Assembly (NCBI GenBank): GCA_023954195.1
Contig: JAMLIK010000002.1
Span: forward strand, 496,001-560,000
Origin: Xanthobacteraceae bacterium
Lineage (GTDB): Bacteria; Pseudomonadota; Alphaproteobacteria; Rhizobiales; Xanthobacteraceae
Reading direction: 5' to 3'
DNA: 64,000 bases
The notes below the pieces were generated by a model. It saw only the letters and a list, made by a program, of their open reading frames with translations. It was not told where the DNA came from and did no database searches. Within the stretch, counting starts at the first letter, position 1, and the number at the start of each line of letters is the position of its first letter. Below, one piece after another: positions 1-64,000 of the stretch. A program made the translations under genes and the position numbers.

Positions 1-84
1 ATGCTCGACCGCTTTACCGCGCGAAACCGTGCCGCCCGGCAGGGCTCCGATCTGCCGCAATCGAAACCGGCCGGACAACGCTGA
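1..84 (+). CDS. possible C-terminal tail of an upstream gene (partial)
   Basis: The first frame is open from base 1 to a TGA at 82-84, giving 28 codons that end in SKPAGQR. It may be the last codons of a gene that begins outside the window and runs convergently toward prmA. It is too short for any family to be recognised, and in high-GC DNA an open frame of this length could be chance. Confidence 0.25.
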   Translation: MLDRFTARNRAARQGSDLPQSKPAGQR

Positions 85-90
85 AATCCC

Positions 91-166
91 TCATTGCGAG
101 CAAAGCGAAGCAATCCAGAAAGCCACAAGGTAAGGGCTGGATTGCTTCGTTTCGCTCGCAATGACG
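91..166. repeat. palindromic intergenic repeat, family A
   Basis: The left arm begins TCATTGCGAG and continues through GAAGCAATCCAG. The right arm, CTGGATTGCTTCG...CTCGCAATGA, is its near-perfect reverse complement, so the element can fold into a long hairpin. Similar copies lie at 6181-6261 and 20011-20092, all between genes. It lies just past the 3' end of prmA and could also stop transcription. Confidence 0.8.
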
Positions 167-193
167 ATCCAGGTCGAGCTAATCCAGGTCGAG

Positions 194-1090
194 CTAATCG
201 GCCCGCCGCATTAGCAGGCTGCACCAGCCGTCGACCTGCATGCGCCGGGCGAGCACCAGCCCGACCGCGCGATAGCTCGCGATCACGCCGCGCGTATGCG
301 CCGGCAGCAATCCCGACAGGATCACCTGCCCTCGGGGCGCGAGATGCGCCGCCATCGCCGGCGCCATTTGCCGCAGCGGATTGGCGAGGATGTTGGCGAG
401 GATCAGGTCGAACGGGGCGTTCCGGCGAAACGCCGGCGCGGCGAAGCCGGTGGCGCGGACCGCCCCGATCAGCGGCCCGACGCCGTTCAGCCGCGCGTTG
501 TCGCCGGCGACGACGACCGCCTGCGGATCGATGTCGCTGGCCAGCACCGGCAACCGCCGCGCCTTGGCGGCGGCGATCGCCAGGACACCGGTGCCGGAGC
601 CGAGGTCCAGCACGCGCGCGGGGCGGCGGCGTTTCATCGCCGCGTCGAGCAGCAGCAGGCAGCCGCGCGTGGTGCCGTGATGGCCGGTGCCGAACGCCAG
701 CGCCGCCTCGATCTCGATGCCGAGCTTGTTGGGCGCGATCCGGTCGCGATCGTGCCGGCCATGGACGACGAAGCGTCCGGCGGGAACCGGGACCAGCCCT
801 TCCAGGCTGGCCCTGACCCAGTCCCTGGCCTCCACCGTCCGGAACGCCAGCGCCGCCGCCGCGTCGTCGCCGGCGGCAAGGCCGACCAGATGGCGGATCG
901 CCGCCTCGTCCGGGGGCGCCGAGAAATGCAGCACGACCTCCCAGACGCCTCCCGCATTCTCGAACGCGGCGACCGCGACCTCGCCGGGTTCGAGGCTTTC
1001 CTCCAGCACGTCGACAATGCCGCGCGCGCGGCGTTCGTCGCCGACGCTGAAGGTCGCGCTGTTGCTTTGCGGAGTGACAGTCGGCGTCAT
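194..1090 (-). CDS. prmA: ribosomal protein L11 methyltransferase PrmA
   Basis: Predicted SAM-dependent enzyme of 298 aa that trimethylates ribosomal protein L11. The PrmA signature FGTGHHGTT is at residues 133-141, SAM motif I (DLGSGTG) at about 152-158, and the substrate-side motif NILANPL at about 233-239. Length is normal for the family, with an N-terminal region of about 125 aa ahead of the Rossmann methyltransferase fold. The ATG at 1090 gives the full family length but has no clear Shine-Dalgarno. The gene stands alone on the minus strand, between a palindromic repeat at its 3' end and a DnaA-box-rich spacer at its 5' end. Confidence 0.92.
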   Translation of the reverse strand: MTPTVTPQSNSATFSVGDERRARGIVDVLEESLEPGEVAVAAFENAGGVWEVVLHFSAPPDEAAIRHLVGLAAGDDAAAALAFRTVEARDWVRASLEGLVPVPAGRFVVHGRHDRDRIAPNKLGIEIEAALAFGTGHHGTTRGCLLLLDAAMKRRRPARVLDLGSGTGVLAIAAAKARRLPVLASDIDPQAVVVAGDNARLNGVGPLIGAVRATGFAAPAFRRNAPFDLILANILANPLRQMAPAMAAHLAPRGQVILSGLLPAHTRGVIASYRAVGLVLARRMQVDGWCSLLMRRAD

Positions 1091-1129
1091 GGGAGGGACA
1101 TCGTGGGACGGACAGGGGGCTGCTGCGGA

Positions 1130-1250
1130 GTCCCTTGTTCACATGCGATCCACGGACATTTCAAGGGTTTTCCACGCCGAAGGCCATGCGCCTCGGGGCA
1201 CTTGTTCACGCGATATCCACGGGTTGTCGACAGGTTATCCACAGAGGTGT
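1130..1250. promoter_or_regulatory. cluster of DnaA-box-like sites upstream of prmA
   Basis: The spacer between prmA and the next minus-strand gene holds a perfect DnaA box, TTATCCACA at 1235-1243. Around it are relaxed matches: GATATCCAC near 1212, GATCCACGG near 1146, TTTTCCACG near 1168 and TTGTTCAC near 1203. A TTATCAACA-like site also lies near 1990. None of the usual alphaproteobacterial origin neighbours (hemE, dnaA, parAB, gidA) is here, so binding of DnaA for titration or regulation is more plausible than an origin. Function not shown. Confidence 0.4.
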
Positions 1251-1303
1251 CCAAGGCTGGCCGCGATCGGATGCGGCCGGTTGGCGATGGGCGTCCTGGC
1301 CGT

Positions 1304-1828
1304 TCAGCGTAGCGGCGGCCGGCTGTCGCCACGGTGTCGGCGTTGCAGCCAGAGCAGGATGAAGCCGGCCAGCGGCAGCAGGATGTCGGTATAGAGAATC
1401 ACTCCGGCGTTGCCGGGCGCGAAATTGCCCTGATGGACGATCTCCTGGATATGGCCCGCGGCCGCGCCCCACAGGAACGCGGCGATGCCGGTGACCGCGG
1501 CGAGGCGCATGTCGAAGCCGCGGCGAAAGCCGAGGAAGCCGATCAGCGCGAAGCCGAGACTGGCATAGCCGACTTCGGCCTGGAAGGGACTGTCCTCCCA
1601 GCCGATGAACGCGGCGCTCATCTCGCCGAAGAAAGTGTGCATGACGAAGTTGTAGAAAAAGCTGAAACCCACCGAGAACAGGATGAAGTAGGACAACAGC
1701 GCCTCGATGACGACCGGTGCGGTGAACGGCTTGGGCGCGCGGACGAGCGCAACGGCCGAGGCCACCAGACCGAGGATGACGAATGTCAGCGTAAAGTTGC
1801 TCAGCGCGAAACGAATGATCGATTCCAT
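1304..1828 (-). CDS. conserved integral membrane protein (DUF6790-like)
   Basis: 174-residue protein with four to five predicted membrane helices: near residues 8-28, 42-62, 88-105, 108-128 and 142-160. Between helices are the aromatic-rich stretch FFYNFVMHTFFGE and the polar motif GHIQEI. The C-terminus is basic and cytoplasmic-looking. It resembles a family of small uncharacterised membrane proteins (possibly DUF6790). No enzymatic motif or partner gene is visible, and it is separated from both neighbours by more than 200 bases, so no role can be assigned. Confidence 0.6.
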   Translation of the reverse strand: MESIIRFALSNFTLTFVILGLVASAVALVRAPKPFTAPVVIEALLSYFILFSVGFSFFYNFVMHTFFGEMSAAFIGWEDSPFQAEVGYASLGFALIGFLGFRRGFDMRLAAVTGIAAFLWGAAAGHIQEIVHQGNFAPGNAGVILYTDILLPLAGFILLWLQRRHRGDSRPPLR

Positions 1829-2063
1829 GTGCGCCCCCTTGCGACGTCTCTTGCGGTATGGGCTCCTTGCGGTCTTGTCCGGTGCGCGCCACGTTCTTGT
1901 ATCAATCAGAACCGGGCGCTCTTGAGCGCAACGACGCCACTCCGCCGTTCGCGTCGGCCCCGGCGCGACTCATCGGCGACTTTTCCACTCGTTATCAACA
2001 GGGATATCGGCGGACTTGTCCAGTCGCCGGGAGATTGTTTTTCAATCGCGGCTGAAGACCGCC

Positions 2064-3671
2064 TCAGCCGAACAGCGCGCGATGGTCGCGCAGGATGGCG
2101 CGGGCGGCGTTGTGGCCCGGCGCGCCGGTGACGCCGCCGCCGGGATGGCTGCCCGCGCCGCAGTGATAGAGTCCCTTGAGCGGCCCGCGATAGTCGGCAT
2201 GGCCCAGCATCGGCCGCGCCGAGAACAGTTGGTTCAGCGTCAGCGCGCCGTGGAAGATATCGCCGCCGAGCAGGCCGAACGTGCGCTCCAGATCGAGCGG
2301 GGAGAGCACCTGCCGGCCGATGACGCTGGCCTTGAAGCCCGGCGCGTAGGCGTCCACGGTCGCGATCATCAGGTCGGCGACTTGCTCGCGGTGGTCGTCC
2401 CATGAGGCTCCGTTCGGCAGTTGCGGCGCGACGTGCTGGCAGAACAGGCTGGCGACGTGGCGGCCCGCCGGGGCGAGGGCGTCGTCGAGGGTGGATGGAA
2501 TCAGCATTTCCACCACCGGGGCGCGGCTCCAGCCATGGTCGCGGGCATCCTGCCAGGCGCGGTCCATGTAGCGGAGGCTGGGGGCGATGATGATGCCGGC
2601 GCTGAGATGATCGCCGTCGCCGGGCAGTGCCGTGAAGGACGGTAGCCGGTCCAGCGCGACGTTGATGCGGAAGGTGCCGGAGCCGTTGCGCCAGCGGGTG
2701 ATGCGGGTGAGAAATTCACCCGGCAGCGCGTCCCTCGGCACCAGCCGCGTATAGAGCAGTTTCGGATTGACGTTGGCGGCGACATAATTCGCGCGGATGC
2801 GGCGGCCGTCGTCGAGCACGACGCCGGTGGCGCGGCCGGTTTCCACGGTCACCTCGCGAACGCCCGCGCCGGTCTCGATCTCGGCGCCGTGGCCGCGCGC
2901 CGCCGCCGCCATCGCCTGGGTGATCGCGCCCATGCCGCCGATGGCGTGGCCCCAGGCGCCCTTCTTGCCATTCACCTCGCCGAAGGCGTGATGCAGCATG
3001 ACGTAGGCGGAGCCGGCGGCATAGGGGCTGGCGTAATTGCCGACGATGGCGTCGAAGCCGAACAGCGCCTTGACCAGGTCGCCCTCGAAGGTTTCGTCGA
3101 GCATCTCGCCGGCGGAGCGGGTGAACAGGTCGAGCAACAGCCGCTGCCGCTCGATCGGCAACGCGCGCAGCACGTTGGCGGCCCCGAGCGCGTTCAAACT
3201 TTCGCGGAGCGCGGGCGCGCCGAAGCCCGCGACCAGGTTGGGCGGCGCGCGCAGCACCAGTTGCCGCAGCACGTCGGCGATGGCCTCAAGCTCGCGCGTG
3301 AAGGCGTCGTAGCGCTCGACGTCGCCCGCGCTGTGACGGGCCAATGACGCCGCGGTGCGGCCCTCGCCGGTCAAGAGATAGTCGCCGTCCAGCGTCGGCA
3401 GGAAATTTTGCGCGCGGCGCTCGACGATCCGCAACCCGTGCTGGTGCAGCTTGAGGTCGGCGATCACCTTCGGGTTGAGCAGGCTCACGGTATAGGCCGC
3501 CACCGAGTTGCGGAAGCCGGGGTGAAATTCCTCGGTCACCGCCGCGCCGCCCACCACCGCGCGCCGCTCCACCACCCGCACCTTGAGGCCGGCCATGGCC
3601 AGATAGGCCGCGCAGGTGAGGCCGTTATGGCCCGCGCCGATGATGACAACGTCGGTATTCGATTCGGCCAT
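2064..3671 (-). CDS. phytoene-dehydrogenase-like NAD(P)/FAD-dependent oxidoreductase
   Basis: 535-residue flavoprotein of the COG1233 / PYROXD2 family, related to carotenoid desaturases and amine oxidases. The N-terminus has a dinucleotide-binding fold (VVIIGAGHNG at about 8-17, acidic residue at about 36 in VVERR). The C-terminus has the family's closing FAD-contact segment (GLYHCGAGSHPGGGVTG). The frame extends upstream to 4007, but the ATG at 3671 starts exactly at the FAD fold and has an AAGGAC Shine-Dalgarno, so it is preferred. There are no carotenoid genes nearby, so desaturase activity is not implied and the substrate is unknown. It is divergent from the next gene. Confidence 0.85.
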   Translation of the reverse strand: MAESNTDVVIIGAGHNGLTCAAYLAMAGLKVRVVERRAVVGGAAVTEEFHPGFRNSVAAYTVSLLNPKVIADLKLHQHGLRIVERRAQNFLPTLDGDYLLTGEGRTAASLARHSAGDVERYDAFTRELEAIADVLRQLVLRAPPNLVAGFGAPALRESLNALGAANVLRALPIERQRLLLDLFTRSAGEMLDETFEGDLVKALFGFDAIVGNYASPYAAGSAYVMLHHAFGEVNGKKGAWGHAIGGMGAITQAMAAAARGHGAEIETGAGVREVTVETGRATGVVLDDGRRIRANYVAANVNPKLLYTRLVPRDALPGEFLTRITRWRNGSGTFRINVALDRLPSFTALPGDGDHLSAGIIIAPSLRYMDRAWQDARDHGWSRAPVVEMLIPSTLDDALAPAGRHVASLFCQHVAPQLPNGASWDDHREQVADLMIATVDAYAPGFKASVIGRQVLSPLDLERTFGLLGGDIFHGALTLNQLFSARPMLGHADYRGPLKGLYHCGAGSHPGGGVTGAPGHNAARAILRDHRALFG

Positions 3672-3873
3672 TTTGTCCTTGTGGGGCAGGGGCGTGATGC
3701 TCACTGTACCGGGTTCGCGGAACCGGTTGCAGCCTTTTGTCGTGACAGGCGTTGCGAAGGCGGCGGTCGGGATGATACCGCTCTCAGCCACATTGTTCGC
3801 TGCGCAGGCGTTTGCTTCAATCCCGCGCCTCCGGCGCGCGGCGGCAAGGTACCGGATCGAGGCCGAACATCGC

Positions 3874-6159
3874 ATGACGCTTTCCGCGCCGCCCGCGAAC
3901 CGCGACCAGCCGTTGCGGTCGCGCCATCGCCAAATCCTGATCCTGTACACCGCCGCGATCTTTCTCAGCGCGCTGCTGCTGTTTTCGGTGCAGCCGCTGT
4001 TCACCAAAATGGTGCTGCCACGGCTCGGCGGCTCGCCGGCGGTGTGGTCGGTGGCGATGGTGTTCTTCCAGTCGCTGCTGCTCGGCGGCTATCTTTACGC
4101 ACACTTTTTGACGCAATTGCCGGGCCGGGCCGCCGCCGTCGCCATTCACCTGATGCTGCTGATCGCGGCGATGGCCGCCCTGCCGCTGGCGATCGCGGCG
4201 GGCTGGGGCGAGCCGCCGGGGAGCGGCGCCGCGCTCTGGCTGCTCGGCCTGTTCGCGGCCTCGATCGGCCTGCCGTTCTTCGCGCTCGCGGCCAACAATC
4301 CCTTGTTGCAGGCGTGGTTCGTCCGCACCGGCCATCCCGGCGGGCGCGATCCGTATTTTCTCTATGCGTCGTCGAATGTCGGCAGCTTTCTGGCGCTGTT
4401 GTCCTATCCGTTCCTGCTGGAGCCGACGTTGTCGCTGCGTGGCCAGAACCTGGCGTGGACGGCCGGTTACGGGCTGCTGGTGCTGCTGATCGCGGGCTGC
4501 GGCGTGGCGCTGCTGCGCTCGCCGCAAGCGGTGGTGACCGATCCGGCGGCGGATGCGGTTGACGATCGCCCGCCGCCGGCATGGTCCACCCGCCTGCGCT
4601 GGATTTTCCTCGCGGCGGTGCCGTCCGGCCTGCTGATCGCAGTGACGGCGCATATTTCCACCGATGTCGCCGCCGCGCCGCTGCTCTGGGTGCTGCCGCT
4701 GTCGCTCTATCTCCTGACCTGGGTGCTGGTGTTCCAGTCGCGCCCGTTGCTGCCGCACAAGTGGATACTGGTATTGCAGCCGTTGGCGATCGCCGGCGTC
4801 GTCGTGCTGCTTGCGATCGGCGGCGAGCAGAACCTGCTGCTGACGCTCGGCGGACATCAATTGTGTTTCTTCATCATCGCCATGGCCTGCCACGGCGAAC
4901 TGGCGCGCACGCGCCCCGCGCCGCGCTATCTCACCGGCTTTTATGTCGCGCTGTCGTTCGGCGGCATGGTCGGCGGCTTGTTCTCCGGCCTGATCGCGCC
5001 GTTCGTGTTCTCGTGGATCGCCGAGTATCCGATCCTCATCGCGCTGGCGGCGCTGTGCCGCCCGCTATCCCGCGAGCGCTGGCCGAACTGGCTGCGCTGG
5101 TACTGGCTGGTTCTGGCGATCCTCGCGATCGTCTGGCTCGCCCCGGCCTTGTTTCCGGGCCAGTTGTTCGACACGCTCAAGGCCGAGCGGGTGAACGTGG
5201 CCGGCGTTTGCGCGGTCATCGCGGTGGTGCTGGCGATCGTGGCGCGCGCCAGCCGCGCGAAAGTCGCCGCGACGGTGGCGCTGGCGTTGCTGCTGCTGCG
5301 GGTCTATTCGGCGGACGAGGGGCGGGTGACCACGGTGCGCAGCTTCTTCGGCGTCCACAAGGTGGTAGTGACGCCGGACGGCCGCTATCACGCGCTGATG
5401 CACGGCACCACGATTCACGGCGCCGAGCGGGTGCTGAACGACGACGGCACCCGCGTCACCGGCCCTCCCGAGCCGATCGCCTACTACCACAGGGACGGCG
5501 GCATCGGGCAGGCCATCGCCGCGATCCGCGCGCGCAAAAGCGCGCCGCTCCGCGTCGCGGTGATCGGGCTCGGCGCCGGCACGCTGGCCTGCGCCGCGAA
5601 GCCCGGCGAGAACTGGACGTTTTTCGAGATCGACCAGACCATGATCGACACCGCGCGCGATCCGCGTCACTTTACCTTCATCGAAAAGTGTATGCCCGAG
5701 ATGCGGCCGGTGCTGGGCGATGCGCGGCTCACCTTCGCGCGCGAGCCGGACGGCGAATACGACATTGTCATCGTTGACGCCTATTCGTCGGACGCGATCC
5801 CGATCCATCTCGCCACGCGGGAGGCGATGGCGATCTACCGCGCCAAGCTGGCGCCCGAGGGCGTGGTCGTGATGCACGTCTCCAACCGGCATCTCGACCT
5901 CGCCGGCGTGGCCGCCGGCATCGCCGGCGCCAACGGGTTGACGAGCTGGCGCTTCAACGAGGATTCCGGCCGCAACGACGAATATGTGTTCACCACCGAC
6001 GTGGTGCTCTCGGCGCGCGCCGCCGACGATATCGGCAGCCTGGCGTCGGACGACAAATGGGTCAAAATCACCGCGCCCGCCGATCAGCAAGTCTGGACCG
6101 ACGACTATTCGAACATCCTCGGCGCGGCGTGGCGGCGGCTGCGCGACGGCGATGATTGA
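3874..6159 (+). CDS. fused membrane / spermidine-synthase-like protein
   Basis: 761-residue fusion. Residues from about 25 to 500 form many hydrophobic helices resembling an MFS-like transporter core. Residues from about 520 onward form a SpeE-like SAM-binding domain with VAVIGLGAGTLAC near 560 and IVIVDAYSSDAIP near 630. Such fused proteins are widespread in Proteobacteria but poorly characterised. True spermidine synthase activity is doubtful, since polyamine-site residues were not verified. The ATG at 3874 precedes a short cytoplasmic stretch and the first helix; longer in-frame starts overlap the divergent oxidoreductase promoter region. Confidence 0.85.
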   Translation: MTLSAPPANRDQPLRSRHRQILILYTAAIFLSALLLFSVQPLFTKMVLPRLGGSPAVWSVAMVFFQSLLLGGYLYAHFLTQLPGRAAAVAIHLMLLIAAMAALPLAIAAGWGEPPGSGAALWLLGLFAASIGLPFFALAANNPLLQAWFVRTGHPGGRDPYFLYASSNVGSFLALLSYPFLLEPTLSLRGQNLAWTAGYGLLVLLIAGCGVALLRSPQAVVTDPAADAVDDRPPPAWSTRLRWIFLAAVPSGLLIAVTAHISTDVAAAPLLWVLPLSLYLLTWVLVFQSRPLLPHKWILVLQPLAIAGVVVLLAIGGEQNLLLTLGGHQLCFFIIAMACHGELARTRPAPRYLTGFYVALSFGGMVGGLFSGLIAPFVFSWIAEYPILIALAALCRPLSRERWPNWLRWYWLVLAILAIVWLAPALFPGQLFDTLKAERVNVAGVCAVIAVVLAIVARASRAKVAATVALALLLLRVYSADEGRVTTVRSFFGVHKVVVTPDGRYHALMHGTTIHGAERVLNDDGTRVTGPPEPIAYYHRDGGIGQAIAAIRARKSAPLRVAVIGLGAGTLACAAKPGENWTFFEIDQTMIDTARDPRHFTFIEKCMPEMRPVLGDARLTFAREPDGEYDIVIVDAYSSDAIPIHLATREAMAIYRAKLAPEGVVVMHVSNRHLDLAGVAAGIAGANGLTSWRFNEDSGRNDEYVFTTDVVLSARAADDIGSLASDDKWVKITAPADQQVWTDDYSNILGAAWRRLRDGDD

Positions 6160-6180
6160 GGTGACTGAAATCCCCTCCCG

Positions 6181-6261
6181 TCATTGCGAGGAGCGTCAGC
6201 GACGAAGCAATCCAGTCCTTGCTTCGTGGCCTTCTGGATTGCTTCGCGTCGCTCGCAATGA
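6181..6261. repeat. palindromic intergenic repeat, family A
   Basis: Inverted arms TCATTGCGAG...GAAGCAATCCAG and CTGGATTGCTTCG...CTCGCAATGA, the same family as at 91-166. It fills the space between two convergent genes and can form a hairpin on either transcript. Confidence 0.8.
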
Positions 6262-6298
6262 CGACTGAGAGATCAACGGCCGATGTGTTCGGTGAACC

Positions 6299-7150
6299 TC
6301 AATCCATGTCGGAAAACAGCCCGCGCGGTCGCAGGTAGGTGCGCGGCTGGACATAATAGCCCTGTTGCGAGCCGTAATAGTCCGGCGTGGCGTAGCCGCG
6401 TGGCGCCGCGTATTGCTGGCCGTACTGATCGCTGTAGACTTGCCCCTGATAGGTGCGCCGATAGGGACGCGGCGACGGATAGCGCTGGTCGCTGCTGCTG
6501 CCGTCGGCGGGATAGATGTAGCCGTCGTCGTCGCGGGTGATCTGCTGCGGCGGCAGCGCCGGGCGGGGCGGCGGGCGACGCAGTTGCGGCCTCAGGTCGA
6601 TCGGGTTGCCGTCGGCGTCATAACCGGCTTCGACGTCGCCCGCGGCCGGATCGCGGCGCGCCACCGCGGTCGTCGGTTTGCCCTTGCCTCGGGCGAGGGC
6701 GACGCGGGAGGAGCCGGTCAGCGTCACCGTGGTGGTGAGCAGGCCGTCGCGCTTGACCAGGTCGTAGAGCGTCGCGGCGTGGGCGCGCGAAAGCCGGACG
6801 CAGCCATGCGACACCGGCACGCCGAGGCTCTTTTCCGAGAACGTGCCGTGGATCGCGTGACCCTGCTTGGTGAAGAAGATCGCGTGCGGCATCGGCGCGT
6901 CGTCGAACTCCTTGGAGTAGTGGTCTTCCTCCATGCGGAAGGTCCGAAAACTGCCGTCGGGCGTCTCGTGCGACGGATTGCCGGTCGACACCGGCCACTG
7001 ATAGCGCTGCACGCCATCGACCGCGACCGTCATGATCTGGTTGTCCTTGTCGACGGTGATGGAAACCTTGGCCAGCGCGGCGGCGGGAGCGGCCACCAGC
7101 ATCAGCGCGGCAACCGGAATGAGCAACGAACGCATATGTTGCGAACTCAT
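6299..7150 (-). CDS. L,D-transpeptidase (YkuD family), exported
   Basis: 283-residue exported enzyme predicted to make 3-3 peptidoglycan crosslinks or attach proteins to peptidoglycan. A signal peptide covers about residues 1-27 (hydrophobic core ending AAALA). The YkuD catalytic block follows: His at about 101 in HAIHG, and SHGCVRL at 114-120 with the nucleophile Cys117. After residue 180 the protein is a low-complexity Pro/Tyr/Gln/Arg-rich tail, typical of wall-associated rhizobial homologues. The ATG at 7150 is chosen because it begins the signal peptide; a second Met five codons on is an alternative. It is monocistronic and convergent with the preceding plus-strand gene. Confidence 0.9.
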   Translation of the reverse strand: MSSQHMRSLLIPVAALMLVAAPAAALAKVSITVDKDNQIMTVAVDGVQRYQWPVSTGNPSHETPDGSFRTFRMEEDHYSKEFDDAPMPHAIFFTKQGHAIHGTFSEKSLGVPVSHGCVRLSRAHAATLYDLVKRDGLLTTTVTLTGSSRVALARGKGKPTTAVARRDPAAGDVEAGYDADGNPIDLRPQLRRPPPRPALPPQQITRDDDGYIYPADGSSSDQRYPSPRPYRRTYQGQVYSDQYGQQYAAPRGYATPDYYGSQQGYYVQPRTYLRPRGLFSDMD

Positions 7151-7377
7151 GTTTGTCCTGGCCTCCAGATCCGATTCCCGGCCTGTCGCCCGAAACCGCA
7201 ACTCGCTCGCCCGTCCCCGCCGACTATATGCCCATGATCCGGCACCGGCACCAGTGCCATGCCCGATCAATCTTAACGGCGCGGCAACCAATCACGATCT
7301 CGCGCGTTGCCGTGGACAGTCCGTCTCGATGTGCCGGAGCGTTTTCGTTTGGCCCGGCCAACCCGCATGGAGTCCCG

Positions 7378-7731
7378 ATGATCGTCCAAGCCGCGACAAT
7401 TCAAGCCGTTGCCTTCCCGTCCCGACTCTCGCCGCGCGCGCATCTGGCGATCGCCGCCCTGGCGGCGGCGCTACTGGTCGCGCCCGGTGTGGCGCACGGG
7501 CAGGGGGTCATCAAAGGCATGGAGCGCGGCGCCAATCAGGGCGCGTATGAAGGCAACCGCGCCGCCGGTCCGGTTGGCGGGGCGGTCGGCGGTGCCATCG
7601 GCGCCGGCGTCGGCGGCGTGGTGGGCGGTGTCAATGGCGTTCTCGGCATCCCGGACAGAGGCCCGCATCGCGGCAAGCGTTGTCATGGCTATTACGACCA
7701 CAACCATCGCTTCCACTGCCATCGTCGCTGA
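7378..7731 (+). CDS. small exported glycine-zipper, His-rich protein
   Basis: 117-residue protein with an N-terminal export signal (Ala-rich hydrophobic stretch at about 24-42 ending VAHGQ). It continues with a glycine-zipper segment built from repeated GGxxGG/GxxxG units (about residues 62-88). The short C-terminus is rich in His, Tyr, Arg and Cys (HGYYDHNHRFHCHRR). The glycine zipper suggests membrane insertion or oligomerisation, and the His cluster could bind metal, but neither is shown. The function is unknown. The start is the first Met giving a clean signal peptide; the frame stays open further upstream without a plausible signal. Confidence 0.6.
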   Translation: MIVQAATIQAVAFPSRLSPRAHLAIAALAAALLVAPGVAHGQGVIKGMERGANQGAYEGNRAAGPVGGAVGGAIGAGVGGVVGGVNGVLGIPDRGPHRGKRCHGYYDHNHRFHCHRR

Positions 7732-7753
7732 GGCGCGTGCGCGACAATCATGA

Positions 7754-7777
7754 AGGCCCGGAGGCCATTCCGGGCCT
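7754..7777. terminator. hairpin between convergent genes
   Basis: A perfect 9-bp inverted repeat, AGGCCCGGA / TCCGGGCCT, with a 6-base loop sits just beyond the uvrD stop and also follows the plus-strand gene ending at 7731. It lacks a strong T-run on either strand, so termination is likely but not certain. Confidence 0.45.
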
Positions 7778-7780
7778 GAA

Positions 7781-10225
7781 CTACGCCCGCTGCACGAAAC
7801 TGTCGACCACCTTCTTCTCGCCCGCCTTGTCGAAGGCGATCGAGAGCTTGTTGCCGTCGATCCTGACGATGCGGCCATAGCCGAACTTCTGGTGGAATAC
7901 CCGCTCGCCGGTGGAATAGTCCGACGTGGCGCCGGTCGATTTCGCGATCAGCTCGCCCTCGATGGTGAGCGGCGCGCGGGCGCGGCGCGGACCGTTGCCG
8001 TAGGCCGCGCCGCTCTCGTTGAAGCCGCCGCGCGTGCGGTTGGCCTGCGCGCGCTGCCATCCGGGCGTCGAATAGCTGGAGCCGAACGCTTCGAGATTGT
8101 CGAAGCGCGATGCGCCGTAGCTGCCCGAGCCGCCCCAGCCGGAGCCGCCCTTCGACTCGGTGATCTCGACATTGTCCGCCGGCAGTTCGTCGAGGAAGCG
8201 CGAGGGCACGGTGGTCGACCAGGTGCCGTGGATGCGGCGGTTGGTGGCGAAGTAGAGTTTCGCGCGTCGCCTTGCGCGCGTAATGCCGACATGGGCGAGG
8301 CGGCGCTCCTCCTCAAGCCCGGCGCGGCCCTGCTCGTCCAGCGCGCGCTGATGCGGAAACAGCCCTTCCTCCCAGCCCGGCAGGAACACGTTGTCGAATT
8401 CCAGGCCCTTGGCGGAATGCAGGGTCATCAGCGACACCGCTTCCTCGTCGGGTCCGCCGTCGCGATCCATCACCAGCGCGATGTGTTCGAGGAAGCCTTG
8501 CAGGTTCTCGAACTCCTCCATCGAGCGCACCAGCTCCTTGAGGTTTTCGAGCCGGCCGGCGGCGTCCGCCGAGCGGTCCTTCTGCCACATCTCGGTATAG
8601 CCGGACTCATCCAGCACGATTTCGGCCAGTTCGGTGTGCGGCAGCGTCTGGCCTTGCATCCGCCAGCGGTCAAAGCTGTCCATTAGCGCGCGCAGCGCGC
8701 CGCGCGCCTTCGGCTTCAACTCGTCGGTCTCGGCCACGGCGCGGGCGGCCTCCGACAGCGGAATGCGGCGCTTGCGGGCGTGATCGTGCAGCAACTGCAC
8801 GGTGGCGTCGCCGATGCCGCGCTTCGGCACGTTGACGATGCGCTCGAAGGCGAGGTCGTCGGCCGGCGAATTGATGACGCGCAGATAGGCCAGCGCGTCG
8901 CGGATTTCGGCGCGCTCGTAGAAGCGCGGGCCGCCGATCACGCGATAGGGCAGGCCGAGGGTGACGAAGCGGTCCTCGAACTCGCGCATCTGGAACGAGG
9001 CGCGCACCAGGATGGCGATTTCATTCAGCCTGTCGCCGGCGCGCTGCAACTGCTCGATCTCCTCGCCGATGGCGCGGGCTTCCTCCTCGGAATCCCACGC
9101 CCCGGTGACGGTGACCTTCTCGCCGTCAACGTCCTCGGTGCGCAAGGTCTTGCCGAGCCGGCTCTCGTTGTGGGCGATCAGGTGCGAGGCGGCGGCGAGG
9201 ATGTGGCCGGTGGAGCGGTAGTTGCGTTCCAGCCGGATGATTTTCGCGCCGGGAAAATCGTGGTCGAAGCGCAGGATGTTGTCCACCTCGGCGCCGCGCC
9301 AGCCGTAGATCGACTGGTCGTCGTCGCCGACGCAGCAGATGTTTTTCTGCCGGATTTCGAGCGTCGCGGACGAATCCTCTCCCGCAAGGGGAGAGGGAAG
9401 CGGAGTGCTTGCCGATGTCTGCGCCAGCAGCCGCAGCCAGAGATATTGCGCGACGTTGGTGTCCTGATATTCGTCGACCAGAATATATTTGAAACGCCGC
9501 TGATACTGCCGCAACACGTCCGGGTTCTCGCGGAATAGCCGGATGTTTTCCAAGAGCAGGCCGCCGAAGTCGGCGGCGTTGAGCGTCTTCAGCCGTTCCT
9601 GATAGGCGGCGTAGAGCTTGCCGCCGCGGCCGTTGCCGAATACGACGGCCTCGCCGGAGGGCACCTGCGCCGGCGTCAGCCCGCGATTCTTCCAGCCGTC
9701 GATCAGCCCCGCCAGCATCCGCGCCGGCCAGCGCTTGTCGTCGATGCCGTCGGCTTGCAGCAATTGCTTGAGCAGCCGGATCTGGTCATCGACGTCGAGC
9801 ACCGTGAAGTTGGATTTCAACTGCACCAGTTCGGCGTGGAAGCGCAGGATGCGGCCGCCGATCGAATGGAAGGTGCCGAGCCACGGCATCCCCTCCACGG
9901 CCTGGCCGAGCATGTCGCCGAGGCGGTGCTTCATCTCGCGCGCGGCCTTGTTGGTGAAGGTCACTGACAGGATTTCGTGCGGCCGGGCGCGGCCGGTGGA
10001 AAGAATGTGCGCGATCCGCGAGGTCAGCACCCGCGTCTTGCCGGTGCCGGCGCCGGCCAGCACCAGCACCGGGCCGTCGAGCGTCTCCACCGCCTCGCGC
10101 TGCTCGGGATTGAGCGCGGCGAGATAGGGCGGCGCGGCGGCGGCGCGGGCGCGCGCGGCGATGCCGCCGGCCACCGGCTGGTGGTCGGGCAGGTCGCGGC
10201 GAAGGAGTTTGCTCGGCTCGGTCAT
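7781..10225 (-). CDS. uvrD: UvrD/PcrA-family DNA helicase
   Basis: 814-residue superfamily 1A helicase predicted to act 3'-5' in excision repair and replication. The Walker A motif AGAGTGKT is at about 57-64, motif Ia VTFTNKAA near 95, and motif II (VDEYQDTN) near 248. Motif III GDDDQSIYGWRG is near 298, motif V (TLHSAKGLEFD) follows, and motif VI is HVGITRARRR. The C-terminus has a Gly/Ser linker and a small tail domain. An unusual segment between motifs II and III (about residues 267-289, TPLPSPLAGEDS...) is encoded over a perfect palindrome at 9376-9396. The ATG at 10225 is chosen over an upstream in-frame start because homologues begin close to the helicase core. Confidence 0.93.
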   Translation of the reverse strand: MTEPSKLLRRDLPDHQPVAGGIAARARAAAAPPYLAALNPEQREAVETLDGPVLVLAGAGTGKTRVLTSRIAHILSTGRARPHEILSVTFTNKAAREMKHRLGDMLGQAVEGMPWLGTFHSIGGRILRFHAELVQLKSNFTVLDVDDQIRLLKQLLQADGIDDKRWPARMLAGLIDGWKNRGLTPAQVPSGEAVVFGNGRGGKLYAAYQERLKTLNAADFGGLLLENIRLFRENPDVLRQYQRRFKYILVDEYQDTNVAQYLWLRLLAQTSASTPLPSPLAGEDSSATLEIRQKNICCVGDDDQSIYGWRGAEVDNILRFDHDFPGAKIIRLERNYRSTGHILAAASHLIAHNESRLGKTLRTEDVDGEKVTVTGAWDSEEEARAIGEEIEQLQRAGDRLNEIAILVRASFQMREFEDRFVTLGLPYRVIGGPRFYERAEIRDALAYLRVINSPADDLAFERIVNVPKRGIGDATVQLLHDHARKRRIPLSEAARAVAETDELKPKARGALRALMDSFDRWRMQGQTLPHTELAEIVLDESGYTEMWQKDRSADAAGRLENLKELVRSMEEFENLQGFLEHIALVMDRDGGPDEEAVSLMTLHSAKGLEFDNVFLPGWEEGLFPHQRALDEQGRAGLEEERRLAHVGITRARRRAKLYFATNRRIHGTWSTTVPSRFLDELPADNVEITESKGGSGWGGSGSYGASRFDNLEAFGSSYSTPGWQRAQANRTRGGFNESGAAYGNGPRRARAPLTIEGELIAKSTGATSDYSTGERVFHQKFGYGRIVRIDGNKLSIAFDKAGEKKVVDSFVQRA
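9376..9396. repeat. palindromic repeat inserted inside the uvrD reading frame
   Basis: CCTCTCCC and GGGAGAGG form a perfect 8-bp stem around GCAAG. This matches a short palindrome that is common between genes in alphaproteobacteria. Here it lies within the helicase coding sequence and keeps the frame, adding residues LPSPLAGE between motifs II and III. Confidence 0.7.
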
Positions 10226-10345
10226 GCGAATCAGTTTCCGGTTCACGATGGCACCGTGAACGCGCGATGGGGAGACTCCTGCGGCAGGATTCGACCAGAT
10301 ATAGGGCGGAGCGGCGGGTTTTCCCACCTTAAGCCGTGGAACCGG

Positions 10346-10855
10346 CTATTTCACCGGCATCGCGATGCCGCGGCCGAGCCCCTCGGGGCGCGGGCAGGCG
10401 TCATGAGCGCTGGTGACGGCCGCGATTTTAGCGCGGATGTCGGGCGGGAACGGCGCGGTCTTGCGCGCCGCCATGTCGACGTGAAGCGACATGTTCTCCG
10501 AGGTCGCCGACAGCCAGCCCTCGGTGGCGTGGCGCAGTTCCTGGAACGTGTGCAGGCGCTTGTCGTCCGCCGCCACCAGCAGGACCGAGACCCGCACCGG
10601 ATCGTCGAGATGCACCTCGCGCAGGTAGCGCACGTGGCATTCCGCGGTGAAGGTCGAGCCGCCGCGCGTCGCGAGATAGTCCGCGCCGATCCCGAGTTCG
10701 GCCCACAGCGCGTCGATCCCGCGATCGAACAGCACGTGATAATAGGCCATGTTGAGGTGGCCGTTGTAGTCGATCCACGCCGGCTCGATCCGCATCTCCG
10801 GCGCGAGGAAGGGGACCTGTTCCAGCGGCGACGCCGCGGGGGCATTGATCGTCAT
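10346..10855 (-). CDS. hotdog-fold acyl-CoA thioesterase (4HBT type)
   Basis: 169-residue single hotdog domain. The conserved opening IDYNGHLNMAYYHVLFDRG contains the Asp/Asn and His region that forms the active site in 4-hydroxybenzoyl-CoA-thioesterase-like enzymes. A second block, HVRYLREVHLDDPVRV, is also typical. It probably hydrolyses an acyl-CoA; related proteins occur with carnitine or betaine catabolism, but no such genes are adjacent. It is upstream of uvrD on the same strand with about 120 bases between them, so it may not be co-transcribed. Confidence 0.82.
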   Translation of the reverse strand: MTINAPAASPLEQVPFLAPEMRIEPAWIDYNGHLNMAYYHVLFDRGIDALWAELGIGADYLATRGGSTFTAECHVRYLREVHLDDPVRVSVLLVAADDKRLHTFQELRHATEGWLSATSENMSLHVDMAARKTAPFPPDIRAKIAAVTSAHDACPRPEGLGRGIAMPVK

Positions 10856-10978
10856 GGCGAATCCTTGGTTAAGCGCATGGCCGCGCGGTTCGACTATGCT
10901 ATGGGTTTATGGGATCGTCGGATCGATTGTACAGCCTTGCCACGATCGCGTCGCCGGAACGACCGGGAGGAAAATTGA

Positions 10979-12397
10979 ATGAACGTCCACAATCCGTTCG
11001 ATCTGCCCCATGCCGACCCCGGCGCGCTGGCGAAAGCGCTGGAGCGGCTCGCGGCGCGGTTCGGCAACCGGCTGGTGACCTCGCAGGCGGTGCGCGAGCA
11101 GCACGCCCATACCACGACATGGCTCACGCCGCAGCCGCCCGACGCGGTGGTGATGGCGCAGGAGACCGCCGACATCCAGGACACGGTGCGGATTTGCGCC
11201 GCCCATGGCGTGCCGGTGATCGCGTTCGGCACCGGCACCTCGCTGGAGGGGCAGGTCAACGCGCCCGCCGGCGGCGTCTGCATCGACCTGCGCGACATGA
11301 ACCAGGTGCTCGCCGTTCACGTCGAGGATCTCGATTGCGTGATCCAGCCCGGCATCACCCGCAAGGCGCTGAACGAGCACCTGCGCGACCAGGGCGTGTT
11401 CTTCCCGATCGATCCGGGCGCCGACGCTTCGATCGGCGGCATGGCCGCGACCCGCGCCTCCGGCACCAACGCCGTGCGCTACGGCACCATGCGCGACAAC
11501 GTGCTGGCGCTGAAGGTGGTGCGCGGCGACGGCGAGATCATCACCACCGGCACGCGGGCGAAAAAGTCGTCGGCCGGTTACGACCTGACGCATCTGTTCG
11601 TCGGCGCGGAAGGCACGCTCGGCATCATCTCCGAATTGACCATCCGGCTGCGCGGCATTCCGGAAACCATCGCCGCCGCCGCCTGCTCGTTCGAAACCGT
11701 GAGGGGCGCCTGTCAGGCCACCATCCTGGCGATTCAGACCGGGATTCCGCTGGCGCGCATCGAATTGCTCAACGCCGCCCAGGTGCGGGCGGTCAACGCC
11801 TATTCGAAACTGTCGCTGCCGGAAACCCCGCTGCTGCTGCTGGAATTCCACGGCAGCGAGGTCGAGGTTGCCGAGCAGACCCGCCGCTTCGGCGAGATCG
11901 CGCGGGAGTGTGGCGGCGGTTCGTTCGAATGGACCACGCGGCCGGAGGATCGTACCCGGCTGTGGCAGGCGCGGCACGACGCCTATTGGGCGGTGCGCGG
12001 CCTGCGTCCCGGCGCCGGCGTGGTCGCGACCGACGTCTGCGTGCCGATTTCGCGGCTGGCCGACTGCGTCACCGAAACCGAGGCCGATCTGATTCGCCTC
12101 GACCTGCTGTCGCCCATCGTCGGCCATGTCGGCGACGGCAATTTCCACTGTTCGCTGTTGTGCGACGTCGACGATCCCGCGGAAATGGCGCGCGCCGACG
12201 AATTCATGCACCGGCTGGTGGAGCGGGCGCAATCGATGGACGGCACCTGCACCGGCGAACACGGCATCGGCCAGGGCAAGCAGAAATATCTGCTCGGCGA
12301 GCTTGGCCCCGAGGCGCTCGACGCCATGCGCGCGCTGAAGCGGGCGCTCGATCCGCAGAACATCTTCAACCCCGGCAAGATCGTGCCGCCGGCTTGA
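10979..12397 (+). CDS. FAD-linked 2-hydroxy-acid dehydrogenase (GlcD / D-lactate dehydrogenase type)
   Basis: 472-residue flavoenzyme of the FAD-binding type 4 (PCMH) family. It is predicted to oxidise a D-2-hydroxy acid such as D-lactate or glycolate, passing electrons to cytochrome c or quinone. The FAD domain (about 45-220) contains GTGTSLEGQVN near 80 and the pyrophosphate-binding stretch PGADASIGGMAATRASG near 150. The C-terminal oxidase domain has GHVGDGNFH near 380 and GEHGIGQGK near 427. A GGGAGGA Shine-Dalgarno about 8 bases before the ATG fixes the start. No glcE or glcF partner is nearby, which favours the single-subunit cytochrome-linked D-lactate dehydrogenase subtype. Confidence 0.85.
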   Translation: MNVHNPFDLPHADPGALAKALERLAARFGNRLVTSQAVREQHAHTTTWLTPQPPDAVVMAQETADIQDTVRICAAHGVPVIAFGTGTSLEGQVNAPAGGVCIDLRDMNQVLAVHVEDLDCVIQPGITRKALNEHLRDQGVFFPIDPGADASIGGMAATRASGTNAVRYGTMRDNVLALKVVRGDGEIITTGTRAKKSSAGYDLTHLFVGAEGTLGIISELTIRLRGIPETIAAAACSFETVRGACQATILAIQTGIPLARIELLNAAQVRAVNAYSKLSLPETPLLLLEFHGSEVEVAEQTRRFGEIARECGGGSFEWTTRPEDRTRLWQARHDAYWAVRGLRPGAGVVATDVCVPISRLADCVTETEADLIRLDLLSPIVGHVGDGNFHCSLLCDVDDPAEMARADEFMHRLVERAQSMDGTCTGEHGIGQGKQKYLLGELGPEALDAMRALKRALDPQNIFNPGKIVPPA

Positions 12398-12493
12398 TTT
12401 GACCTCCGAGGTCATTGACCGGATTGCGCCGGTCGTCTCAAATCGAAGCCTGATCCGAATTCGTTTGAATGGACGGACTCTCCACACGAAAAT

Positions 12494-12613
12494 CGTCGTT
12501 CCCGCGCAGGCGGGGACCCATACGCCGCAGCGATTCGGCTCCATCACCAGGGCGAGATGATTTGATGACGACCAACGCCAGGGGTTATGGGTCCCCGCCT
12601 GCGCGGGGACGAC
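12494..12613. repeat. palindromic intergenic repeat, family C
   Basis: Two inverted arms, built on CCCGCGCAGGCGGGGACCCAT and its reverse complement ATGGGTCCCCGCCTGCGCGGGG, are separated by about 60 bases. They occupy the gap between the FAD oxidase and the MFS gene. Part of one arm is itself palindromic. Confidence 0.75.
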
Positions 12614-12663
12614 TCAGCGATTGTTTCAACGCTTCGCGACACGTCTCGGAGGGCCGATAACCG

Positions 12664-13992
12664 ATGCGCGCACGCTTCTTCTACGGCTGGGTGATCGTCG
12701 CGGTCACCTTCGTGACCATGGGCATCGGCGTCAACGCGCGTACGGCATTCTCGCTGTTCTACCCGTCGATCGTCGACGAGTTTCATTGGGAGCACGGCCT
12801 GACGGCCGGCGCGTTCTCGTTCGGCTTCGTCATTTCCGCGATCTTCAGCCCGCTGATCGGCCGCATGATGGATCGCCTCGGCCCCCGCGTGGTGATGGAA
12901 ACCGGCGTGCTGCTGATGGCCGGCGGCCTGCTGCTGGCGCCGCTGACCACCGAGGTCTGGCATCTCTACCTCACCATGGGGCTGTTGGTCGGCGGCGGCA
13001 GCGTCTGCCTGAGCTATACCGGGCAGTCGCTCTACCTGCCGAACTGGTTCGTCCGCAAGCGCGGGCTGGCGATGGGCATCGCCTTCGCCGGCGTCGGCAT
13101 CGGCTCGATCATCATGTTCCCGTGGATCGGCTATGTCATCGGGCATTCGGGCTGGCGGTCGGCGTCGACGATGCTCGGGATCCTGATGCTGGTGGTGCTG
13201 GTGCCGATCAACCTGATGGTGCGCAAGCGCCCGCAGGACATGGGGCTGCTGCCCGACGGCGACGATCACGGCGGCGGCGCGGCGGCGCAACTGAGGCGGC
13301 CGACGGTGGTGGTGGTCGATCCCGCCTGGGCCGCGACCGACTGGACCCTGTCGCGGGCGATGCGCACCGCCCCGTTCTGGTGGCTGTCGCTCGGGTTCTT
13401 CTGCGGGCTTTATTCGTGGTACGCGGTGCAGGTTCACCAGACCAAATACCTCATCGATGTCGGCTTCAGTTCCAATGTCGCCGTGTGGGCGCTGGGCGCG
13501 GTCAGCCTGCTCGGCATTCCCGGCCAGATTCTGCTCGGCCATTGGTCCGACCGGATCGGGCGCGAATGGGTCTGGACCATCAGCGGCCTCGGATTCATCG
13601 TTTGCCTGTTCGCGCTGATCGCGCTCAGCTTCGTGCCGAACATGGCGCTGATCTATCTCATGATCGTGACGCAGGGCTTCATCGGCTACGGCACCACGTC
13701 GGTGATGGCCGCGGTGGTGGTGGAGATTTTCGAAGGCAAGCAGTACGGCAGCATTTTCGGCACCATCATGCTGGCGGGGCTTGCCGGCGGCGCGGCGGGG
13801 CCCTGGATCACCGGCCTGCTGCATGACTGGTACGGCAACTACATCGGCGGGTTCGTGCTGTCGATCGCCTTCAGCGTGCTCGGCAGCGCGGCGATCTGGT
13901 TCGCCGCGCCCGGCAAGGTGCGCGCGGTCGCCGGCCGCGCCCATCTGTTCGATCAGCGCGCAGGCGCGGCGACGACCTCCGACGCGGGATGA
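12664..13992 (+). CDS. MFS transporter, monocarboxylate / oxalate-formate antiporter-like
   Basis: 442-residue inner-membrane carrier with about 12 hydrophobic helices and the MFS loop motif between helices 2 and 3 (GRMMDRLGPRVVM). A charged central loop near residues 200-220 separates the two six-helix halves. It resembles the OFA/monocarboxylate branch that moves small organic acids. It follows the hydroxy-acid dehydrogenase by about 270 bases, and a repeat lies between, so a joint role in lactate or glycolate use is possible but only inferred. GGAGG lies 8 bases before the ATG. Confidence 0.82.
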   Translation: MRARFFYGWVIVAVTFVTMGIGVNARTAFSLFYPSIVDEFHWEHGLTAGAFSFGFVISAIFSPLIGRMMDRLGPRVVMETGVLLMAGGLLLAPLTTEVWHLYLTMGLLVGGGSVCLSYTGQSLYLPNWFVRKRGLAMGIAFAGVGIGSIIMFPWIGYVIGHSGWRSASTMLGILMLVVLVPINLMVRKRPQDMGLLPDGDDHGGGAAAQLRRPTVVVVDPAWAATDWTLSRAMRTAPFWWLSLGFFCGLYSWYAVQVHQTKYLIDVGFSSNVAVWALGAVSLLGIPGQILLGHWSDRIGREWVWTISGLGFIVCLFALIALSFVPNMALIYLMIVTQGFIGYGTTSVMAAVVVEIFEGKQYGSIFGTIMLAGLAGGAAGPWITGLLHDWYGNYIGGFVLSIAFSVLGSAAIWFAAPGKVRAVAGRAHLFDQRAGAATTSDAG

Positions 13993-14083
13993 CGTCGCCG
14001 CTTCGCGCGCGCGGCGCTGGGACTTCGCCGGGCTTGTTGCTATAAGGTTGCTCCCGCCGGATGACGCTCACGAGGGAGACGCC

Positions 14084-17000
14084 GTGCAGACAACCCTGCT
14101 CGGACTGGCAATCGCTTTTATCATCGCGCTGGTCGCGGCCCTGGTCGGTCCTCACTTTGTCGACTGGACCCGGTTTCGCCCGCAGTTCGAGCTTGAGGCG
14201 AGCCGCATCCTGGGCGCGCCGGTGCGTGTCGGCGGATCGCTCGACGCCCGGCTGTTGCCGTCGCCGTCGCTGCGCCTTCAGTCGGTGGTGTTGGGCGGAC
14301 CCAACGATCCCGGCCGCGTCCGCGCCGACGACCTCTCCATCGAGTTCAGCCTCGGGGCGTTGATGCGCGGCGAGTGGCGCGCCACCGAACTCACCGCCAA
14401 CGGCGTCGCGCTCGATCTCGGTCTTGACCGCAACGGCCGCATCGATTGGCCGGTGGCGTCCGGCAATGCCAACCTCGCCGCGCTGTCGGTCGATCGGGTC
14501 AATCTCACCGGCCGCGTGGCGCTGCACGACGCCGCAAGCCGCAGCACGCTGGAACTGAACGACATCGCCTTCAGCGGCGACGTCCGCGGCCCCGCCGGGT
14601 CGATCCGCGGCAACGGCAACTTCACGGTGTCGAACACGCGCTTTCCGTTTCGCCTCTCGTCCGCGCGGGACGACGGCGCCGCGCGCGTGCGGCTGACCCT
14701 CGAACCCGGTCTGCACGGCTGGAGCGTCGATCTCGACGGCGCGCTGGCGTTCGAGGCGCGGGCGCCCCGCTTCGACGGCACGCTGGCGCTGGCGCGGACC
14801 GCGCCCGACGGCACCGCGCCGGATTCGGTGACGCCATGGCGGCTGTCGGCCCGGCTGAAAGCCGATCCGGCCAAGGCGGCGCTGACGCAACTCGACATCG
14901 CCTACGGCGTCGACGACGCGGTGATGAAGCTGACCGGACTTGCCGACTTCCATTTCGGCGCGAAGCCGATGTTGCAGGCGCTGTTGTCGGCGAAGCAACT
15001 CGATGCCGACAAGCTTCTGGCGAAGCAGAGCGGCTCGACCGAGCCGGCGCGGATGATGCCGGGCCTGCGCGCCCTGCTGGCCGCGCTGCCGCCGGCGCCG
15101 CTGCCGAGCCGGATCGACGTCAACGCCGAGCGCATCATCCTTGGCGGCCGCGCGGTGCAGGATCTCGACCTGACGCTGCGCGCGGCCGGCGGCGCGTGGA
15201 GCGTGGATCGCCTGGAGGCGCGCGCGCCCGGCGCGACCGACATCAGCATTCAAGGCGCGCTGGCCTCGCCCGGCGGCGCAAACCATCCATCCGACGCCGG
15301 CGACAGCTTCAAGGGCGCGCTCAGGATCGATTCCACCGATCCCGCCACCTTCACCGCATGGCTGCTGGGGCGCGCCGACGCGCCGACGCAAAAGCAGAAG
15401 CCGATGCACGTCGCCGGCGACGTGCATCTTGCCTCTGACCGCGTTGCGATTGACCAGCTCAAGGCCGAAGTCGATGGCGGCGCCATTACCGGGCGTCTTG
15501 CCTGGGCGGCGCGCAGGGACGGCCGCGCCTCCGCCTTCGACGCCGATCTCGCCGCCGACCGCCTCGATCTCGACGCCGCCATGGCGCTCCTGCGCGGCAT
15601 CGGGATTCCGCAGCAGGACTGGCCGGATCGCGGGCAACTTACCTTCGATCTCGCGCGGGCGATCGCGTCCGGCCAGGAACTGCGGCCGCTCGCCGGCAAG
15701 ATTCGCTACGACGACAAAACGGTTGCGCTGGACGGGTTGCGGCTGGGCCAGTCCGGCGGACTCGTGGTGCAGGGCGCGGGGGCGTTCCACCGCGACACCA
15801 CGACCGGCGATTTGGCGTTGCAGGCCGCAGCGCCCGCCATGTCCGATCTCGCCGGACTGATCGCGCCCTGGGCGCCGTCGCTTGCCGAGCGGCTGCGGGC
15901 GGGGGCCGAAGCCAGGCAGGGGCCCGCCCGACTGGAATTGACCCTTGCGCTTGACGATGACGCCGACGCCGCGGAGCGCGCCAGCGCGCGCGCGACGCTG
16001 CAATGGTCCGCGCCGCAACTCGGCGGCACCGTCACCCTGCGCGCCGCGCCGTCGCGCGCGGCGTTGCGTGCCCGTGACGGCGAGGCGCTGATGAAAACCC
16101 CGCTCGATCTCGCCGTCGATGCGTCGGCGGAGAACGGCGCGGCGGCGCTCCGCTGGCTCGGGCTCGACCGCGCCATCGCCACTGGCCCCGGCGCGGCGCG
16201 GCTGACCGGTTCGGCGCGCGGGACATGGGACTCGGCGTGGCAGGTGAAGGCCGCGTTGTCGGCGGGCGCGCTGACCGCCGACGTCCATGGCGAGGTGACG
16301 CCCACGGCGCAAAAATCCGCCGATCTCGTCGTCAAGGCGCAAGGCGTCGATCTCGCGCCGCTGCTGGGCCTCGACGCATCGAACCCGCTGGCGCGGGGCG
16401 CGAGCCTGTCGTCGCGCGTCACGCGCGACGGCGATACCGTTCAGCTCAAAGATATCGATGCCGCGGTCGCCGGGGCGCGGCTGCGCGGCAACATCAAGGC
16501 GAGGCTCGGCGACGGCGGCGGTTTCGAGGGCGAACTCGGCATCGACCGGCTCGACCTGCCGCAAGTCTTCGCACTTCTGATCGGCGCGACCGGACGCGAC
16601 AAGGGCGCGCCGCTCGGCGGCGGCGTGCTGGCGGGCTGGCGCGGCAAGATCGATTTCCAGGCGGCGCGCGGCGCGTTGCCCGCCGGCCTCGAACTGCAAC
16701 CGCTGAGCGGTGTCCTGAAAAGCGACGGCCGCGCGGTCGCGATCAACGCTCTCAAGGGCGGGATCGGCGGCGGCGTGGCTGGCGCCGAGATCGATGCGCG
16801 ACAAACGGCGGACGGGCTGGCGCTGAGCGGCGAGGTGCGGCTCGATGGCGTCGACGGCGCGGCGCTGCGCTATCGCGGCCTCGCGATGCCTTCCGGCAAG
16901 GCATCGATGCGGATGACCTTCGCGACCCAGGGGCGCAGCATCGCGGCGCTGACCGGCGCGCTGACCGGAAGCGGGACGCTGACCCTCGACGCCGCGCGGA

Positions 17001-17662
17001 TCGCCGGCCTCAATCCGGATGTGTTCGACATCGCGATCAAGGCCGGCGATGCCGGTCAGGCCACCAACGAGGATCAGCTTCGACGCATCGTCGCGCCGGA
17101 ATTGCGGCGTGGCGACCTTGCGGTCCGGCAGGCGCAGGTTCCGTTTCTGCTGCGGGACGGCCGCTTCAGCGTCGGGGCCACCATGCTGGAGGGGGAGGGC
17201 GTCCGCGCGGTGGTGTCCGGCGGTTACGACATCATCGCCGATCAGGTCGATATCCGCGCCAATCTCACCGCGCGCGCCGCCGACAAGAACGGCCCGCCGC
17301 ATCTCGATATCTTCGCGGCGGGCACGCCGGACGCGCTGACGCCCAGCGTCGATGTGTCCGGCCTCGCGTCCTGGCTGGCGTTACGGACGATCGATCGCGA
17401 AACGCGGCGGCTGGATGCGATCTCGCGCGGCGAGGCCGCCCGCGAGCCGGCGAAGCCGGAGCCGTCGCCGCCCGCCGCCCCTCCGGCGAGGCCGAAGGAG
17501 GTTGCTCCGGCAAGACCCGCGCCGCCGCCGGTCGCGGATACCCCGGCCGCGCATGGCGTTCCACCGCTGCCGCCGCCGGTCGAGGTGCGGCCCGCGCCCG
17601 CCGCCAAGGCCGCGCCTAAGCCGCACGCGCCGCTGATCCTGACGCCGATCCCGGCGCAGTGA
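14084..17662 (+). CDS. AsmA family protein (large, inner-membrane anchored)
   Basis: 1192-residue protein that opens with one membrane helix (LLGLAIAFIIALVAALVG), followed by the AsmA signature WTRFRPQFELEASRILGAPVR split over residues about 25-45. A long periplasmic region of repeated beta-rich blocks follows, and a second AsmA-type domain lies near residues 880-1090. The last 90 residues are Pro/Ala-rich and probably disordered. Members of this group are bridge-like proteins linked to outer-membrane lipid transport and envelope homeostasis. The GTG start at 14084 has GAGGGAGA just upstream and is the only start that gives an N-terminal anchor. The open frame reaches much further upstream inside the MFS gene, where it is a shadow. 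Confidence 0.85.
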   Translation: MQTTLLGLAIAFIIALVAALVGPHFVDWTRFRPQFELEASRILGAPVRVGGSLDARLLPSPSLRLQSVVLGGPNDPGRVRADDLSIEFSLGALMRGEWRATELTANGVALDLGLDRNGRIDWPVASGNANLAALSVDRVNLTGRVALHDAASRSTLELNDIAFSGDVRGPAGSIRGNGNFTVSNTRFPFRLSSARDDGAARVRLTLEPGLHGWSVDLDGALAFEARAPRFDGTLALARTAPDGTAPDSVTPWRLSARLKADPAKAALTQLDIAYGVDDAVMKLTGLADFHFGAKPMLQALLSAKQLDADKLLAKQSGSTEPARMMPGLRALLAALPPAPLPSRIDVNAERIILGGRAVQDLDLTLRAAGGAWSVDRLEARAPGATDISIQGALASPGGANHPSDAGDSFKGALRIDSTDPATFTAWLLGRADAPTQKQKPMHVAGDVHLASDRVAIDQLKAEVDGGAITGRLAWAARRDGRASAFDADLAADRLDLDAAMALLRGIGIPQQDWPDRGQLTFDLARAIASGQELRPLAGKIRYDDKTVALDGLRLGQSGGLVVQGAGAFHRDTTTGDLALQAAAPAMSDLAGLIAPWAPSLAERLRAGAEARQGPARLELTLALDDDADAAERASARATLQWSAPQLGGTVTLRAAPSRAALRARDGEALMKTPLDLAVDASAENGAAALRWLGLDRAIATGPGAARLTGSARGTWDSAWQVKAALSAGALTADVHGEVTPTAQKSADLVVKAQGVDLAPLLGLDASNPLARGASLSSRVTRDGDTVQLKDIDAAVAGARLRGNIKARLGDGGGFEGELGIDRLDLPQVFALLIGATGRDKGAPLGGGVLAGWRGKIDFQAARGALPAGLELQPLSGVLKSDGRAVAINALKGGIGGGVAGAEIDARQTADGLALSGEVRLDGVDGAALRYRGLAMPSGKASMRMTFATQGRSIAALTGALTGSGTLTLDAARIAGLNPDVFDIAIKAGDAGQATNEDQLRRIVAPELRRGDLAVRQAQVPFLLRDGRFSVGATMLEGEGVRAVVSGGYDIIADQVDIRANLTARAADKNGPPHLDIFAAGTPDALTPSVDVSGLASWLALRTIDRETRRLDAISRGEAAREPAKPEPSPPAAPPARPKEVAPARPAPPPVADTPAAHGVPPLPPPVEVRPAPAAKAAPKPHAPLILTPIPAQ

Positions 17663-17691
17663 CCGCGACGGAAGCGGCTGTCGGCGGCCGG

Positions 17692-17949
17692 TCAGGCGAG
17701 GGGGCGGATCTCAGCGTTGACCGCCGGCGCCGGCGGGCGATTTCTGAAGTAATCCAGCACGAACAGCCGGATCGCCGATGACAGGTTGCCCTGCTGGCGG
17801 TTGCTGTCGATCTCGCCGACCAGTTCGGACAGCGTCATGTGACGTCGCGCGGAAATTTCCTTCATGCCGTTCCAGAAGGCTTCTTCCAGGCTGACGCTGG
17901 TTTTGTGTCCGGCAATCACAATCGAACGCTTCACCACCGGCGATTTCAT
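17692..17949 (-). CDS. ribbon-helix-helix domain protein
   Basis: 85-residue protein of the ribbon-helix-helix family found throughout Rhizobiales (PF13467-like). The segment KRSIVIAGHKTSVSLEEAFW forms the beta strand and first helix, and ISARRHMTLSELVGEID the second. It is likely a dimeric DNA-binding or toxin-antitoxin-like regulator, but its target is unknown. Its ATG overlaps the stop of the DUF4169 gene by four bases (ATGA), so the two are translationally coupled. Confidence 0.8.
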   Translation of the reverse strand: MKSPVVKRSIVIAGHKTSVSLEEAFWNGMKEISARRHMTLSELVGEIDSNRQQGNLSSAIRLFVLDYFRNRPPAPAVNAEIRPLA

Positions 17950-18131
17950 GTTTCGTCCTTGTCGATGCGATGCTGGTCCAGGAGGGCGTTGTCCCTGCGC
18001 GCGCGGTCGTCCGCGATCGCGCGTTCGGATTTGCTGCGGCCGAACCGCGCGCGGTTCTCCTCCGCCTGCCGCGCGGACTTTTCGCGCGCGCTACGTTTTC
18101 TGCGCCGGTTGAGATTGACGAGATCGCCCAA
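17946..18131 (-). CDS. DUF4169 family protein (TTG start)
   Basis: 61-residue highly basic protein beginning LGDLVNLNRRRKR. The family usually starts at this GDLVNLN motif and is about 60 aa, so the TTG at 18131, with GAGGAG placed about 7 bases before it, is preferred over an ATG 16 codons upstream at 18179. The middle, ENRARFGRSKSER, is the conserved family block. The function is unknown; the charge pattern suggests nucleic acid or ribosome contact. It is the first gene of a two-gene unit with the ribbon-helix-helix protein. Confidence 0.7.
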   Translation of the reverse strand: MGDLVNLNRRRKRSAREKSARQAEENRARFGRSKSERAIADDRARRDNALLDQHRIDKDET

Positions 18132-18179
18132 CGCCGTCTCCTCAGCCGGCGCACGGTCTGCGAGGCGGAAGACGATCAC

Positions 18180-18457
18180 GCGAGCAGAGATTGCGACGCG
18201 CGCCGTTCACACGACGAAAAGTTCGGGGGCCGGGCGGCAAATTCAGAACTCCACGACAACCATGCGACCGCGAGGGGCCTTGCGATTTCGGCATTTTCGT
18301 AGATACGGGGGCAGATGGGAAGCGAGGCGCTGGGCGTCATAACGCACTGTTGAATGATAAGTTTCCGAGTTTAACAGTCCGGCAAGCGTATAATTCATAA
18401 TTATTCGCGGCACTCATCACCGCCGGATCGATAGCGGACCGGCGCCGCCACGGTCGG
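18180..18457. other. intergenic spacer, no gene seen
   Basis: The space between the DUF4169 start and the 3' end of fumC holds no convincing reading frame. An AT-rich stretch near 18345-18410 is out of keeping with the flanks and may hold a promoter or terminator, but no clear -35/-10 pair or hairpin was recognised. Confidence 0.4.
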
Positions 18458-19894
18458 TCAGCCGGGGCGGACCATCTTCTCCGGCTTGACGAGGCGGTCG
18501 AATTCGGCGGCGGTCACGAAGCCGAGCCGGATCGCCTCCTCCTTCAGGGTGGTGCCCCGGCCATGGGCGGTTTTGGCGACCTTGGCGGCGTTGTCGTAGC
18601 CGATCTTCGGCGCCAGCGCGGTGACCAGCATCAGCGAGCGCTGCATCAATTCGCGAATGCGCGGCTCGTCGGCGCGGATGCCGTCGACGCAATGGTCGGT
18701 GAACGAACGCACCGCGTCGGACATCAATTGAACGGAATTAATCATGCAATAGGCCAGCACCGGCTTGTAGACGTTCAGCTCGAAATGACCCTGGCTTCCG
18801 GCGACCGTGATCGTCGCCTGATTGCCGAAAACCCGGCAGCAGACCATGGTCATCGCCTCGCATTGGGTCGGGTTGACCTTGCCGGGCATGATCGAGGACC
18901 CCGGCTCGTTTTCCGGCAGGATCAGTTCGCCGAGCCCGGAGCGCGGCCCGGAGCCGAGAAAGCGGATGTCGTTGGCGATCTTGAACAGCGCGGTCGCGAC
19001 CGAATTGATCGCGCCATGCACCGAGACATAGGCGTCGTTGCTGGCCAGCGCCTCGAACTTGTTCGGCGCGCTGGTGAACGGCAATTTGGTGATCGCGGCC
19101 GCGTGCTTGGCAAAAGTTTTGGCGAATTTCGGCTTGCTGTTGAGGCCGGTGCCGACGGCGGTGCCGCCCTGCGCCAGCGGATAGAGTTCGCGCAAGCCGC
19201 TGCGCAGCCGCGCGAGCCCGCTTTCCACCTGCGCGGCGTAGCCGGAGAATTCCTGTCCGAGCGTCAGGGGCGTCGCGTCCTGGGTGTGGGTGCGGCCGAT
19301 CTTGACGATTTTCGAAAACGCCTTCTCCTTCTTGCGCAGGGCCTTGGCGAGGGTGGTCAGCGCCGGGATCAGGTCGGCGGTGATGCACTGCGCGGCGGCG
19401 ATGTGCATCGCGGTCGGAAACGAGTCGTTCGACGACTGGCTCATGTTGACGTGATCGTTGGGATGCACCGGCGCCTTGGCGCCGCGCGGCGCGCCGAGCA
19501 GTTCGTTGGCGCGGTTGGCGATCACCTCGTTGAGGTTCATGTTGCTCTGGGTGCCGGAGCCGGTCTGATAGATCACCAGCGGAAATTCGCCGTCATGCGC
19601 GCCGTCGATCACTTCGCGGGCGGCGCGCCCGATCGCCGTGGCGCGGCGCTTGTCGAGAAGGCCGAGCTGCCGGTTGGTCTGCGCCGCCGCCAGCTTGACG
19701 ACGCCGAGCGCGCGCACCACCGGCATTGGCATCCGGTCCGTGCCGATGCGGAAATTCTGCCGCGACCGCTCGGTCTGCGCGCCCCAGTAGCGCTCGGCGG
19801 CGACCTCGATCGGGCCAAAACTGTCGGTTTCGGTGCGGGTGGCGGCGCGCGGCGTGCGCGCGGTCTTGCGGGAAGGTTTGCTGGTGCGGGCCAT
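18458..19894 (-). CDS. fumC: class II fumarate hydratase
   Basis: 478-residue iron-independent fumarase that interconverts fumarate and malate in the TCA cycle. The superfamily signature [11 protein letters not shown] is at about residues 331-341. Other conserved blocks are [13 protein letters not shown] near 125, the region around [15 protein letters not shown] near 155, and [11 protein letters not shown] near 210. There is an extra N-terminal stretch of about 27 residues rich in Lys, Arg and Thr before the core begins at [10 protein letters not shown]. The ATG at 19894 is chosen as the first Met of that tail; a further upstream frame extension lacks support. It stands alone on the minus strand. 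Confidence 0.95.
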
Positions 19895-20010
19895 GATCGG
19901 TGTCCAGTGCCGGAATGTCGGTTCGGAACTGGGATATCGCGTTTCGCGCCGCCTTGCCATCAGGCAATGGCCGCGTGTTCCATGGAATTACACGAAGTAT
20001 TCATTTTCCG

Positions 20011-20092
20011 TGATTGCAAGGCGCGCGAGCGACGAAGCAATCCAGTCCTCGCCTTGCGGCCATCTGATTGCTTCGTTTCGCTCGCGATGACG
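20011..20092. repeat. palindromic intergenic repeat, family A (diverged)
   Basis: Arms TGATTGCAAG...GAAGCAATCCAG and CTGATTGCTTCG...CTCGCGATGA are a more degenerate copy of the repeat at 91 and 6181. It lies between fumC and sspB. Confidence 0.75.
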
Positions 20093-20136
20093 ATGTTACG
20101 GCTTCGCGCCGAGCCTTGCCGCTGACTTCTTGCCGC

Positions 20137-20649
20137 TTACTTCTTGCGGAAGCGATCGAGGCGGACCACCTCGGCGCCCTCGTTCGGCTTCGGCGGTTCG
20201 CCGTCGGCGGTGGCGCCGGACTCGGCGGCGGGCGCCGTCGGCGCGGCGGCGGGCGGTTGCGCCTCCGGCTGGGCGGCGGCCGGCGCGGCGCTGTCCGCGG
20301 TCTCGAACTGCAAGCCGAACTGCACCGACGGATCGAGGAAGCTCTTGATGGCGCTGAACGGCACGACCAGCCGCTCCGGCACGCCGCCGAACGACAGCCC
20401 GACCTCGAAGCGGTCCGGCGTCACGACCAGATCCCAGAACTGGTGTTGCAGGATAATGGTCATCTCCTCCGGATATTGCGCCAGCAGCCGGGGCGACAGC
20501 TTCACCCCCTCGGCCTTGGAGAGGAAGGTAATGTAGAAATGGTGGTCGCCGGGCAGGCCGTGCTCGGCCGCGTCCGTCAGCACCTGCCGCAGCACGCCGC
20601 GCAGCGCGTCGCGGGCCAGGACGTCGTATCTGATGTGATCGGTGGCCAT
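20137..20649 (-). CDS. sspB: ClpXP adaptor SspB (stringent starvation protein B homologue)
   Basis: 170-residue adaptor predicted to bind ssrA-tagged proteins and hand them to ClpXP. The folded N-terminal domain (about 1-112) includes FYITFLSKAEGVKLSPRLL and the strand LVVTPDRFEVGLSFGG that forms the tag-binding groove. An Ala/Pro-rich linker follows (113-150). The C-terminus, EVVRLDRFRKK, is the ClpX-docking tail. It lies on the same strand and about 235 bases downstream of the tmRNA gene that encodes the tag it should recognise. This architecture matches alphaproteobacterial SspB, which is diverged from the E. coli protein. Confidence 0.88.
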   Translation of the reverse strand: MATDHIRYDVLARDALRGVLRQVLTDAAEHGLPGDHHFYITFLSKAEGVKLSPRLLAQYPEEMTIILQHQFWDLVVTPDRFEVGLSFGGVPERLVVPFSAIKSFLDPSVQFGLQFETADSAAPAAAQPEAQPPAAAPTAPAAESGATADGEPPKPNEGAEVVRLDRFRKK

Positions 20650-20884
20650 CGGTCGTTCCGCTATTGGTCGTTATCTTGTGTTGCCGCGCGCCAACCGGAC
20701 CCACGGATATCCCGCCGCCCGACTCGCTGCTGGCGCCATGCTACTCCCGCTCTCGGCGCGGGTCAGCAGGCGGCGCGGATGGATTTATCAACATTTATGG
20801 CGGAGCGCGCCGCCATTCGGAAGCGTCCGCCGGTCGAGCGAGACGGACAATAAAAAGGGACCGGGTCGGAAAATATCAAGGTTG

Positions 20885-21210
20885 AGTGGAGGCTTCTGTT
20901 GCCAGGTGCCTCCGGACCCCGCCTGACGGAGCTTAACCCATCAGGACTTTAGACTTGGTCTTTCAAACTGCGTTACGCAGCCTGAGCAACCGGAGCGTAG
21001 TTGTCGTTTGCAACTATTGCATAGCCCGATAACGGCGGAACCATACCGAGAAAAAACGCGCCCTTTACGCCCTCGTCGATCCTGTTTCGCCCCCGCCGAA
21101 ATTCCGGGTCCGGTGTTCCGGATCAAGTTCCGGTCCGGAGGAAATTTGGGTGGAGGCGCCGGGTGCTGCCCCCGGGTCCGAATGGTTTATTGCGACGGTC
21201 ATTTATTTCC
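20885..21210 (-). ncRNA. ssrA: permuted two-piece tmRNA
   Basis: On the minus strand the bases at 21011-20973 read as a 12-codon tag, ANDNYAPVAQAA, then a stop. Upstream, GGGGGCG at 21094-21088 can pair with CGCCTCC at 21158-21152 to form the tRNA-like acceptor stem. The acceptor half (about 21210-21148) therefore precedes the coding half (about 21094-20885), with an excised spacer of about 53 bases at 21147-21095. This is the circularly permuted arrangement of alphaproteobacteria. The coding piece closes with a GGAGGC/GCCTCC helix at 20888-20913. Outer ends are approximate. The tmRNA rescues stalled ribosomes and tags products for ClpXP. Confidence 0.92.
20973..21011 (-). other. tmRNA tag reading frame
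   Basis: Twelve sense codons, ANDNYAPVAQAA, and a TAA form the resume-and-tag frame inside the coding piece of ssrA. The AA terminus is the ClpX recognition end and the N-terminal AND-NY portion is the SspB-binding part. Confidence 0.92.
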
Positions 21211-21383
21211 ATAGCCGGCGAACCGGCCCGCTCAATATAGGGGGTCGCGCGGCCGGGCGGAAGCCCCGCGACGGTTTGTCCGCGAGGTCGTGGGGAGGGG
21301 GCGCGGCCCCGCGCCCGGCGCAGGCGGGGGCACCTAAAACGCGGCTTGGTGGCGCTGCGCGCAGGCGATAAGTCTCAGCGCCG

Positions 21384-21980
21384 ATGCCGCCCGAACCCCC
21401 CATCGCCGGGCTTGCGCCCGATCCGCCGCCGGCCTTGCCGGGCCGGTTCGCGTTGTTCGTGGCTTTCGCCAAAATGTCGCTGGCGGGTTTCGGCGGGGTG
21501 CTGGTGTTCGCGCGGCGCGCCATCGTCGACCGCCACCGCTGGATGACCGCCGACGAGTTCAACGAAACCTTCGCGCTCTGCCATTTCCTGCCCGGCCCCA
21601 ACATCGTCAACCTGTCGGTGGTGTTCGGCGCCCGGATTCGCGGCCTCGGCGGCAGCATCGCGTCCTTTGCCGGGCTGCTGGCGCCGCCGTTCCTGATCGT
21701 CACCACCCTGGCGCTGCTGTACGCGCATTACGGCGACGTCCCGGCGTTGCGGCGGGCCTTGAACGGGGTGTCCTGCGCCGCGGTGGGGCTGCTGCTGGCG
21801 GTGACCTGGCGGATGATGCTGCCACTCTTGAAGCGGCGCGACCCGGTGGCGCTCGCCATGCTGGTCGCGGTGTTCGTCGCCGTCGGTGTGTTGCGATGGC
21901 CGCTGCCGCAGGTGCTGCTGGCCGCGATCCCGCTCTCGATCGCCGCGACCTGGCTGATGCGGCGGAGGGGCGCGGCATGA
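21384..21980 (+). CDS. chromate transporter, N-terminal half (split ChrA)
   Basis: 198-residue membrane protein of the CHR family. It carries the hallmark FGGVLVFARRAIVDRHRWMT and the conserved FLPGPNIVNLSVVFGARIRG, which mark each CHR repeat, and about six hydrophobic helices. In long-chain ChrA the two halves are fused; here they are separate genes overlapping by four bases (ATGA), the short-chain paired form that is likely to act as a heterodimer. Predicted role is chromate efflux or sulfate-related anion transport in the inner membrane. It is divergent from ssrA. Confidence 0.85.
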   Translation: MPPEPPIAGLAPDPPPALPGRFALFVAFAKMSLAGFGGVLVFARRAIVDRHRWMTADEFNETFALCHFLPGPNIVNLSVVFGARIRGLGGSIASFAGLLAPPFLIVTTLALLYAHYGDVPALRRALNGVSCAAVGLLLAVTWRMMLPLLKRRDPVALAMLVAVFVAVGVLRWPLPQVLLAAIPLSIAATWLMRRRGAA

Positions 21981-22507
21981 CCGGCATCGGGACGCTGGTC
22001 TCCATCGCGCTGGCGTTCGGCTGGCTGTCGCTGTTCGCTGTCGGCGGCGCGGCCGCCGCGATTCCGGAAATCCACCGTATCGCCGTCGATCTCAATCACT
22101 GGATGACCGAGGCGCAGTTCGCCGACGCCTTCGCCATCGCCCAATTGTCGCCCGGCCCCAACGTGCTGATCGTCACCCTGGTCGGTTATCAGGTGGCCGG
22201 GATCGCCGGCGCGCTGGTGGCGACGCTGGCGATGTGCGTGCCGACCGCCGCGCTCGCCTATACCGTCAGCCGGCTCATCAACCGCGCCGGCGATTCGCCG
22301 TGGCCCGCGCTGGTGCAGGCGGCGCTGGTGCCGCTCTCGATCGGGTTGATGGCGGCGAGCGGCCTGATCCTGGCCTTCGCCGCGGACGGCTCCGTCGCCG
22401 CCGTGGCGTTGACGCTGGCCGCGGCGGTGATGGCGGCGGCGACCTCGCTCAACCCGGTGTGGCTGCTGGTGGCCGGCGGCGTGCTCGGGCTGCTGGGCTG
22501 GATTTGA
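21977..22507 (+). CDS. chromate transporter, C-terminal half (split ChrA)
   Basis: 176-residue partner of the preceding gene, with the same CHR motifs in variant form: FAVGGAAAAIPEIHRIAVD at about residues 21-39, then LSPGPNVLIVTLVGYQ. About five to six membrane helices are predicted. The ATG at 21977 overlaps the TGA of the first half, which indicates translational coupling and equal stoichiometry. The two halves differ enough to be expected to insert in opposite orientations, as shown for paired short-chain CHR proteins. Confidence 0.85.
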   Translation: MTGIGTLVSIALAFGWLSLFAVGGAAAAIPEIHRIAVDLNHWMTEAQFADAFAIAQLSPGPNVLIVTLVGYQVAGIAGALVATLAMCVPTAALAYTVSRLINRAGDSPWPALVQAALVPLSIGLMAASGLILAFAADGSVAAVALTLAAAVMAAATSLNPVWLLVAGGVLGLLGWI

Positions 22508-22622
22508 ACGGGGGGCTGGGCCGACGCCCCGGAACCCACACATTGTCCCCAGCATATTGCCTTATCGGCCGTCGTGTTGCCCGGCCGCGGGCGCTAGATT
22601 GAGCCGAACGAGACGGACCTCC

Positions 22623-22747
22623 ATGCACCAGCAGCATCACAACCCATTTGAAGCATTCTCGCCGATGGCGCGGAAAAGGGCGCCGACGCCGGCGCGCTGT
22701 CGGTGTTCAGCCATCGGTTGCGCGACGATCTGACCGCGGGTTGGCGC
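22623..22747 (+). pseudogene. thyA: 5' remnant of the native thymidylate synthase gene
   Basis: Starting from an ATG at 22623 the frame begins MHQ, as native ThyA proteins of this group do. After a +2 shift, the frame from 22661 reads ADGAEKG, then [19 protein letters not shown]. This aligns with the ThyA N-terminus (compare [18 protein letters not shown] in the intact copy downstream, residues 29-46). The distance from the ATG to DGAEK matches the normal protein once the 2-base shift is allowed for. Six bases are missing at the DRTGTGT loop. Homology stops near 22747, where a palindromic repeat begins. It is clearly non-functional. Confidence 0.8.
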
Positions 22748-22790
22748 GTTTTCTCGACGCGAACCGGATTGCCCTTCGCTCGAAGGCGCT
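22745..22790. repeat. palindromic repeat, family D, at the thyA break
   Basis: CGCGTTTTC...ACGCGAACCGG...CTTCGCTCGAAGGCGC has imperfect inverted ends (GCGTTTTC / GAAGGCGC). A second copy in the same orientation lies at 36780-36828, just beyond folA. This copy abuts the last recognisable base of the 5' thyA remnant, so it marks the left edge of the inserted block. Confidence 0.65.
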
Positions 22791-22887
22791 ACAGTTTCGC
22801 ATTCACCATGTCAGTCGGCAAAAAACCACCGCAGTCCGACGTTTCGTTTTGGGCAGCCTGACAATGACTGGAGCAAATGGACCGGCA

Positions 22888-23694
22888 ATGTCTCATCCCG
22901 AGGAACAATATCTTGGACTCCTGCGCTCGCTTCTCGAACGGGGCGTTCGGCGCACGGACCGGACGGGTGTCGGAACCCTGTCGATGTTCGGGCATCAAAT
23001 GCGCTTCGATCTCGCGGACGGATTTCCGCTGCTCACCACCAAGCGAATATTCTTTCGCGGGTGCGTTCATGAACTTCTCTGGTTTCTAAGCGGGGATACA
23101 AACACCAGGTATCTTCGAGAAAATGGGGTCACGATTTGGGACGAATGGGCCGACGAAAACGGCGATCTCGGGCCCGTCTACGGGAAGCAATGGCGCCAAT
23201 GGGAAGCCAAGGACGGCAGAACCATCGATCAGATCTCCGGCCTGGTCGAAGGCCTCCGATCGAATCCGCATAGCCGACGCCTTCTTTTTACCGGCTGGAA
23301 TGTCGGTGAATTGGACCGAATGGCCCTGCCGCCTTGCCACATGGTGTATCAATACTACGTGGCTGACGGACGCCTTTCCGGATTGTTGTTCCAGCGAAGC
23401 GCGGATTCGTTTCTTGGCCTGGGCTGGAATCTCTGCGAGGCCGCCCTCCTGATACACATGCTTGCCCAGCAGGTCGGTCTGGAAGTCGGAGAACTCGTCT
23501 GGTCGGGTGGCGATGTCCATCTCTATCTAAATCATGTCGAGCAAGCTCGGGCACAGTTGCTGCGCGAGCCACGGCCCTTTCCCAAGCTCAACCTCAGGCG
23601 GAAGCCCCCTTCGATGTTCGAGTACGCCTATGAGGATTTCGAATTGCTCGGTTACAATCCCCATCCAAATATTTCCGCCAAGGTGGCTGTCTGA
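22888..23694 (+). CDS. thyA: thymidylate synthase (acquired, intact copy)
   Basis: 268-residue ThyA, predicted to methylate dUMP with methylene-tetrahydrofolate. All catalytic features are present: the folate/phosphate Arg region DRTGVGT near 24, [19 protein letters not shown] at 84-102, and nucleophile Cys150 in LPPCHMVYQ. Also present are QRSAD at 169-173, Asn181, and the end [13 protein letters not shown]. The start at 22888 matches the family length; an earlier ATG at 22864 is possible and neither has a strong Shine-Dalgarno. Codon use is visibly less GC-rich than in the flanking core genes. It is divergent from the two native thyA remnants and presumably replaces their function. Confidence 0.92.
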
Positions 23695-23732
23695 GATTTT
23701 TCACGGCGTCGTTACTTGCCGCCAATGTTCGG

Positions 23733-24074
23733 TTACCGGTCCAGCGGCCCTCCGAGAGAAGTCGTTCGATATATTTCCGTGACTTTCATGCCATTCCGAT
23801 CGTTGCGCGGCGGGGCTGTTGCCAAAATCGCGCTTTCGGGGAAAGCAGCGGCGATCCGCTTCGGCCTGGTGCTCCTGTCCTTGAGCCATCGCAGGCGCCG
23901 CATCTTCGGGGGCATCGGGTCCGCATGCCTCTCGCGCCCGTTGTAGAAGGTCGCATCGCAGGTCCCGGCCTTCCGACAGGCCTTGGTAATCGGCGCGCGA
24001 TCCCGAGCCTGTTTCAGCACAAACGCGATCCGCGCCTCACTGAATTTCGATGCCCTCCTGGCGGCGGCGTCCAA
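23733..24074 (-). pseudogene. decayed IS3-family transposase orfA
   Basis: The minus-strand frame opens with KFSEARIAFVLKQARDRAP, then CRKAGTCDATFYN and MRRLRWLKDRSTRPKRI. This follows, with substitutions, the IS3-group OrfA pattern KFSEAQIxFxLKQAE...CRKAGISxATFYNW...MRRLRQLEDENARLKK. The helix-turn-helix Trp after YN is lost, the leucine zipper is eroded, and no orfB follows. The terminal 35 residues are unlike any OrfA. I see no terminal inverted repeats. It is a relic of a mobile element at the left end of the inserted block. Confidence 0.65.
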
Positions 24075-24117
24075 CGATAGCTTGGGACCAAACTCCTACT
24101 CATGCGCTTCCGTGTCG

Positions 24118-24150
24118 GATTGTTGACAATCTTACATGTTGATGCATGAT
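24118..24150 (+). promoter_or_regulatory. candidate promoter with overlapping GntR-type operator
   Basis: GATTGT-TG-ACAATC at 24118-24131 is a perfect 6-bp inverted repeat of the kind bound by GntR/FCD repressors. It overlaps a -35 hexamer TTGACA (24123-24128). A weak -10 (CATGAT at 24145-24150) follows at 16 bases. The catabolic cluster that begins here contains its own GntR/FCD gene, so autogenous control is a reasonable inference. If correct, transcription starts after the ATG at 24146, which supports the later livH start. Confidence 0.45.
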
Positions 24151-24187
24151 GCGCGAAGGGAGAAAACAAACAAGGCTGGGGGTCCGC

Positions 24188-25054
24188 ATGCTTGCGGCAT
24201 CATTGGCGCTCAACGGCTTGGTTATGGGTTCGGTGCTGCTGCTGTTCAGCCTCGGCCTGACGCTGATCTACGGCGTGGGGCGCATCGTGAATTTCGCGCA
24301 CGGCGCTTTCTTCAGCCTTGGGGCGATGGCCGGCATCTGGGCCGCCAATTCGGGGTTGCCGTTCTGGGCTGCGCTGATCGTCGCGCCGCTTGGCGTGGGT
24401 CTGCTCGGCGTGCTGCTCGATTGGGCGGTATTCGCCCGCATTCGCGACAGGCCGATGGTGGACAGTCTGCTGCTTACCTTTGGCCTTGCGCTTTTTATCA
24501 CCGGTGTTCTGTACGAATTTGGCGGTCGCAACGTGCAGATCCTGGCGATACCGCCGAGCCTGCAAGGCATCGTTTCGCTCGGCGCGATCAAGCTTCCCGT
24601 GTATCGCGTGTTCTTGTCGGCGCTCGCGATCCTGCTCACGGTGGCGCTGCTGTTGTTTCTCAAGAACTCCGACTGGGGACTTCGGGTTCGCGCCGCGAAC
24701 GATGATCCCGAAATGGGGGCCTGCCTCGGCATCGACCGCGAGAACCTGATGCATTCGGTGGTCGGCGTCAGTGCGGCGCTGGCGGCGATCTCCGGCGTTG
24801 TCGGTGCGCCGATCTTTACCGCCTATGCGTCGGTCGGCGACAAAATTCTGATCCTGGCATTCATGACGGTGATTCTCGGCGGCCTCGGGAGTCTGCGTGG
24901 CGCTATCGTCGCGGCCTATGTCGTGGGCCTCATCACGGTGTTCGGCGAGGGTTACTTCGGAGGGCAGCTCGCGCTGATGCTTCTGTTCGTCCTCGTCATG
25001 GCGATGCTGATTAACTGGCCGCGCGGGTTCTTCGGAGAGGGGCGGACGGAATGA
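24188..25054 (+). CDS. livH: branched-chain-type amino acid ABC transporter permease (LivH family)
   Basis: 288-residue inner-membrane permease. It has the LivH motif SLGLTLIYGVGRIVNFAHGAFFSLGA near the N-terminus and the cytoplasmic EAA-like loop DWGLRVRAANDDPEMGACLGID, with about eight helices. The frame opens at 24146, but the ATG at 24188 is preferred: it begins at the first helix as in homologues, has GGGGG 5 bases upstream, and lies after a candidate promoter. The stop overlaps livM by 4 bases. First gene of the island operon. HAAT-family importers of this type often carry aromatic or other carboxylic acids, which suits the CoA-ligase and crotonase neighbours. Confidence 0.88.
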   Translation: MLAASLALNGLVMGSVLLLFSLGLTLIYGVGRIVNFAHGAFFSLGAMAGIWAANSGLPFWAALIVAPLGVGLLGVLLDWAVFARIRDRPMVDSLLLTFGLALFITGVLYEFGGRNVQILAIPPSLQGIVSLGAIKLPVYRVFLSALAILLTVALLLFLKNSDWGLRVRAANDDPEMGACLGIDRENLMHSVVGVSAALAAISGVVGAPIFTAYASVGDKILILAFMTVILGGLGSLRGAIVAAYVVGLITVFGEGYFGGQLALMLLFVLVMAMLINWPRGFFGEGRTE

Positions 25055-26055
25055 GCGATCATACTGCCACAATGCCGATGCATGCCGCGGCGGACCGGCG
25101 AATGAAGGGGCTGGCTCTGCTCGTCGCGGCCGCGGCCGGCGCGAGCGTGCCGCTCTGGACGGGGAACGTGCCCTTTGTTCTGATCCTTGCCTCGCAAGCT
25201 GTGATCGCGGCGATCGTGGCGCTGAGTCTCGATCTGCTGATGGGAAGCACCGGCCTGCTCTCATTTGGCCATGCCGCCTGGTACGGCTTCGGTGCCTATC
25301 TCACAGGTCTCGCGGCGAAGATGTTGACGCCGGAGATGCTGCTGCTGCTGCCGCTCACTGTCGCCGTCACCATTCTGCTGTCGGCGATCATCGGCTTCGT
25401 GCTGGTCCGGCAGATCGGCAAGACATTCGCCATTCTGACGCTCGCCTTGGGGCAGATCATGTTTGCGCTGGTCTTCGTCATGTCCGGGATCACCGGTGGC
25501 GAGGACGGCCTGCAAGGCATCCCGGTGCCCACCGCGCTCGGCTTCCAGATCGCCAAGCCCGCGGTTTGGTACTGGCTGCTCTATGGCATTCTGCTCGCAT
25601 CGCTCGCGGGTGCGTTCCATATCCGGCGCTCGCCGCTTGGCAAGTCCTGGCTGGCGATTCGCGAGAACACTGAACGCGCGCGCTTTATCGGGTTGGATAC
25701 CGGAACTCTCAAGCTGCTGTCCTACGTGGTGTCGGCAAGCCTCGCGGCGCTCGCCGGCGGCTTGTTCGCGCTGTTCAATGGCGCGGCTTCGCCTGACATG
25801 CTCAACTGGTTCGAGTCCGGAAAAGTGTTGATGTATGTGGTTCTCGGAGGCGTCGGCACGATCATCGGACCTGTGATCGGCGCCGCCGTTTTCACCGTCA
25901 CCGAACATTACGTCAGCAGCGTCACCAATTCCTGGCTGATCTACTTTGGCGGGTTCTTCGTGCTGATCGTCATCGTGGCGCCGGGCGGGTTGTTCGGTGC
26001 GGGCGCCAGCCTGTGGGCCCGGATCACCACCGCGCGGCGCGGAGCGTCGGCATGA
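25051..26055 (+). CDS. livM: branched-chain-type amino acid ABC transporter permease (LivM family)
   Basis: 334-residue second permease. It has the LivM hallmark LLMGSTGLLSFGHAAWYGFGAYLTG, followed by GITGGEDGLQGIP and the transmembrane-cytoplasmic loop SPLGKSWLAIRENTERARFIG. About ten hydrophobic helices are predicted. It overlaps livH by four bases and livG by four bases (ATGA), so the three are coupled. It would pair with LivH to form the membrane channel of the importer. Confidence 0.88.
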   Translation: MSDHTATMPMHAAADRRMKGLALLVAAAAGASVPLWTGNVPFVLILASQAVIAAIVALSLDLLMGSTGLLSFGHAAWYGFGAYLTGLAAKMLTPEMLLLLPLTVAVTILLSAIIGFVLVRQIGKTFAILTLALGQIMFALVFVMSGITGGEDGLQGIPVPTALGFQIAKPAVWYWLLYGILLASLAGAFHIRRSPLGKSWLAIRENTERARFIGLDTGTLKLLSYVVSASLAALAGGLFALFNGAASPDMLNWFESGKVLMYVVLGGVGTIIGPVIGAAVFTVTEHYVSSVTNSWLIYFGGFFVLIVIVAPGGLFGAGASLWARITTARRGASA

Positions 26056-26804
26056 TCCTCGAAGCGACCAACATCACCAAGCACTTCGGCGGTCTGAAGG
26101 CTGTCAACGGCGTCGATCTGCGGATCGTGCCTGCCTCCATCCATTCCATTATCGGTCCGAACGGCGCCGGCAAGACCACGCTGTTCAATCTGATCACCGG
26201 CGCGATCACGCCGGCAGCGGGGACGGTGATGTTCGATGGCGTTGACATCACCGGGTGGTCGCCGGAGCGTCTGGCCAAGATCGGTCTTGCGCGCACATTC
26301 CAGCGCACCAGTGTGTTTCGTAACCTGTCGGTGCTGGAGAATATCGCCCTCGCGATCCGGTCACGCGAGGGGCTCAGCCGCTCGATCTGGCAATCGGTCA
26401 GGAGCGAAGAAGCGATTGCAGCCGAAGCGATGGAGATCCTCGGCCGGGTGCGCTTGCGCGGATACGAGAATAGCAAGGCCGGTGCGTTGGCCCATGGTTA
26501 TCAGCGTGCACTCGATATCGCGATCGGCCTCGCGCTGAAGCCGAAGCTGATCCTCATGGACGAGCCGCTCGCCGGCATGTCTCGCGGCGATCGTGAAACC
26601 GTCGCCGCACTCATCACATCGCTGCGCAGCGCGCTCGGCGTCACGATCGTGGTCGTCGAACACGACGTCAGCATGGTCATGCGTCTGTCGGATCGCATCA
26701 CGGTGATGCAGCACGGACAGGTGATCGCCGATGCGCCGCCGGCCGAAATCCGCGACAACGAGGCGGTTCGAAAGGCTTATCTCCATGGGAGCTTCGCGAC
26801 ATGA
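26052..26804 (+). CDS. livG: ABC transporter ATP-binding protein (LivG family)
   Basis: 250-residue nucleotide-binding subunit. Walker A is GPNGAGKTT near residue 37 and Walker B is LILMDEP near 165. The family switch GLARTFQRTSVFRNLSVLENI is present. The C-loop reads LAHGYQRALDIA rather than LSGGQ; this LAHG form belongs to a recognised LivG subgroup and is not a defect. The ATG at 26052 overlaps the livM stop; a longer upstream frame is a shadow. It would drive the importer with LivF. Confidence 0.88.
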   Translation: MILEATNITKHFGGLKAVNGVDLRIVPASIHSIIGPNGAGKTTLFNLITGAITPAAGTVMFDGVDITGWSPERLAKIGLARTFQRTSVFRNLSVLENIALAIRSREGLSRSIWQSVRSEEAIAAEAMEILGRVRLRGYENSKAGALAHGYQRALDIAIGLALKPKLILMDEPLAGMSRGDRETVAALITSLRSALGVTIVVVEHDVSMVMRLSDRITVMQHGQVIADAPPAEIRDNEAVRKAYLHGSFAT

Positions 26805-27508
26805 CCGGCGCGTTGATCTACGACAATCTTTGCGCCTTCTACGGAGCGAGCCAGATTCTCCACGGCGTCAGCTTCCAGGTCGATAAGGGCTCGGTCGCGT
26901 GCCTGCTCGGTCTCAACGGGATGGGCAAGACCACCACATTGCGCGCCACGATGGGATTGGTGGACCGAACCGATGGCAAAATCATCCTGAACGGTCAGGA
27001 ATTACGCGGGCCGACTCATCGGCGGTCGAAAATGGGCGTTACGCTCGTGCCCGAGGATCGCAAGGTGTTCGCGGGCCTCACCGTGGAGGAAAACCTCCGC
27101 GTCGCTCAGCGAAAAGCCGCGCAGGGCGACGACTTCAAGATGAACGATGCGATCGAGATATTTCCACGTCTCGGCGAGCGGCTGGGACAGAAGGCTGGAA
27201 CCCTGAGCGGCGGCGAACAGCAGATGCTGGTGGTCGCGCGCGCCATGCTGGCCAACCCGCATTACATGATGCTGGACGAGCCGACGGAAGGACTCGCCCC
27301 CAGCTACGTCGATGCGATCCGGGACTCCATCGATGCCGCGCGCAAGCGAGGCATCGGCATCATTCTCGTCGAGCAGAGCCTGCCGTTGGCGCTTGCGGTG
27401 GGCGACCGGTTCTATGTGATGGAGAACGGTCAGATCATCAAGTTCTTTGAACGTAAGGAAGTGGTCGCCGATCCGAACCGTCTCGCCAACATGTTGACAG
27501 TGGAGTAG
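26801..27508 (+). CDS. livF: ABC transporter ATP-binding protein (LivF family)
   Basis: 235-residue ATPase. It has Walker A GLNGMGKTT, signature LSGGEQQML, Walker B YMMLDEP and the switch region LVEQSLPLALAVGDRFYVMENG, all in normal order. The insert VTLVPEDRKVFAGLTVEENLRV is the typical LivF Q-loop region. It overlaps livG by four bases and ends five bases before the crotonase gene, continuing the operon. Confidence 0.88.
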   Translation: MTGALIYDNLCAFYGASQILHGVSFQVDKGSVACLLGLNGMGKTTTLRATMGLVDRTDGKIILNGQELRGPTHRRSKMGVTLVPEDRKVFAGLTVEENLRVAQRKAAQGDDFKMNDAIEIFPRLGERLGQKAGTLSGGEQQMLVVARAMLANPHYMMLDEPTEGLAPSYVDAIRDSIDAARKRGIGIILVEQSLPLALAVGDRFYVMENGQIIKFFERKEVVADPNRLANMLTVE

Positions 27509-27512
27509 GCCG

Positions 27513-28274
27513 GTGGCGGACATTCAAAGCCGTCGGAATGGCGACATTCTCATCCTGACGATCGATAACGAAGCCAAGCGCAACGCGTTTACGCACGACA
27601 TGACGCTGCGGCTCGGTGAGTTGCTCGACGCCGCCGAGGCTGATCGCGCGGTACGCTGCGTAATTCTGACCGGGGCGGGGAATCGCGCCTTTTCCAGCGG
27701 CCACGACCTCAACGCGCTCCTGACCGATCGCGAGCATGCCGCGGACGAGAAGCTCAATGCGCCGTTCTTCAAGCCCCGCTTGATGACGACGCCGACCATC
27801 GCGGCCGTGAACGGCGCCGCGCATGCCGGCGGTTTCATCCTCGCGCTGTCCTGCGACATGCGGATATGCGAGCCACATGCTGATTTCTGTGCTCCCGGCG
27901 CGCGCATCGGTCTCCTGCCGATCGGCGGTCAATTGAGCTGGTTGCCGTCATTGATGCCGCTCGGCATGGCCTACGACATACTGGCGACCGCGCGCCGTGT
28001 CGGCGCGGCCGAAGCCGCGCAACACGGCTTCGTCAACCGCATCTCCGAGCCCGGCCGCGTGCTGGATGCGGCATTGGAAACGGCCCGTCTCATCGCCGCC
28101 AACTCGTTTGATGTGGTGTCGTCGATCAAGCGCGGGCTCGTCACCTTCGCGTGCGACGGCTCGGATGCGGCGCGCCGTTTCGAGGCGGAGGAGGGGCTGC
28201 GGCTGCAAGGCGGCCCCGATGCCGATGAAGGAATGAAGGCTTTTCTTGAGAAGCGACCGCCTCGCTTCAAATAA
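27513..28274 (+). CDS. enoyl-CoA hydratase/isomerase family protein 1
   Basis: 253-residue crotonase-fold protein starting at GTG. The oxyanion-hole elements are present (AFSSGHDLNALL and AAHAGGFILALSCDMRI). The position that normally carries the first catalytic Glu (PE in hydratases) reads APGARIGLLP, with Gly in its place, so a simple hydratase reaction is doubtful. Isomerase, hydrolase or another crotonase chemistry is possible. It is translationally close to livF and to the CoA ligase (5 bases between stop and start), so it is likely to act on the CoA thioester made by that enzyme. Confidence 0.83.
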   Translation: MADIQSRRNGDILILTIDNEAKRNAFTHDMTLRLGELLDAAEADRAVRCVILTGAGNRAFSSGHDLNALLTDREHAADEKLNAPFFKPRLMTTPTIAAVNGAAHAGGFILALSCDMRICEPHADFCAPGARIGLLPIGGQLSWLPSLMPLGMAYDILATARRVGAAEAAQHGFVNRISEPGRVLDAALETARLIAANSFDVVSSIKRGLVTFACDGSDAARRFEAEEGLRLQGGPDADEGMKAFLEKRPPRFK

Positions 28275-28279
28275 GAAGA

Positions 28280-30400
28280 ATGAAGGTTTCCGAAATGAAG
28301 ACCGAAATCGAATCCAAAGAGCTTCTGGCGCGCTATGGCATCGCCACCACTCATCCGGTTTTGGCGACGTCCGCCGCCGTGGCGGCCGAGGCCGTGCGGC
28401 GTCTGGGCAAGCCTTGCGCGCTGAAGGTCGTGTCCCCGGATATCGTTCACAAGGTCGACGCGGGCGGCGTTCGTCTTTCGGTCGGAGCCGAGCAGGCCGC
28501 GGATGCCTATCAATCGATCATCGAGGCCTGCCGCCGGTCGCATCCGAAAGCGACGATCGACGGCGTCCTGATCGAGGAGATGATCCCGGCGGGGCTTGAG
28601 ATCTTCATTGGCGCTCGGCTTGATCGCGATTATGGCGTGGTCGTCTTGATCGGGCCGGGCGGCTCCGGCGTCGAGCAACGAAGCAAGCCGAAGGCGGCGC
28701 TGGCCCCGCTGGACCGGGAGTTGGCGCTGGCCTTGGTCGATGCGGCATTCCCCGCGCGGTTTGCCGACAATGCGGCAGGCCGCGACGTGCTCGCGCGCTA
28801 TCTGATGGCGGTCGGTGGTCCCGATGGGCTGATGATGCGCGAGGCGATTGAAGAACTCGATATCAATCCCGTGATCGTCAGCGGGGGGGACGCCATCGCG
28901 GTCGACGCCGTCGCCAGTGATGCCTCGCCGGCAATCTCGCTAACGCCCCGATCCGATAGCGATATCGCTGAAACGCTGGCGCGCCGCCGCAGTCGGCTCG
29001 GCGGTCTTGGCGCGATCTTCGATCCGAAGGCGATCGCGTTCGTCGGCGCCTCGACGTCGAAGGACAAGCTTGGCTTTCAGTTGATCCAGACGCTGGTTGA
29101 TTTCGGATTCACCGGCAAGATCTATCCGGTGCATCCGACCGCGTCGGAAATCTACGGGTTGAAGGCCTATCCGTCGGTCGCCGCAATTCCGGACGAGGTG
29201 GACCGTGCCTACATCGCCGTCGGCAACAAGCTGGTTCCCGACGTGCTGGCGCAGTGCCGGGACAAGGGGGTGAAAGTCGCGCAGGTGCTGACCGCGGGCT
29301 TCTCCGAATATTCCAGTGACAGTTCCGATCTCGAACAGCAGATGCGCGATCAACTCGCCGCGGGAACGATGCGGATGATCGGCCCGAACTGCATCGGTAC
29401 GTTCTCCTCCGGCACGCGCATGGCCATCGGCGCGCCGCGCTACAATCCGACCGAGCCGGGCGGCATTACGTTCTATTCGCAGAGCGGCACTTACGCCGGC
29501 GACGTGGTGCGCCGCGCTCAGGTCTGGGATCTGCCGGTCGCTCGTGCATTGTCATGCGGCAACTGCGCCGACCTCGATATGCTCGACCTGCTGTTGTTCG
29601 CGGAATCCGATCCCGAGACGACGATCGTCGCATTCTATATCGAATCGATGCGTGATCCCGGACTGTTCTTCCGCGCCGCGCGCGGCATGACCAAACCCGT
29701 CGTCGTTCTGCGCGGCGGCACCACCGAGCAGGGGCAGGTTGCCGCCTCAAGTCATACCGCCGCGCTGGCCACGGATCGCGTGCTCTGGGACGCCGGCGTG
29801 TCGCAATCCGGCGTCATCCAGGTCGGCAGCATGGACGACCTGATGGATACGCTGCTGGCGCTTTCGGTCCACGGCCGCAGCAAGGGAAATCGCCTCGCGG
29901 TGTTCGGCTCGGGCGGCGGCGTCAGCGTCACCTCCTCAGACGTCGCGGCGCAGGTTGGCTTGAAGATTCCGCGGTTGCAGGAGGCAACCGCCGAAGGTCT
30001 CCGCCGCTTCGGTATCCCCGGCACGAGCGTCGCCAACCCCATCGACATTCCGGTGTGGGGCTTGCGCGATGGCGACCGGTATATCTTCGAGGAGATCATC
30101 AATCGGCTGAAAGTCGACGGGAATATCGACCGCATCGTCGTCTTTGTCGAAATGGGGTGGGTGCTCGATTTCATTGAGAACGATATCCAGGGCCTGAAGG
30201 CGCTGGAGGCGATCTGCGCCTCTATTGCACGAGCCCGCCCCGACGGCGCCCCGATGTCGCTGGCGCTGCGAAGCTCCGGCGACAAGTACCAGGATGATTT
30301 CGTCCGCGAACAGCGGATTAACTTGATGAAACTGGGCATTTCTGTCTATCCCACGACATCGCGCGCGGTGCGCGCGCAGGCACGCTTAGTGAAAGGCTAG
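28280..30400 (+). CDS. ADP-forming acyl-CoA synthetase with permuted domains
   Basis: 706-residue ligase predicted to form an acyl-CoA from a carboxylate, CoA and ATP, releasing ADP and phosphate. Order of domains: ATP-grasp (about 1-215, with ALKVVSPDIVHKVDAGGVRL and ELDINPVIV), CoA-binding Rossmann domain (about 235-330, AIFDPKAIAFVGASTSKDKLG), then a succinyl-CoA-ligase-like region. The phosphorylated His lies in VAASSHTAALATD. In most single-chain members the ATP-grasp domain is C-terminal, so the order is inverted here. It lies 5 bases after the crotonase gene. The substrate is unknown and presumably imported by the adjacent ABC system. Confidence 0.88.
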   Translation: MKVSEMKTEIESKELLARYGIATTHPVLATSAAVAAEAVRRLGKPCALKVVSPDIVHKVDAGGVRLSVGAEQAADAYQSIIEACRRSHPKATIDGVLIEEMIPAGLEIFIGARLDRDYGVVVLIGPGGSGVEQRSKPKAALAPLDRELALALVDAAFPARFADNAAGRDVLARYLMAVGGPDGLMMREAIEELDINPVIVSGGDAIAVDAVASDASPAISLTPRSDSDIAETLARRRSRLGGLGAIFDPKAIAFVGASTSKDKLGFQLIQTLVDFGFTGKIYPVHPTASEIYGLKAYPSVAAIPDEVDRAYIAVGNKLVPDVLAQCRDKGVKVAQVLTAGFSEYSSDSSDLEQQMRDQLAAGTMRMIGPNCIGTFSSGTRMAIGAPRYNPTEPGGITFYSQSGTYAGDVVRRAQVWDLPVARALSCGNCADLDMLDLLLFAESDPETTIVAFYIESMRDPGLFFRAARGMTKPVVVLRGGTTEQGQVAASSHTAALATDRVLWDAGVSQSGVIQVGSMDDLMDTLLALSVHGRSKGNRLAVFGSGGGVSVTSSDVAAQVGLKIPRLQEATAEGLRRFGIPGTSVANPIDIPVWGLRDGDRYIFEEIINRLKVDGNIDRIVVFVEMGWVLDFIENDIQGLKALEAICASIARARPDGAPMSLALRSSGDKYQDDFVREQRINLMKLGISVYPTTSRAVRAQARLVKG

Positions 30401-30405
30401 AGCCA

Positions 30406-31224
30406 GTGGGAAACAGGAAATTCAGAAACCTGGATGTGGCCGGCGAGCGGTTCGGAATTCGAGCCGATGTCGCTGGCGCGTTCTTCAATTCATTCGGAGG
30501 GCGTACCAGCGCCATCAAGACGCTGCCGGAGCAACTGGCGGAGAAGCTGGTGGAGCAAATCATTCGCGGCGACTTTGCTCCGGGGCAGCGATTGCACGAG
30601 ATGCGGCTGGCCGAACAGTTTCAGGTCAGCCGAGGGCCGGTGCGCGAGGCATTGCGTCTTCTGGAGCGCGAAGGCCTGGTGGTGATGTTGTCGCATCGCG
30701 GTGCGTCGGTCGCGCGGCTCACGGAAAAGCGGCTGAAGGACATTTTCTCCGTGCGTTCGGCCCTGATGGGGATCTGCGCCGAAGAACTCGCCGAACGGCA
30801 ATCGGAAGCTATCCTGGCTCTGCTTGATGATGGCACGGCAAAGCTGTTCGCCGCCAGCGATCGAGGCGATGTCGGCGAGTACATCGTTATCGTTTACCAG
30901 CTCAGCATGTATCTCGCGGAAGCCTCGGAGAACGGCATCGCTCGCACCATTCTGTTCTCGCTCGGACGCCAGACGCTGCCTTTGACGCGCGGCGTCTTCG
31001 AGGTGGAGAAGCATCGGAAAAGCTGGTCGAAAAACTGGCGCAATATTGTCGAGGGGATCCGCGCGGGCGACACCGCCGCGGCAAAGCAAGCCGCGCATGA
31101 TCTGCTCAGCGGGATCAAGGCTGCGGCCATTTCCGCGCTTGCGGACCTCGAACGTGAGGAAAAGCGCGCCGCCCTGAAGGCCGGCAAGCAGCCCGAGGCG
31201 CCGAATAAGAGGATTTCCAGATAA
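30406..31224 (+). CDS. GntR-family regulator, FCD (FadR) subgroup
   Basis: 272-residue transcription factor. The winged helix spans about residues 38-105 (LPEQLAEKLVEQIIRGDFAPGQRL, VSRGPVREALRLLEREGLVV). The FCD ligand-binding domain (about 110-240) has metal-coordinating-type residues, and the tail is Lys/Arg-rich. A start at GTG 30406 gives a 37-residue N-terminal extension with no better internal Met before the DNA-binding helix. Encoded between the CoA ligase and the binding-protein gene, it probably represses the operon until the imported acid or its CoA ester is present. A palindrome fitting a GntR site lies upstream of livH at 24118-24131. Confidence 0.87.
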   Translation: MGNRKFRNLDVAGERFGIRADVAGAFFNSFGGRTSAIKTLPEQLAEKLVEQIIRGDFAPGQRLHEMRLAEQFQVSRGPVREALRLLEREGLVVMLSHRGASVARLTEKRLKDIFSVRSALMGICAEELAERQSEAILALLDDGTAKLFAASDRGDVGEYIVIVYQLSMYLAEASENGIARTILFSLGRQTLPLTRGVFEVEKHRKSWSKNWRNIVEGIRAGDTAAAKQAAHDLLSGIKAAAISALADLEREEKRAALKAGKQPEAPNKRISR

Positions 31225-31290
31225 CGGCTCTCATCCATCACGGAGCCGAAGCACGCAGCAAAGAGAAATTTTCAACGGAGGAAACCAACC

Positions 31291-32496
31291 ATGCGACAAT
31301 TTCTAAAACTGACAGTGCCGGCTCTCGCTCTCGCGGCGTTCGGAAGTCTGTCGATGGGACATGCGGCAGCTCAGGACGTCGTTCTCGGCGTGTTCGTTCC
31401 CACGACCGGGGTTCTCGCTCCGCTCGGCAACGATATGAAGAATGGATTTGAGCTGGCGGCGCAGGGCGCCAAGGTCAAAGGCCGTCCGGTCAAGCTGGTG
31501 ATCGAGGACACCGCCGCCAATCCCGCGAACGGCCTTCGCAAGGCGCAGAAGCTGGTTCTCGAAGACAAGGCCACGCTGCTGATCGGCGGCGCGGCGAGTT
31601 CGGTCACGCTCGGGGTCAACGCGCAGGCGGCGCGCCTGAATGTGCCGATCATCACGACCAACGCGCAGGCTGTTGGCATCACCGGGGATCAATGCAGCCG
31701 TTTCCTGTTCCGTACCGTGCCGAACGATGCGATGTCCGCGAAGGCCAGTGCGATCATGATGCAGGAGCGCAAGGATCTGCTCGCGAAGAACTGGTTCGTG
31801 GTCTATCACGACTTCGCCTATGGCATCAGCAACAAGAATGAATTCGCCAAGATCCCCGGCATCAAGATCGCCGGCGAGGCTGGCCGTCCGGTCGGCACCG
31901 CCGACTGGTCGAGCGCGATCGCCCAGATCCAGGCCAGTAAGGCCGACGGCGTCTATCTGGCGCTCGCCGTGGGCGACGACCTGACCGCTTTCGTCAATCA
32001 GGCGCGCGGCTTCGGCATCAACTTTCCGATGATGACTCCGGTCGGCATTCCGGATTCGATGTTGCAGGCACTTGGCAAGAATGGCGTTGGCATGATCGCA
32101 GCCGCGCTGACGACCTCGTGGGTGCAGGAAGATACCAACCCGAAGATCGCCGAACTGGTGAAGGCCTATCACGCGAAATATGGCGTCGTGCCTGGCTATC
32201 AGGCGATCCAAGCCTACGCCGGCCTTCAGTTTACCCTCGCTGCGCTCAACGCCGCGAGCGAACTGACGACCGATGCGATCATTAAGTCTCTGGAGACCAC
32301 GTCCGCCGACACCGTGGTCGGAACCATCAAAATCCGCAAGGAAGATCATCAGGGCATGTTGGGAGCTTACATCTCCGAGGCGCAGGCCTTGCCGAAGGAA
32401 AAGTATGGCGCGACGGTCGGTTGGAAGACGTTGACGCCGCTGACCTGGGATCAGACCAAGATCGAACTTGCCAAAACCGGCTGCAAGGGACTCTGA
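31291..32496 (+). CDS. livK: ABC transporter periplasmic substrate-binding protein (LivK family)
   Basis: 401-residue exported protein. The signal peptide is about 1-27 (LALAAFGSLSMGHAAAQ) and is followed by the Peripla_BP_6 fold. Its conserved opening FVPTTGVLAPLGNDMKNGFELAAQ and ligand-hinge stretch LLIGGAASSVTLGVNAQAA are clear. A strong GGAGG lies 8 bases before the ATG, so expression is likely to exceed that of the permeases. It is the specificity subunit of the island importer. Binding-pocket residues resemble the subgroup that binds aromatic or other carboxylates more than classical Leu/Ile/Val, but that is inference. Confidence 0.88.
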   Translation: MRQFLKLTVPALALAAFGSLSMGHAAAQDVVLGVFVPTTGVLAPLGNDMKNGFELAAQGAKVKGRPVKLVIEDTAANPANGLRKAQKLVLEDKATLLIGGAASSVTLGVNAQAARLNVPIITTNAQAVGITGDQCSRFLFRTVPNDAMSAKASAIMMQERKDLLAKNWFVVYHDFAYGISNKNEFAKIPGIKIAGEAGRPVGTADWSSAIAQIQASKADGVYLALAVGDDLTAFVNQARGFGINFPMMTPVGIPDSMLQALGKNGVGMIAAALTTSWVQEDTNPKIAELVKAYHAKYGVVPGYQAIQAYAGLQFTLAALNAASELTTDAIIKSLETTSADTVVGTIKIRKEDHQGMLGAYISEAQALPKEKYGATVGWKTLTPLTWDQTKIELAKTGCKGL

Positions 32497-32524
32497 TTTC
32501 GGAACGGAAGACGCCGGAGACGGA

Positions 32525-33727
32525 ATGATGCTGGGAAAAGCCGGGTCGATCGCCCTTATCGTGCTTTGCCAAGTCTCCGGGATGACTCTGTGGTTCTCGG
32601 CAACGGCTGCGGCCTCGGTCATGGTCGCTGCCGGGAGCCTCTCGGGCCAGCAAAGCGCGTTGCTGACCGGCGCCGTACAGCTTGGCTTCGTCGCCGGAAC
32701 GCTCGGCAGTGCGATTCTCGGACTCGCCGATCGTTTCGATCCGCGACGTCTGTTTACGGTCGCGGCCCTGATCGGCGTCGTCGCCAATCTTGCTTTGCTG
32801 CTGGTTGGCTTCGATAGCGTCATCACGATCGCGCTTCGGTTCGTGACTGGCGCGGCGCTGGCCGGGGTTTATCCGGTCGGGATGAAGATGGCGGCGGCCT
32901 GGACGGAGCGGGGTGTCGGCCTGATGATCGGCGCGGTTGTCGGCGCGGTCACGTTGGGCTCGTCGCTGCCGTATCTTTTCAATGCGATGTCCGGTCTTGA
33001 TTGGCGTACGACAATCTGGACGTCGTCAATTTGCGGTGCGCTTGGCGCCTTGGCGATTCTGTTGACGAGCATTGGCCCGCGACTTCGGATTGCCTCACGC
33101 TTCCGGGCGGCGGAAGCGTTTGCCGCATTGAGGCGGCGGCCGATGTTGCTCGCCAACGGCGGCTATCTCGGACACATGTGGGAACTCTACGCGATGTGGG
33201 CCTGGATCGGCGTTTTCCTGAAATGGGCGATCCAGCGCAGCGACCCCGCGCTGGCGGGCCATGCTGACGTGCTGACCTTCATCGTGATTGCCAGCGGTGC
33301 CTTCGGCTGCATCTTCGCGGGATCGCTGGCGGATCGGATCGGCCGGACCACCGTGACGATCGTGGCGATGGTCGTCAGTGGAATTTGCGCGGCGCTTATC
33401 GGTTTTACTCCCGCATTCGGTGTGGTCGCGGTGCTGGCCGTGGCCATCGTCTGGGGCATCAGCGTCATCGCGGACTCGGCTCAGTTCTCCGCTGCGGTGA
33501 CGGAACTTGCCGAACCGCATTTGATCGGCACCATGCTGACCCTGCAAACTTGCGCCGGCTTCCTGCTGACCTTTCTCACCATTCAGGGAATGCCGATCGT
33601 CATTGATCTGGTCGGTTGGCAATACGCCTTCGCCATTCTGGCGATTGGCCCCGCTTTCGGCGTGACCTCAATGACTTTGCTTCGACGGCAACCGGAATCT
33701 GTCCGTCTCGCTGGCGGCAATCGATAA
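32525..33727 (+). CDS. MFS transporter (island)
   Basis: 400-residue inner-membrane carrier with 12 predicted helices and a central charged loop. The A-motif-like DRFDPRRLFTVAALIG follows helix 2, and a second, GSLADRIGRTTVTI, follows helix 8. ATGATG at 32525 preceded by CGGAGACGGA sets the start; the frame is open a little further upstream but overlaps livK. It resembles the CynX/NNP-like branch. It may import the same acid as the ABC system at high concentration, or export an intermediate. Confidence 0.8.
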   Translation: MMLGKAGSIALIVLCQVSGMTLWFSATAAASVMVAAGSLSGQQSALLTGAVQLGFVAGTLGSAILGLADRFDPRRLFTVAALIGVVANLALLLVGFDSVITIALRFVTGAALAGVYPVGMKMAAAWTERGVGLMIGAVVGAVTLGSSLPYLFNAMSGLDWRTTIWTSSICGALGALAILLTSIGPRLRIASRFRAAEAFAALRRRPMLLANGGYLGHMWELYAMWAWIGVFLKWAIQRSDPALAGHADVLTFIVIASGAFGCIFAGSLADRIGRTTVTIVAMVVSGICAALIGFTPAFGVVAVLAVAIVWGISVIADSAQFSAAVTELAEPHLIGTMLTLQTCAGFLLTFLTIQGMPIVIDLVGWQYAFAILAIGPAFGVTSMTLLRRQPESVRLAGGNR

Positions 33728-33757
33728 ATCTCATCATCAGAAAGAAGGATGTGAAAC

Positions 33758-34576
33758 ATGAGCTGGGAAACACTGACGTTTGACAAGCCGGAGCAGGGAG
33801 TTGGGCTCGTCACCTTCAACCGGCCGCGGCGTGCGAACGCCATCAGCCAGCACATGCTCAAGGAACTGGACGAGGTTTGTGGCGTGATCGCCGCGGACGA
33901 CGAGGTTCGTTGCGTTGTGGTCACCGGTTCGGGGAATGCGTTCAGCGCGGGCTTTGATCTTCGCGATCAGGCGGACGCGATGCCGAGCGGCGTGAAGGAT
34001 TGGGTGCCGCTGCTCGAAGCAGACTTCAAGGGCATCATGCAGTTCTGGAATCTTGGGAAGCCATCGGTCGCCGCCGTGAACGGTCCGGCTTTGGCCGGCG
34101 GTTTCGAATTGATGATGGGTTGCGATCTTGCCATCGCCGTGGAATCCGCCACGTTCGGTGAGCCGGAACTGAAGTTCGGTGCGGGCATCGTCGCGATGAT
34201 CCTGCCATGGTATGTAACGCCCAAGGTCGCCAAGGGCGTGATCTATACCGGCGAGGATTCCATCACCGCGGGTCAGGCGCTTGAATGGGGCCTGATTAAC
34301 AAGATCGTCGAGCCGGACCAGTTGATGCCGGAGGCAATGGCTGTCGCCCGCAAGCTGGCGCGAATGGATCCGATGGTGCTTCAGCGCACCAAGATGGCGC
34401 TCAATCGCACCTACGAGATCATGGGAATGAAGGATGCCCTGCGCTCCGCTTTGGATATCGACATCATGATCGAGGGCGAGGGCACCGATCTGAAGCGCGG
34501 CTTCCTCAAGGTCGTGCGCGAGGAAGGGTTGGCCAAGGCGCTGGCCTGGCGCGAGCGGCGCCTCGACGGAAAGTAG
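33758..34576 (+). CDS. enoyl-CoA hydratase/isomerase family protein 2
   Basis: 272-residue crotonase-family protein. The first oxyanion motif is FSAGFDLRDQAD; the second is NGPALAGGFELMMGCDLAI. The acidic residue missing in the first crotonase is present here (FGEPELKFGAGIV), whereas the second hydratase Glu region (VAKGVIYTGEDSI) differs from the classic hydratase. An AAGGA sequence precedes the ATG. The two crotonases are only distantly alike, so they likely catalyse different steps of the same CoA-ester pathway. Confidence 0.83.
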   Translation: MSWETLTFDKPEQGVGLVTFNRPRRANAISQHMLKELDEVCGVIAADDEVRCVVVTGSGNAFSAGFDLRDQADAMPSGVKDWVPLLEADFKGIMQFWNLGKPSVAAVNGPALAGGFELMMGCDLAIAVESATFGEPELKFGAGIVAMILPWYVTPKVAKGVIYTGEDSITAGQALEWGLINKIVEPDQLMPEAMAVARKLARMDPMVLQRTKMALNRTYEIMGMKDALRSALDIDIMIEGEGTDLKRGFLKVVREEGLAKALAWRERRLDGK

Positions 34577-34612
34577 GATTAGAGAATAGCCACCCGTGAA
34601 TCCTGCCCGCTG

Positions 34613-34710
34613 GAGCACGATCCCGGAAAGTGGAAGCCGGTTTTCGGAAAAGATCATGCGCAAACAAAAAGCTAGGCGACAAGTCTGATTCAACGCAGTT
34701 GAACCAGACT
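34613..34710. repeat. composite repeat with hairpin, ahead of the flavin reductase
   Basis: The first part (34613-34661), GATCCCGGAAAGTGGAAGCCGG...GGAAAAGATC, is a palindrome-like element of a type common in Rhizobiales. The second part is a 13-bp inverted repeat, AGTCTGATTCAAC / GTTGAACCAGACT (34682-34694 and 34698-34710, one mismatch, 3-base loop). It ends just before the Shine-Dalgarno of the reductase, so it may lie in its leader RNA. A similar repeat fragment lies at about 47135-47175. Confidence 0.65.
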
Positions 34711-34723
34711 CCGGAGGAAGGCG

Positions 34724-35917
34724 ATGATGTCTGAAGCTCGTCCAAAGCTGTTCACACCGATCACCGTGCGCGGCGTGACCGTGCGAAATCGGGTGATGCT
34801 CTCCCCGATGAACCAGCATCGCGCGCAGGACGGTTATGCCGATGATGGATTGCTGGTCCATCTCGGCAAGTTCGCGCTCGGCGGCTTCGGCATTATCATG
34901 ACCGAAGCCACGGCGATCGAGCCGCGCGGCCGCGTCGCGCCTGGCGATCTCGGCATCTGGTCGGACGATCACATCGCGGGCCTTCGCCGCGTTTGCGCTT
35001 ACGTGAAAGGGGCGGGTGGCACGCCCGGCGTCCAGTTGGCCCATTCCGGTCGCAAGGGAGCCTCCCAACGACCCTGGCAGGGATTTGGTCCGTTAACCGG
35101 GGAAGACGCAAGGCGAGGAGAGCCGCCGTGGCCGCTGGTGAGCCCGACGCGTGAGGCCCTGGGTCCGGGGCATGTGGTGCCGGACCAGCTATCGCTGGAC
35201 GGCATCGAGGGTGTTCTGCGAAGCTACGCCGATGCCGCCGCGCGTGCGGATGCGGCCGGCTTCGACGTGATCGAAGTTCACGCCGGACATGGCTATCTGA
35301 TCGCAAGCTTCCTTTCGCCCGTCATCAATACGCGTAACGATGAATATGGCGGCGACTTCACGGGACGTATCCGTTTCGCGTTGAAAGTGGCGGATGCGGT
35401 TCGCTCGCGCTGGCCGGAGCACAAGCCGCTGATGTTTCGTATCTCCAGCGTCGATGGGCACCCCAACGGCTGGAAGATCGAGGATTCCATCATGCTGGCC
35501 CGCGAACTGAAGGCTCATGGCGTTGACATCATCGATTGTTCTTCAGGCGGGCTTCGTCAATCAACCGCGCTGGAGAACGCCAAGCGCTATCCGGGCTATC
35601 AGGTTGAATATGCCGCGCGGATTCGGCGCGGTGCCGGGATCGCGACCGCTGCGGTCGGCCTGATTCTCGACGGTCGGCAGGCCGAGGATATCCTCGCGAA
35701 CGAAGAAGCCGATTTCATCGCACTCGGCAGACAGGCTCTATACGATCCGTTCTGGGTTCATCATGCCGCGCAGGAGTTCGGCGTCGATCCGGATTTCGCC
35801 TCGTGGGACGTCTCGGCGGGGTGGTGGCTGGCGAAGCGCAAGGACGGCTTGGCGAGTATCGGCTTGGACGGTGCCGGCAAGCGGATGTCTTCTATTGAAT
35901 ATGAAACGAAAATCTGA
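34724..35917 (+). CDS. NADH:flavin oxidoreductase / Old Yellow Enzyme family
   Basis: 397-residue FMN-dependent TIM-barrel enzyme related to YqjM/NamA, predicted to reduce an electron-poor C=C bond such as that of an alpha,beta-unsaturated carbonyl compound. Key blocks: LSPMNQHRAQDGYA, VQLAHSGRKGAS, and the substrate-binding His pair in HAGHGYLIASFLSP. Further on are NTRNDEYGG and the C-terminal GRQALYDPFW. The start is ATGATG at 34724 with CCGGAGGA 8 bases upstream. It is the last gene of the island set; its product would fit a pathway with an enoyl-type intermediate. It ends about 95 bases before the 3' thyA remnant. Confidence 0.87.
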   Translation: MMSEARPKLFTPITVRGVTVRNRVMLSPMNQHRAQDGYADDGLLVHLGKFALGGFGIIMTEATAIEPRGRVAPGDLGIWSDDHIAGLRRVCAYVKGAGGTPGVQLAHSGRKGASQRPWQGFGPLTGEDARRGEPPWPLVSPTREALGPGHVVPDQLSLDGIEGVLRSYADAAARADAAGFDVIEVHAGHGYLIASFLSPVINTRNDEYGGDFTGRIRFALKVADAVRSRWPEHKPLMFRISSVDGHPNGWKIEDSIMLARELKAHGVDIIDCSSGGLRQSTALENAKRYPGYQVEYAARIRRGAGIATAAVGLILDGRQAEDILANEEADFIALGRQALYDPFWVHHAAQEFGVDPDFASWDVSAGWWLAKRKDGLASIGLDGAGKRMSSIEYETKI

Positions 35918-36009
35918 TTGTCACGGGATGAGCTTGACCGGCTGTCCAATAAACCGGCGGCAACTCAGCTCATGCATTGACCGGATTTCTTCTCCTCGCC
36001 ATATAATGG

Positions 36010-36191
36010 CGGCCATGGTGAATGACCTTCATGGGAGAAAGCCGTTCAACACCGCCTTCGATGCACTGCGGACGATGATGGCGGCGCGGGTCGCCGGATT
36101 GCGGCCGGGCGAATTCATTTTCCGCTGTGAGGATTTCGCGCTGATTGGCTACGATCCGCATCCGCGCATCGAGGCCGAGGTCGCGGTGTGA
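36010..36191 (+). pseudogene. thyA: 3' remnant of the native thymidylate synthase gene
   Basis: The frame ending at the TGA 36189-36191 reads KPFNTAFDALRTMMAARVAGLRPGEFI and then directly FRCEDFALIGYDPHPRIEAEVAV. The first part aligns with the ThyA region that normally reads [25 protein letters not shown]. The second is the ThyA C-terminus (compare [21 protein letters not shown] in the intact copy). About 45 residues between the two are deleted, and the segment before PFN is scrambled. The stop overlaps the folA GTG by four bases (GTGA), the coupling expected of an ancestral thyA-folA operon. Confidence 0.82.
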
Positions 36192-36724
36192 GCGGGTTCA
36201 TGCCGGCGCGCCCCGAGATCGTGCTGCTGGTCGCGATGGCCGAGAACGGTGTGATCGGCCGCGACAACGCCATCCCGTGGCGGCTGAAAGCCGATCAGCA
36301 GCGATTGAAGCGGATGACGCTCGGCAAGCCGATCGTGATGGGACGCAAGACCTTCCTGTCGCTGCGCCGCCCGCTGCCGGGCCGCACCAACATCGTGATT
36401 ACCCGCGACCCGGCGTTTGCCGCCGCCGGCGCGGTGGTGACCGATTCGCTCGCCCACGCCTGCGAGGTGGCGTGGGGCGACGCGCTGCGGCGTTTCGTCA
36501 CTGAAATCGCCGTGATCGGCGGCGCCGAAATCTACGCCCAGGCGATGCCGCAGGCCGACCGGCTCGAAGTTACCGAGGTTCACGCCGCGCCCGATGGCGA
36601 CACCCGCTTCGCCGCCATCGATCCGGCGGTCTGGCGGGAAACGGCGCGGGAGCGTCACCCGGCGTCGGGCGACGACAGCGCCGACTATTCCTTCGTGACC
36701 TACCGGCGGCGCGGCCGCGATTGA
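36188..36724 (+). CDS. folA: dihydrofolate reductase
   Basis: 178-residue enzyme that regenerates tetrahydrofolate from the dihydrofolate made by ThyA. The family blocks are VAMAENGVIGRDNAIPWRL at about 14-32, PIVMGRKTFLSL at about 47-58, LPGRTNIVITR near 63, and IGGAEIYAQAMPQADRL near 105. The start is GTG, overlapping the stop of the dead thyA fragment (GTGA). The original thyA-folA promoter is now separated by the insertion, so folA may rely on read-through from the reductase gene upstream or on an unseen promoter. A strong terminator follows. Confidence 0.93.
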   Translation: MSGFMPARPEIVLLVAMAENGVIGRDNAIPWRLKADQQRLKRMTLGKPIVMGRKTFLSLRRPLPGRTNIVITRDPAFAAAGAVVTDSLAHACEVAWGDALRRFVTEIAVIGGAEIYAQAMPQADRLEVTEVHAAPDGDTRFAAIDPAVWRETARERHPASGDDSADYSFVTYRRRGRD

Positions 36725-36730
36725 GCCGCT

Positions 36731-36778
36731 GGAGCCCCGTTCCGATAGAACCGGAACGGGGCTCCGGATTTTTGTTTT
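36731..36778 (+). terminator. rho-independent terminator after folA
   Basis: A perfect 14-bp stem, GGAGCCCCGTTCCG / CGGAACGGGGCTCC (36731-36744 and 36752-36765), has a 7-base loop. It is followed by ATTTTTGTTTT. It begins seven bases after the folA stop. Confidence 0.88.
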
Positions 36779-36779
36779 G

Positions 36780-36828
36780 ACGCGTTTTCCTCACGCGAAC
36801 CGGTATCCGCTTCGCCCGAAAACGCCAT
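36780..36828. repeat. palindromic repeat, family D
   Basis: CGCGTTTTCC...CGCGAACCGG...CTTCGCCCGAAAACGC has inverted ends GCGTTTTC / GAAAACGC. It is the same element and orientation as at 22745-22790, so one copy lies at each outer edge of the thyA-to-folA region. The remaining bases to the hflK ribosome-binding site (36829-37020) hold no gene. Confidence 0.65.
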
Positions 36829-37032
36829 CGCGCCGGCCCCCGCATTGACAATCGCCGCCGGAGGCATAGCTCAGCACCGTGTTCCGCAAAGCGTCCCGTC
36901 CGCCGGCGCGCAACGCGCTGACACGCCGCAATCAAGCCGCGTTGTAAGGGCCGGGAGCGTCCCCTATAAAGCCGGGCAAATCATTCGCTGGGGCCGGAAA
37001 CTCAGGTCCGGCCAGCGCCGAGGAGGTTGTCG

Positions 37033-38187
37033 ATGCCGTGGAAGAATCAAGGCGGAGGGCCCTGGGGCTCGGGTCCGAAAGGGCCGTGGGGTTCCGGTCC
37101 TCAATCCACGGGGCCGAAGCCGCCCGACCTGGAGGACCTGCTGCGGCGCGGACAGGACCGCCTGCAATCGATCCTGCCCGGCGGCCATATGAGCGCCATG
37201 GGCATTCTCCTCCTCATCGTCGCCGGCCTCGCGGTCTGGGGCTTGTCGGGCTTCTTCCGAGTCCAGCCGAACGAACTCGGCGTGGTGCTGCGCTTCGGCA
37301 AGCACGTGCGCACGGTGCAGCCCGGCCTGAACTATCACCTGCCGTACCCGATCGAGACCGTGCTGCTGCCGACGGCGCTGCGCGTCTCCACACTCAACAT
37401 CGGCATGACGGTGTCGCATGATCCGGCGCGGCGCGGCAGCGTGATGCGCGACGTGCCGGAAGAAAGCCTGATGCTGACCGGCGACGAGAACATCGTCGAT
37501 GTCGATTTCACCGTGCTGTGGCGCATCGCGCCCGACGGCGTCGGCAAGTACCTGTTCAACATCCAGAATCCGGAAGGCACCGTGAAGGCGGTGGCCGAGA
37601 GCGCGATGCGCGAGGTGATCGGGCGCTCGGATATCCAGCCGATCCTCACCGGCGCGCGCTCCACCACCGAGAACGCAGTGCATCAGTTGATGCAGCGCAC
37701 GCTCGACAGCTACGGCGCCGGCATCCTGATCCAGCAGGTGCAAATGCAGAAAGTCGACCCGCCGCAGCAGGTGATCGATTCGTTCCGCGATGTGCAGGCG
37801 GCCCGCGCCGACCTCGAACGCTTGCAGAACGAGGCCCAGACCTACGCCAACCGCGTCATTCCCGACGCGCGCGGCCGCGCGGCGCAGGTTCTGCAGAACG
37901 CCGAAGGTTATAAGGAGCAGGCGATCGCCGAGGCCAGGGGCCAAAGCTCGCGGTTCCTGCAAGTCTATCAAGCCTACAAGCTCGCGCCCGACGTGACGCG
38001 GGAGCGCATCTACCTGGAAACCATGGAGCGCGTGCTCGGCGGCGCGGACAAGTTGATCTATGACCCCGGCGCCTCGCGCGGCCAGGGGATCGTGCCCTAT
38101 CTGCCGCTCAGCGAATTGTCGGCGCGGCGCGGCGCGCCGCCGCCGGCCGCCACTCAGTCCAACAAGCCGAACGGGAGCGCGCGATGA
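37033..38187 (+). CDS. hflK: FtsH-associated membrane protein HflK
   Basis: 384-residue SPFH/prohibitin-domain protein that, with HflC, forms the large cage around the FtsH protease in the inner membrane. A Gly/Pro-rich cytoplasmic head (1-45) is followed by one membrane helix (about 56-76, ILLLIVAGLAVWGLSGFF). The SPFH domain comes next (VQPNELGVVLRFGKHVRTVQPGLNYHLPYP) and then a coiled-coil with Ala/Glu-rich repeats. AGGAGG at 37021-37026 decides the start: the ATG at 37033 has six bases of spacing, while an upstream TTG at 37027 would have none. The last four bases overlap hflC (ATGA). Confidence 0.93.
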   Translation: MPWKNQGGGPWGSGPKGPWGSGPQSTGPKPPDLEDLLRRGQDRLQSILPGGHMSAMGILLLIVAGLAVWGLSGFFRVQPNELGVVLRFGKHVRTVQPGLNYHLPYPIETVLLPTALRVSTLNIGMTVSHDPARRGSVMRDVPEESLMLTGDENIVDVDFTVLWRIAPDGVGKYLFNIQNPEGTVKAVAESAMREVIGRSDIQPILTGARSTTENAVHQLMQRTLDSYGAGILIQQVQMQKVDPPQQVIDSFRDVQAARADLERLQNEAQTYANRVIPDARGRAAQVLQNAEGYKEQAIAEARGQSSRFLQVYQAYKLAPDVTRERIYLETMERVLGGADKLIYDPGASRGQGIVPYLPLSELSARRGAPPPAATQSNKPNGSAR

Positions 38188-39113
38188 AGGCCGGGGTTTC
38201 AGGGATAGTCGCGCTGCTGTTGCTGCTCGTCGTTGTCGTGATCGGCTACAGTTCGCTGTTCACCGTGCGCGAGACCGAGCAGGTGCTGCTGGTGCGGCTC
38301 GGCGATCCGGTCCGCGTGGTCACCGCGCCGGGATTGCATTTCAAGGCGCCGTTCGTCGATACGGTCATCAGTATCGACAAGCGGATACTGGATCTGGAGA
38401 ACCCGTCGCAGGAAATCATCGCTTCCGACCAGAAGCGTCTGGTGGTCGACGCCTTCGCGCGTTACCGCATCAAGGACGCGTTGCGCTTCTATCAGAGCGT
38501 CGGCAACGTTCCCGCCGCCAACATCCAGTTGACGGCCTTGCTGAACGCCGCCATGCGCCGTGTGCTCGGCGAGGTCACCTTCATCCAGGTGGTGCGCGAC
38601 GAGCGCGAGGCGCTGATGGGGCGGATCCGCGACCAACTCGACAAGCAGGCCGACGCCTACGGCATCGGCGTGGTCGATGTCCGCATCCGCCGCGCCGACC
38701 TGCCGGACCAGAACAGCCAGGCGGTGTATCAGCGGATGCAAACCGAGCGCCAGCGCGAGGCCGCCGAGTTCCGCGCCCAGGGCGGCCAACGGGCCCAGGA
38801 AATCCGCTCCAAGGCGGATCGCGAGGCCACCGTGATCGTGGCGGAGGCCAATTCGCAGGCGGACAAGGTCCGCGGCGAGGGCGACGGCGAGCGTAACCGG
38901 ATCTTCGCGGACGCCTATAATCAGGATCCGGCGTTCTTCTCGTTCTATCGCTCGATGTCGGCCTACGAAACCGGCCTCAAGCAGAACGACACCCGCTTCC
39001 TGTTGCAGCCGAATTCCGATTTCTTCCGCTTCTTCGGCACTCCATCGGGCAAGCCCCCGAACGGCGGTCCGCCCGCGGAAGGCGCGGCCGAGGCCAAGCC
39101 GGACGCCCGGTAG
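38184..39113 (+). CDS. hflC: FtsH-associated membrane protein HflC
   Basis: 309-residue partner of HflK with an N-terminal membrane helix (about 5-25) and an SPFH domain (VRETEQVLLVRLGDPVRVVTAPGLHFKAPF). A charged helical region (about 190-245) ends in EGDGERNRIFADAYNQDP, the HflC signature. The ATG overlaps the hflK stop by four bases. The Pro-rich C-terminal tail is somewhat longer than in E. coli. It is predicted to restrain FtsH access to membrane substrates. Confidence 0.93.
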   Translation: MKAGVSGIVALLLLLVVVVIGYSSLFTVRETEQVLLVRLGDPVRVVTAPGLHFKAPFVDTVISIDKRILDLENPSQEIIASDQKRLVVDAFARYRIKDALRFYQSVGNVPAANIQLTALLNAAMRRVLGEVTFIQVVRDEREALMGRIRDQLDKQADAYGIGVVDVRIRRADLPDQNSQAVYQRMQTERQREAAEFRAQGGQRAQEIRSKADREATVIVAEANSQADKVRGEGDGERNRIFADAYNQDPAFFSFYRSMSAYETGLKQNDTRFLLQPNSDFFRFFGTPSGKPPNGGPPAEGAAEAKPDAR

Positions 39114-39264
39114 TCCGCGTCCGCCGCCCGGCGGCGCGGTGCTATCGGACAGCGCCGGCAAAAATCGCTGCCGGCGCCGGCGGATCGTGCTCTATAGTCG
39201 CGATTCATTGATGCGTCTGCGGCGCGGCCGGGGCGACAATCCAGGCGAGGGGGGCTGCCATCCG

Positions 39265-39465
39265 ATGAGGTCTATTGCGTTCGCCGACTTCCTCATCGGC
39301 GTGGGAATGCTGCTCGTGATCGAAGGTCTGATCTTCGCCGCCGCCCCCGGATGGATGCGCCGGGCCATGGAGAGCGTGCTGCATACGCCCGACCATATCC
39401 TTCGGCTCACCGGGATCGCGACCGCCGTTTTCGGCCTGGTGATGATCTGGCTGATCCGTTGGTAG
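39265..39465 (+). CDS. DUF2065 small membrane protein (YjeT-like)
   Basis: 66-residue protein with two hydrophobic helices (about 5-24 and 44-63) that match DUF2065. The E. coli member yjeT also sits just after hflC, so the gene order hflK-hflC-DUF2065 is conserved here. The function is unknown. The ATG at 39265 is chosen because homologues start directly at the first helix; the frame is open for 42 codons upstream without similarity. Confidence 0.8.
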   Translation: MRSIAFADFLIGVGMLLVIEGLIFAAAPGWMRRAMESVLHTPDHILRLTGIATAVFGLVMIWLIRW

Positions 39466-39636
39466 GCGGCCGGGCGGCTCACCCGTCAATTTGCCGCAAT
39501 CCCCACCGCTGATAGGCGCCGGGATAACGGCCGCTTGAGTCCTCGCGGCGCTTGCGCCGGGATCGCATTCAGGCACAGTGCGGCCGGCAAGACGGCCGAT
39601 TCACGTCATCCGGGTGGTTCAGGAGATATCGCGACC

Positions 39637-41151
39637 ATGATCGATGCAGTTCCAGCTCCGGGCCGCCGGTTCCGCCAACGGCTGATGGGGATCTGTCTTG
39701 GCGCCGGCCTCGGTGTCGCGGCGCTCGTGGCGGCGAATGCCCCGGCGCAGGCGCGCGGGCCGGAGGGGATCGCCGATGTCGCGGAGAAGGTGATCGACGC
39801 CGTCGTCAACATCTCGACCACGCAGAACGTGCAGGCGCGGGGCGGCGGCGACCGGCAGACGATGCCGCAACTGCCGCCGGGATCGCCGTTCGAGGAGTTT
39901 TTCGAGGACTTCTTCAAGAACCGGCGCGGACCGGGCGGCGACAAGGGCGGGAGCCCGCGCGCCCACAAGGTCAATTCGCTCGGTTCCGGCTTCATCATCA
40001 GCACCGACGGCTACGTCGTCACCAACAACCACGTCATCGCCGACGCCGACGAGATCAACGTCATCCTCAATGACGGCACCAAGGCGCGCGCGGACATCGT
40101 CGGCGTCGACAAGAAGACCGACCTCGCGCTGCTGAAGTTCAAGCCGGCCAAGCCGCTGACGGCGGTGAAGTTCGGCGATTCCGACGCGCTGCGGCTCGGC
40201 GAATGGGTGGTCGCCATCGGCAACCCGTTCAGCCTCGGCGGCACGGTGACGGCGGGCATCGTCTCGGCGCGCAACCGTGACATCAATTCCGGCCCCTATG
40301 ACAGCTACATCCAGACCGACGCCGCGATCAACCGCGGCAACTCCGGCGGTCCGCTGTTCAACCTCAACGGCGAGGTGGTCGGCGTCAACACCGCGATCAT
40401 CTCGCCGTCCGGCGGCTCGATCGGCATCGGCTTCGCGGTGCCGTCGAAGACGGTCTCGGCGGTGATCGACCAGCTCCGCGAGTTCAAGGAAGTGCGGCGC
40501 GGCTGGCTCGGGGTGCGCATCCAGCAGGTTACCGACGAGATCGCCGAAAGCCTCAACATCAAGCCGGCGCGTGGCGCGCTGGTGGCCGGCGTCGACGACA
40601 AGGGGCCGGCCAAGCCCGCCGGCATCGAGCCGGGCGATGTCATCGTCAAGTTCAACGGCAAGGATATCAAGGAGCCGAAGGATCTGTCGCGCGTCGTCGC
40701 CGAGACGCCCAGCGGCAAGACGGTGGACGTCGCCATCATCCGCAAGGGCGCCGAGCAGACCAAGACCGTCACCATCGGCCGCCTCGACGACCTTCCCGAG
40801 CCGGTGAAGGCGTCGGCCAAGTCGAACGGCGGCACCGTCGAAAAGACGCCGACGCAGAAGGCGCTGGGTCTCGACCTCGCCGATATCAGCAAGGAACTGC
40901 GGGGCCGCTTCAAGATCAAGGACACCGTCAAGGGCGTCGTGGTCACCGGCGTCGATGACGGCTCCGACGCCGCCGAGAAGCGCCTCAGCGCGGGCGACAT
41001 CATCGTCGAAGTCGCCCAGGAGGCGGTGACCAACGCGGCCGACGTCAAGAAGCGTGTCGAGCAGTTGCGCAAGGACGGCAAGAAGTCGGTGTTGCTGCTG
41101 GTCTCCAACGGCGAGGGCGACCTGCGCTTCGTCGCGGTGAGCTTGAAGTAG
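39637..41151 (+). CDS. Do-type periplasmic serine protease (DegP/DegQ family)
   Basis: 504-residue HtrA protease with a signal peptide (about 1-37, core GICLGAGLGVAALVAANAPAQA). The protease domain has the triad His in NNHVIAD (about 132), Asp in TDLALLKF (about 162) and Ser in RGNSGGPLF (about 235). Two PDZ domains follow (about 290-380 and 405-500). It degrades and refolds misfolded periplasmic proteins. The ATG at 39637 follows an AGGAG and begins the signal peptide. Placement after hflKC groups two membrane and periplasmic quality-control systems. Confidence 0.92.
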   Translation: MIDAVPAPGRRFRQRLMGICLGAGLGVAALVAANAPAQARGPEGIADVAEKVIDAVVNISTTQNVQARGGGDRQTMPQLPPGSPFEEFFEDFFKNRRGPGGDKGGSPRAHKVNSLGSGFIISTDGYVVTNNHVIADADEINVILNDGTKARADIVGVDKKTDLALLKFKPAKPLTAVKFGDSDALRLGEWVVAIGNPFSLGGTVTAGIVSARNRDINSGPYDSYIQTDAAINRGNSGGPLFNLNGEVVGVNTAIISPSGGSIGIGFAVPSKTVSAVIDQLREFKEVRRGWLGVRIQQVTDEIAESLNIKPARGALVAGVDDKGPAKPAGIEPGDVIVKFNGKDIKEPKDLSRVVAETPSGKTVDVAIIRKGAEQTKTVTIGRLDDLPEPVKASAKSNGGTVEKTPTQKALGLDLADISKELRGRFKIKDTVKGVVVTGVDDGSDAAEKRLSAGDIIVEVAQEAVTNAADVKKRVEQLRKDGKKSVLLLVSNGEGDLRFVAVSLK

Positions 41152-41197
41152 CCGCGGCCGCTATAGCGTTACCGGTTTTGATAGAAACACCACGGGG

Positions 41198-41272
41198 CGT
41201 CATTGCCGGGCTTGACCCGGCAATCCATCATTTTCAAGAAGATGGATGCCCGGATCAAGTCCGGGCATGACG
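41198..41272. repeat. palindromic intergenic repeat, family B
   Basis: The left arm is CGTCATTGCCGGGCTTGACC...; the right arm is GGATGCCCGGATCAAGTCC...GACG, and each is itself a hairpin. Related copies are at 48310-48384, 53013-53125 and, more diverged, 45576-45673. This one separates the convergent degP-like and arsC-like genes. Confidence 0.78.
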
Positions 41273-41301
41273 GCGGATGATTACGTCAAAATTAAAAATC
41301 T

Positions 41302-41649
41302 TTAGTTGGGCAGCAGCTCCAGCACCCGTTCCGGCGGGCGGCAGAGCCGGACGCCGTTCGGCGTCGCCACCAGCGGGCGCTCGATCAGCACCGGATGCGC
41401 GGCCATCGCATCGAGCAAGGCTTCGTCGTCGGCGGCATCGAGCTTGAGGTCGCGATACAGCGTTTCCTTGGCGCGGATCGCCTGCCGCGGCGTCAGCCCG
41501 GCGCGCCGCAGCAGATCCTTGAGTTCGGCGCGGCTCGGCGGCGACGTCAGATATTCGACGATCACGGGTTCGATGCCGGCGGCGCGGATCAATTGCAGGG
41601 CGCCGCGCGAGTTGCTGCATTTCGGGTTGTGATAGATGGTGACGTCCAT
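41302..41649 (-). CDS. ArsC/Spx-family arsenate-reductase-like protein
   Basis: 115-residue thioredoxin-fold protein of the glutaredoxin-linked ArsC family. It has the N-terminal redox Cys in HNPKCSNSRGAL (residue 11) and the conserved Arg in RPLVATPNGVRLCRPP. It may reduce arsenate to arsenite with glutathione and glutaredoxin. No other ars genes are near, and many proteins of this family have other roles, so the substrate is not certain. It is followed on the same strand, with about 10 bases between, by serB. Confidence 0.85.
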   Translation of the reverse strand: MDVTIYHNPKCSNSRGALQLIRAAGIEPVIVEYLTSPPSRAELKDLLRRAGLTPRQAIRAKETLYRDLKLDAADDEALLDAMAAHPVLIERPLVATPNGVRLCRPPERVLELLPN

Positions 41650-41658
41650 CGGTGGCGC

Positions 41659-42552
<894 letters not shown>

Positions 42553-42568
42553 CGGGGATTCGCGGAAA

Positions 42569-43504
42569 ATGGGCACCAAGGCCGTGCTTATCGCAGGGCC
42601 GACCGCCAGCGGCAAGTCGGCGCTGGCGCTCGACCTCGCGCAACGTTGTGGCGGCGTCGTCATCAACACCGATTCGATGCAGGTCTATCGCGACTTGCGC
42701 GTCATCACCGCGCGGCCGACGCCGGCCGAGGAAGCGCGCGCGCCGCACCGGCTCTATGGCCACGTCGATGCCGCGGTGAATTATTCCGCCGGCATGTGGG
42801 TCTCTGACGCCGCGCGGGTGCTGGCGGAGGCGCGCGCCGAGAGACGCCTGCCGATCTTCACCGGCGGCTCCGGCCTGTATTTCAAGGCGTTGACGCGCGG
42901 CCTGTCGGCGGTGCCGGCGGTGCCGCCCGAAGTGCGGGACGCGGTGCGGGCGCGGCTCGATCGCGACGGGCCCGAGGTGTTGCACGACGAGTTGCGACGG
43001 CGCGACCCGGCCGCGGCGACACGCCTGAAGCCGCGCGACCGCAGTCGCGTTGCCCGCGCGCTGGAGGTGATCGAGGCGACCGGGCGGGCGCTGACCGACT
43101 GGCACCGCGACGCCCTGCCGCCGCTGCTGCCGCCGGAGCAGACGACGGCGGTTTTCCTCGCCCCGGAGCGCGACGCGCTCTACGCCCGGATCGACGCCCG
43201 TTTCACGACCATGCTGGACAGCGGCGCGCTGGAGGAGGTGCGGCGGCTTTCGGCACGCCGGCTCGATCCGCTGCTGCCGGCGATGAAGGCGCACGGCGTT
43301 CCGGCGCTGATCCGGCATCTGGCCGGCGAATTGCCGCTGGAGCAGGCCGCCGCCATCGGCCGGCTCGACACCCGCCGCTACGCTAAGCGGCAGTTCACCT
43401 GGTTCCGCCACCAGCTTCCGGAATTCACGTGGGCGGAGCCGGAGGCCGCCGCCGCATGGTTGACCCGCGCTTTAAGCGTAGCGGAACCGCCATGGGAGGC
43501 GTAA
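42569..43504 (+). CDS. miaA: tRNA dimethylallyltransferase
   Basis: 311-residue enzyme that adds a prenyl group to A37 of tRNAs reading UNN codons. The P-loop [11 protein letters not shown] is near residue 10, DSMQVYRDL near 35, and the DXXG-like PHRLYGHVD near 60. [14 protein letters not shown] near 275 is the tRNA-contact signature. The ATG at 42569 begins right at the P-loop strand. It is divergent from serB and lies just upstream of the ilv leader. Confidence 0.92.
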
Positions 43505-43522
43505 TTGTAAGAAGCTGCGGTG

Positions 43523-43551
43523 TTGACCTGGAGATTTCAGGGTTCTATAAC
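43523..43551 (+). promoter_or_regulatory. promoter of the ilv operon
   Basis: TTGACC (43523-43528) and TATAAC (43546-43551) are separated by exactly 17 bases, a strong housekeeping-type promoter. Transcription would start near 43558, about 25 bases ahead of the leader peptide. Confidence 0.78.
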
Positions 43552-43581
43552 CGCGCAACCTTTGGGAAGTTACGACAAGTC

Positions 43582-43650
43582 ATGCGCAATAAAGTTACCG
43601 ACCTTCTCCTGATCGTCATCGTACCCTGGCACACCGCCGGGGGTGGCTGA
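43582..43650 (+). CDS. ilv leader peptide (attenuation)
   Basis: A 22-codon frame starting at ATG 43582 contains the run LLLIVIV, seven consecutive branched-chain residues, followed by PWHTAGGG and TGA. Its position, between a good promoter and a terminator hairpin and directly ahead of ilvB, is the classic layout for transcription attenuation by Leu/Ile/Val supply. Charged leucine, isoleucine and valine tRNAs would let the ribosome run through and permit the terminator to form. Confidence 0.85.
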   Translation: MRNKVTDLLLIVIVPWHTAGGG

Positions 43651-43702
43651 CGTCACCCTGAAGTCGGGCGGTGTGTGCAGGGCCTCTTGGGCCCTTTTTT
43701 AT
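43651..43702 (+). terminator. attenuator terminator of the ilv leader
   Basis: AGGGCC (43679-43684) and GGCCCT (43690-43695) pair around a 5-base loop and run into TTTTTTATTTT. Just upstream, GGGTG...CACCC at about 43641-43658 can form a competing helix overlapping the end of the leader frame. Arms of the alternative antiterminator were not worked out in full. Confidence 0.78.
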
Positions 43703-43754
43703 TTTCGAACTTCGCTAAATCGAGCCGCGCCAGCCGGCGCATCCGGAGACAGCC

Positions 43755-45533
43755 ATGAGCGACAGCAACAGCCACGATGCCAACCAGATGACCGGAGCCG
43801 CGATGATCGTCCGCGCGCTGGTCGATCACGGCGTCCAACACATCTTCGGCTATCCGGGCGGCGCGGTACTTCCGATCTATGACGAGATTTTCCAGCAGGA
43901 CGACGTCGAGCACATCCTGGTCCGCCACGAGCAGGGCGCGGGCCACGCGGCGGAGGGCTACGCGCGCTCCACCGGCAAGCCCGGCGTCGTGCTGGTGACC
44001 TCGGGCCCCGGCGCCACCAACATGGTGACGCCGCTCGCCGACGCGCTGATGGATTCCATCCCGCTGGTGTGCATCACCGGCCAGGTGCCGACCCACCTGA
44101 TCGGCAACGACGCCTTCCAGGAATGCGACACCGTCGGCATCACCCGGCCCTGCACCAAGCACAACTGGCTGGTCCGCGACATCAAGGATCTGCCGAAGGT
44201 GCTGCACGAGGCGTTCTATGTCGCGACCTCCGGCCGTCCCGGCCCGGTGGTGGTCGACGTGCCGAAGGACGTGCAGTTCGCCACCGGCACCTATCATCCG
44301 CCGCGCAAGTCCGACGTGCATGTCTCCTACAAGCCGCGGACCAAGGGCGATCCCGGCCAGATCCGTAAGGCCGTGGCGTTGATGGCCGGCGCCAAGCGGC
44401 CGGTGATCTACTCCGGCGGCGGCGTCGTCAACGCCGGTATCGAGGCATCGCGGACGTTGCGGGCGCTGGTGGAGGCCACCGGCTTTCCGATCACCTCGAC
44501 CTTGATGGGGCTAGGGGCCTATCCGGCCTCGGGCAAGAACTGGCTCGGCATGCTGGGGATGCACGGCACCTACGAGGCCAACATGGCGATGCACGATTGC
44601 GACGTCATGCTGTGCATCGGCGCGCGCTTCGACGACCGCATCACCGGCCGCACCGATGCGTTCTCGCCCGGCTCGAAGAAGATCCATATCGATATCGACC
44701 CGTCGTCGATCAACAAGAACATCCGCGTCGACGTGCCGATCATCGGCGACGCCGGAAGCGTGATGGCCGACCTGTTGCAGGCATTCAAGGCGGAGGGCAA
44801 GAAGCCGAAAATCGACCCGTGGTGGTTCGAGATCGGGCGCTGGCGCGCGCGCAACTCGCTGGCCTACAAGAGGAACGACGATCTCATCATGCCGCAATAC
44901 GCGATCCAGCGCCTGTTCGAGGCGACGCGAGGGCATGACACCTACATCACCACCGAGGTCGGCCAGCATCAGATGTGGGCGGCGCAGTTCTTCGGCTTCG
45001 AGGAGCCGCACCGCTGGATGACCTCGGGCGGGCTCGGCACCATGGGCTACGGCCTGCCGGCGGCGCTCGGCGTGCAGGTGGCGCATCGCGACAGCCTGGT
45101 CATCGACATCGCCGGCGACGCCTCGGTGCAGATGACGATGCAGGAAATGTCGTGCGCCGTGCAGCACGATCTGCCGATCAAGATCTTCATCCTCAACAAC
45201 CAGTACATGGGCATGGTGCGGCAGTGGCAGCAACTGCTGCACGGCAACCGCCTGTCGCACTCCTACACCGAGGCGATGCCGGACTTCGTCAAGCTGGCGG
45301 AAGCCTATGGCGGCGTCGGGATGCAGGTAATCAAGCCGGGCGACCTCGACGGCGCGCTGCACGAGATGATTAAGGTGAAGAAGCCGGTGCTGTTCGACTG
45401 CCGCGTCGCGGCGCTGGAGAACTGCTTCCCGATGATCCCCTCCGGCAAGGCGCACAACGAGATGCTGCTGCCGGCGGAAGCCAACGACGACGCCACCGCC
45501 AAGGCTTTCAGCGGCGGCAAGGCGCTGGTGTGA
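43755..45533 (+). CDS. ilvB: acetolactate synthase, large catalytic subunit
   Basis: 592-residue ThDP-dependent enzyme that makes acetolactate or acetohydroxybutyrate in Val/Leu/Ile synthesis. The N-terminal pyrimidine-binding domain contains the catalytic Glu in HEQGAGHAAEGYAR (about 60). The central FAD/nucleotide-like domain has GARFDDRITG near 295. The C-terminal diphosphate-binding domain has IAGDASVQMTM...NNQYMGM near 455-485. GGAGA lies 7 bases before the ATG. It is under the attenuator described upstream; ilvN follows after a repeat. Confidence 0.94.
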   Translation: MSDSNSHDANQMTGAAMIVRALVDHGVQHIFGYPGGAVLPIYDEIFQQDDVEHILVRHEQGAGHAAEGYARSTGKPGVVLVTSGPGATNMVTPLADALMDSIPLVCITGQVPTHLIGNDAFQECDTVGITRPCTKHNWLVRDIKDLPKVLHEAFYVATSGRPGPVVVDVPKDVQFATGTYHPPRKSDVHVSYKPRTKGDPGQIRKAVALMAGAKRPVIYSGGGVVNAGIEASRTLRALVEATGFPITSTLMGLGAYPASGKNWLGMLGMHGTYEANMAMHDCDVMLCIGARFDDRITGRTDAFSPGSKKIHIDIDPSSINKNIRVDVPIIGDAGSVMADLLQAFKAEGKKPKIDPWWFEIGRWRARNSLAYKRNDDLIMPQYAIQRLFEATRGHDTYITTEVGQHQMWAAQFFGFEEPHRWMTSGGLGTMGYGLPAALGVQVAHRDSLVIDIAGDASVQMTMQEMSCAVQHDLPIKIFILNNQYMGMVRQWQQLLHGNRLSHSYTEAMPDFVKLAEAYGGVGMQVIKPGDLDGALHEMIKVKKPVLFDCRVAALENCFPMIPSGKAHNEMLLPAEANDDATAKAFSGGKALV

Positions 45534-45575
45534 ATGCGAACGCCATGAACGGCACAACGCGCCCTGGTAACGCGG

Positions 45576-45673
45576 CGTCATCGTCCGGCTTGACCGGACG
45601 ATCCAGTCCGCCGCGGTCATCGCGGTCGATCATCAACGGCAATGTGTACTGGATGCCCGCCTTCGCGGGCATG
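45576..45673. repeat. palindromic intergenic repeat, family B (diverged)
   Basis: GTCATCGTCCGGCTTGACCGG...GATCCAGT and GGATGCCCGCCTTCGCGGGCATG form two hairpins between ilvB and ilvN. In many relatives the gap is short, so this repeat lengthens the intercistronic region. Confidence 0.68.
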
Positions 45674-45693
45674 GCCACAAGCGAGAGATTACA

Positions 45694-46236
45694 ATGAATC
45701 AGCCTGCCTCCGCCTATTTCATGGAAGAACGCCGCGATCCCAACGAGACCCACACCTTGTCGGTGCTGGTCGCCAACGAGCCGGGCGTGCTGGCGCGGGT
45801 GATCGGCCTGTTTTCCGGCCGCGGCTACAATATCGAGAGCCTCACCGTCTCGGAGACCGAGAACCAGAAGCACGTCTCGCGCATCACCATCGTCACCACC
45901 GGCACGCCGATGGTCATCACCCAGATCAAGCATCAGCTCGATCGCATGATCCCGGTCTACCAGGTGGTGGACATGACGCTGACCGGCAAATCCATCGAGC
46001 GCGAACTGGCGATGGTCAAGGTCAAGGGCTCGGGCGACCAGCGCATCGAGGCGATGCGGCTCGCCGAGGTGTTTCGCGCCCGCGTGGTCGACGCCACCAA
46101 CGAGAGCTTCGTGTTCGAGATCACCGGCGCGACCTCGAAGATCGACCAGTTCGTCAACCTGATGCGGCCGATCGGCCTCGTCGAGGTGTCGCGCACCGGC
46201 GTCGCCGCCATTTCGCGCGGCCCCGAAGGGATGTGA
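45694..46236 (+). CDS. ilvN: acetolactate synthase, small regulatory subunit
   Basis: 180-residue regulator with an N-terminal ACT domain that binds valine (HTLSVLVANEPGVLARVIGLFSGRGYNIESL at about 20-50, here cited only by its key GVLARVIGLF and RGYNIESL parts). A C-terminal domain follows (RARVVDATNESFVFEITG). It confers feedback inhibition on IlvB. Separated from ilvB by about 160 bases including a repeat, it is presumably still in the same transcript. The length and domain order match the Proteobacterial IlvN/IlvH form. Confidence 0.93.
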   Translation: MNQPASAYFMEERRDPNETHTLSVLVANEPGVLARVIGLFSGRGYNIESLTVSETENQKHVSRITIVTTGTPMVITQIKHQLDRMIPVYQVVDMTLTGKSIERELAMVKVKGSGDQRIEAMRLAEVFRARVVDATNESFVFEITGATSKIDQFVNLMRPIGLVEVSRTGVAAISRGPEGM

Positions 46237-46249
46237 GCCGCGCGGGCTT

Positions 46250-47125
46250 ATGAAGCCGGTCGACATCTTCCTCGCCGTTCTGGTCGCCGTCATCTGGGGG
46301 TTGGGGTTCATCGCCAGCCGGCTGGCGCTCGATGAACTGTCGCCGTCGCTGATGACGGCGCTGCGCTTCGCCATCGCCGCGGTGCCGTGCCTGTTCATTC
46401 GCAAGCCGGACGTGTCGTGGCCGGTGCTGGTCGCCATCAGCCTGACGCTGTTCCTGTTTCAGTTCCTGGCGCAGTCCTACGGGATCGCGCAGGGCGTGCC
46501 GGTCGGGCTGACCAGCGTGATCGTGCAAAGTCAGGCGCTGTTCACCATCGCCTTCGCCGCCATCGCGTTCCGCGAAACGCCGACGCCGGTGCAGATGCTG
46601 GGGATCGGCATCGCGACCGCCGGGCTGTTGATGATCTGCGGTACGGTCGGGTTCGATTTCTCCGTCGGCGCGTTCGCCGTACTGATGGTTTCGCCGATCA
46701 GCTTCGCGGTCGGCAACCTGCTGCTGCGCTTGGCGCCCGACACGCCGATGTTCGATCTGTTCGCGTGGCTGTATCTGATTCCGCCGCTGCCGCTGCTGGC
46801 GCTGGCGCTGGCCGTCGACGGGCCGCGAGCAACGTGGCACGACCTGACCCATATGAGCGCGACCGGAATTGTCAGCATGCTGGCGATCGGCATCTTCACC
46901 ACCAGTTTCGCCTACTGGCTGTGGGGCCGGCTGCTGCGGAGCTATCCGGCCGCGCAGGTGACGCCATTTGCCTTGCTGGTGCCGTTCGTCGGCGCTGCGG
47001 TGTCGGCGGTGGTGTTTCATGAAACATTCGGATCCCTCCGCCTCGCCGGCATGCTCACCGTGGTGTTCGGTATCGCGGTGATGCTGTTGTCGCGGCGGCC
47101 GCCGGCTCCCGCCGGAATGGGATGA
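46250..47125 (+). CDS. EamA-family (DMT) transporter
   Basis: 291-residue membrane protein made of two EamA repeats, each with about five helices (1-140 and 150-285). Conserved starts are AVIWGLGFIASRLAL and MVSPISFAVGNLLLRL. It is 13 bases after ilvN and ahead of ilvC, so it may be co-transcribed. Relatives export amino acids or other metabolites (the amino acid exporter YdeD group), which would fit the branched-chain context, but the substrate is unknown. Confidence 0.82.
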   Translation: MKPVDIFLAVLVAVIWGLGFIASRLALDELSPSLMTALRFAIAAVPCLFIRKPDVSWPVLVAISLTLFLFQFLAQSYGIAQGVPVGLTSVIVQSQALFTIAFAAIAFRETPTPVQMLGIGIATAGLLMICGTVGFDFSVGAFAVLMVSPISFAVGNLLLRLAPDTPMFDLFAWLYLIPPLPLLALALAVDGPRATWHDLTHMSATGIVSMLAIGIFTTSFAYWLWGRLLRSYPAAQVTPFALLVPFVGAAVSAVVFHETFGSLRLAGMLTVVFGIAVMLLSRRPPAPAGMG

Positions 47126-47220
47126 GCGGGGCCATGCGGAAAACCGGTTTCCCCTTTGCGGCAAAATGCTTTAGAGAACGACGGAATTTTCGCCCTGGCG
47201 GCGGTCGCCGCGGGGCCTGA

Positions 47221-48297
<1,077 letters not shown>

Positions 48298-48309
48298 GGC
48301 TTGCCTCCG

Positions 48310-48384
48310 CGTCATGCCCGGACTTGATCCGGGCATCCATCTTCATTGAAAGTGATGGATCGCCGGATCAAGTCCGGCGATGAC
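48310..48384. repeat. palindromic intergenic repeat, family B
   Basis: CGTCATGCCCGGACTTGATCCGGGCATCC...GGATCGCCGGATCAAGTCCGGCGATGACG forms two nested hairpins. It lies between ilvC and its terminator. Confidence 0.78.
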
Positions 48385-48422
48385 GCCGGGACAATCGGCG
48401 AGCTATTCGTTTCAATGCGATG

Positions 48423-48454
48423 ACGCGCGGGCTTGACCCGCGCGTTTTTGTTTT
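48423..48454 (+). terminator. rho-independent terminator after ilvC
   Basis: A perfect 9-bp stem, ACGCGCGGG / CCCGCGCGT (48423-48431 and 48437-48445), with loop CTTGA, runs into TTTTTGTTTT. It closes the ilv transcript just ahead of the ABC ATPase gene. Confidence 0.85.
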
Positions 48455-48524
48455 GGGAAGCTGGCATGCCGGGCAACCGGCGTCGCGAACATAAGGGCGT
48501 TCGATGCGGGAGGCGAACACATTG

Positions 48525-49316
48525 ATGCCGGCGATTGAGTTCGACGACGCCAGTGTCGCGTTCCGCCTCGCCGACGGGCGCACCTATACGGCGGTCGAGC
48601 GCGCCAGCCTGACGGTCGGCGACGGCGAGTTCATCGCCGTGGTCGGACCGACCGGCTGCGGCAAATCCACCTTGCTCAATCTCGCCGCCGGGCTGCTGGC
48701 GCCAGCCTCGGGCGCGGTGCGGATTTTCGGCGCGCCGCTTGCCGCGCTCAACCGGCAGGCGGGCTACCTGTTTCAGGCCGACGCGCTGTTCCCCTGGAAG
48801 ACCGCTCTGGAGAATGTCGCGATCGGTCTCGACATCGCTGGCACGCCGCCCGCCGAATCGCGCCGCCGCGCGGCCGGCTGGCTCGACGCCGTCGGGCTCG
48901 GCGCGTTCGGCAATCGCTATCCGCATATGCTGTCGGGCGGTCAGCGCAAGCGCGTGGGCCTCGCGCAGGTCTTGATCCGCGATCCAAAAATCCTGCTGAT
49001 GGACGAGCCGTTCGGCCCGCTCGACGCCCAGACCCGGCAGATCATGGGCAACCTGCTGCTCGACCTCTGGGCCAGGGACCGCAAGGCGGTGCTGTTCGTG
49101 ACCCACGATCTGGAGGAGGCCATCGCGCTGGCGGACCGCGTCGTCATCATGTCGGCCGGGCCGCGCGCGCGGATCATCGGCGATTGGCGGGTGCCGTTGC
49201 CCCGCCCGCGCGACATTTTCGAGATCCGTTTCGACGCCGGCTTCCACGCGCTCCATCGCGAGATCTGGAGCGTGCTGAAGGCCGAGGTCGCCAAGGGCTA
49301 TGCGCAAACGCCGTAG
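48525..49316 (+). CDS. ABC transporter ATP-binding protein, nitrate/sulfonate/taurine type (orphan)
   Basis: 263-residue ATPase of the SsuB/TauB/NrtD group. Walker A is GPTGCGKST near residue 42, signature LSGGQRKRVGLAQ near 140, and Walker B ILLMDEPFGPLD near 160. The TauB-type end is present (FEIRFDAGFHALHREIW). Importers of this kind need a permease and a binding protein, yet neither is beside the gene in this window. The start at 48525 is preferred for its GGGAGG; an ATG seven codons upstream at 48504 is an alternative. Substrate unknown. Confidence 0.82.
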   Translation: MPAIEFDDASVAFRLADGRTYTAVERASLTVGDGEFIAVVGPTGCGKSTLLNLAAGLLAPASGAVRIFGAPLAALNRQAGYLFQADALFPWKTALENVAIGLDIAGTPPAESRRRAAGWLDAVGLGAFGNRYPHMLSGGQRKRVGLAQVLIRDPKILLMDEPFGPLDAQTRQIMGNLLLDLWARDRKAVLFVTHDLEEAIALADRVVIMSAGPRARIIGDWRVPLPRPRDIFEIRFDAGFHALHREIWSVLKAEVAKGYAQTP

Positions 49317-49381
49317 GCGGCGGTCGGCGTCGGACCGTAAATGTTCTTGATATGTTCTCTTGGCGTGCTACCATTTCCGCC

Positions 49382-50539
49382 ATGAGCAAAACCTCAAGCG
49401 CCCTCCAGCGTCCGCCGTTTCCGAATCCCGCCGCGCCGGCGGCGTCGCCCTCGTTTTCCGAGATCGCGATCGCCATCGACCGCGAGCGGCGGCGCGGGCG
49501 AGGGGCGCAGTCGAACGCCAGCGGGCGCTTCGAGGCCGAGGCCCGCACCGCCTTCGACGACGGCTGGCAGAGCCTCGACGATCTGCCGCCGTTCAAGACC
49601 ACGGTGGCGCTCGATACCTCGCGAAAAGTCATCACCCGCAACGACTCGCCCGATATCGGCTTCGACCGCTCGATCAATCCCTATCGCGGCTGCGAGCACG
49701 GCTGCGTCTACTGTTTCGCGCGGCCGACCCACGCCTATCTCGGCCTGTCGCCGGGACTGGATTTCGAATCGAAACTGCTGGCCAAGCCGGACGCGCCGGC
49801 GCTCCTGGAAAAGGAACTGGCGGCTCCCGGCTATGAGCCGAAAATGATCGCCATCGGCACCAACACCGACCCCTATCAACCGATCGAGCGTGAGCACAAG
49901 ATCATGCGCGGTATTCTGGAGGTGCTGGAGCGCGCCGGCCACCCGGTCGGCATCGTCACCAAGTCGGCGCTGGTGATGCGCGATATCGATATCCTGTCGC
50001 GGATGGCGCAGCGCAATCTGGTCAAGGTGGCGCTGTCGGTGACCTCGCTCGACCCGAAACTGGCGCGCGCCATGGAGCCGCGCGCGGCGACGCCGCCACG
50101 GCGGCTGGAGGCGTTGCGGCAATTGTCGGCGGCGGGGATTCCGACCACGGTGATGGTGGCGCCGGTAATCCCGGCGCTCAACGATGCCGAGATCGAGCGC
50201 ATCCTCGATTCCGCCGCGCATGCCGGGGTACGGGAAGCGAGTTACGTGCTGCTGCGGCTGCCGCTCGAAGTCCGCGACCTGTTCCGCGAGTGGCTGATGG
50301 CGCATTACCCGGACCGCTATCGCCACGTCTTCACCCTGATCCGGGAGATGCGCGGCGGCCGCGACTACGATTCGCAATGGGGCGCGCGGATGAAGGGAAC
50401 CGGGCCGATCGCCTGGATGATCGGCCGGCGCTTCGAGATGGCCTGCGAACGGCTCGGCCTCAACAAGCGACGTGTGAAGCTGACCACGGACCATTTCGCC
50501 CGGCCGCCGCGCCATGGCCAGCAGTTGAGCCTGTTCTGA
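49382..50539 (+). CDS. PA0069-family radical SAM protein
   Basis: 385-residue enzyme with the radical SAM cluster motif CEHGCVYCF (about 100-108) within [13 protein letters not shown]. It is followed by [14 protein letters not shown] and a C-terminal region ending [18 protein letters not shown]. This is a DNA-repair-associated radical SAM family (related to SplB in fold, but distinct, PA0069/Rv2578c type) of unknown reaction. The ATG at 49382 gives normal length; upstream in-frame sequence overlaps the ABC ATPase. It is close to rnhB, another nucleic-acid enzyme. Confidence 0.83.
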
Positions 50540-50582
50540 TTCGGGGTTGCGCGCGGGGCCGTGGTCGCCGCACCATCGCGCC

Positions 50583-51314
50583 ATGATTCGCGCGGTTCCT
50601 GCCAGCATCAAGCCGAAGAAGGCGGACGGCCTCGCCGCGCCGACGTTTAAGCGCGAGCGGGCGCTGTTCAAGCGCGGCATCTGGCCGGTGGCGGGCTGCG
50701 ACGAGGCCGGGCGCGGTCCTCTTGCCGGGCCGGTGGTGGCGGCCGCGGTGGTGCTCGACCCCAAGCGCATCCCCAAGGGCCTCGACGATTCCAAGCGGCT
50801 CACCGCCGCGCGACGCGAGGAACTGTTCGACGAGATTTGCCTGACCGCGTCCTGCGCGGTGGCGTTCGCCTCGCCGGCGCGGATCGACCGCGACAACATC
50901 CTGCGAGCGTCGCTGTGGGCGCTGGCGCGCGCGGTGGGAGCGCTGCCGGAACCGCCGCGCCATGTGCTGGTCGACGGCCGTGACCGCATCGAGACCGCAT
51001 CTGACTGCGAGGCGGTGATCGGCGGGGACGGCCTGGTGGCGTCGATCGCCGCCGCCTCGATCGTCGCCAAGGTCACGCGTGACCGCCTGATGTGCCGGCT
51101 GGCGCGGGATTGTCCGGGCTACGGTTTCGAGAGCCATAAGGGTTATGGCGTGCCGGCGCATCTGGAGGCGCTGCGGCGGCTCGGGCCGAGCATCCATCAC
51201 CGCCGCTTCTTCGCGCCGGTGATGGCGGCGGCCGAACTGCGGAAAGCCATCGTCAGCGACGGCGATTTGCAGGTCGAGCAAACGGTTGTCACGATCGAGG
51301 CCGCCGCGGGCTGA
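50583..51314 (+). CDS. rnhB: ribonuclease HII
   Basis: 243-residue enzyme that removes ribonucleotides from DNA. Motif I is [14 protein letters not shown] near 38-51, with the first Asp-Glu pair. DDSKRL follows near 68. The third acidic residue lies in LVDGRD near 130, and motif IV is [10 protein letters not shown]. An N-terminal extension of about 35 residues, basic and unusual for the shortest homologues, is seen. The ATG at 50583 starts this extension. It is about 43 bases after the radical SAM gene, possibly one unit. Confidence 0.92.
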
Positions 51315-51445
51315 GGCGGTTGCCCCGTGCGGCAAGGGGCATTATCACTAAACTCTCTTGATGATTGATCGTTCTTGCCGGCCCCGCGACAGCGTCGGAG
51401 ACCGTTGCCTGACCGAGGGCGGCAGGGGCAACGCAGCCGGGGCTC

Positions 51446-52978
51446 ATGCGCTTCTCATCCCTGATCGTCGAACTGATCCGCGCCCGGCCGCGTCTGGTGA
51501 TGTGGCTCGCGGTGCTGGCGCAGGCCGCGCTGTGGCTGCTGACGCCGCTGCTGATCTACCGCGCGCCGCCGGGCGATCTCGCCGGCCTGCTGGTGGTCGG
51601 CCGCGACTATCTGGTCGGGACCGATCTCGGTCCGCCGCTGGCGTTCTGGCTGGCCGATGCCGCCCTCAGGCTGGCGGGCGATCACCTGTTCGGCGTTTAC
51701 GCTCTCGCGCAGCTTTGCTTCGTGGCGACGTTCGCGGCGCTCTACGAATTGGGCCGCGCCATCGTCGGCGGGCCGCACGCCGCGCTGGCGGTGCTGCTGA
51801 CGGTCACCGCGACGGCGTTCGGCGCGGCCAATGTCGAATTCGGCCCCGCCGTGCTGGCATGCCCGCTGTGGGCGCTGATCCTGCTTTATGCCTGGCGGGT
51901 CATCGGGCAGGGCGATCATCGCGCTTGGTTCATGCTGTCGATCGCGGCGGGCCTGCTGCTGCTGACCACTCCTGCGGCCGGATGGCTGTTGGCTCTGGTG
52001 GTCGGCTTCGCGCTGGCGACGGCGCGCGGGCGCAGAGCCCTTGCCTCGCTCGATCCATGGTTCGCGGCGCTGGTGGTCGCGGCGCTGGTGCTGCCCTACG
52101 CGGTCTGGCTGGTCCGCGCCGGGGCCGTGAGCTGGCCGGCATGGCCCGACGTCTCCGATCCGCGCGGACTGGCGCGGACATTGGGCGTGAGATGGGGCTG
52201 GATGATCGGCGTGCTGCTGCTGGCCTTGCCCGGCATGGCGGCTCTCGTCGTGCTCAATTCGCGGCTGGTGCATCGCCGGCTTTTGCGCGGGCGCGACAGC
52301 GCGCCGGGCGTGCGGCGGCCGCCGGCGGAGCCCCTCGCGCGGCGTTTCGTCTATTTCTTCGCGCTGGCGCCGGCGCTGGTCGGCAGCGCGATCGCGGTGC
52401 TGTTCCGGTTCGATACGATTGCCGGCGGCCCCGGCGTCGCGCTCCTGATGTCCGGGCTCGCGGTGGTGGTGGCGACCGGCGAGCTGATCTATCTGCGCCG
52501 TCAGCATATCTTGCGCGCGGTGTGGGCGGCGGCGGTTGCGGCGCCCGCGCTGGCGCTGGTGGCGATGGCGTTGATTTTGCCCTGGGTCACGGCGACGCAG
52601 ACGCCCACGTCGCGGCCGGCCCGCGCCATCGCGCAGTTCTTCGGCGACAGTTTTCAGCGCCGCGTCAACCGGCCGCTGCCGGCGGTGGCCGGCGATCCGC
52701 AACTCGCCGCGCTGGTCGCGCTCGGCGCATCGCGGCCGCGTCTGGTGCGCCCGGACGCGCCCGCGCGCGGGCCGTGGCTCGCGCCGGATCAGTTCAACGA
52801 GACCGGAGGCGTCGTGGTGTGGCGCGCCTCCGACACCGCCGGCACGGCGCCGGCCGAGATCGTCGGCCGGTTTCCCGGTCTGGTGCCGGAGGTGCCGCAA
52901 AGCTTCGACTGGCTGGTCAACGGCCGCGCCGCGCCGCTGCGGGTCGGCTGGGCCGTGGTCCGGCCGAAAGCGCCGTGA
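51446..52978 (+). CDS. GT-C membrane glycosyltransferase (PMT/ArnT-like)
   Basis: 510-residue inner-membrane protein with about 10 hydrophobic helices, resembling the polyprenol-phosphate-dependent mannosyltransferase superfamily. In the first periplasmic loop, GRDYLVGTDLGPPLAFWLAD contains the acidic residue that such enzymes use with the sugar donor. The C-terminal domain (about 385-510) is soluble and periplasmic-looking. The acceptor and donor are unknown. The start is the first ATG after an unstructured frame opening; the gene has no obvious operon partner. Confidence 0.75.
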   Translation: MRFSSLIVELIRARPRLVMWLAVLAQAALWLLTPLLIYRAPPGDLAGLLVVGRDYLVGTDLGPPLAFWLADAALRLAGDHLFGVYALAQLCFVATFAALYELGRAIVGGPHAALAVLLTVTATAFGAANVEFGPAVLACPLWALILLYAWRVIGQGDHRAWFMLSIAAGLLLLTTPAAGWLLALVVGFALATARGRRALASLDPWFAALVVAALVLPYAVWLVRAGAVSWPAWPDVSDPRGLARTLGVRWGWMIGVLLLALPGMAALVVLNSRLVHRRLLRGRDSAPGVRRPPAEPLARRFVYFFALAPALVGSAIAVLFRFDTIAGGPGVALLMSGLAVVVATGELIYLRRQHILRAVWAAAVAAPALALVAMALILPWVTATQTPTSRPARAIAQFFGDSFQRRVNRPLPAVAGDPQLAALVALGASRPRLVRPDAPARGPWLAPDQFNETGGVVVWRASDTAGTAPAEIVGRFPGLVPEVPQSFDWLVNGRAAPLRVGWAVVRPKAP

Positions 52979-53012
52979 CCGGATGATTTTCGCTTTTGGC
53001 GGAATCATCCAC

Positions 53013-53125
53013 CGTCATGCCCGGACATAGCCGTTCGAAGAACGGCGTCGCTTCCACTTGCCTATGATCCGGGCATCCATCCTCTTGAAAAATGATGGGT
53101 TGCCGGGTCAAGCCCGGCAATGACG
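53013..53125. repeat. palindromic intergenic repeat, family B, with an internal insert
   Basis: CGTCATGCCCGGACAT is followed by GCCGTTCGAAGAACGGCGTC, a separate small inverted repeat that interrupts the family B arms. The arms then resume with GATCCGGGCATCCATCC...GGTTGCCGGGTCAAGCCCGG. It lies between two convergent genes. Confidence 0.7.
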
Positions 53126-53127
53126 TT

Positions 53128-53964
53128 TCACGTTGTCGTCGCGGCGTTCAGCGCCTTCGAAATCGCGCGCAGATCCTGCCAGGCCAGCCGCTTGTGGATC
53201 GGCTGCCGCAGCAGATAGGCGGGGTGGAATGTCGCCATGGCGCGGATGGTGCGCCGGCCGGTATCGTAGTCGTGCCAGCGGCCGCGCGTGCGCATGATGC
53301 CGTCCTTGAGGTCGAGAATGGCCTGCGACGACGGCTTGCCGAGGCACACCAGCACGTCCGGATCGACCAGTTCGATCTGCCGCTTGATGAAGGGCAGGCA
53401 GATCTGGGTTTCCTGCGGCGAGGGATCGCGGTTGCCCGGCGGCCGCCACGGAATGATGTTGGCGATGTAGGCCGTGGTGCGGTCGAGGCCGATGGCGGCG
53501 ATCATGCGGTCGAGCAGCTTGCCGGACCGGCCGATGAAGGGAACGCCTTCAAGATCCTCGTCGCGACCCGGCGCCTCGCCGACGAACATGATCCGCGCTT
53601 GCGGGTTGCCGTCGGCGAACACCAGCCGCGTCGCCGTCTGCTTCAGCACGCAGCCGTCGAACGTCTCCAGCAGCGCCCGCAGCGCTGCAAGCGTCGGCGC
53701 GGTGCGGGCGGCCTCGCGCGCCGAGGCGACGGCGATGTCCGGCGCGGGCGCCGCCGGCATGCGATCGATCGTCGCGGCAACCGGCGCCGGCGCACGGACG
53801 GCGACCGATGGCGCCGCGGATGGCGGCGCGGCAAGCTCGGCGTCGAGCAGCCGGTTCGGCGGCTCGTCCAGCAAGGCGCAGTCCACCCCGGCTTCGAGAT
53901 AGAACGCCAGCAGGTCGCGCGCGGTCGGCGGCGGCTCGGCGGCCAAGGGAGAAGGGGTATTCAT
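53128..53964 (-). CDS. type-4 uracil-DNA glycosylase
   Basis: 278-residue repair enzyme predicted to remove uracil from DNA. Motif A is GEAPGRDEDLEGVPFIGRSG near 125, the GNRDPSPQE block near 170, and motif B HPAYLLRQP near 250. Cysteines in FDGC, QICLPF and LVCLG are candidates for the Fe-S cluster of this family, though a full set of four was not confirmed. The first 90 residues are an Ala/Pro-rich extension. The ATG at 53964 is preferred; a Met six codons upstream (53982) is possible. It is divergent from the ETF oxidoreductase gene. Confidence 0.88.
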   Translation of the reverse strand: MNTPSPLAAEPPPTARDLLAFYLEAGVDCALLDEPPNRLLDAELAAPPSAAPSVAVRAPAPVAATIDRMPAAPAPDIAVASAREAARTAPTLAALRALLETFDGCVLKQTATRLVFADGNPQARIMFVGEAPGRDEDLEGVPFIGRSGKLLDRMIAAIGLDRTTAYIANIIPWRPPGNRDPSPQETQICLPFIKRQIELVDPDVLVCLGKPSSQAILDLKDGIMRTRGRWHDYDTGRRTIRAMATFHPAYLLRQPIHKRLAWQDLRAISKALNAATTT

Positions 53965-54088
53965 GAGGGGATAATAGGACATCGGCGGCGGGTTAAGAAA
54001 TATTCTTCCTGCATTCGGTGGTTGTTCTTCCCGGAAAAATCGGAAACAAAAGGCATTAGAAGTATTCTGGTTTGACCGGGGTTGGAAC

Positions 54089-55747
54089 ATGATCACCGAA
54101 GAACTGCCGCCGCGCGAGTCCATGGAGTTCGACGTCGTGATCGTCGGCGCCGGGCCGTCGGGCTTGTCCGCCGCGATCCGTCTCAAGCAACTCAATGCCG
54201 ATCTGTCCATCGTCGTGGTCGAGAAGGGCTCCGAGGTCGGCGCGCATATTCTCTCCGGCGCGGTGATGGACCCGACCAATCTCGACAAGCTGATCCCGGA
54301 CTGGCGCGAGGACGCCGACTGTCCGCTCAAGACCCAGGTCAAGGACGACCAGTTCTACCTGATGACCAAGACCGGCGGCATCAAGCTGCCGAACTTCCTG
54401 ATGCCGCCGCTGATGAACAATCATCATTGCTATATCACCTCGCTCGGCATGGTGTGCCGCTGGCTCGGCGCGAAGGCGGAGGCGCTCGGCGTCGAGATCT
54501 ATCCGGGCTTCGCCGCCGCCGAGGTGATCTACGGCGAGAACGGCGAGGTGCGCGGCATCGCCACCGGCGACATGGGCATCGGCAAGGACGGCAAGCCGAA
54601 GGATTCCTATACGCGCGGCATGGAATTGCTCGGCAAGTATACGCTGTTCGCCGAGGGCGCGCGCGGCAGCCTGACCAAGCAGTTGATCGCCAAGTTCGCG
54701 CTCGACCGCAATTGCGAGCCGGGAAAGTTCGGCATCGGCCTCAAGGAAATCTGGCAGATCGATCCGGCCAAGCACAAGAAAGGCACGGTGCAGCATTCGT
54801 TCGGCTGGCCGCTCGACAACAACACCGGCGGCGGCTCGTTCCTCTATCACTACGACGACAATCTGGTGGCGGTCGGCTTCGTCGTGCATCTTAACTACGA
54901 CAATCCGTATCTCTATCCGTTCGAGGAATTCCAGCGCTTCAAGACCCATCCGATGATCCGCGACACGTTCGCGGGCGGAAAGCGCCTGGCTTACGGCTCG
55001 CGCGCCATCACCGAGGGCGGTTATCAGTCGGTGCCGCGTCTGACCTTCCCCGGCGGCGCGCTGGTCGGCTGCGCCGCCGGCTTCGTCAACGTGCCGCGCA
55101 TCAAGGGCATTCACAACGCCATGGCCAGCGGCATGCAGGCCGCCGAGCATGTCTCCGCCGCGCTCGCCGCCGGCCGCGCCAATGACGAACTGGTCGATTA
55201 CGAGAACGGCTGGCGCGCGTCCTCGATCGGCAAGGATCTCTATCCGGTCCGCAACGCCAAGCCGCTGTGGTCGAAATTCGGCACGCTGCTGGGCAACGCG
55301 CTCGGCGGCCTCGACATGTGGTGCAACACGCTGGGCTTCTCGCTGTTCGGCACCATGTCGCACGGCAAGAACGACGCCAAGGCGCTCAAGCCGGCCAAGG
55401 ATTATCAGCCGATCGCCTATCCCAAGCCGGACGGCAAATTGACCTTCGACCGGCTGTCGTCGGTGTTCCTGTCGAACACCAACCACGAGGAGGACCAGCC
55501 GGTCCACCTCAAGGTGAAGGACATGGCGTTGCAGAAGTCGTCGGAACTCGAAGTCTTCGCCGGTCCGTCGAACCGCTACTGCCCGGCGGGCGTCTACGAA
55601 TGGGTCGAGGAAGCGACCGGCCCGCGCTTCCAGATCAACGCGCAGAACTGCGTCCACTGCAAGACCTGCGACATCAAGGATCCGAACGGCAACATCACCT
55701 GGGTTCCGCCCGAGGGCGGCGGCGGGCCGAACTACGAGGCCATGTAA
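54089..55747 (+). CDS. electron-transfer-flavoprotein:ubiquinone oxidoreductase
   Basis: 552-residue membrane-associated enzyme that passes electrons from ETF to ubiquinone, used in fatty-acid and amino-acid oxidation. The FAD site is VVIVGAGPSGLSAAIRL near residue 14-30. Middle blocks are FVNVPRIKGIHNAMASG and GKDLYPVRNAKPLW. The C-terminal 4Fe-4S cluster has Cys in NRYCPAGVYEW and the CVHCKTCDIKDP pattern. The length is typical for bacterial ETF-QO. It would serve the acyl-CoA dehydrogenase pathways elsewhere in the genome and could serve the island's CoA chemistry, but only by inference. Confidence 0.93.
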   Translation: MITEELPPRESMEFDVVIVGAGPSGLSAAIRLKQLNADLSIVVVEKGSEVGAHILSGAVMDPTNLDKLIPDWREDADCPLKTQVKDDQFYLMTKTGGIKLPNFLMPPLMNNHHCYITSLGMVCRWLGAKAEALGVEIYPGFAAAEVIYGENGEVRGIATGDMGIGKDGKPKDSYTRGMELLGKYTLFAEGARGSLTKQLIAKFALDRNCEPGKFGIGLKEIWQIDPAKHKKGTVQHSFGWPLDNNTGGGSFLYHYDDNLVAVGFVVHLNYDNPYLYPFEEFQRFKTHPMIRDTFAGGKRLAYGSRAITEGGYQSVPRLTFPGGALVGCAAGFVNVPRIKGIHNAMASGMQAAEHVSAALAAGRANDELVDYENGWRASSIGKDLYPVRNAKPLWSKFGTLLGNALGGLDMWCNTLGFSLFGTMSHGKNDAKALKPAKDYQPIAYPKPDGKLTFDRLSSVFLSNTNHEEDQPVHLKVKDMALQKSSELEVFAGPSNRYCPAGVYEWVEEATGPRFQINAQNCVHCKTCDIKDPNGNITWVPPEGGGGPNYEAM

Positions 55748-55992
55748 GACACGAAGGCGTGAGCGGAGCCGGCAAGGCGCCGGCCACGCTCCCGCCACAG
55801 TGCGGGTGCCAGCAGGAACGAGTTGAAGGCAAGGGCCGCTGAGCGGCGGAACCGGCCTCGGTAGCTGCCGCCGTCGCGGTCGCCGTCGCCTTGCGGTTCA
55901 AGGCCAAACGCTGCATTGTCGCGCCGTCGGGCGGCCCGCGTTAGTCAAGGGGCCGGGCCTGTCCGCAAATCCCAGGAGCTAGGCTGGTCGTG
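55748..55992. other. intergenic spacer, no gene seen
   Basis: A GC-rich spacer between ETF-QO and the TPR gene. A small inverted repeat GCCGGC...GCCGGC lies near 55771-55786 without a T-run. No reading frame with a supported start was found. Confidence 0.4.
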
Positions 55993-57801
55993 ATGTTCTC
56001 TCGTTTCAAAAGCCTGACGGTGATCGCGCTCGCCGCATCCGCGCTGCTGTTGCCGGGGCAGCTTGCGGCGCAGACGCCCGAGCATCCGACCGATTCGTCG
56101 GCGACGTTCCCGACGCGCGAGGATCTTCGCGACATGACGGTCGCCGGCAGCTATCTCGCCGCGCGCCATGCCAGCATCGAACGCGATGCCGCCGCGGCGG
56201 CGGAGTTTTATCGCTCGGCGTTGCGCAAGGATCCCCGCAACAACGAGTTGCTGGATCGCGCCTTCATCTCGTCGCTGGCCGAGGGCAACATCGAGGAAGC
56301 CGTCAAGCTGGCCGGGCGGGTTCTCAAGATCGACAAGACCAATCGCGTGGCGCGGCTGGTGATCGGGGTGCACGATCTCAAGCAGAAGCGCTACGAGGCC
56401 GCGCGGCGCAACATCAACCAGTCGGTGCGCGGGCCGATCACCGATCTGGTGGCGACGCTGCTCGCCGGCTGGGCGGAATACGGCGCCGGAAACCCCAAGG
56501 GCGCGGTCGCCGACATCGACAAGCTGACCGGGCCGGAATGGTATCCGGTGTTCAAGGACCTGCACTCCGGCCTGATTATGCAACTCGCCGGCAACGAGAA
56601 GGAGGCGGGCTTGCGGCTGGAGCGGGCCTACAAGCTCGATGAGTCGGCGCTGCGGGTGATGGACGCCTATGCGCGCTGGCTGTCGCGCGGCAAGGACGGC
56701 GGCCCGGCGGCGCTCGCGGTCTACGAATCGTTCAACAAGAAACTCGCCCGGCATCCGCTGGTGGTCGAAGGCATGCGCGAAGCCAAGGCCGGCGTCAGGC
56801 GGCCGCCGCTGGTCGATTCGCCGCAGGCCGGCGCCGCAGAGGCGCTGTACGGCATCGGCGCATCGCTGACGCGGCGCGGCGGCGAGGATCTCGCGCTGGT
56901 CTATCTGCAACTCGCGCTCTATCTGCAACCCGATCACGCTCTGGCGCTGCTGTCGCTCGGCGATCTCTACGAGTCGGTGAAGAAACCGGAGATGGCGATC
57001 AAGGTCTATGAGCGCGTGCCGGAGCGCTCGGCCCTTCACCGCAATGCGCAGGTGCAGATGGCGACCGATCTCGACGCCGCCGACCGCGGCGAGGAGGCAA
57101 TCAAGATTTTGCAAACCGTCATCCATGACGATCCGAAGGATATCGAGGCGATCATGGCGCTCGGCAATATCGAGCGCGGCCGCAAGAAGTTCGCCGATTG
57201 CGCGGCCACCTACGGCAAGGCGATCGACCAACTCACCGGCGGCGAGAACAACAACTGGGTCTACTACTATTTCCGGGGCATCTGCGAGGAGCGCTCCAAG
57301 AACTGGGACAAGGCCGAGGCCGACATGAAGAAGGCGCTCGAACTCAAGCCTGAGCAGCCGCATGTCCTGAACTATCTCGGCTATTCGTGGATCGATCGCG
57401 GGCTTCACCTCGACGAGGCCATGAAGATGATTAAACGCGCCGTCGATCAGCGCCCCGACGACGGCTACATCGTCGATTCGCTCGGCTGGGCCTATTATCG
57501 CATCGGCAACTATCCGGAAGCGGTGAAGCATCTCGAACGCGCCATCGACCTCAAGCCGGAAGACCCGACCATCAACGATCACCTCGGTGACGCCTATTGG
57601 CGGGTCGGCCGCACCCTGGAGGCGCGGTTCCAGTGGGCCCACGCCCGCGACCTCAAGCCCGAGCCGGAGGAACTGCCGAAGATCCTGGCCAAGATCGAAA
57701 AGGGCCTGCCGGCGGACCAGGCGCCGTCAGCGGCGGAGGCCGACAAGAACAAGGAGCCGGGCAAGGACGCCGACAAGGACGACGAGGGCAAGGGTGGCTG
57801 A
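55993..57801 (+). CDS. exported TPR-repeat protein
   Basis: 602-residue protein with a cleavable signal peptide (about 1-29, LTVIALAASALLLPGQLAAQ). Many tetratricopeptide repeats follow, spread over about 55-560. The clearest are PHVLNYLGYSWIDRGLHLDEAM, DDGYIVDSLGWAYYRIGNYPEAVKHLERAID and DPTINDHLGDAYWRVGRTLEA (each cited by its key helix pair). The end is an acidic/basic Lys-Asp-Glu tail. It is likely a periplasmic assembly or cell-envelope scaffold; the partner is unknown. The ATG at 55993 directly follows a GTG at 55990, either of which could be used. Confidence 0.83.
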   Translation: MFSRFKSLTVIALAASALLLPGQLAAQTPEHPTDSSATFPTREDLRDMTVAGSYLAARHASIERDAAAAAEFYRSALRKDPRNNELLDRAFISSLAEGNIEEAVKLAGRVLKIDKTNRVARLVIGVHDLKQKRYEAARRNINQSVRGPITDLVATLLAGWAEYGAGNPKGAVADIDKLTGPEWYPVFKDLHSGLIMQLAGNEKEAGLRLERAYKLDESALRVMDAYARWLSRGKDGGPAALAVYESFNKKLARHPLVVEGMREAKAGVRRPPLVDSPQAGAAEALYGIGASLTRRGGEDLALVYLQLALYLQPDHALALLSLGDLYESVKKPEMAIKVYERVPERSALHRNAQVQMATDLDAADRGEEAIKILQTVIHDDPKDIEAIMALGNIERGRKKFADCAATYGKAIDQLTGGENNNWVYYYFRGICEERSKNWDKAEADMKKALELKPEQPHVLNYLGYSWIDRGLHLDEAMKMIKRAVDQRPDDGYIVDSLGWAYYRIGNYPEAVKHLERAIDLKPEDPTINDHLGDAYWRVGRTLEARFQWAHARDLKPEPEELPKILAKIEKGLPADQAPSAAEADKNKEPGKDADKDDEGKGG

Positions 57802-57831
57802 CAAGGTGGCTGATCGAAGGGCGGGTCGATC

Positions 57832-58716
57832 ATGCCGGTGCTGACGGATGAGGCGCGGGCCAAGGTCAACCTGACCTTGCGGGTGCTGGGCCGCCGTGCC
57901 GATGGCTATCACGATCTTGTCAGTCTGGTGGCGTTCGCCGATTGCGCCGACCGCCTGACGCTTGAACCGGATACCGACCTCGGCCTCGCCATCAACGGGC
58001 CGGGCGGCGATGATTGCGGCGCCGTGGCGGACAATCTCGTGCTCAAGGCGGCGCGGCTGTTGGCGGAGCGCCTGCCCGGTCTGCGCCTCGGCGCCTTCAC
58101 ACTCGACAAGCGCCTGCCGGTCGCGGCCGGGATCGGCGGCGGCTCGGCGGACGCGGCGGCGGCGCTGCGGCTGCTGGCGCGGCTCAATACGCTCGCGCCC
58201 GACGATCCGCGCATCTTCGACGCCGCGCGCGCGACCGGCGCCGACGTGCCGGTGTGCGTGGCGTCGCGAAGCTCGGTCATGACCGGGATCGGCGAGCAGT
58301 TGTCGTCGCTATCCTTGCCGAGGATGCCCTGCGTGATGGTCAATCCGCGCGTGCCGGTGGCAACGGTGGAGGTGTTTTCCGCGCTCGGCCTGCGCAAGGG
58401 CGAGATCCTCACCGGGGTGGTCGACGTGGTACGCTCGCGCAAGTGGCCGGCCGAGGATTCATCGATCGAGGATTGGCTGAAGGCGCTGGGCCATGCCGCC
58501 AACGATCTCGAAGCCCCGGCGATCAAGATTCAGCCGGTCATCGGCGAGGTGCTGGCGGCGTTGCGTACTCTCGCCGGAGCGCGGCTGGCGCGGATGTCCG
58601 GATCCGGCGCGACCTGCTTCGCGCTGTTCGACGGCGACGCGGAGGCGCGCGCGGCGGGCGAGGTGCTGCGAGCAAGCCATCCGCAATGGTGGGTTCACGC
58701 CGGGACGTTGAGCTGA
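57832..58716 (+). CDS. ispE: 4-diphosphocytidyl-2-C-methyl-D-erythritol kinase
   Basis: 294-residue GHMP kinase of the MEP isoprenoid pathway. The substrate/ATP motifs are AKVNLTLRVLGRRADGYHDL near 10-29 and PVAAGIGGGSADAAAAL near 95-110. The C-terminal motif is MSGSGATCFALF near 255. It lies 30 bases after the TPR gene and ahead of a convergent polyprenyl diphosphate synthase gene, so two isoprenoid steps are near one another though on opposite strands. Length is normal. Confidence 0.93.
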   Translation: MPVLTDEARAKVNLTLRVLGRRADGYHDLVSLVAFADCADRLTLEPDTDLGLAINGPGGDDCGAVADNLVLKAARLLAERLPGLRLGAFTLDKRLPVAAGIGGGSADAAAALRLLARLNTLAPDDPRIFDAARATGADVPVCVASRSSVMTGIGEQLSSLSLPRMPCVMVNPRVPVATVEVFSALGLRKGEILTGVVDVVRSRKWPAEDSSIEDWLKALGHAANDLEAPAIKIQPVIGEVLAALRTLAGARLARMSGSGATCFALFDGDAEARAAGEVLRASHPQWWVHAGTLS

Positions 58717-58729
58717 TGGCGCGCGCCGT

Positions 58730-59740
58730 TTAGTGCGAGCGCGCCAGGCAGAACGCCACCACCTGCTCCAGCGCCGCCTTCATCGGCGACGGCGGAAACA
58801 GCGCCAGCGCGTCCACCGCCATCGCGCCGTAGTGCTGCGCGCGCGACAGCGTGTCTTCCAGCGCCCGATGCTTGGTCATCAGGCCGATGGCGTGATCGAG
58901 ATCGCCGTCGCCGATCTCGCCGCGTTCCAGCGCGCGAATCCAGAATGCCCGCTCGGCGTCGTTGCCACGGCGGAACGCCAGCACCACCGGCAGCGTGATC
59001 TTGCCTTCACGAAAATCGTCGCCGACGTTCTTGCCGAGTTTCGCGGCCTTGCCGCCGTAGTCGAGCAGATCGTCGACAAGCTGAAACGCGATGCCGAGAT
59101 TCATGCCGAAGCTCGCTGCGGCGGTCTGCTCCGCCTTGGGCCGCTCGGCGATCACCGGGCCGACCTCGCAGGCGGCGGCGAACAGTTCGGCGGTCTTGCC
59201 GCGGATCACCGCGAGATATTCGTCCTCGGTGGTGGCGGTGTTCTTCGCCGCCGCAAGCTGCATCACCTCGCCCTCGGCGATGGTGGCGGCGGCGGACGAC
59301 AGGATATCCAGCGCGCGCAATGATCCGACCTCGACCATCATCCGGAACGCCTGCCCGAGCAGGAAATCGCCGACCAGGACGCTGGCCTCGTTGCCCCACA
59401 CCATGCGGGCGGACAGCTTGCCGCGCCGCAGTTCGCTTTCGTCCACCACGTCGTCGTGCAGCAGCGTCGCGGTGTGCATGAACTCGACCGACGCGGCGAG
59501 CTTGACGTGGCCCTCGCCGCCGTAGCCGGACAGCCCGGCCATCGCCAGCGTCAGCATCGGCCGCAGCCGCTTGCCGCCGGACGAAATCAGGTGGTTGGCG
59601 ACTTCCGGGATCATGGTGACCTCGGACCCGGTGCGGGACAGGATGGTGGCGTTGACCCGCTCCATGTCGGACGCGACCAGCGCGACGAGCTGATCGATCG
59701 AGGTTGCCGAGGGGGTCTCGAAGGGAACAATCACCGCCAC
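58730..59740 (-). CDS. polyprenyl (octaprenyl-type) diphosphate synthase
   Basis: 336-residue trans-prenyltransferase, likely making the side chain of ubiquinone. First Asp-rich motif: LLHDDVVDES near residue 95. Second: LVDDLLDYGG near 220. Basic motif GGKRLRP near 55. The residue range upstream of the first motif (EFMHTATLLHDD) lacks bulky aromatics close to the Asp-rich site, consistent with a long product. It is convergent with ispE. Exact chain length cannot be told. Confidence 0.9.
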   Translation of the reverse strand: MAVIVPFETPSATSIDQLVALVASDMERVNATILSRTGSEVTMIPEVANHLISSGGKRLRPMLTLAMAGLSGYGGEGHVKLAASVEFMHTATLLHDDVVDESELRRGKLSARMVWGNEASVLVGDFLLGQAFRMMVEVGSLRALDILSSAAATIAEGEVMQLAAAKNTATTEDEYLAVIRGKTAELFAAACEVGPVIAERPKAEQTAAASFGMNLGIAFQLVDDLLDYGGKAAKLGKNVGDDFREGKITLPVVLAFRRGNDAERAFWIRALERGEIGDGDLDHAIGLMTKHRALEDTLSRAQHYGAMAVDALALFPPSPMKAALEQVVAFCLARSH

Positions 59741-59902
59741 GCCATAATCTCCACGCTACCTGGTCGATTGGCCGGTTCGATCTCGCGCCGGCTCGGAAAG
59801 CCGCTATAACCATAGAAACTGCGGCGAGAGGCGGCAAGGGCAGACGAGACTTGACACGCCGCCCGCCGTCGCCATGGCGCGGGTTATCAAGGAGACTGTC
59901 CG

Positions 59903-60130
59903 GTGCGCGAACTGGTGCGAACCAACGACGTGGTGCTGGTGTCGGCGATCGAGGCGTTGTTGAACGGGGCCGACATTCACCATCTGGTGCTGGACCAGAA
60001 CATGAGCGTGCTCGACGGCTCGATCGGCGCGATTCCACGCCGGATTCTGGTCGGTGACGACGACAACCGCGCGGCCCGCCAGCTTTTGACCGACGCCGGC
60101 CTCGCCCATGAATTGCGGCCCGATGTCTGA
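59903..60130 (+). CDS. DUF2007-family small protein
   Basis: 75-residue protein beginning MRELVRTNDVVLVSAIEALLNGADI, a fold seen in putative signal-transducing proteins of the DUF2007 family. The GTG start at 59903 has AAGGAGA 7-8 bases upstream. Its stop overlaps the following methyltransferase start by 8 bases, so the pair is coupled. The function is unknown. Confidence 0.82.
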   Translation: MRELVRTNDVVLVSAIEALLNGADIHHLVLDQNMSVLDGSIGAIPRRILVGDDDNRAARQLLTDAGLAHELRPDV

Positions 60131-60890
60131 GGCGGCGGCTGGCGTCACCGAGGATGGGTTTCTCGGCGGCCGGCTGCGGCTGCGCCAGCCGATATCCGGC
60201 CATCGCGCCGGCCATGACGCGATTCTGCTGGCGGCGGCGACCATGGCGCGGCCCGGCCAGCGGATCGCGGATTTCGGCGCGGGCGTCGGCGCGGCCGGGC
60301 TGGCGCTGGCCCGGCGCGTCGGCGGGGTGGAACTGGTCCTGGTGGAGATCGATCCGGCGCTGGCGCGGCTCGCGTCCGCCAACGCCGCCGCCAACGGCGT
60401 CACGGCCCGCGCGGTGACGCTCGATCTCGGCGCGGGCGCCGTGGCCTTCGCGGAGGCCGGCCTCGGCCCGGACAGTTTTGACGGCGTGCTGATGAACCCG
60501 CCGTTCAACGATCGCGTGCGTCAGCAAGCCTCGCCCGACCCGGCGCGGCGGGCGGCGCATGAGGCGACCGTGACGACGCTGGAGACGTGGATTCACGCGG
60601 CGCGCCGGGTGCTGAAGCCCGGCGGCGCGCTGACCCTGATCTGGCGCGCGGAGGGATTGGAGGCTGCTCTCGCCGCGCTGGCACGCGCGTTCGGCGGCGC
60701 CGCGGTGCTGCCGGTCCATGGCAAGGATGGCGCGCCGGCCATCCGCGTCCTGATTCAGGCGATCAAGGGCGGCCGCGCGCCATTGCGGATCTATCCCGGC
60801 CTGATGCTCAATGATTCGGCGGGCCTGCCGACGTCGCAGGCAAATGCGGTGTTGTCCGGCGCGGCGGCGTTGCCGCTGGCCCAGCCATGA
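60123..60890 (+). CDS. TrmN6-like tRNA adenine-N6 methyltransferase
   Basis: 255-residue SAM-dependent enzyme with the Rossmann motif IADFGAGVGAAGLALA near 50 and the N6-amino-methyltransferase motif NPPFN near 126. The opening LRLRQPISGHRAGHDAILLAA is typical of TrmN6/YfiC, which methylates A37 of valine tRNA, so the same role is likely but not proven. The start ATG at 60123 overlaps the DUF2007 stop. No clear operon partner follows. Confidence 0.85.
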   Translation: MSEAAAGVTEDGFLGGRLRLRQPISGHRAGHDAILLAAATMARPGQRIADFGAGVGAAGLALARRVGGVELVLVEIDPALARLASANAAANGVTARAVTLDLGAGAVAFAEAGLGPDSFDGVLMNPPFNDRVRQQASPDPARRAAHEATVTTLETWIHAARRVLKPGGALTLIWRAEGLEAALAALARAFGGAAVLPVHGKDGAPAIRVLIQAIKGGRAPLRIYPGLMLNDSAGLPTSQANAVLSGAAALPLAQP

Positions 60891-60903
60891 ATCGCGCCGA
60901 ACC

Positions 60904-61002
60904 TCAGTTCGGGAGCCGTTCCACGCGCGGTTTCGCGCCGGAAGTGAGGCGAATCGCGGTCCAGAGCGAACCCATCAGCACGATCAGCAGATAGATTTTC
61001 AT
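60904..61002 (-). CDS. possible small membrane peptide
   Basis: A 32-codon frame: MKIYLLIVLMGSLWTAIRL followed by a basic tail TSGAKPRVERLPN. The first 20 residues form one hydrophobic helix. CGGAG lies about 7 bases before the ATG. It lies in the spacer between the methyltransferase and the S49 peptidase, on the minus strand. It is too short for family assignment, but the ribosome-binding site and helix suggest a real small protein. Confidence 0.4.
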   Translation of the reverse strand: MKIYLLIVLMGSLWTAIRLTSGAKPRVERLPN

Positions 61003-61141
61003 GACATGCTCCGCTGCAAGCCGGATCTCAGGATATCCTTCAAATGCAAATCGCGTTCCACACATCGGATGACACTGTCGTGATCGGAAATGGTCAATTT
61101 TTGGTAAAGCGCGCGCCACAGTCGGCGAGGAGTTCCAGGTT

Positions 61142-62017
61142 ATGAGCGTGATGGGGAGCGTGAAGCGAATATTGCCGCGGCGCTGGCGTGGCGATGCGGT
61201 GGTGGTGCCGGTGGTGCGGCTGTCGGGCGCGATCGGCGCGGTGACGCCGCTGCGGCCGGGGCTGTCGCTGGCCGGCGTCGCCAAGCTGCTGGATCGCGCC
61301 TTCGCCATGCCGAACGCCAAGGCGGTGGCGCTGGCGATCAATTCGCCTGGCGGCGCGCCGGTGCAATCGCGGCTGATCTATCTGCGCATCCGCCAACTGG
61401 CGGAGGAGAAGAAGCTTCCCGTGCTGGCGTTCGCCGAGGATGTCGCAGCCTCCGGCGGCTACATGATCGCCTGCGCCGGCGATGAAATCTTCTGCGATCC
61501 GTCGTCGATCCTCGGTTCGATCGGCGTGGTCGGCGGCAGCTTCGGGTTCGTCGAGGCGATCCGCAAGATCGGCGTCGAGCGGCGGCTTTACACCGCCGGC
61601 GAGCACAAGGCGACGCTCGATCCGTTCCTGCCGGAAAATCCCGACGACGTGGCGAGGCTCAAGGCGATCCAGCGCGACATTCACAGAACCTTCATCGAAC
61701 TGGTCAAGCGCAGCCGGGGCGCCCGGCTGCGCGGCTCCGACGAGCATTTGTTCAGCGGCGAGTATTGGGCCGGGGAAGCCGCGGTGGCGCTCGGTCTCGC
61801 CGACGGCATCGGCGACCTCCGCTCGGTGTTGCGGGCGCGTTTCGGCGACAAGGTGGAGACGCCGGTGATCGAGCAGCCGCGCGGCCTGTTGGGCGGGCTG
61901 CTGGGCCGCAAGTCCGGAGCCGGCGGTGCGGCGCTGGAGGCCGGGCTCGGCGCGCTGCCCGAGGGGCTGGTCGGCGCGGTGGAGGAGCGCGCGATGTGGG
62001 CGAAATTCGGGCTGTGA
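61142..62017 (+). CDS. S49-family signal peptide peptidase (SppA/SohB-like)
   Basis: 291-residue serine protease of the SppA type that cleaves remnant signal peptides or membrane proteins. The catalytic Ser sits in AEDVAASGGYMIA (about residue 105); the Lys general base in RRLYTAGEHKATLDPF (about 160). SPGGAPVQSRLIY near 63 and LGSIGVVGGSFG are also typical. No strong N-terminal signal helix is obvious, so it may be cytosolic or only peripherally bound. It is preceded by a gap of about 250 bases. Confidence 0.87.
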   Translation: MSVMGSVKRILPRRWRGDAVVVPVVRLSGAIGAVTPLRPGLSLAGVAKLLDRAFAMPNAKAVALAINSPGGAPVQSRLIYLRIRQLAEEKKLPVLAFAEDVAASGGYMIACAGDEIFCDPSSILGSIGVVGGSFGFVEAIRKIGVERRLYTAGEHKATLDPFLPENPDDVARLKAIQRDIHRTFIELVKRSRGARLRGSDEHLFSGEYWAGEAAVALGLADGIGDLRSVLRARFGDKVETPVIEQPRGLLGGLLGRKSGAGGAALEAGLGALPEGLVGAVEERAMWAKFGL

Positions 62018-62117
62018 GCGCCGCGAAGCCGCGCCTTTTGGTCGCTTGCGTGAAACTTCCCGTTGCGCGAAACTGTTGAAAGACGGGCTGATGATCGTGA
62101 ACCAGAAGGATCGACCG

Positions 62118-62309
62118 ATGCCGCCATTCGTAGCCTTTGCCGGCGCCCTGGGTGGGCTGGCCGTGGTCCGTTGGGCGTATCGCACCGCCCGCCGGATCAA
62201 CGAAGAACTGGAAGAAGCGCGCCGCCTCAGAATGGCGGAAGCTGCCCCGGTGCGGGAAATCCCGACCTTGCGGCGCGACCCGCGGACCGGAACCTACCGG
62301 CCGGGATAG
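62118..62309 (+). CDS. conserved small protein, function unknown
   Basis: 63-residue protein with a hydrophobic start (PFVAFAGALGGLAVVRWAY) and a charged C-terminus (RRINEELEEARRLRMAEAAPVREIPTLRRDP). The ATG at 62118 has AAGGA 8 bases upstream and is preferred to an ATG 9 codons earlier (62091). One membrane helix is likely. It follows the S49 peptidase by 100 bases. Confidence 0.6.
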   Translation: MPPFVAFAGALGGLAVVRWAYRTARRINEELEEARRLRMAEAAPVREIPTLRRDPRTGTYRPG

Positions 62310-62605
62310 GGTTTTCCGACATTCGCACTCGCCCGGCGGTCGAGGTGGGGCATCACCTCGAAACCGGCGAGCGGAGCTTTTCGAGCAAACCTTGAAGTCG
62401 CGGAAGCCGCGCGGCCACCATCGGCCGGCGCGCCTTAACGGCTGCTTGCTTCACCGCGCCGTCAAGGCGGCGTGGTGAACGGATTTCGTATCAAATTGCC
62501 GGCATTGCGCGGATTGGATTTTCCGGCCGTCGCCTTGATTCCCGAGGAGCCCGCCGATACGGTCCCGCGCGACTCGTGACCTCCGCTCCAATCCAGAAGC
62601 CAGCC
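62310..62605. other. intergenic spacer before glyQ, no gene seen
   Basis: A spacer of about 300 bases. A short frame from GTG near 62474 to the TGA near 62579 (36 codons, [17 protein letters not shown]...) is open, but it has no supported ribosome-binding site and shows no family signal. No hairpin or promoter was recognised with confidence. Confidence 0.35.
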
Positions 62606-63535
62606 ATGGACTCCATGCCGCCTCATATGCGTCCCGAACGCTCGTTCCAGGGACTGATCCTGACGTTGCAGCGCTATTGGGCCGACCATGGCTGCGTCAT
62701 CCTGCAACCCTACGACATGGAGGTGGGCGCGGGCACCTTTCACCCGGCGACGACCTTGCGGGCGCTGGGACCGAAGCGCTGGAACGCGGCTTACGTGCAG
62801 CCGTCGCGGCGGCCGAAGGACGGGCGCTATGGCGAGAACCCGAACCGCTTGCAGCACTACTACCAGTTTCAGGTGATCCTCAAACCCTCGCCGCCGGACA
62901 TTCAGGATCTCTATCTGAAGTCGCTCGCCGCCATCGGCGTCGATTCCGCGCTGCACGACATCCGCTTTGTCGAGGACGACTGGGAAAGCCCGACGCTCGG
63001 CGCGTGGGGGCTCGGCTGGGAATGCTGGTGCGACGGCATGGAAGTGTCGCAGTTCACCTACTTCCAGCAGGTCGCAGGCGTCGAATGCGCGCCGGTGGCG
63101 GGCGAACTCACCTATGGGCTTGAGCGGCTGGCGATGTATGTGCAGGGCGTCGAGAACGTCTACGATCTCAACTTCAACGGCCGCGACGGCGCGGAGAAGG
63201 TGACCTATGGCGACGTGTTCCTGCAAGCTGAGCAGGAATATTCGCGGCACAATTTCGAGCATGCCGATACCGCGATGCTGTTCGAGCAGTTTCGGATGGC
63301 GGAGGGCGCGTGCCGCAAGTATCTCGACGCCGGCTGGGAAGGTGGCAAGAAGGAGCGCCACCTGATGGCGCTGCCGGCCTATGACCAGTGCATCAAGGCA
63401 AGCCACGTCTTCAACCTGCTGGACGCGCGCGGCGTGATCTCGGTGACCGAGCGGCAAAGCTACATCCTGCGCGTGCGCGAACTGGCGAAAGCCTGCGGCG
63501 AAGCCTGGATCCACACCGAAGCGGGCGGAGTGTAA
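62606..63535 (+). CDS. glyQ: glycine--tRNA ligase, alpha subunit
   Basis: 309-residue class II aminoacyl-tRNA synthetase alpha chain of the alpha2-beta2 bacterial type. Motifs: [22 protein letters not shown] near 35, [25 protein letters not shown] near 70, and [19 protein letters not shown] near 145. [14 protein letters not shown] near 175 and [15 protein letters not shown] near 290 are also typical. The frame is open from a GTG at 62576; the ATG at 62606 is preferred as it matches the family start. It ends three bases before the glyS start codon. Confidence 0.93.
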
Positions 63536-63538
63536 GCG

Positions 63539-64000
63539 ATGCCCGATCTTCTGCTCGAACTGTTCTCCGAGGAAATTCCGGCGCGGATGCAGGCGAAGGC
63601 CGCCGAGGATCTGCGCAAGCTGGTCACCGACAAGCTGGTCGCCGAGGGGCTGGTCTATGACGGCGCGAAATCCTTCGCCACGCCGCGCCGCCTGGCGCTG
63701 ACCGTTCACGGCCTGCCGGCGCGGCAGCCCGACCTCAAGGACGAGCGCAAGGGGCCGAAGGTCGGCGCGCCCGAGGCCGCCGTGCAGGGCTTTCTCAAGG
63801 CCACCGGATTGAAGTCGCTCGATGAGGCTAAAATCCAGAAGGATCCGAAGAAGGGCGATTTCTATGTCGCGCTGATCGAGAAGGAAGGCCGTCCCGCCAT
63901 CGACGTGATCGCGGAGATCATTCCCGTCATCATCCGCACCTTCCCGTGGCCGAAGGCGATGCGCTGGGGCGAACGCTCGGCCAAGCCCGGCGCGTTGCAA
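63539..64000 (+). CDS. glyS: glycine--tRNA ligase, beta subunit (5' part; cut by window end)
   Basis: 154 codons of the large beta subunit, beginning [25 protein letters not shown], with the family block [20 protein letters not shown] near 45 and [22 protein letters not shown] near 75. The remaining ~550 residues lie beyond the window. It starts three bases after the glyQ stop, so the two are co-translated to give the alpha2-beta2 enzyme. Confidence 0.93.

Follow-up and report, generated by a model that had tools for sequence, protein, structure and literature searches.

In a 64,000-nucleotide stretch of contig JAMLIK010000002.1 from a Xanthobacteraceae bacterium (hereafter, the window), the native thymidylate synthase gene, thyA, is reduced to two dead, decaying, non-overlapping pieces, and between these lie an intact thyA and an 11-gene catabolic cluster. 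Judging from its sequence affinities and composition, the intact thyA is foreign, not native. The history that we moderately favor is an old in-place displacement of the host thyA by this foreign gene, with a cluster that travels in the genus lodged alongside. For most core-gene replacements, only the state beforehand or the outcome can be seen. In this case, the ends of the displaced thyA still flank its successor, which allows the event to be read and given an approximate date. The locus looks like a case, apparently rare in nature, of an imported gene occupying the very gene that it replaces.

On the left, a pair of chrA-like chromate transporter genes (21384..22507, + strand; both open reading frames match Pfam Chromate_transp) precedes the region upstream of the native thyA (22520..22622, +), the presumed promoter, which is collinear with the congeners. 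On the right, the native flank is folA, encoding dihydrofolate reductase (36188..36724, +; PF00186). As the initial annotation had anticipated for relatives lacking the insert, all 7 sampled congeners carry a single intact thyA adjoining folA, with collinear chrA-region sequence upstream of thyA in 6 of the 7; the chrA genes had no match in the remaining one, G007. The flanks of the window match the congeners collinearly right up to both thyA remnants, and everything between the remnants is missing at this site in the congeners. We found no genome that carries just one of the two, the foreign thyA or the cluster, at this site.

The 5' remnant (22623..22740, +) retains the native start codon at 22623 and carries a 3-nt insertion, a 1-nt deletion that shifts the frame, and a 6-nt deletion; its homology to the congener thyA ends at 22740 in 5 of the 7 congeners. 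The initial annotation had the start right and placed the end, at 22747, a few bases too far because a dispersed host repeat begins at 22741. In the 3' remnant (36038..36191, +), homology extends from approximately 36038/36041 (the first matched base is 36041 in 5 of the 7 congeners) to the stop at 36191. The previously noted internal deletion and overlap with folA are both present, the former comprising 123 nt at 36119/36120 and the latter starting at 36188. The 5' piece covers codons 1 to ~40 and the 3' piece codons ~176-203 plus 246-263, with ~399 nt of native thyA missing between them (measured on G003); collinear and derived from different parts of the gene, the pieces are, as originally proposed, two halves of one thyA and not duplicates. 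They are too short for inclusion in a ThyA tree and were placed only by collinear DNA alignment with the thyA of congeners. Differences from the consensus of four congeners (G002, G003, G004 and G006; columns without agreement of three of the four were left out) affect codon positions 1, 2 and 3 of the remnants in 20 of 78, 14 of 80 and 11 of 73 cases, respectively (three stretches summed), as opposed to 6 of 85, 3 of 86 and 20 of 80 in the same stretches of the intact thyA of G007. By this comparison, changes in the remnants are independent of codon position, which is the pattern of decay, unlike that in the intact gene. Such gradual decay also speaks against an assembly misjoin, which might be suspected because the arrangement is seen in this genome only. 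The contig in whose interior the window lies measures 1.03 Mb, and the assembly comprises 7 contigs, with 99.39% completeness and a contamination value of 0.31. As no second thymidylate synthase was found in the genome either, a misjoin is highly improbable.

The intact thyA (22888..23694, +; 268 amino acids, with an in-frame ATG at 22864 as a possible alternative start) was correctly recognized in the initial annotation: over residues 6-268, the protein scores 375.3 bits with the Pfam profile PF00303 (Thymidylat_synt; cut-off 24.3), and it scores 423.6 with the NCBIfam equivalog model NF002499 (cut-off 405). It is the sole ThyA match in its own genome; ThyX, considered as a back-up enzyme, was rejected given that a search of the same genome gave no match at E <= 0.001. 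Residues C150, R25, R130, R131, R170, N181, H211, Y213 and W84 align with those of the Escherichia coli enzyme that, according to PMC6005164, comprise the catalytic Cys, the dUMP-binding residues (four Arg, Asn, His and Tyr), and the equivalent of Trp80. All of these residues, W84 included, are invariant across the window ThyA and two relatives from its subclade. The PFNIASY loop is altered to GWNLCEA in the window ThyA, whereas at each of these columns, the usual residue is retained by 127-132 of the 132 other rows (five subclade rows, namely, the window copy, L077, L237, L238 and L261, were left out of this survey). This loop is not needed for assignment to ThyA because the dUMP-binding Asn is retained. 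The foreign ThyA is predicted from its sequence to make dTMP in place of the broken native gene. A structure prediction from a 3-row alignment (mean pLDDT 41.8) was not used.

In the ThyA tree, for which L237 and L261 were dropped beforehand as repeats of L077 and L238, the window copy groups with Hansschlegelia quercus and one relative (support 100/100), in a subclade on a long branch, far from the ThyA of the congeners. The phylogenetic separation expected in the initial annotation was therefore recovered for the intact copy, whereas the affinity of the remnants was established by alignment, not by the tree. The window ThyA is 56-59% identical to the ThyA of congeners, compared with 76% to Hansschlegelia and 73% to the genome denoted G293; the trio shares eight residues at nearly invariant columns, with rare changes near the active site. 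The GC content at third codon positions (GC3) is 65% in the foreign thyA vs 87-92% in the flanking genes. Plasmids, phages and other viruses were rejected as the source: the best plasmid match reaches 63.5%, the best phage match 66.2%, and two IMG/VR scans, with the best 80 matches kept from each, both peak at 66%. The resulting 160 viral loci, among which many contigs recur, all lack the GWN..E loop; L176 has just its G and L337 just its E. The DNA pattern of the loop was matched in 5 of 385 genomes of the class, including the genome analyzed here, as was the backward control (also 5), and the four other matching genomes gave no ThyA match. Recombination with the native thyA was likewise rejected, given that none of the 30-residue stretches of the protein resembles the native type markedly more than Hansschlegelia; a slight lean towards the native type is confined to residues 91-120 (73%, against 70% for Hansschlegelia). 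Identity to Hansschlegelia declines at both ends of the protein.

The same rare ThyA type is encoded within a thyA-folA-hflK arrangement in Hansschlegelia and G293, and no remnants of a native thyA are detectable at the Hansschlegelia thyA-folA locus. Conceivably, this ThyA lineage repeatedly displaces the native thyA at thyA-folA in different families of Hyphomicrobiales, with remnants visible in the lineage of the window and a clean outcome in Hansschlegelia. If so, DNA encoding its substitute would land in the native thyA time and again, in line with the proposal made for tmk in Pseudomonas, perhaps on a vehicle that has yet to be sampled; we regard this generalization as speculative and rather unlikely.

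Most of the DNA between the remnants belongs to the catabolic cluster (24146..35917, +), delineated by profile searches and homologous stretches in congeners. It encodes two permeases and two ATPases of a branched-chain-amino-acid-type ABC transporter, a binding protein, an MFS transporter, two enoyl-CoA hydratases, an acyl-CoA ligase of the ADP-forming type, a GntR regulator and an FMN oxidoreductase. The ~11.8 kb transporter/acyl-CoA cluster (24118-35880) is present in 3 of the 7 congeners, elsewhere than at thyA: the homologous stretch starts at 24118/24158 and ends at 35880 in G001 and G005, and spans 26042-33552 in G006. The surroundings of the cluster differ between G001 and G005, and in G001, only its right flank is common to G003 and G006. 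All three cluster-bearing congeners have one ThyA match each, of the native type, so that there the cluster occurs without the foreign thyA.

These observations bear on the initial proposal that a single ~13 kb foreign island inserted into the native thyA in one step and brought its own thyA. The absence of all the intervening DNA from this site in congeners agrees with such an event, as do the GC content of the whole stretch, which is below that of the flanks, and a homologue of the cluster on a Paracoccus plasmid, which indicates that the cluster can travel. However, the cluster has diverged from its counterparts in congeners about as much as the flanks have, GC3 differs between the cluster (71-81%) and the foreign thyA, and there is no integrase among the identified genes. 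We therefore consider a one-step island distinctly unlikely. By these comparisons, the cluster is resident in the genus and probably not part of one imported island, and the foreign-looking portion appears to be just ~1-1.4 kb, that is, thyA and perhaps a transposase-like relic. At four-fold sites, divergence from congeners is higher in the cluster than in the flanks (0.41/0.31, 0.52/0.41 and 0.50/0.44), which makes transfer between members of the genus a possible alternative to plain descent. The suggestion that the block would be hard to lose may accordingly hold for the intact thyA alone, not for the cluster. More generally, the two parts of a split gene may enclose DNA from more than one arrival, which cautions against reading such DNA as a single island.

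The relic (23832..24095, - strand) lies between the foreign thyA and the cluster and matches HTH_Tnp_1 with 19.1 bits, under the Pfam cut-off of 24.1; positions 23848-24061 match 21 plasmid records at ~70-72%, and in the one inspected, no gene is annotated under the match. A Pfam scan of the main open reading frames between the remnants detected no integrase, recombinase or complete transposase, only this sub-cut-off relic, and no integrating element was identified. Exactly at the left junction lies half of a dispersed host repeat (22741..22795), with 31 other matching places in the same genome; in an alignment of six copies, the preceding hairpin half is present in 5 and absent at the junction. 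An 11-bp inverted pair, with the left arm CATTCACCATG (22800..22810, +) and the right arm CATGGTGAATG (36014..36024, +), is of modest significance, a match of this length between the junction strips being attained by 10 of 2000 shuffles; the pair occurs neither in the other cluster copies nor at two Hansschlegelia-type loci. The longest direct match between the strips is 8 bp, and no target duplication was seen at the edges of the insert.

Under the displacement history, a short foreign thyA segment would have entered, or been moved into, the native thyA, with host repeat DNA at the entry edge, and assumed the task of dTMP synthesis, perhaps transcribed from the promoter of the native gene (a search for sigma-70-like sequences gave no match at 22520..22622, and no promoter match was obtained upstream of the foreign thyA). 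The ends of the native gene would have drifted afterwards, and its dead 3' part could have become a site where the travelling cluster of 11.8 kb did no harm; the cluster may have come separately or by rearrangement. Alternatively, the foreign thyA might have been gained elsewhere in the chromosome, so that the native thyA could be dispensed with; host DNA comprising the foreign thyA, the relic and the cluster would subsequently have been rearranged, breaking the native gene without cost. The host-type repeat at the left edge and the residence of the cluster at varying places fit this scenario, but it requires the chance arrival of the foreign thyA in the very gene that it replaced, and the Hansschlegelia ThyA of the same type is also at the thyA locus; we deem this order of events improbable.

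The closest precedent for in-place displacement of thyA is tmk of Pseudomonas putida KT2440, which is split by a 65-kb genomic island supplying a dNMP kinase (PMC10653934). In both cases, a gene of dTTP synthesis is split, a replacement enzyme lies between the halves, and relatives keep the native gene; in both, the replacement also stands alone in the locus elsewhere, in dNMPK strains (PMC10653934) and, for ThyA, in Hansschlegelia. The KT2440 insert, however, is described as prophage-like, with integrases and recombinases, its enzyme belongs to another family (T4-like dNMP kinase), and its function was shown by genetics (PMC10653934); the window insert is mostly genus-resident DNA, its ThyA is a homologue of the old enzyme, and the function is predicted from sequence. 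Together, these cases represent two neighboring steps of dTTP synthesis with a foreign enzyme in the locus replaced, a hint that such loci could be favored landing sites, which is testable across genomes. Among the matches listed in a search of open-licence titles and abstracts, the Pseudomonas tmk case was present, and there was no report of a thyA split by DNA carrying another thyA. The thyP3 gene of phi3T in Bacillus is a phage-borne thymidylate synthase that likewise resides on acquired DNA and can free its host from thymidine dependence (PMC8270828). It is a prophage gene that this source does not describe as splitting the native thyA; unlike thyP3, the window thyA has no identified phage gene beside it, and no examined viral contig carries its subclade. 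Thymidylate synthases of the VAAP clade, which have altered binding sites, are comparable as a bacterial ThyA subclade changed at otherwise nearly invariant positions; in that clade, one of the four phosphate-binding arginines is lost (PMC6005164), whereas the window ThyA keeps all four, and the changes in its subclade sit around the dUMP-binding asparagine, from PFNIASY to GWN..EA/EG.

The window (G000:C2:496001-560000) belongs to a genome of 4.18 Mb in 7 contigs that is 99.39% complete, and it contains a foreign thyA inside the locus of the decayed native thyA, with a gene cluster of the genus beside it. From left to right, a tmRNA gene (20885-21266, minus strand) is followed by a chromate transporter pair, the 5' piece of the native thyA (22623-22740), a dispersed repeat (22741-22795), the intact thyA (22888-23694), a transposase-like relic on the minus strand (about 23832-24095), an 11-gene ABC transporter/acyl-CoA catabolic cluster (24146-35917), the 3' piece of the native thyA (36038-36191), folA and an hflK-like gene.

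Both pieces are native thyA. In blastn searches against seven congeners, collinearity extends over both flanks and ends within thyA: the left-side match ends at 22740 in five of the seven species and sooner in the remaining ones, and the right-side match restarts at 36041, likewise in five, and later in the others. Measured on congener G003, 399 nt of the native gene are absent between the two pieces and a further 123 nt within the 3' piece. The initial annotation predicted that relatives would have thyA joined to folA, with chrA upstream. Indeed, all seven congeners have a single ThyA match, with the folA match starting within about 15 nt of the thyA end; the chrA region is collinear with our genome in six, and for G007 no blastn match over the chrA genes was found. 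Relative to a consensus built from the four nearest species (sums over three stretches), differences in the remnants are spread over codon positions 1, 2 and 3 (20/78, 14/80 and 11/73, respectively), whereas the intact thyA of G007 differs from the same consensus at 6/85, 3/86 and 20/80. For the remnants, first and second positions together yield 34/158 differences, a rate of the same order as that at four-fold sites of flanking genes when these species are compared with one another (0.26-0.46, with both lineages counted), which suggests that the loss of the native thyA is old, perhaps, given the small numbers, dating from not long after the split from the four nearest species.

The intact thyA is foreign, and it is the only one found in the genome. 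Its product is 56-59% identical to the ThyA of the seven congeners, 76% identical to that of Hansschlegelia quercus (locus L077; G135 gives the same identity), and 73% identical to that of G293; ThyA matches were detected in 387 of the 397 genomes of the order, and, among the other matches listed, none exceeded 63% identity. When genome contigs were scanned, the next match after Hansschlegelia, among the best 80 listed, was at 66%. In a ThyA tree of 135 rows, our protein joins those of Hansschlegelia and G293 on a long branch (support 100/100), and this trio is placed beside Bacillota and Geobacillus-phage ThyA (99/90), apart from the congeners, which cluster with Bradyrhizobium (Nitrobacteraceae), as anticipated from the proposal that the intact copy would fall elsewhere than the relatives' ThyA. 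Independently of the tree, the intact protein is changed at 12 columns where the 132 other ThyA rows show uniformity of 95% or more; in 8 of these, one new residue is common to the trio, including G179, W180 and E184, which surround the dUMP-binding Asn181, and in two, columns 156 and 183, the change is confined to the window's protein. The checked catalytic and dUMP-binding residues are retained. Our genome contains one ThyA match, and no ThyX match was found in it (the control search was positive in 6 of 14 genomes). In this rare ThyA subclade (window 22888-23694; L077 10010-10798; locus L238 1501-2301), the loop PFNIASY is replaced by GWN..EA/EG, with retention of the checked catalytic and dUMP-binding residues.

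The same ThyA type is encoded near folA and hflK in Hansschlegelia (L260, L077) and in G293 (L261). G058 and G217, assigned to the same genus, have an ordinary ThyA at that locus, 55-59% identical to the trio type, and both flanks of the locus are collinear with these two genomes by blastn. A search with ordinary ThyA found no remnant in either L260 or L261. The trio type has thus come to occupy the thyA locus in two or more lineages within the order. That Hansschlegelia was a direct and recent donor is unlikely, the identity being 76% and the GC content 68% versus 57%.

The initial annotation considered the insert a single block of ~13 kb bringing its own thyA. This reading is not supported: the cluster is present in three of the seven congeners (G001, G005 and G006), in each case on a different contig from thyA, and the insert is probably composite. 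The cluster acyl-CoA ligase is 89% identical in G006, 87% in G001 and 85% in G005; G002 and G003 have only distant ligase matches (35-36% or less), and none was found in G004 and G007 at the threshold used. Nearly all of 24118/24158-35880 is present in G001 and G005 at about 78% nucleotide identity, and the G006 contig has only a part (26042-33552, 83%). For the same species pairs, flank identity, leaving out the thyA pieces and thyA-to-thyA matches, is 76-84% (G001), 71-82% (G005) and 82-90% (G006). Four-fold-site divergence is higher in the cluster than in the flanks (0.41 versus 0.31 for G006, 0.52 versus 0.41 for G001, 0.50 versus 0.44 for G005), whereas the cluster proteins are more alike than the flank proteins in G001 (85 versus 79%) and G005 (84 versus 79%) and slightly less alike in G006 (85 versus 88%), a value blurred by paralogue matches where the contig lacks the genes. 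In blastn, the sequences around the cluster show no similarity between G001 and G005. Beyond the genus, a similar cluster (56-74%) occurs in G079, and gene order is almost unchanged on plasmid 1 of Paracoccus denitrificans, where the ligase is 71% identical. By this distribution, the cluster is a travelling catabolic unit, long resident in the genus, of which the foreign thyA is no part elsewhere. GC3 values of 65% for the foreign thyA, 71-81% for the cluster and 87-92% for the flanking genes are in line with this reading.

On the Paracoccus plasmid, the near-collinear relative of window 24118-35880 is L281 (NC_008688.1 498390-518495). The G001 cluster is followed on its right by sequence that G003 and G006 also have; the start of this sequence lies at nearly one point in all three (L271 16300, L279 12092, L280 5276), and the content to the left of this point in G003 and G006 differs from that in G001; perhaps, this is a variable insertion spot.

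At the left junction, the native thyA ends and the host repeat starts at 22741. This repeat matches 31 other places in the genome, mostly over its first ~50 bases; a hairpin half precedes it in 5 of 6 aligned copies and is missing at the junction. The repeat was not seen at the right junction, and another copy lies beyond folA. The whole dispersed element, which matches over 30 places genome-wide (copies at window 22741-22795 and 36731-36828, and L363-L368), comprises about 95 bases, a hairpin half and a ~50-base half; the copy downstream of folA looks complete, with a 14-bp perfect hairpin at 36731-36765. An 11-bp inverted pair occupies 22800-22810 and 36014-36024; among 2000 dinucleotide shuffles, 10 do equally well. 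L271-L273, L077 and L261 lack this pair. Direct matches between the two junction strips reach at most 8 bp. We make no claim of a transposon.

What we infer is the order of the steps, a native promoter that would drive the foreign thyA (no promoter match was found upstream of this gene), and a possible role for the host repeat at the left junction. The closest precedent is Pseudomonas putida KT2440, in which a 65-kb island splits tmk and provides a dNMP kinase (PMC10653934). Unlike tmk/dNMPK, the thyA case affects one pathway step earlier, involves a replacement enzyme homologous to the displaced one, and is without a recognisable integrating element; it looks like a second example.

In the same family, G019 (L076, G019:C97), given as 100% complete, is without ordinary ThyA; its sole match, at 28%, is to a divergent thymidylate-synthase-like ORF, and its ThyX match falls below the cut-off. 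In G020 (L031, L033; G020:C1), also of this family, no ThyA match was found and two ThyX matches exceed the cut-off, apparently reflecting a switch from ThyA to ThyX.
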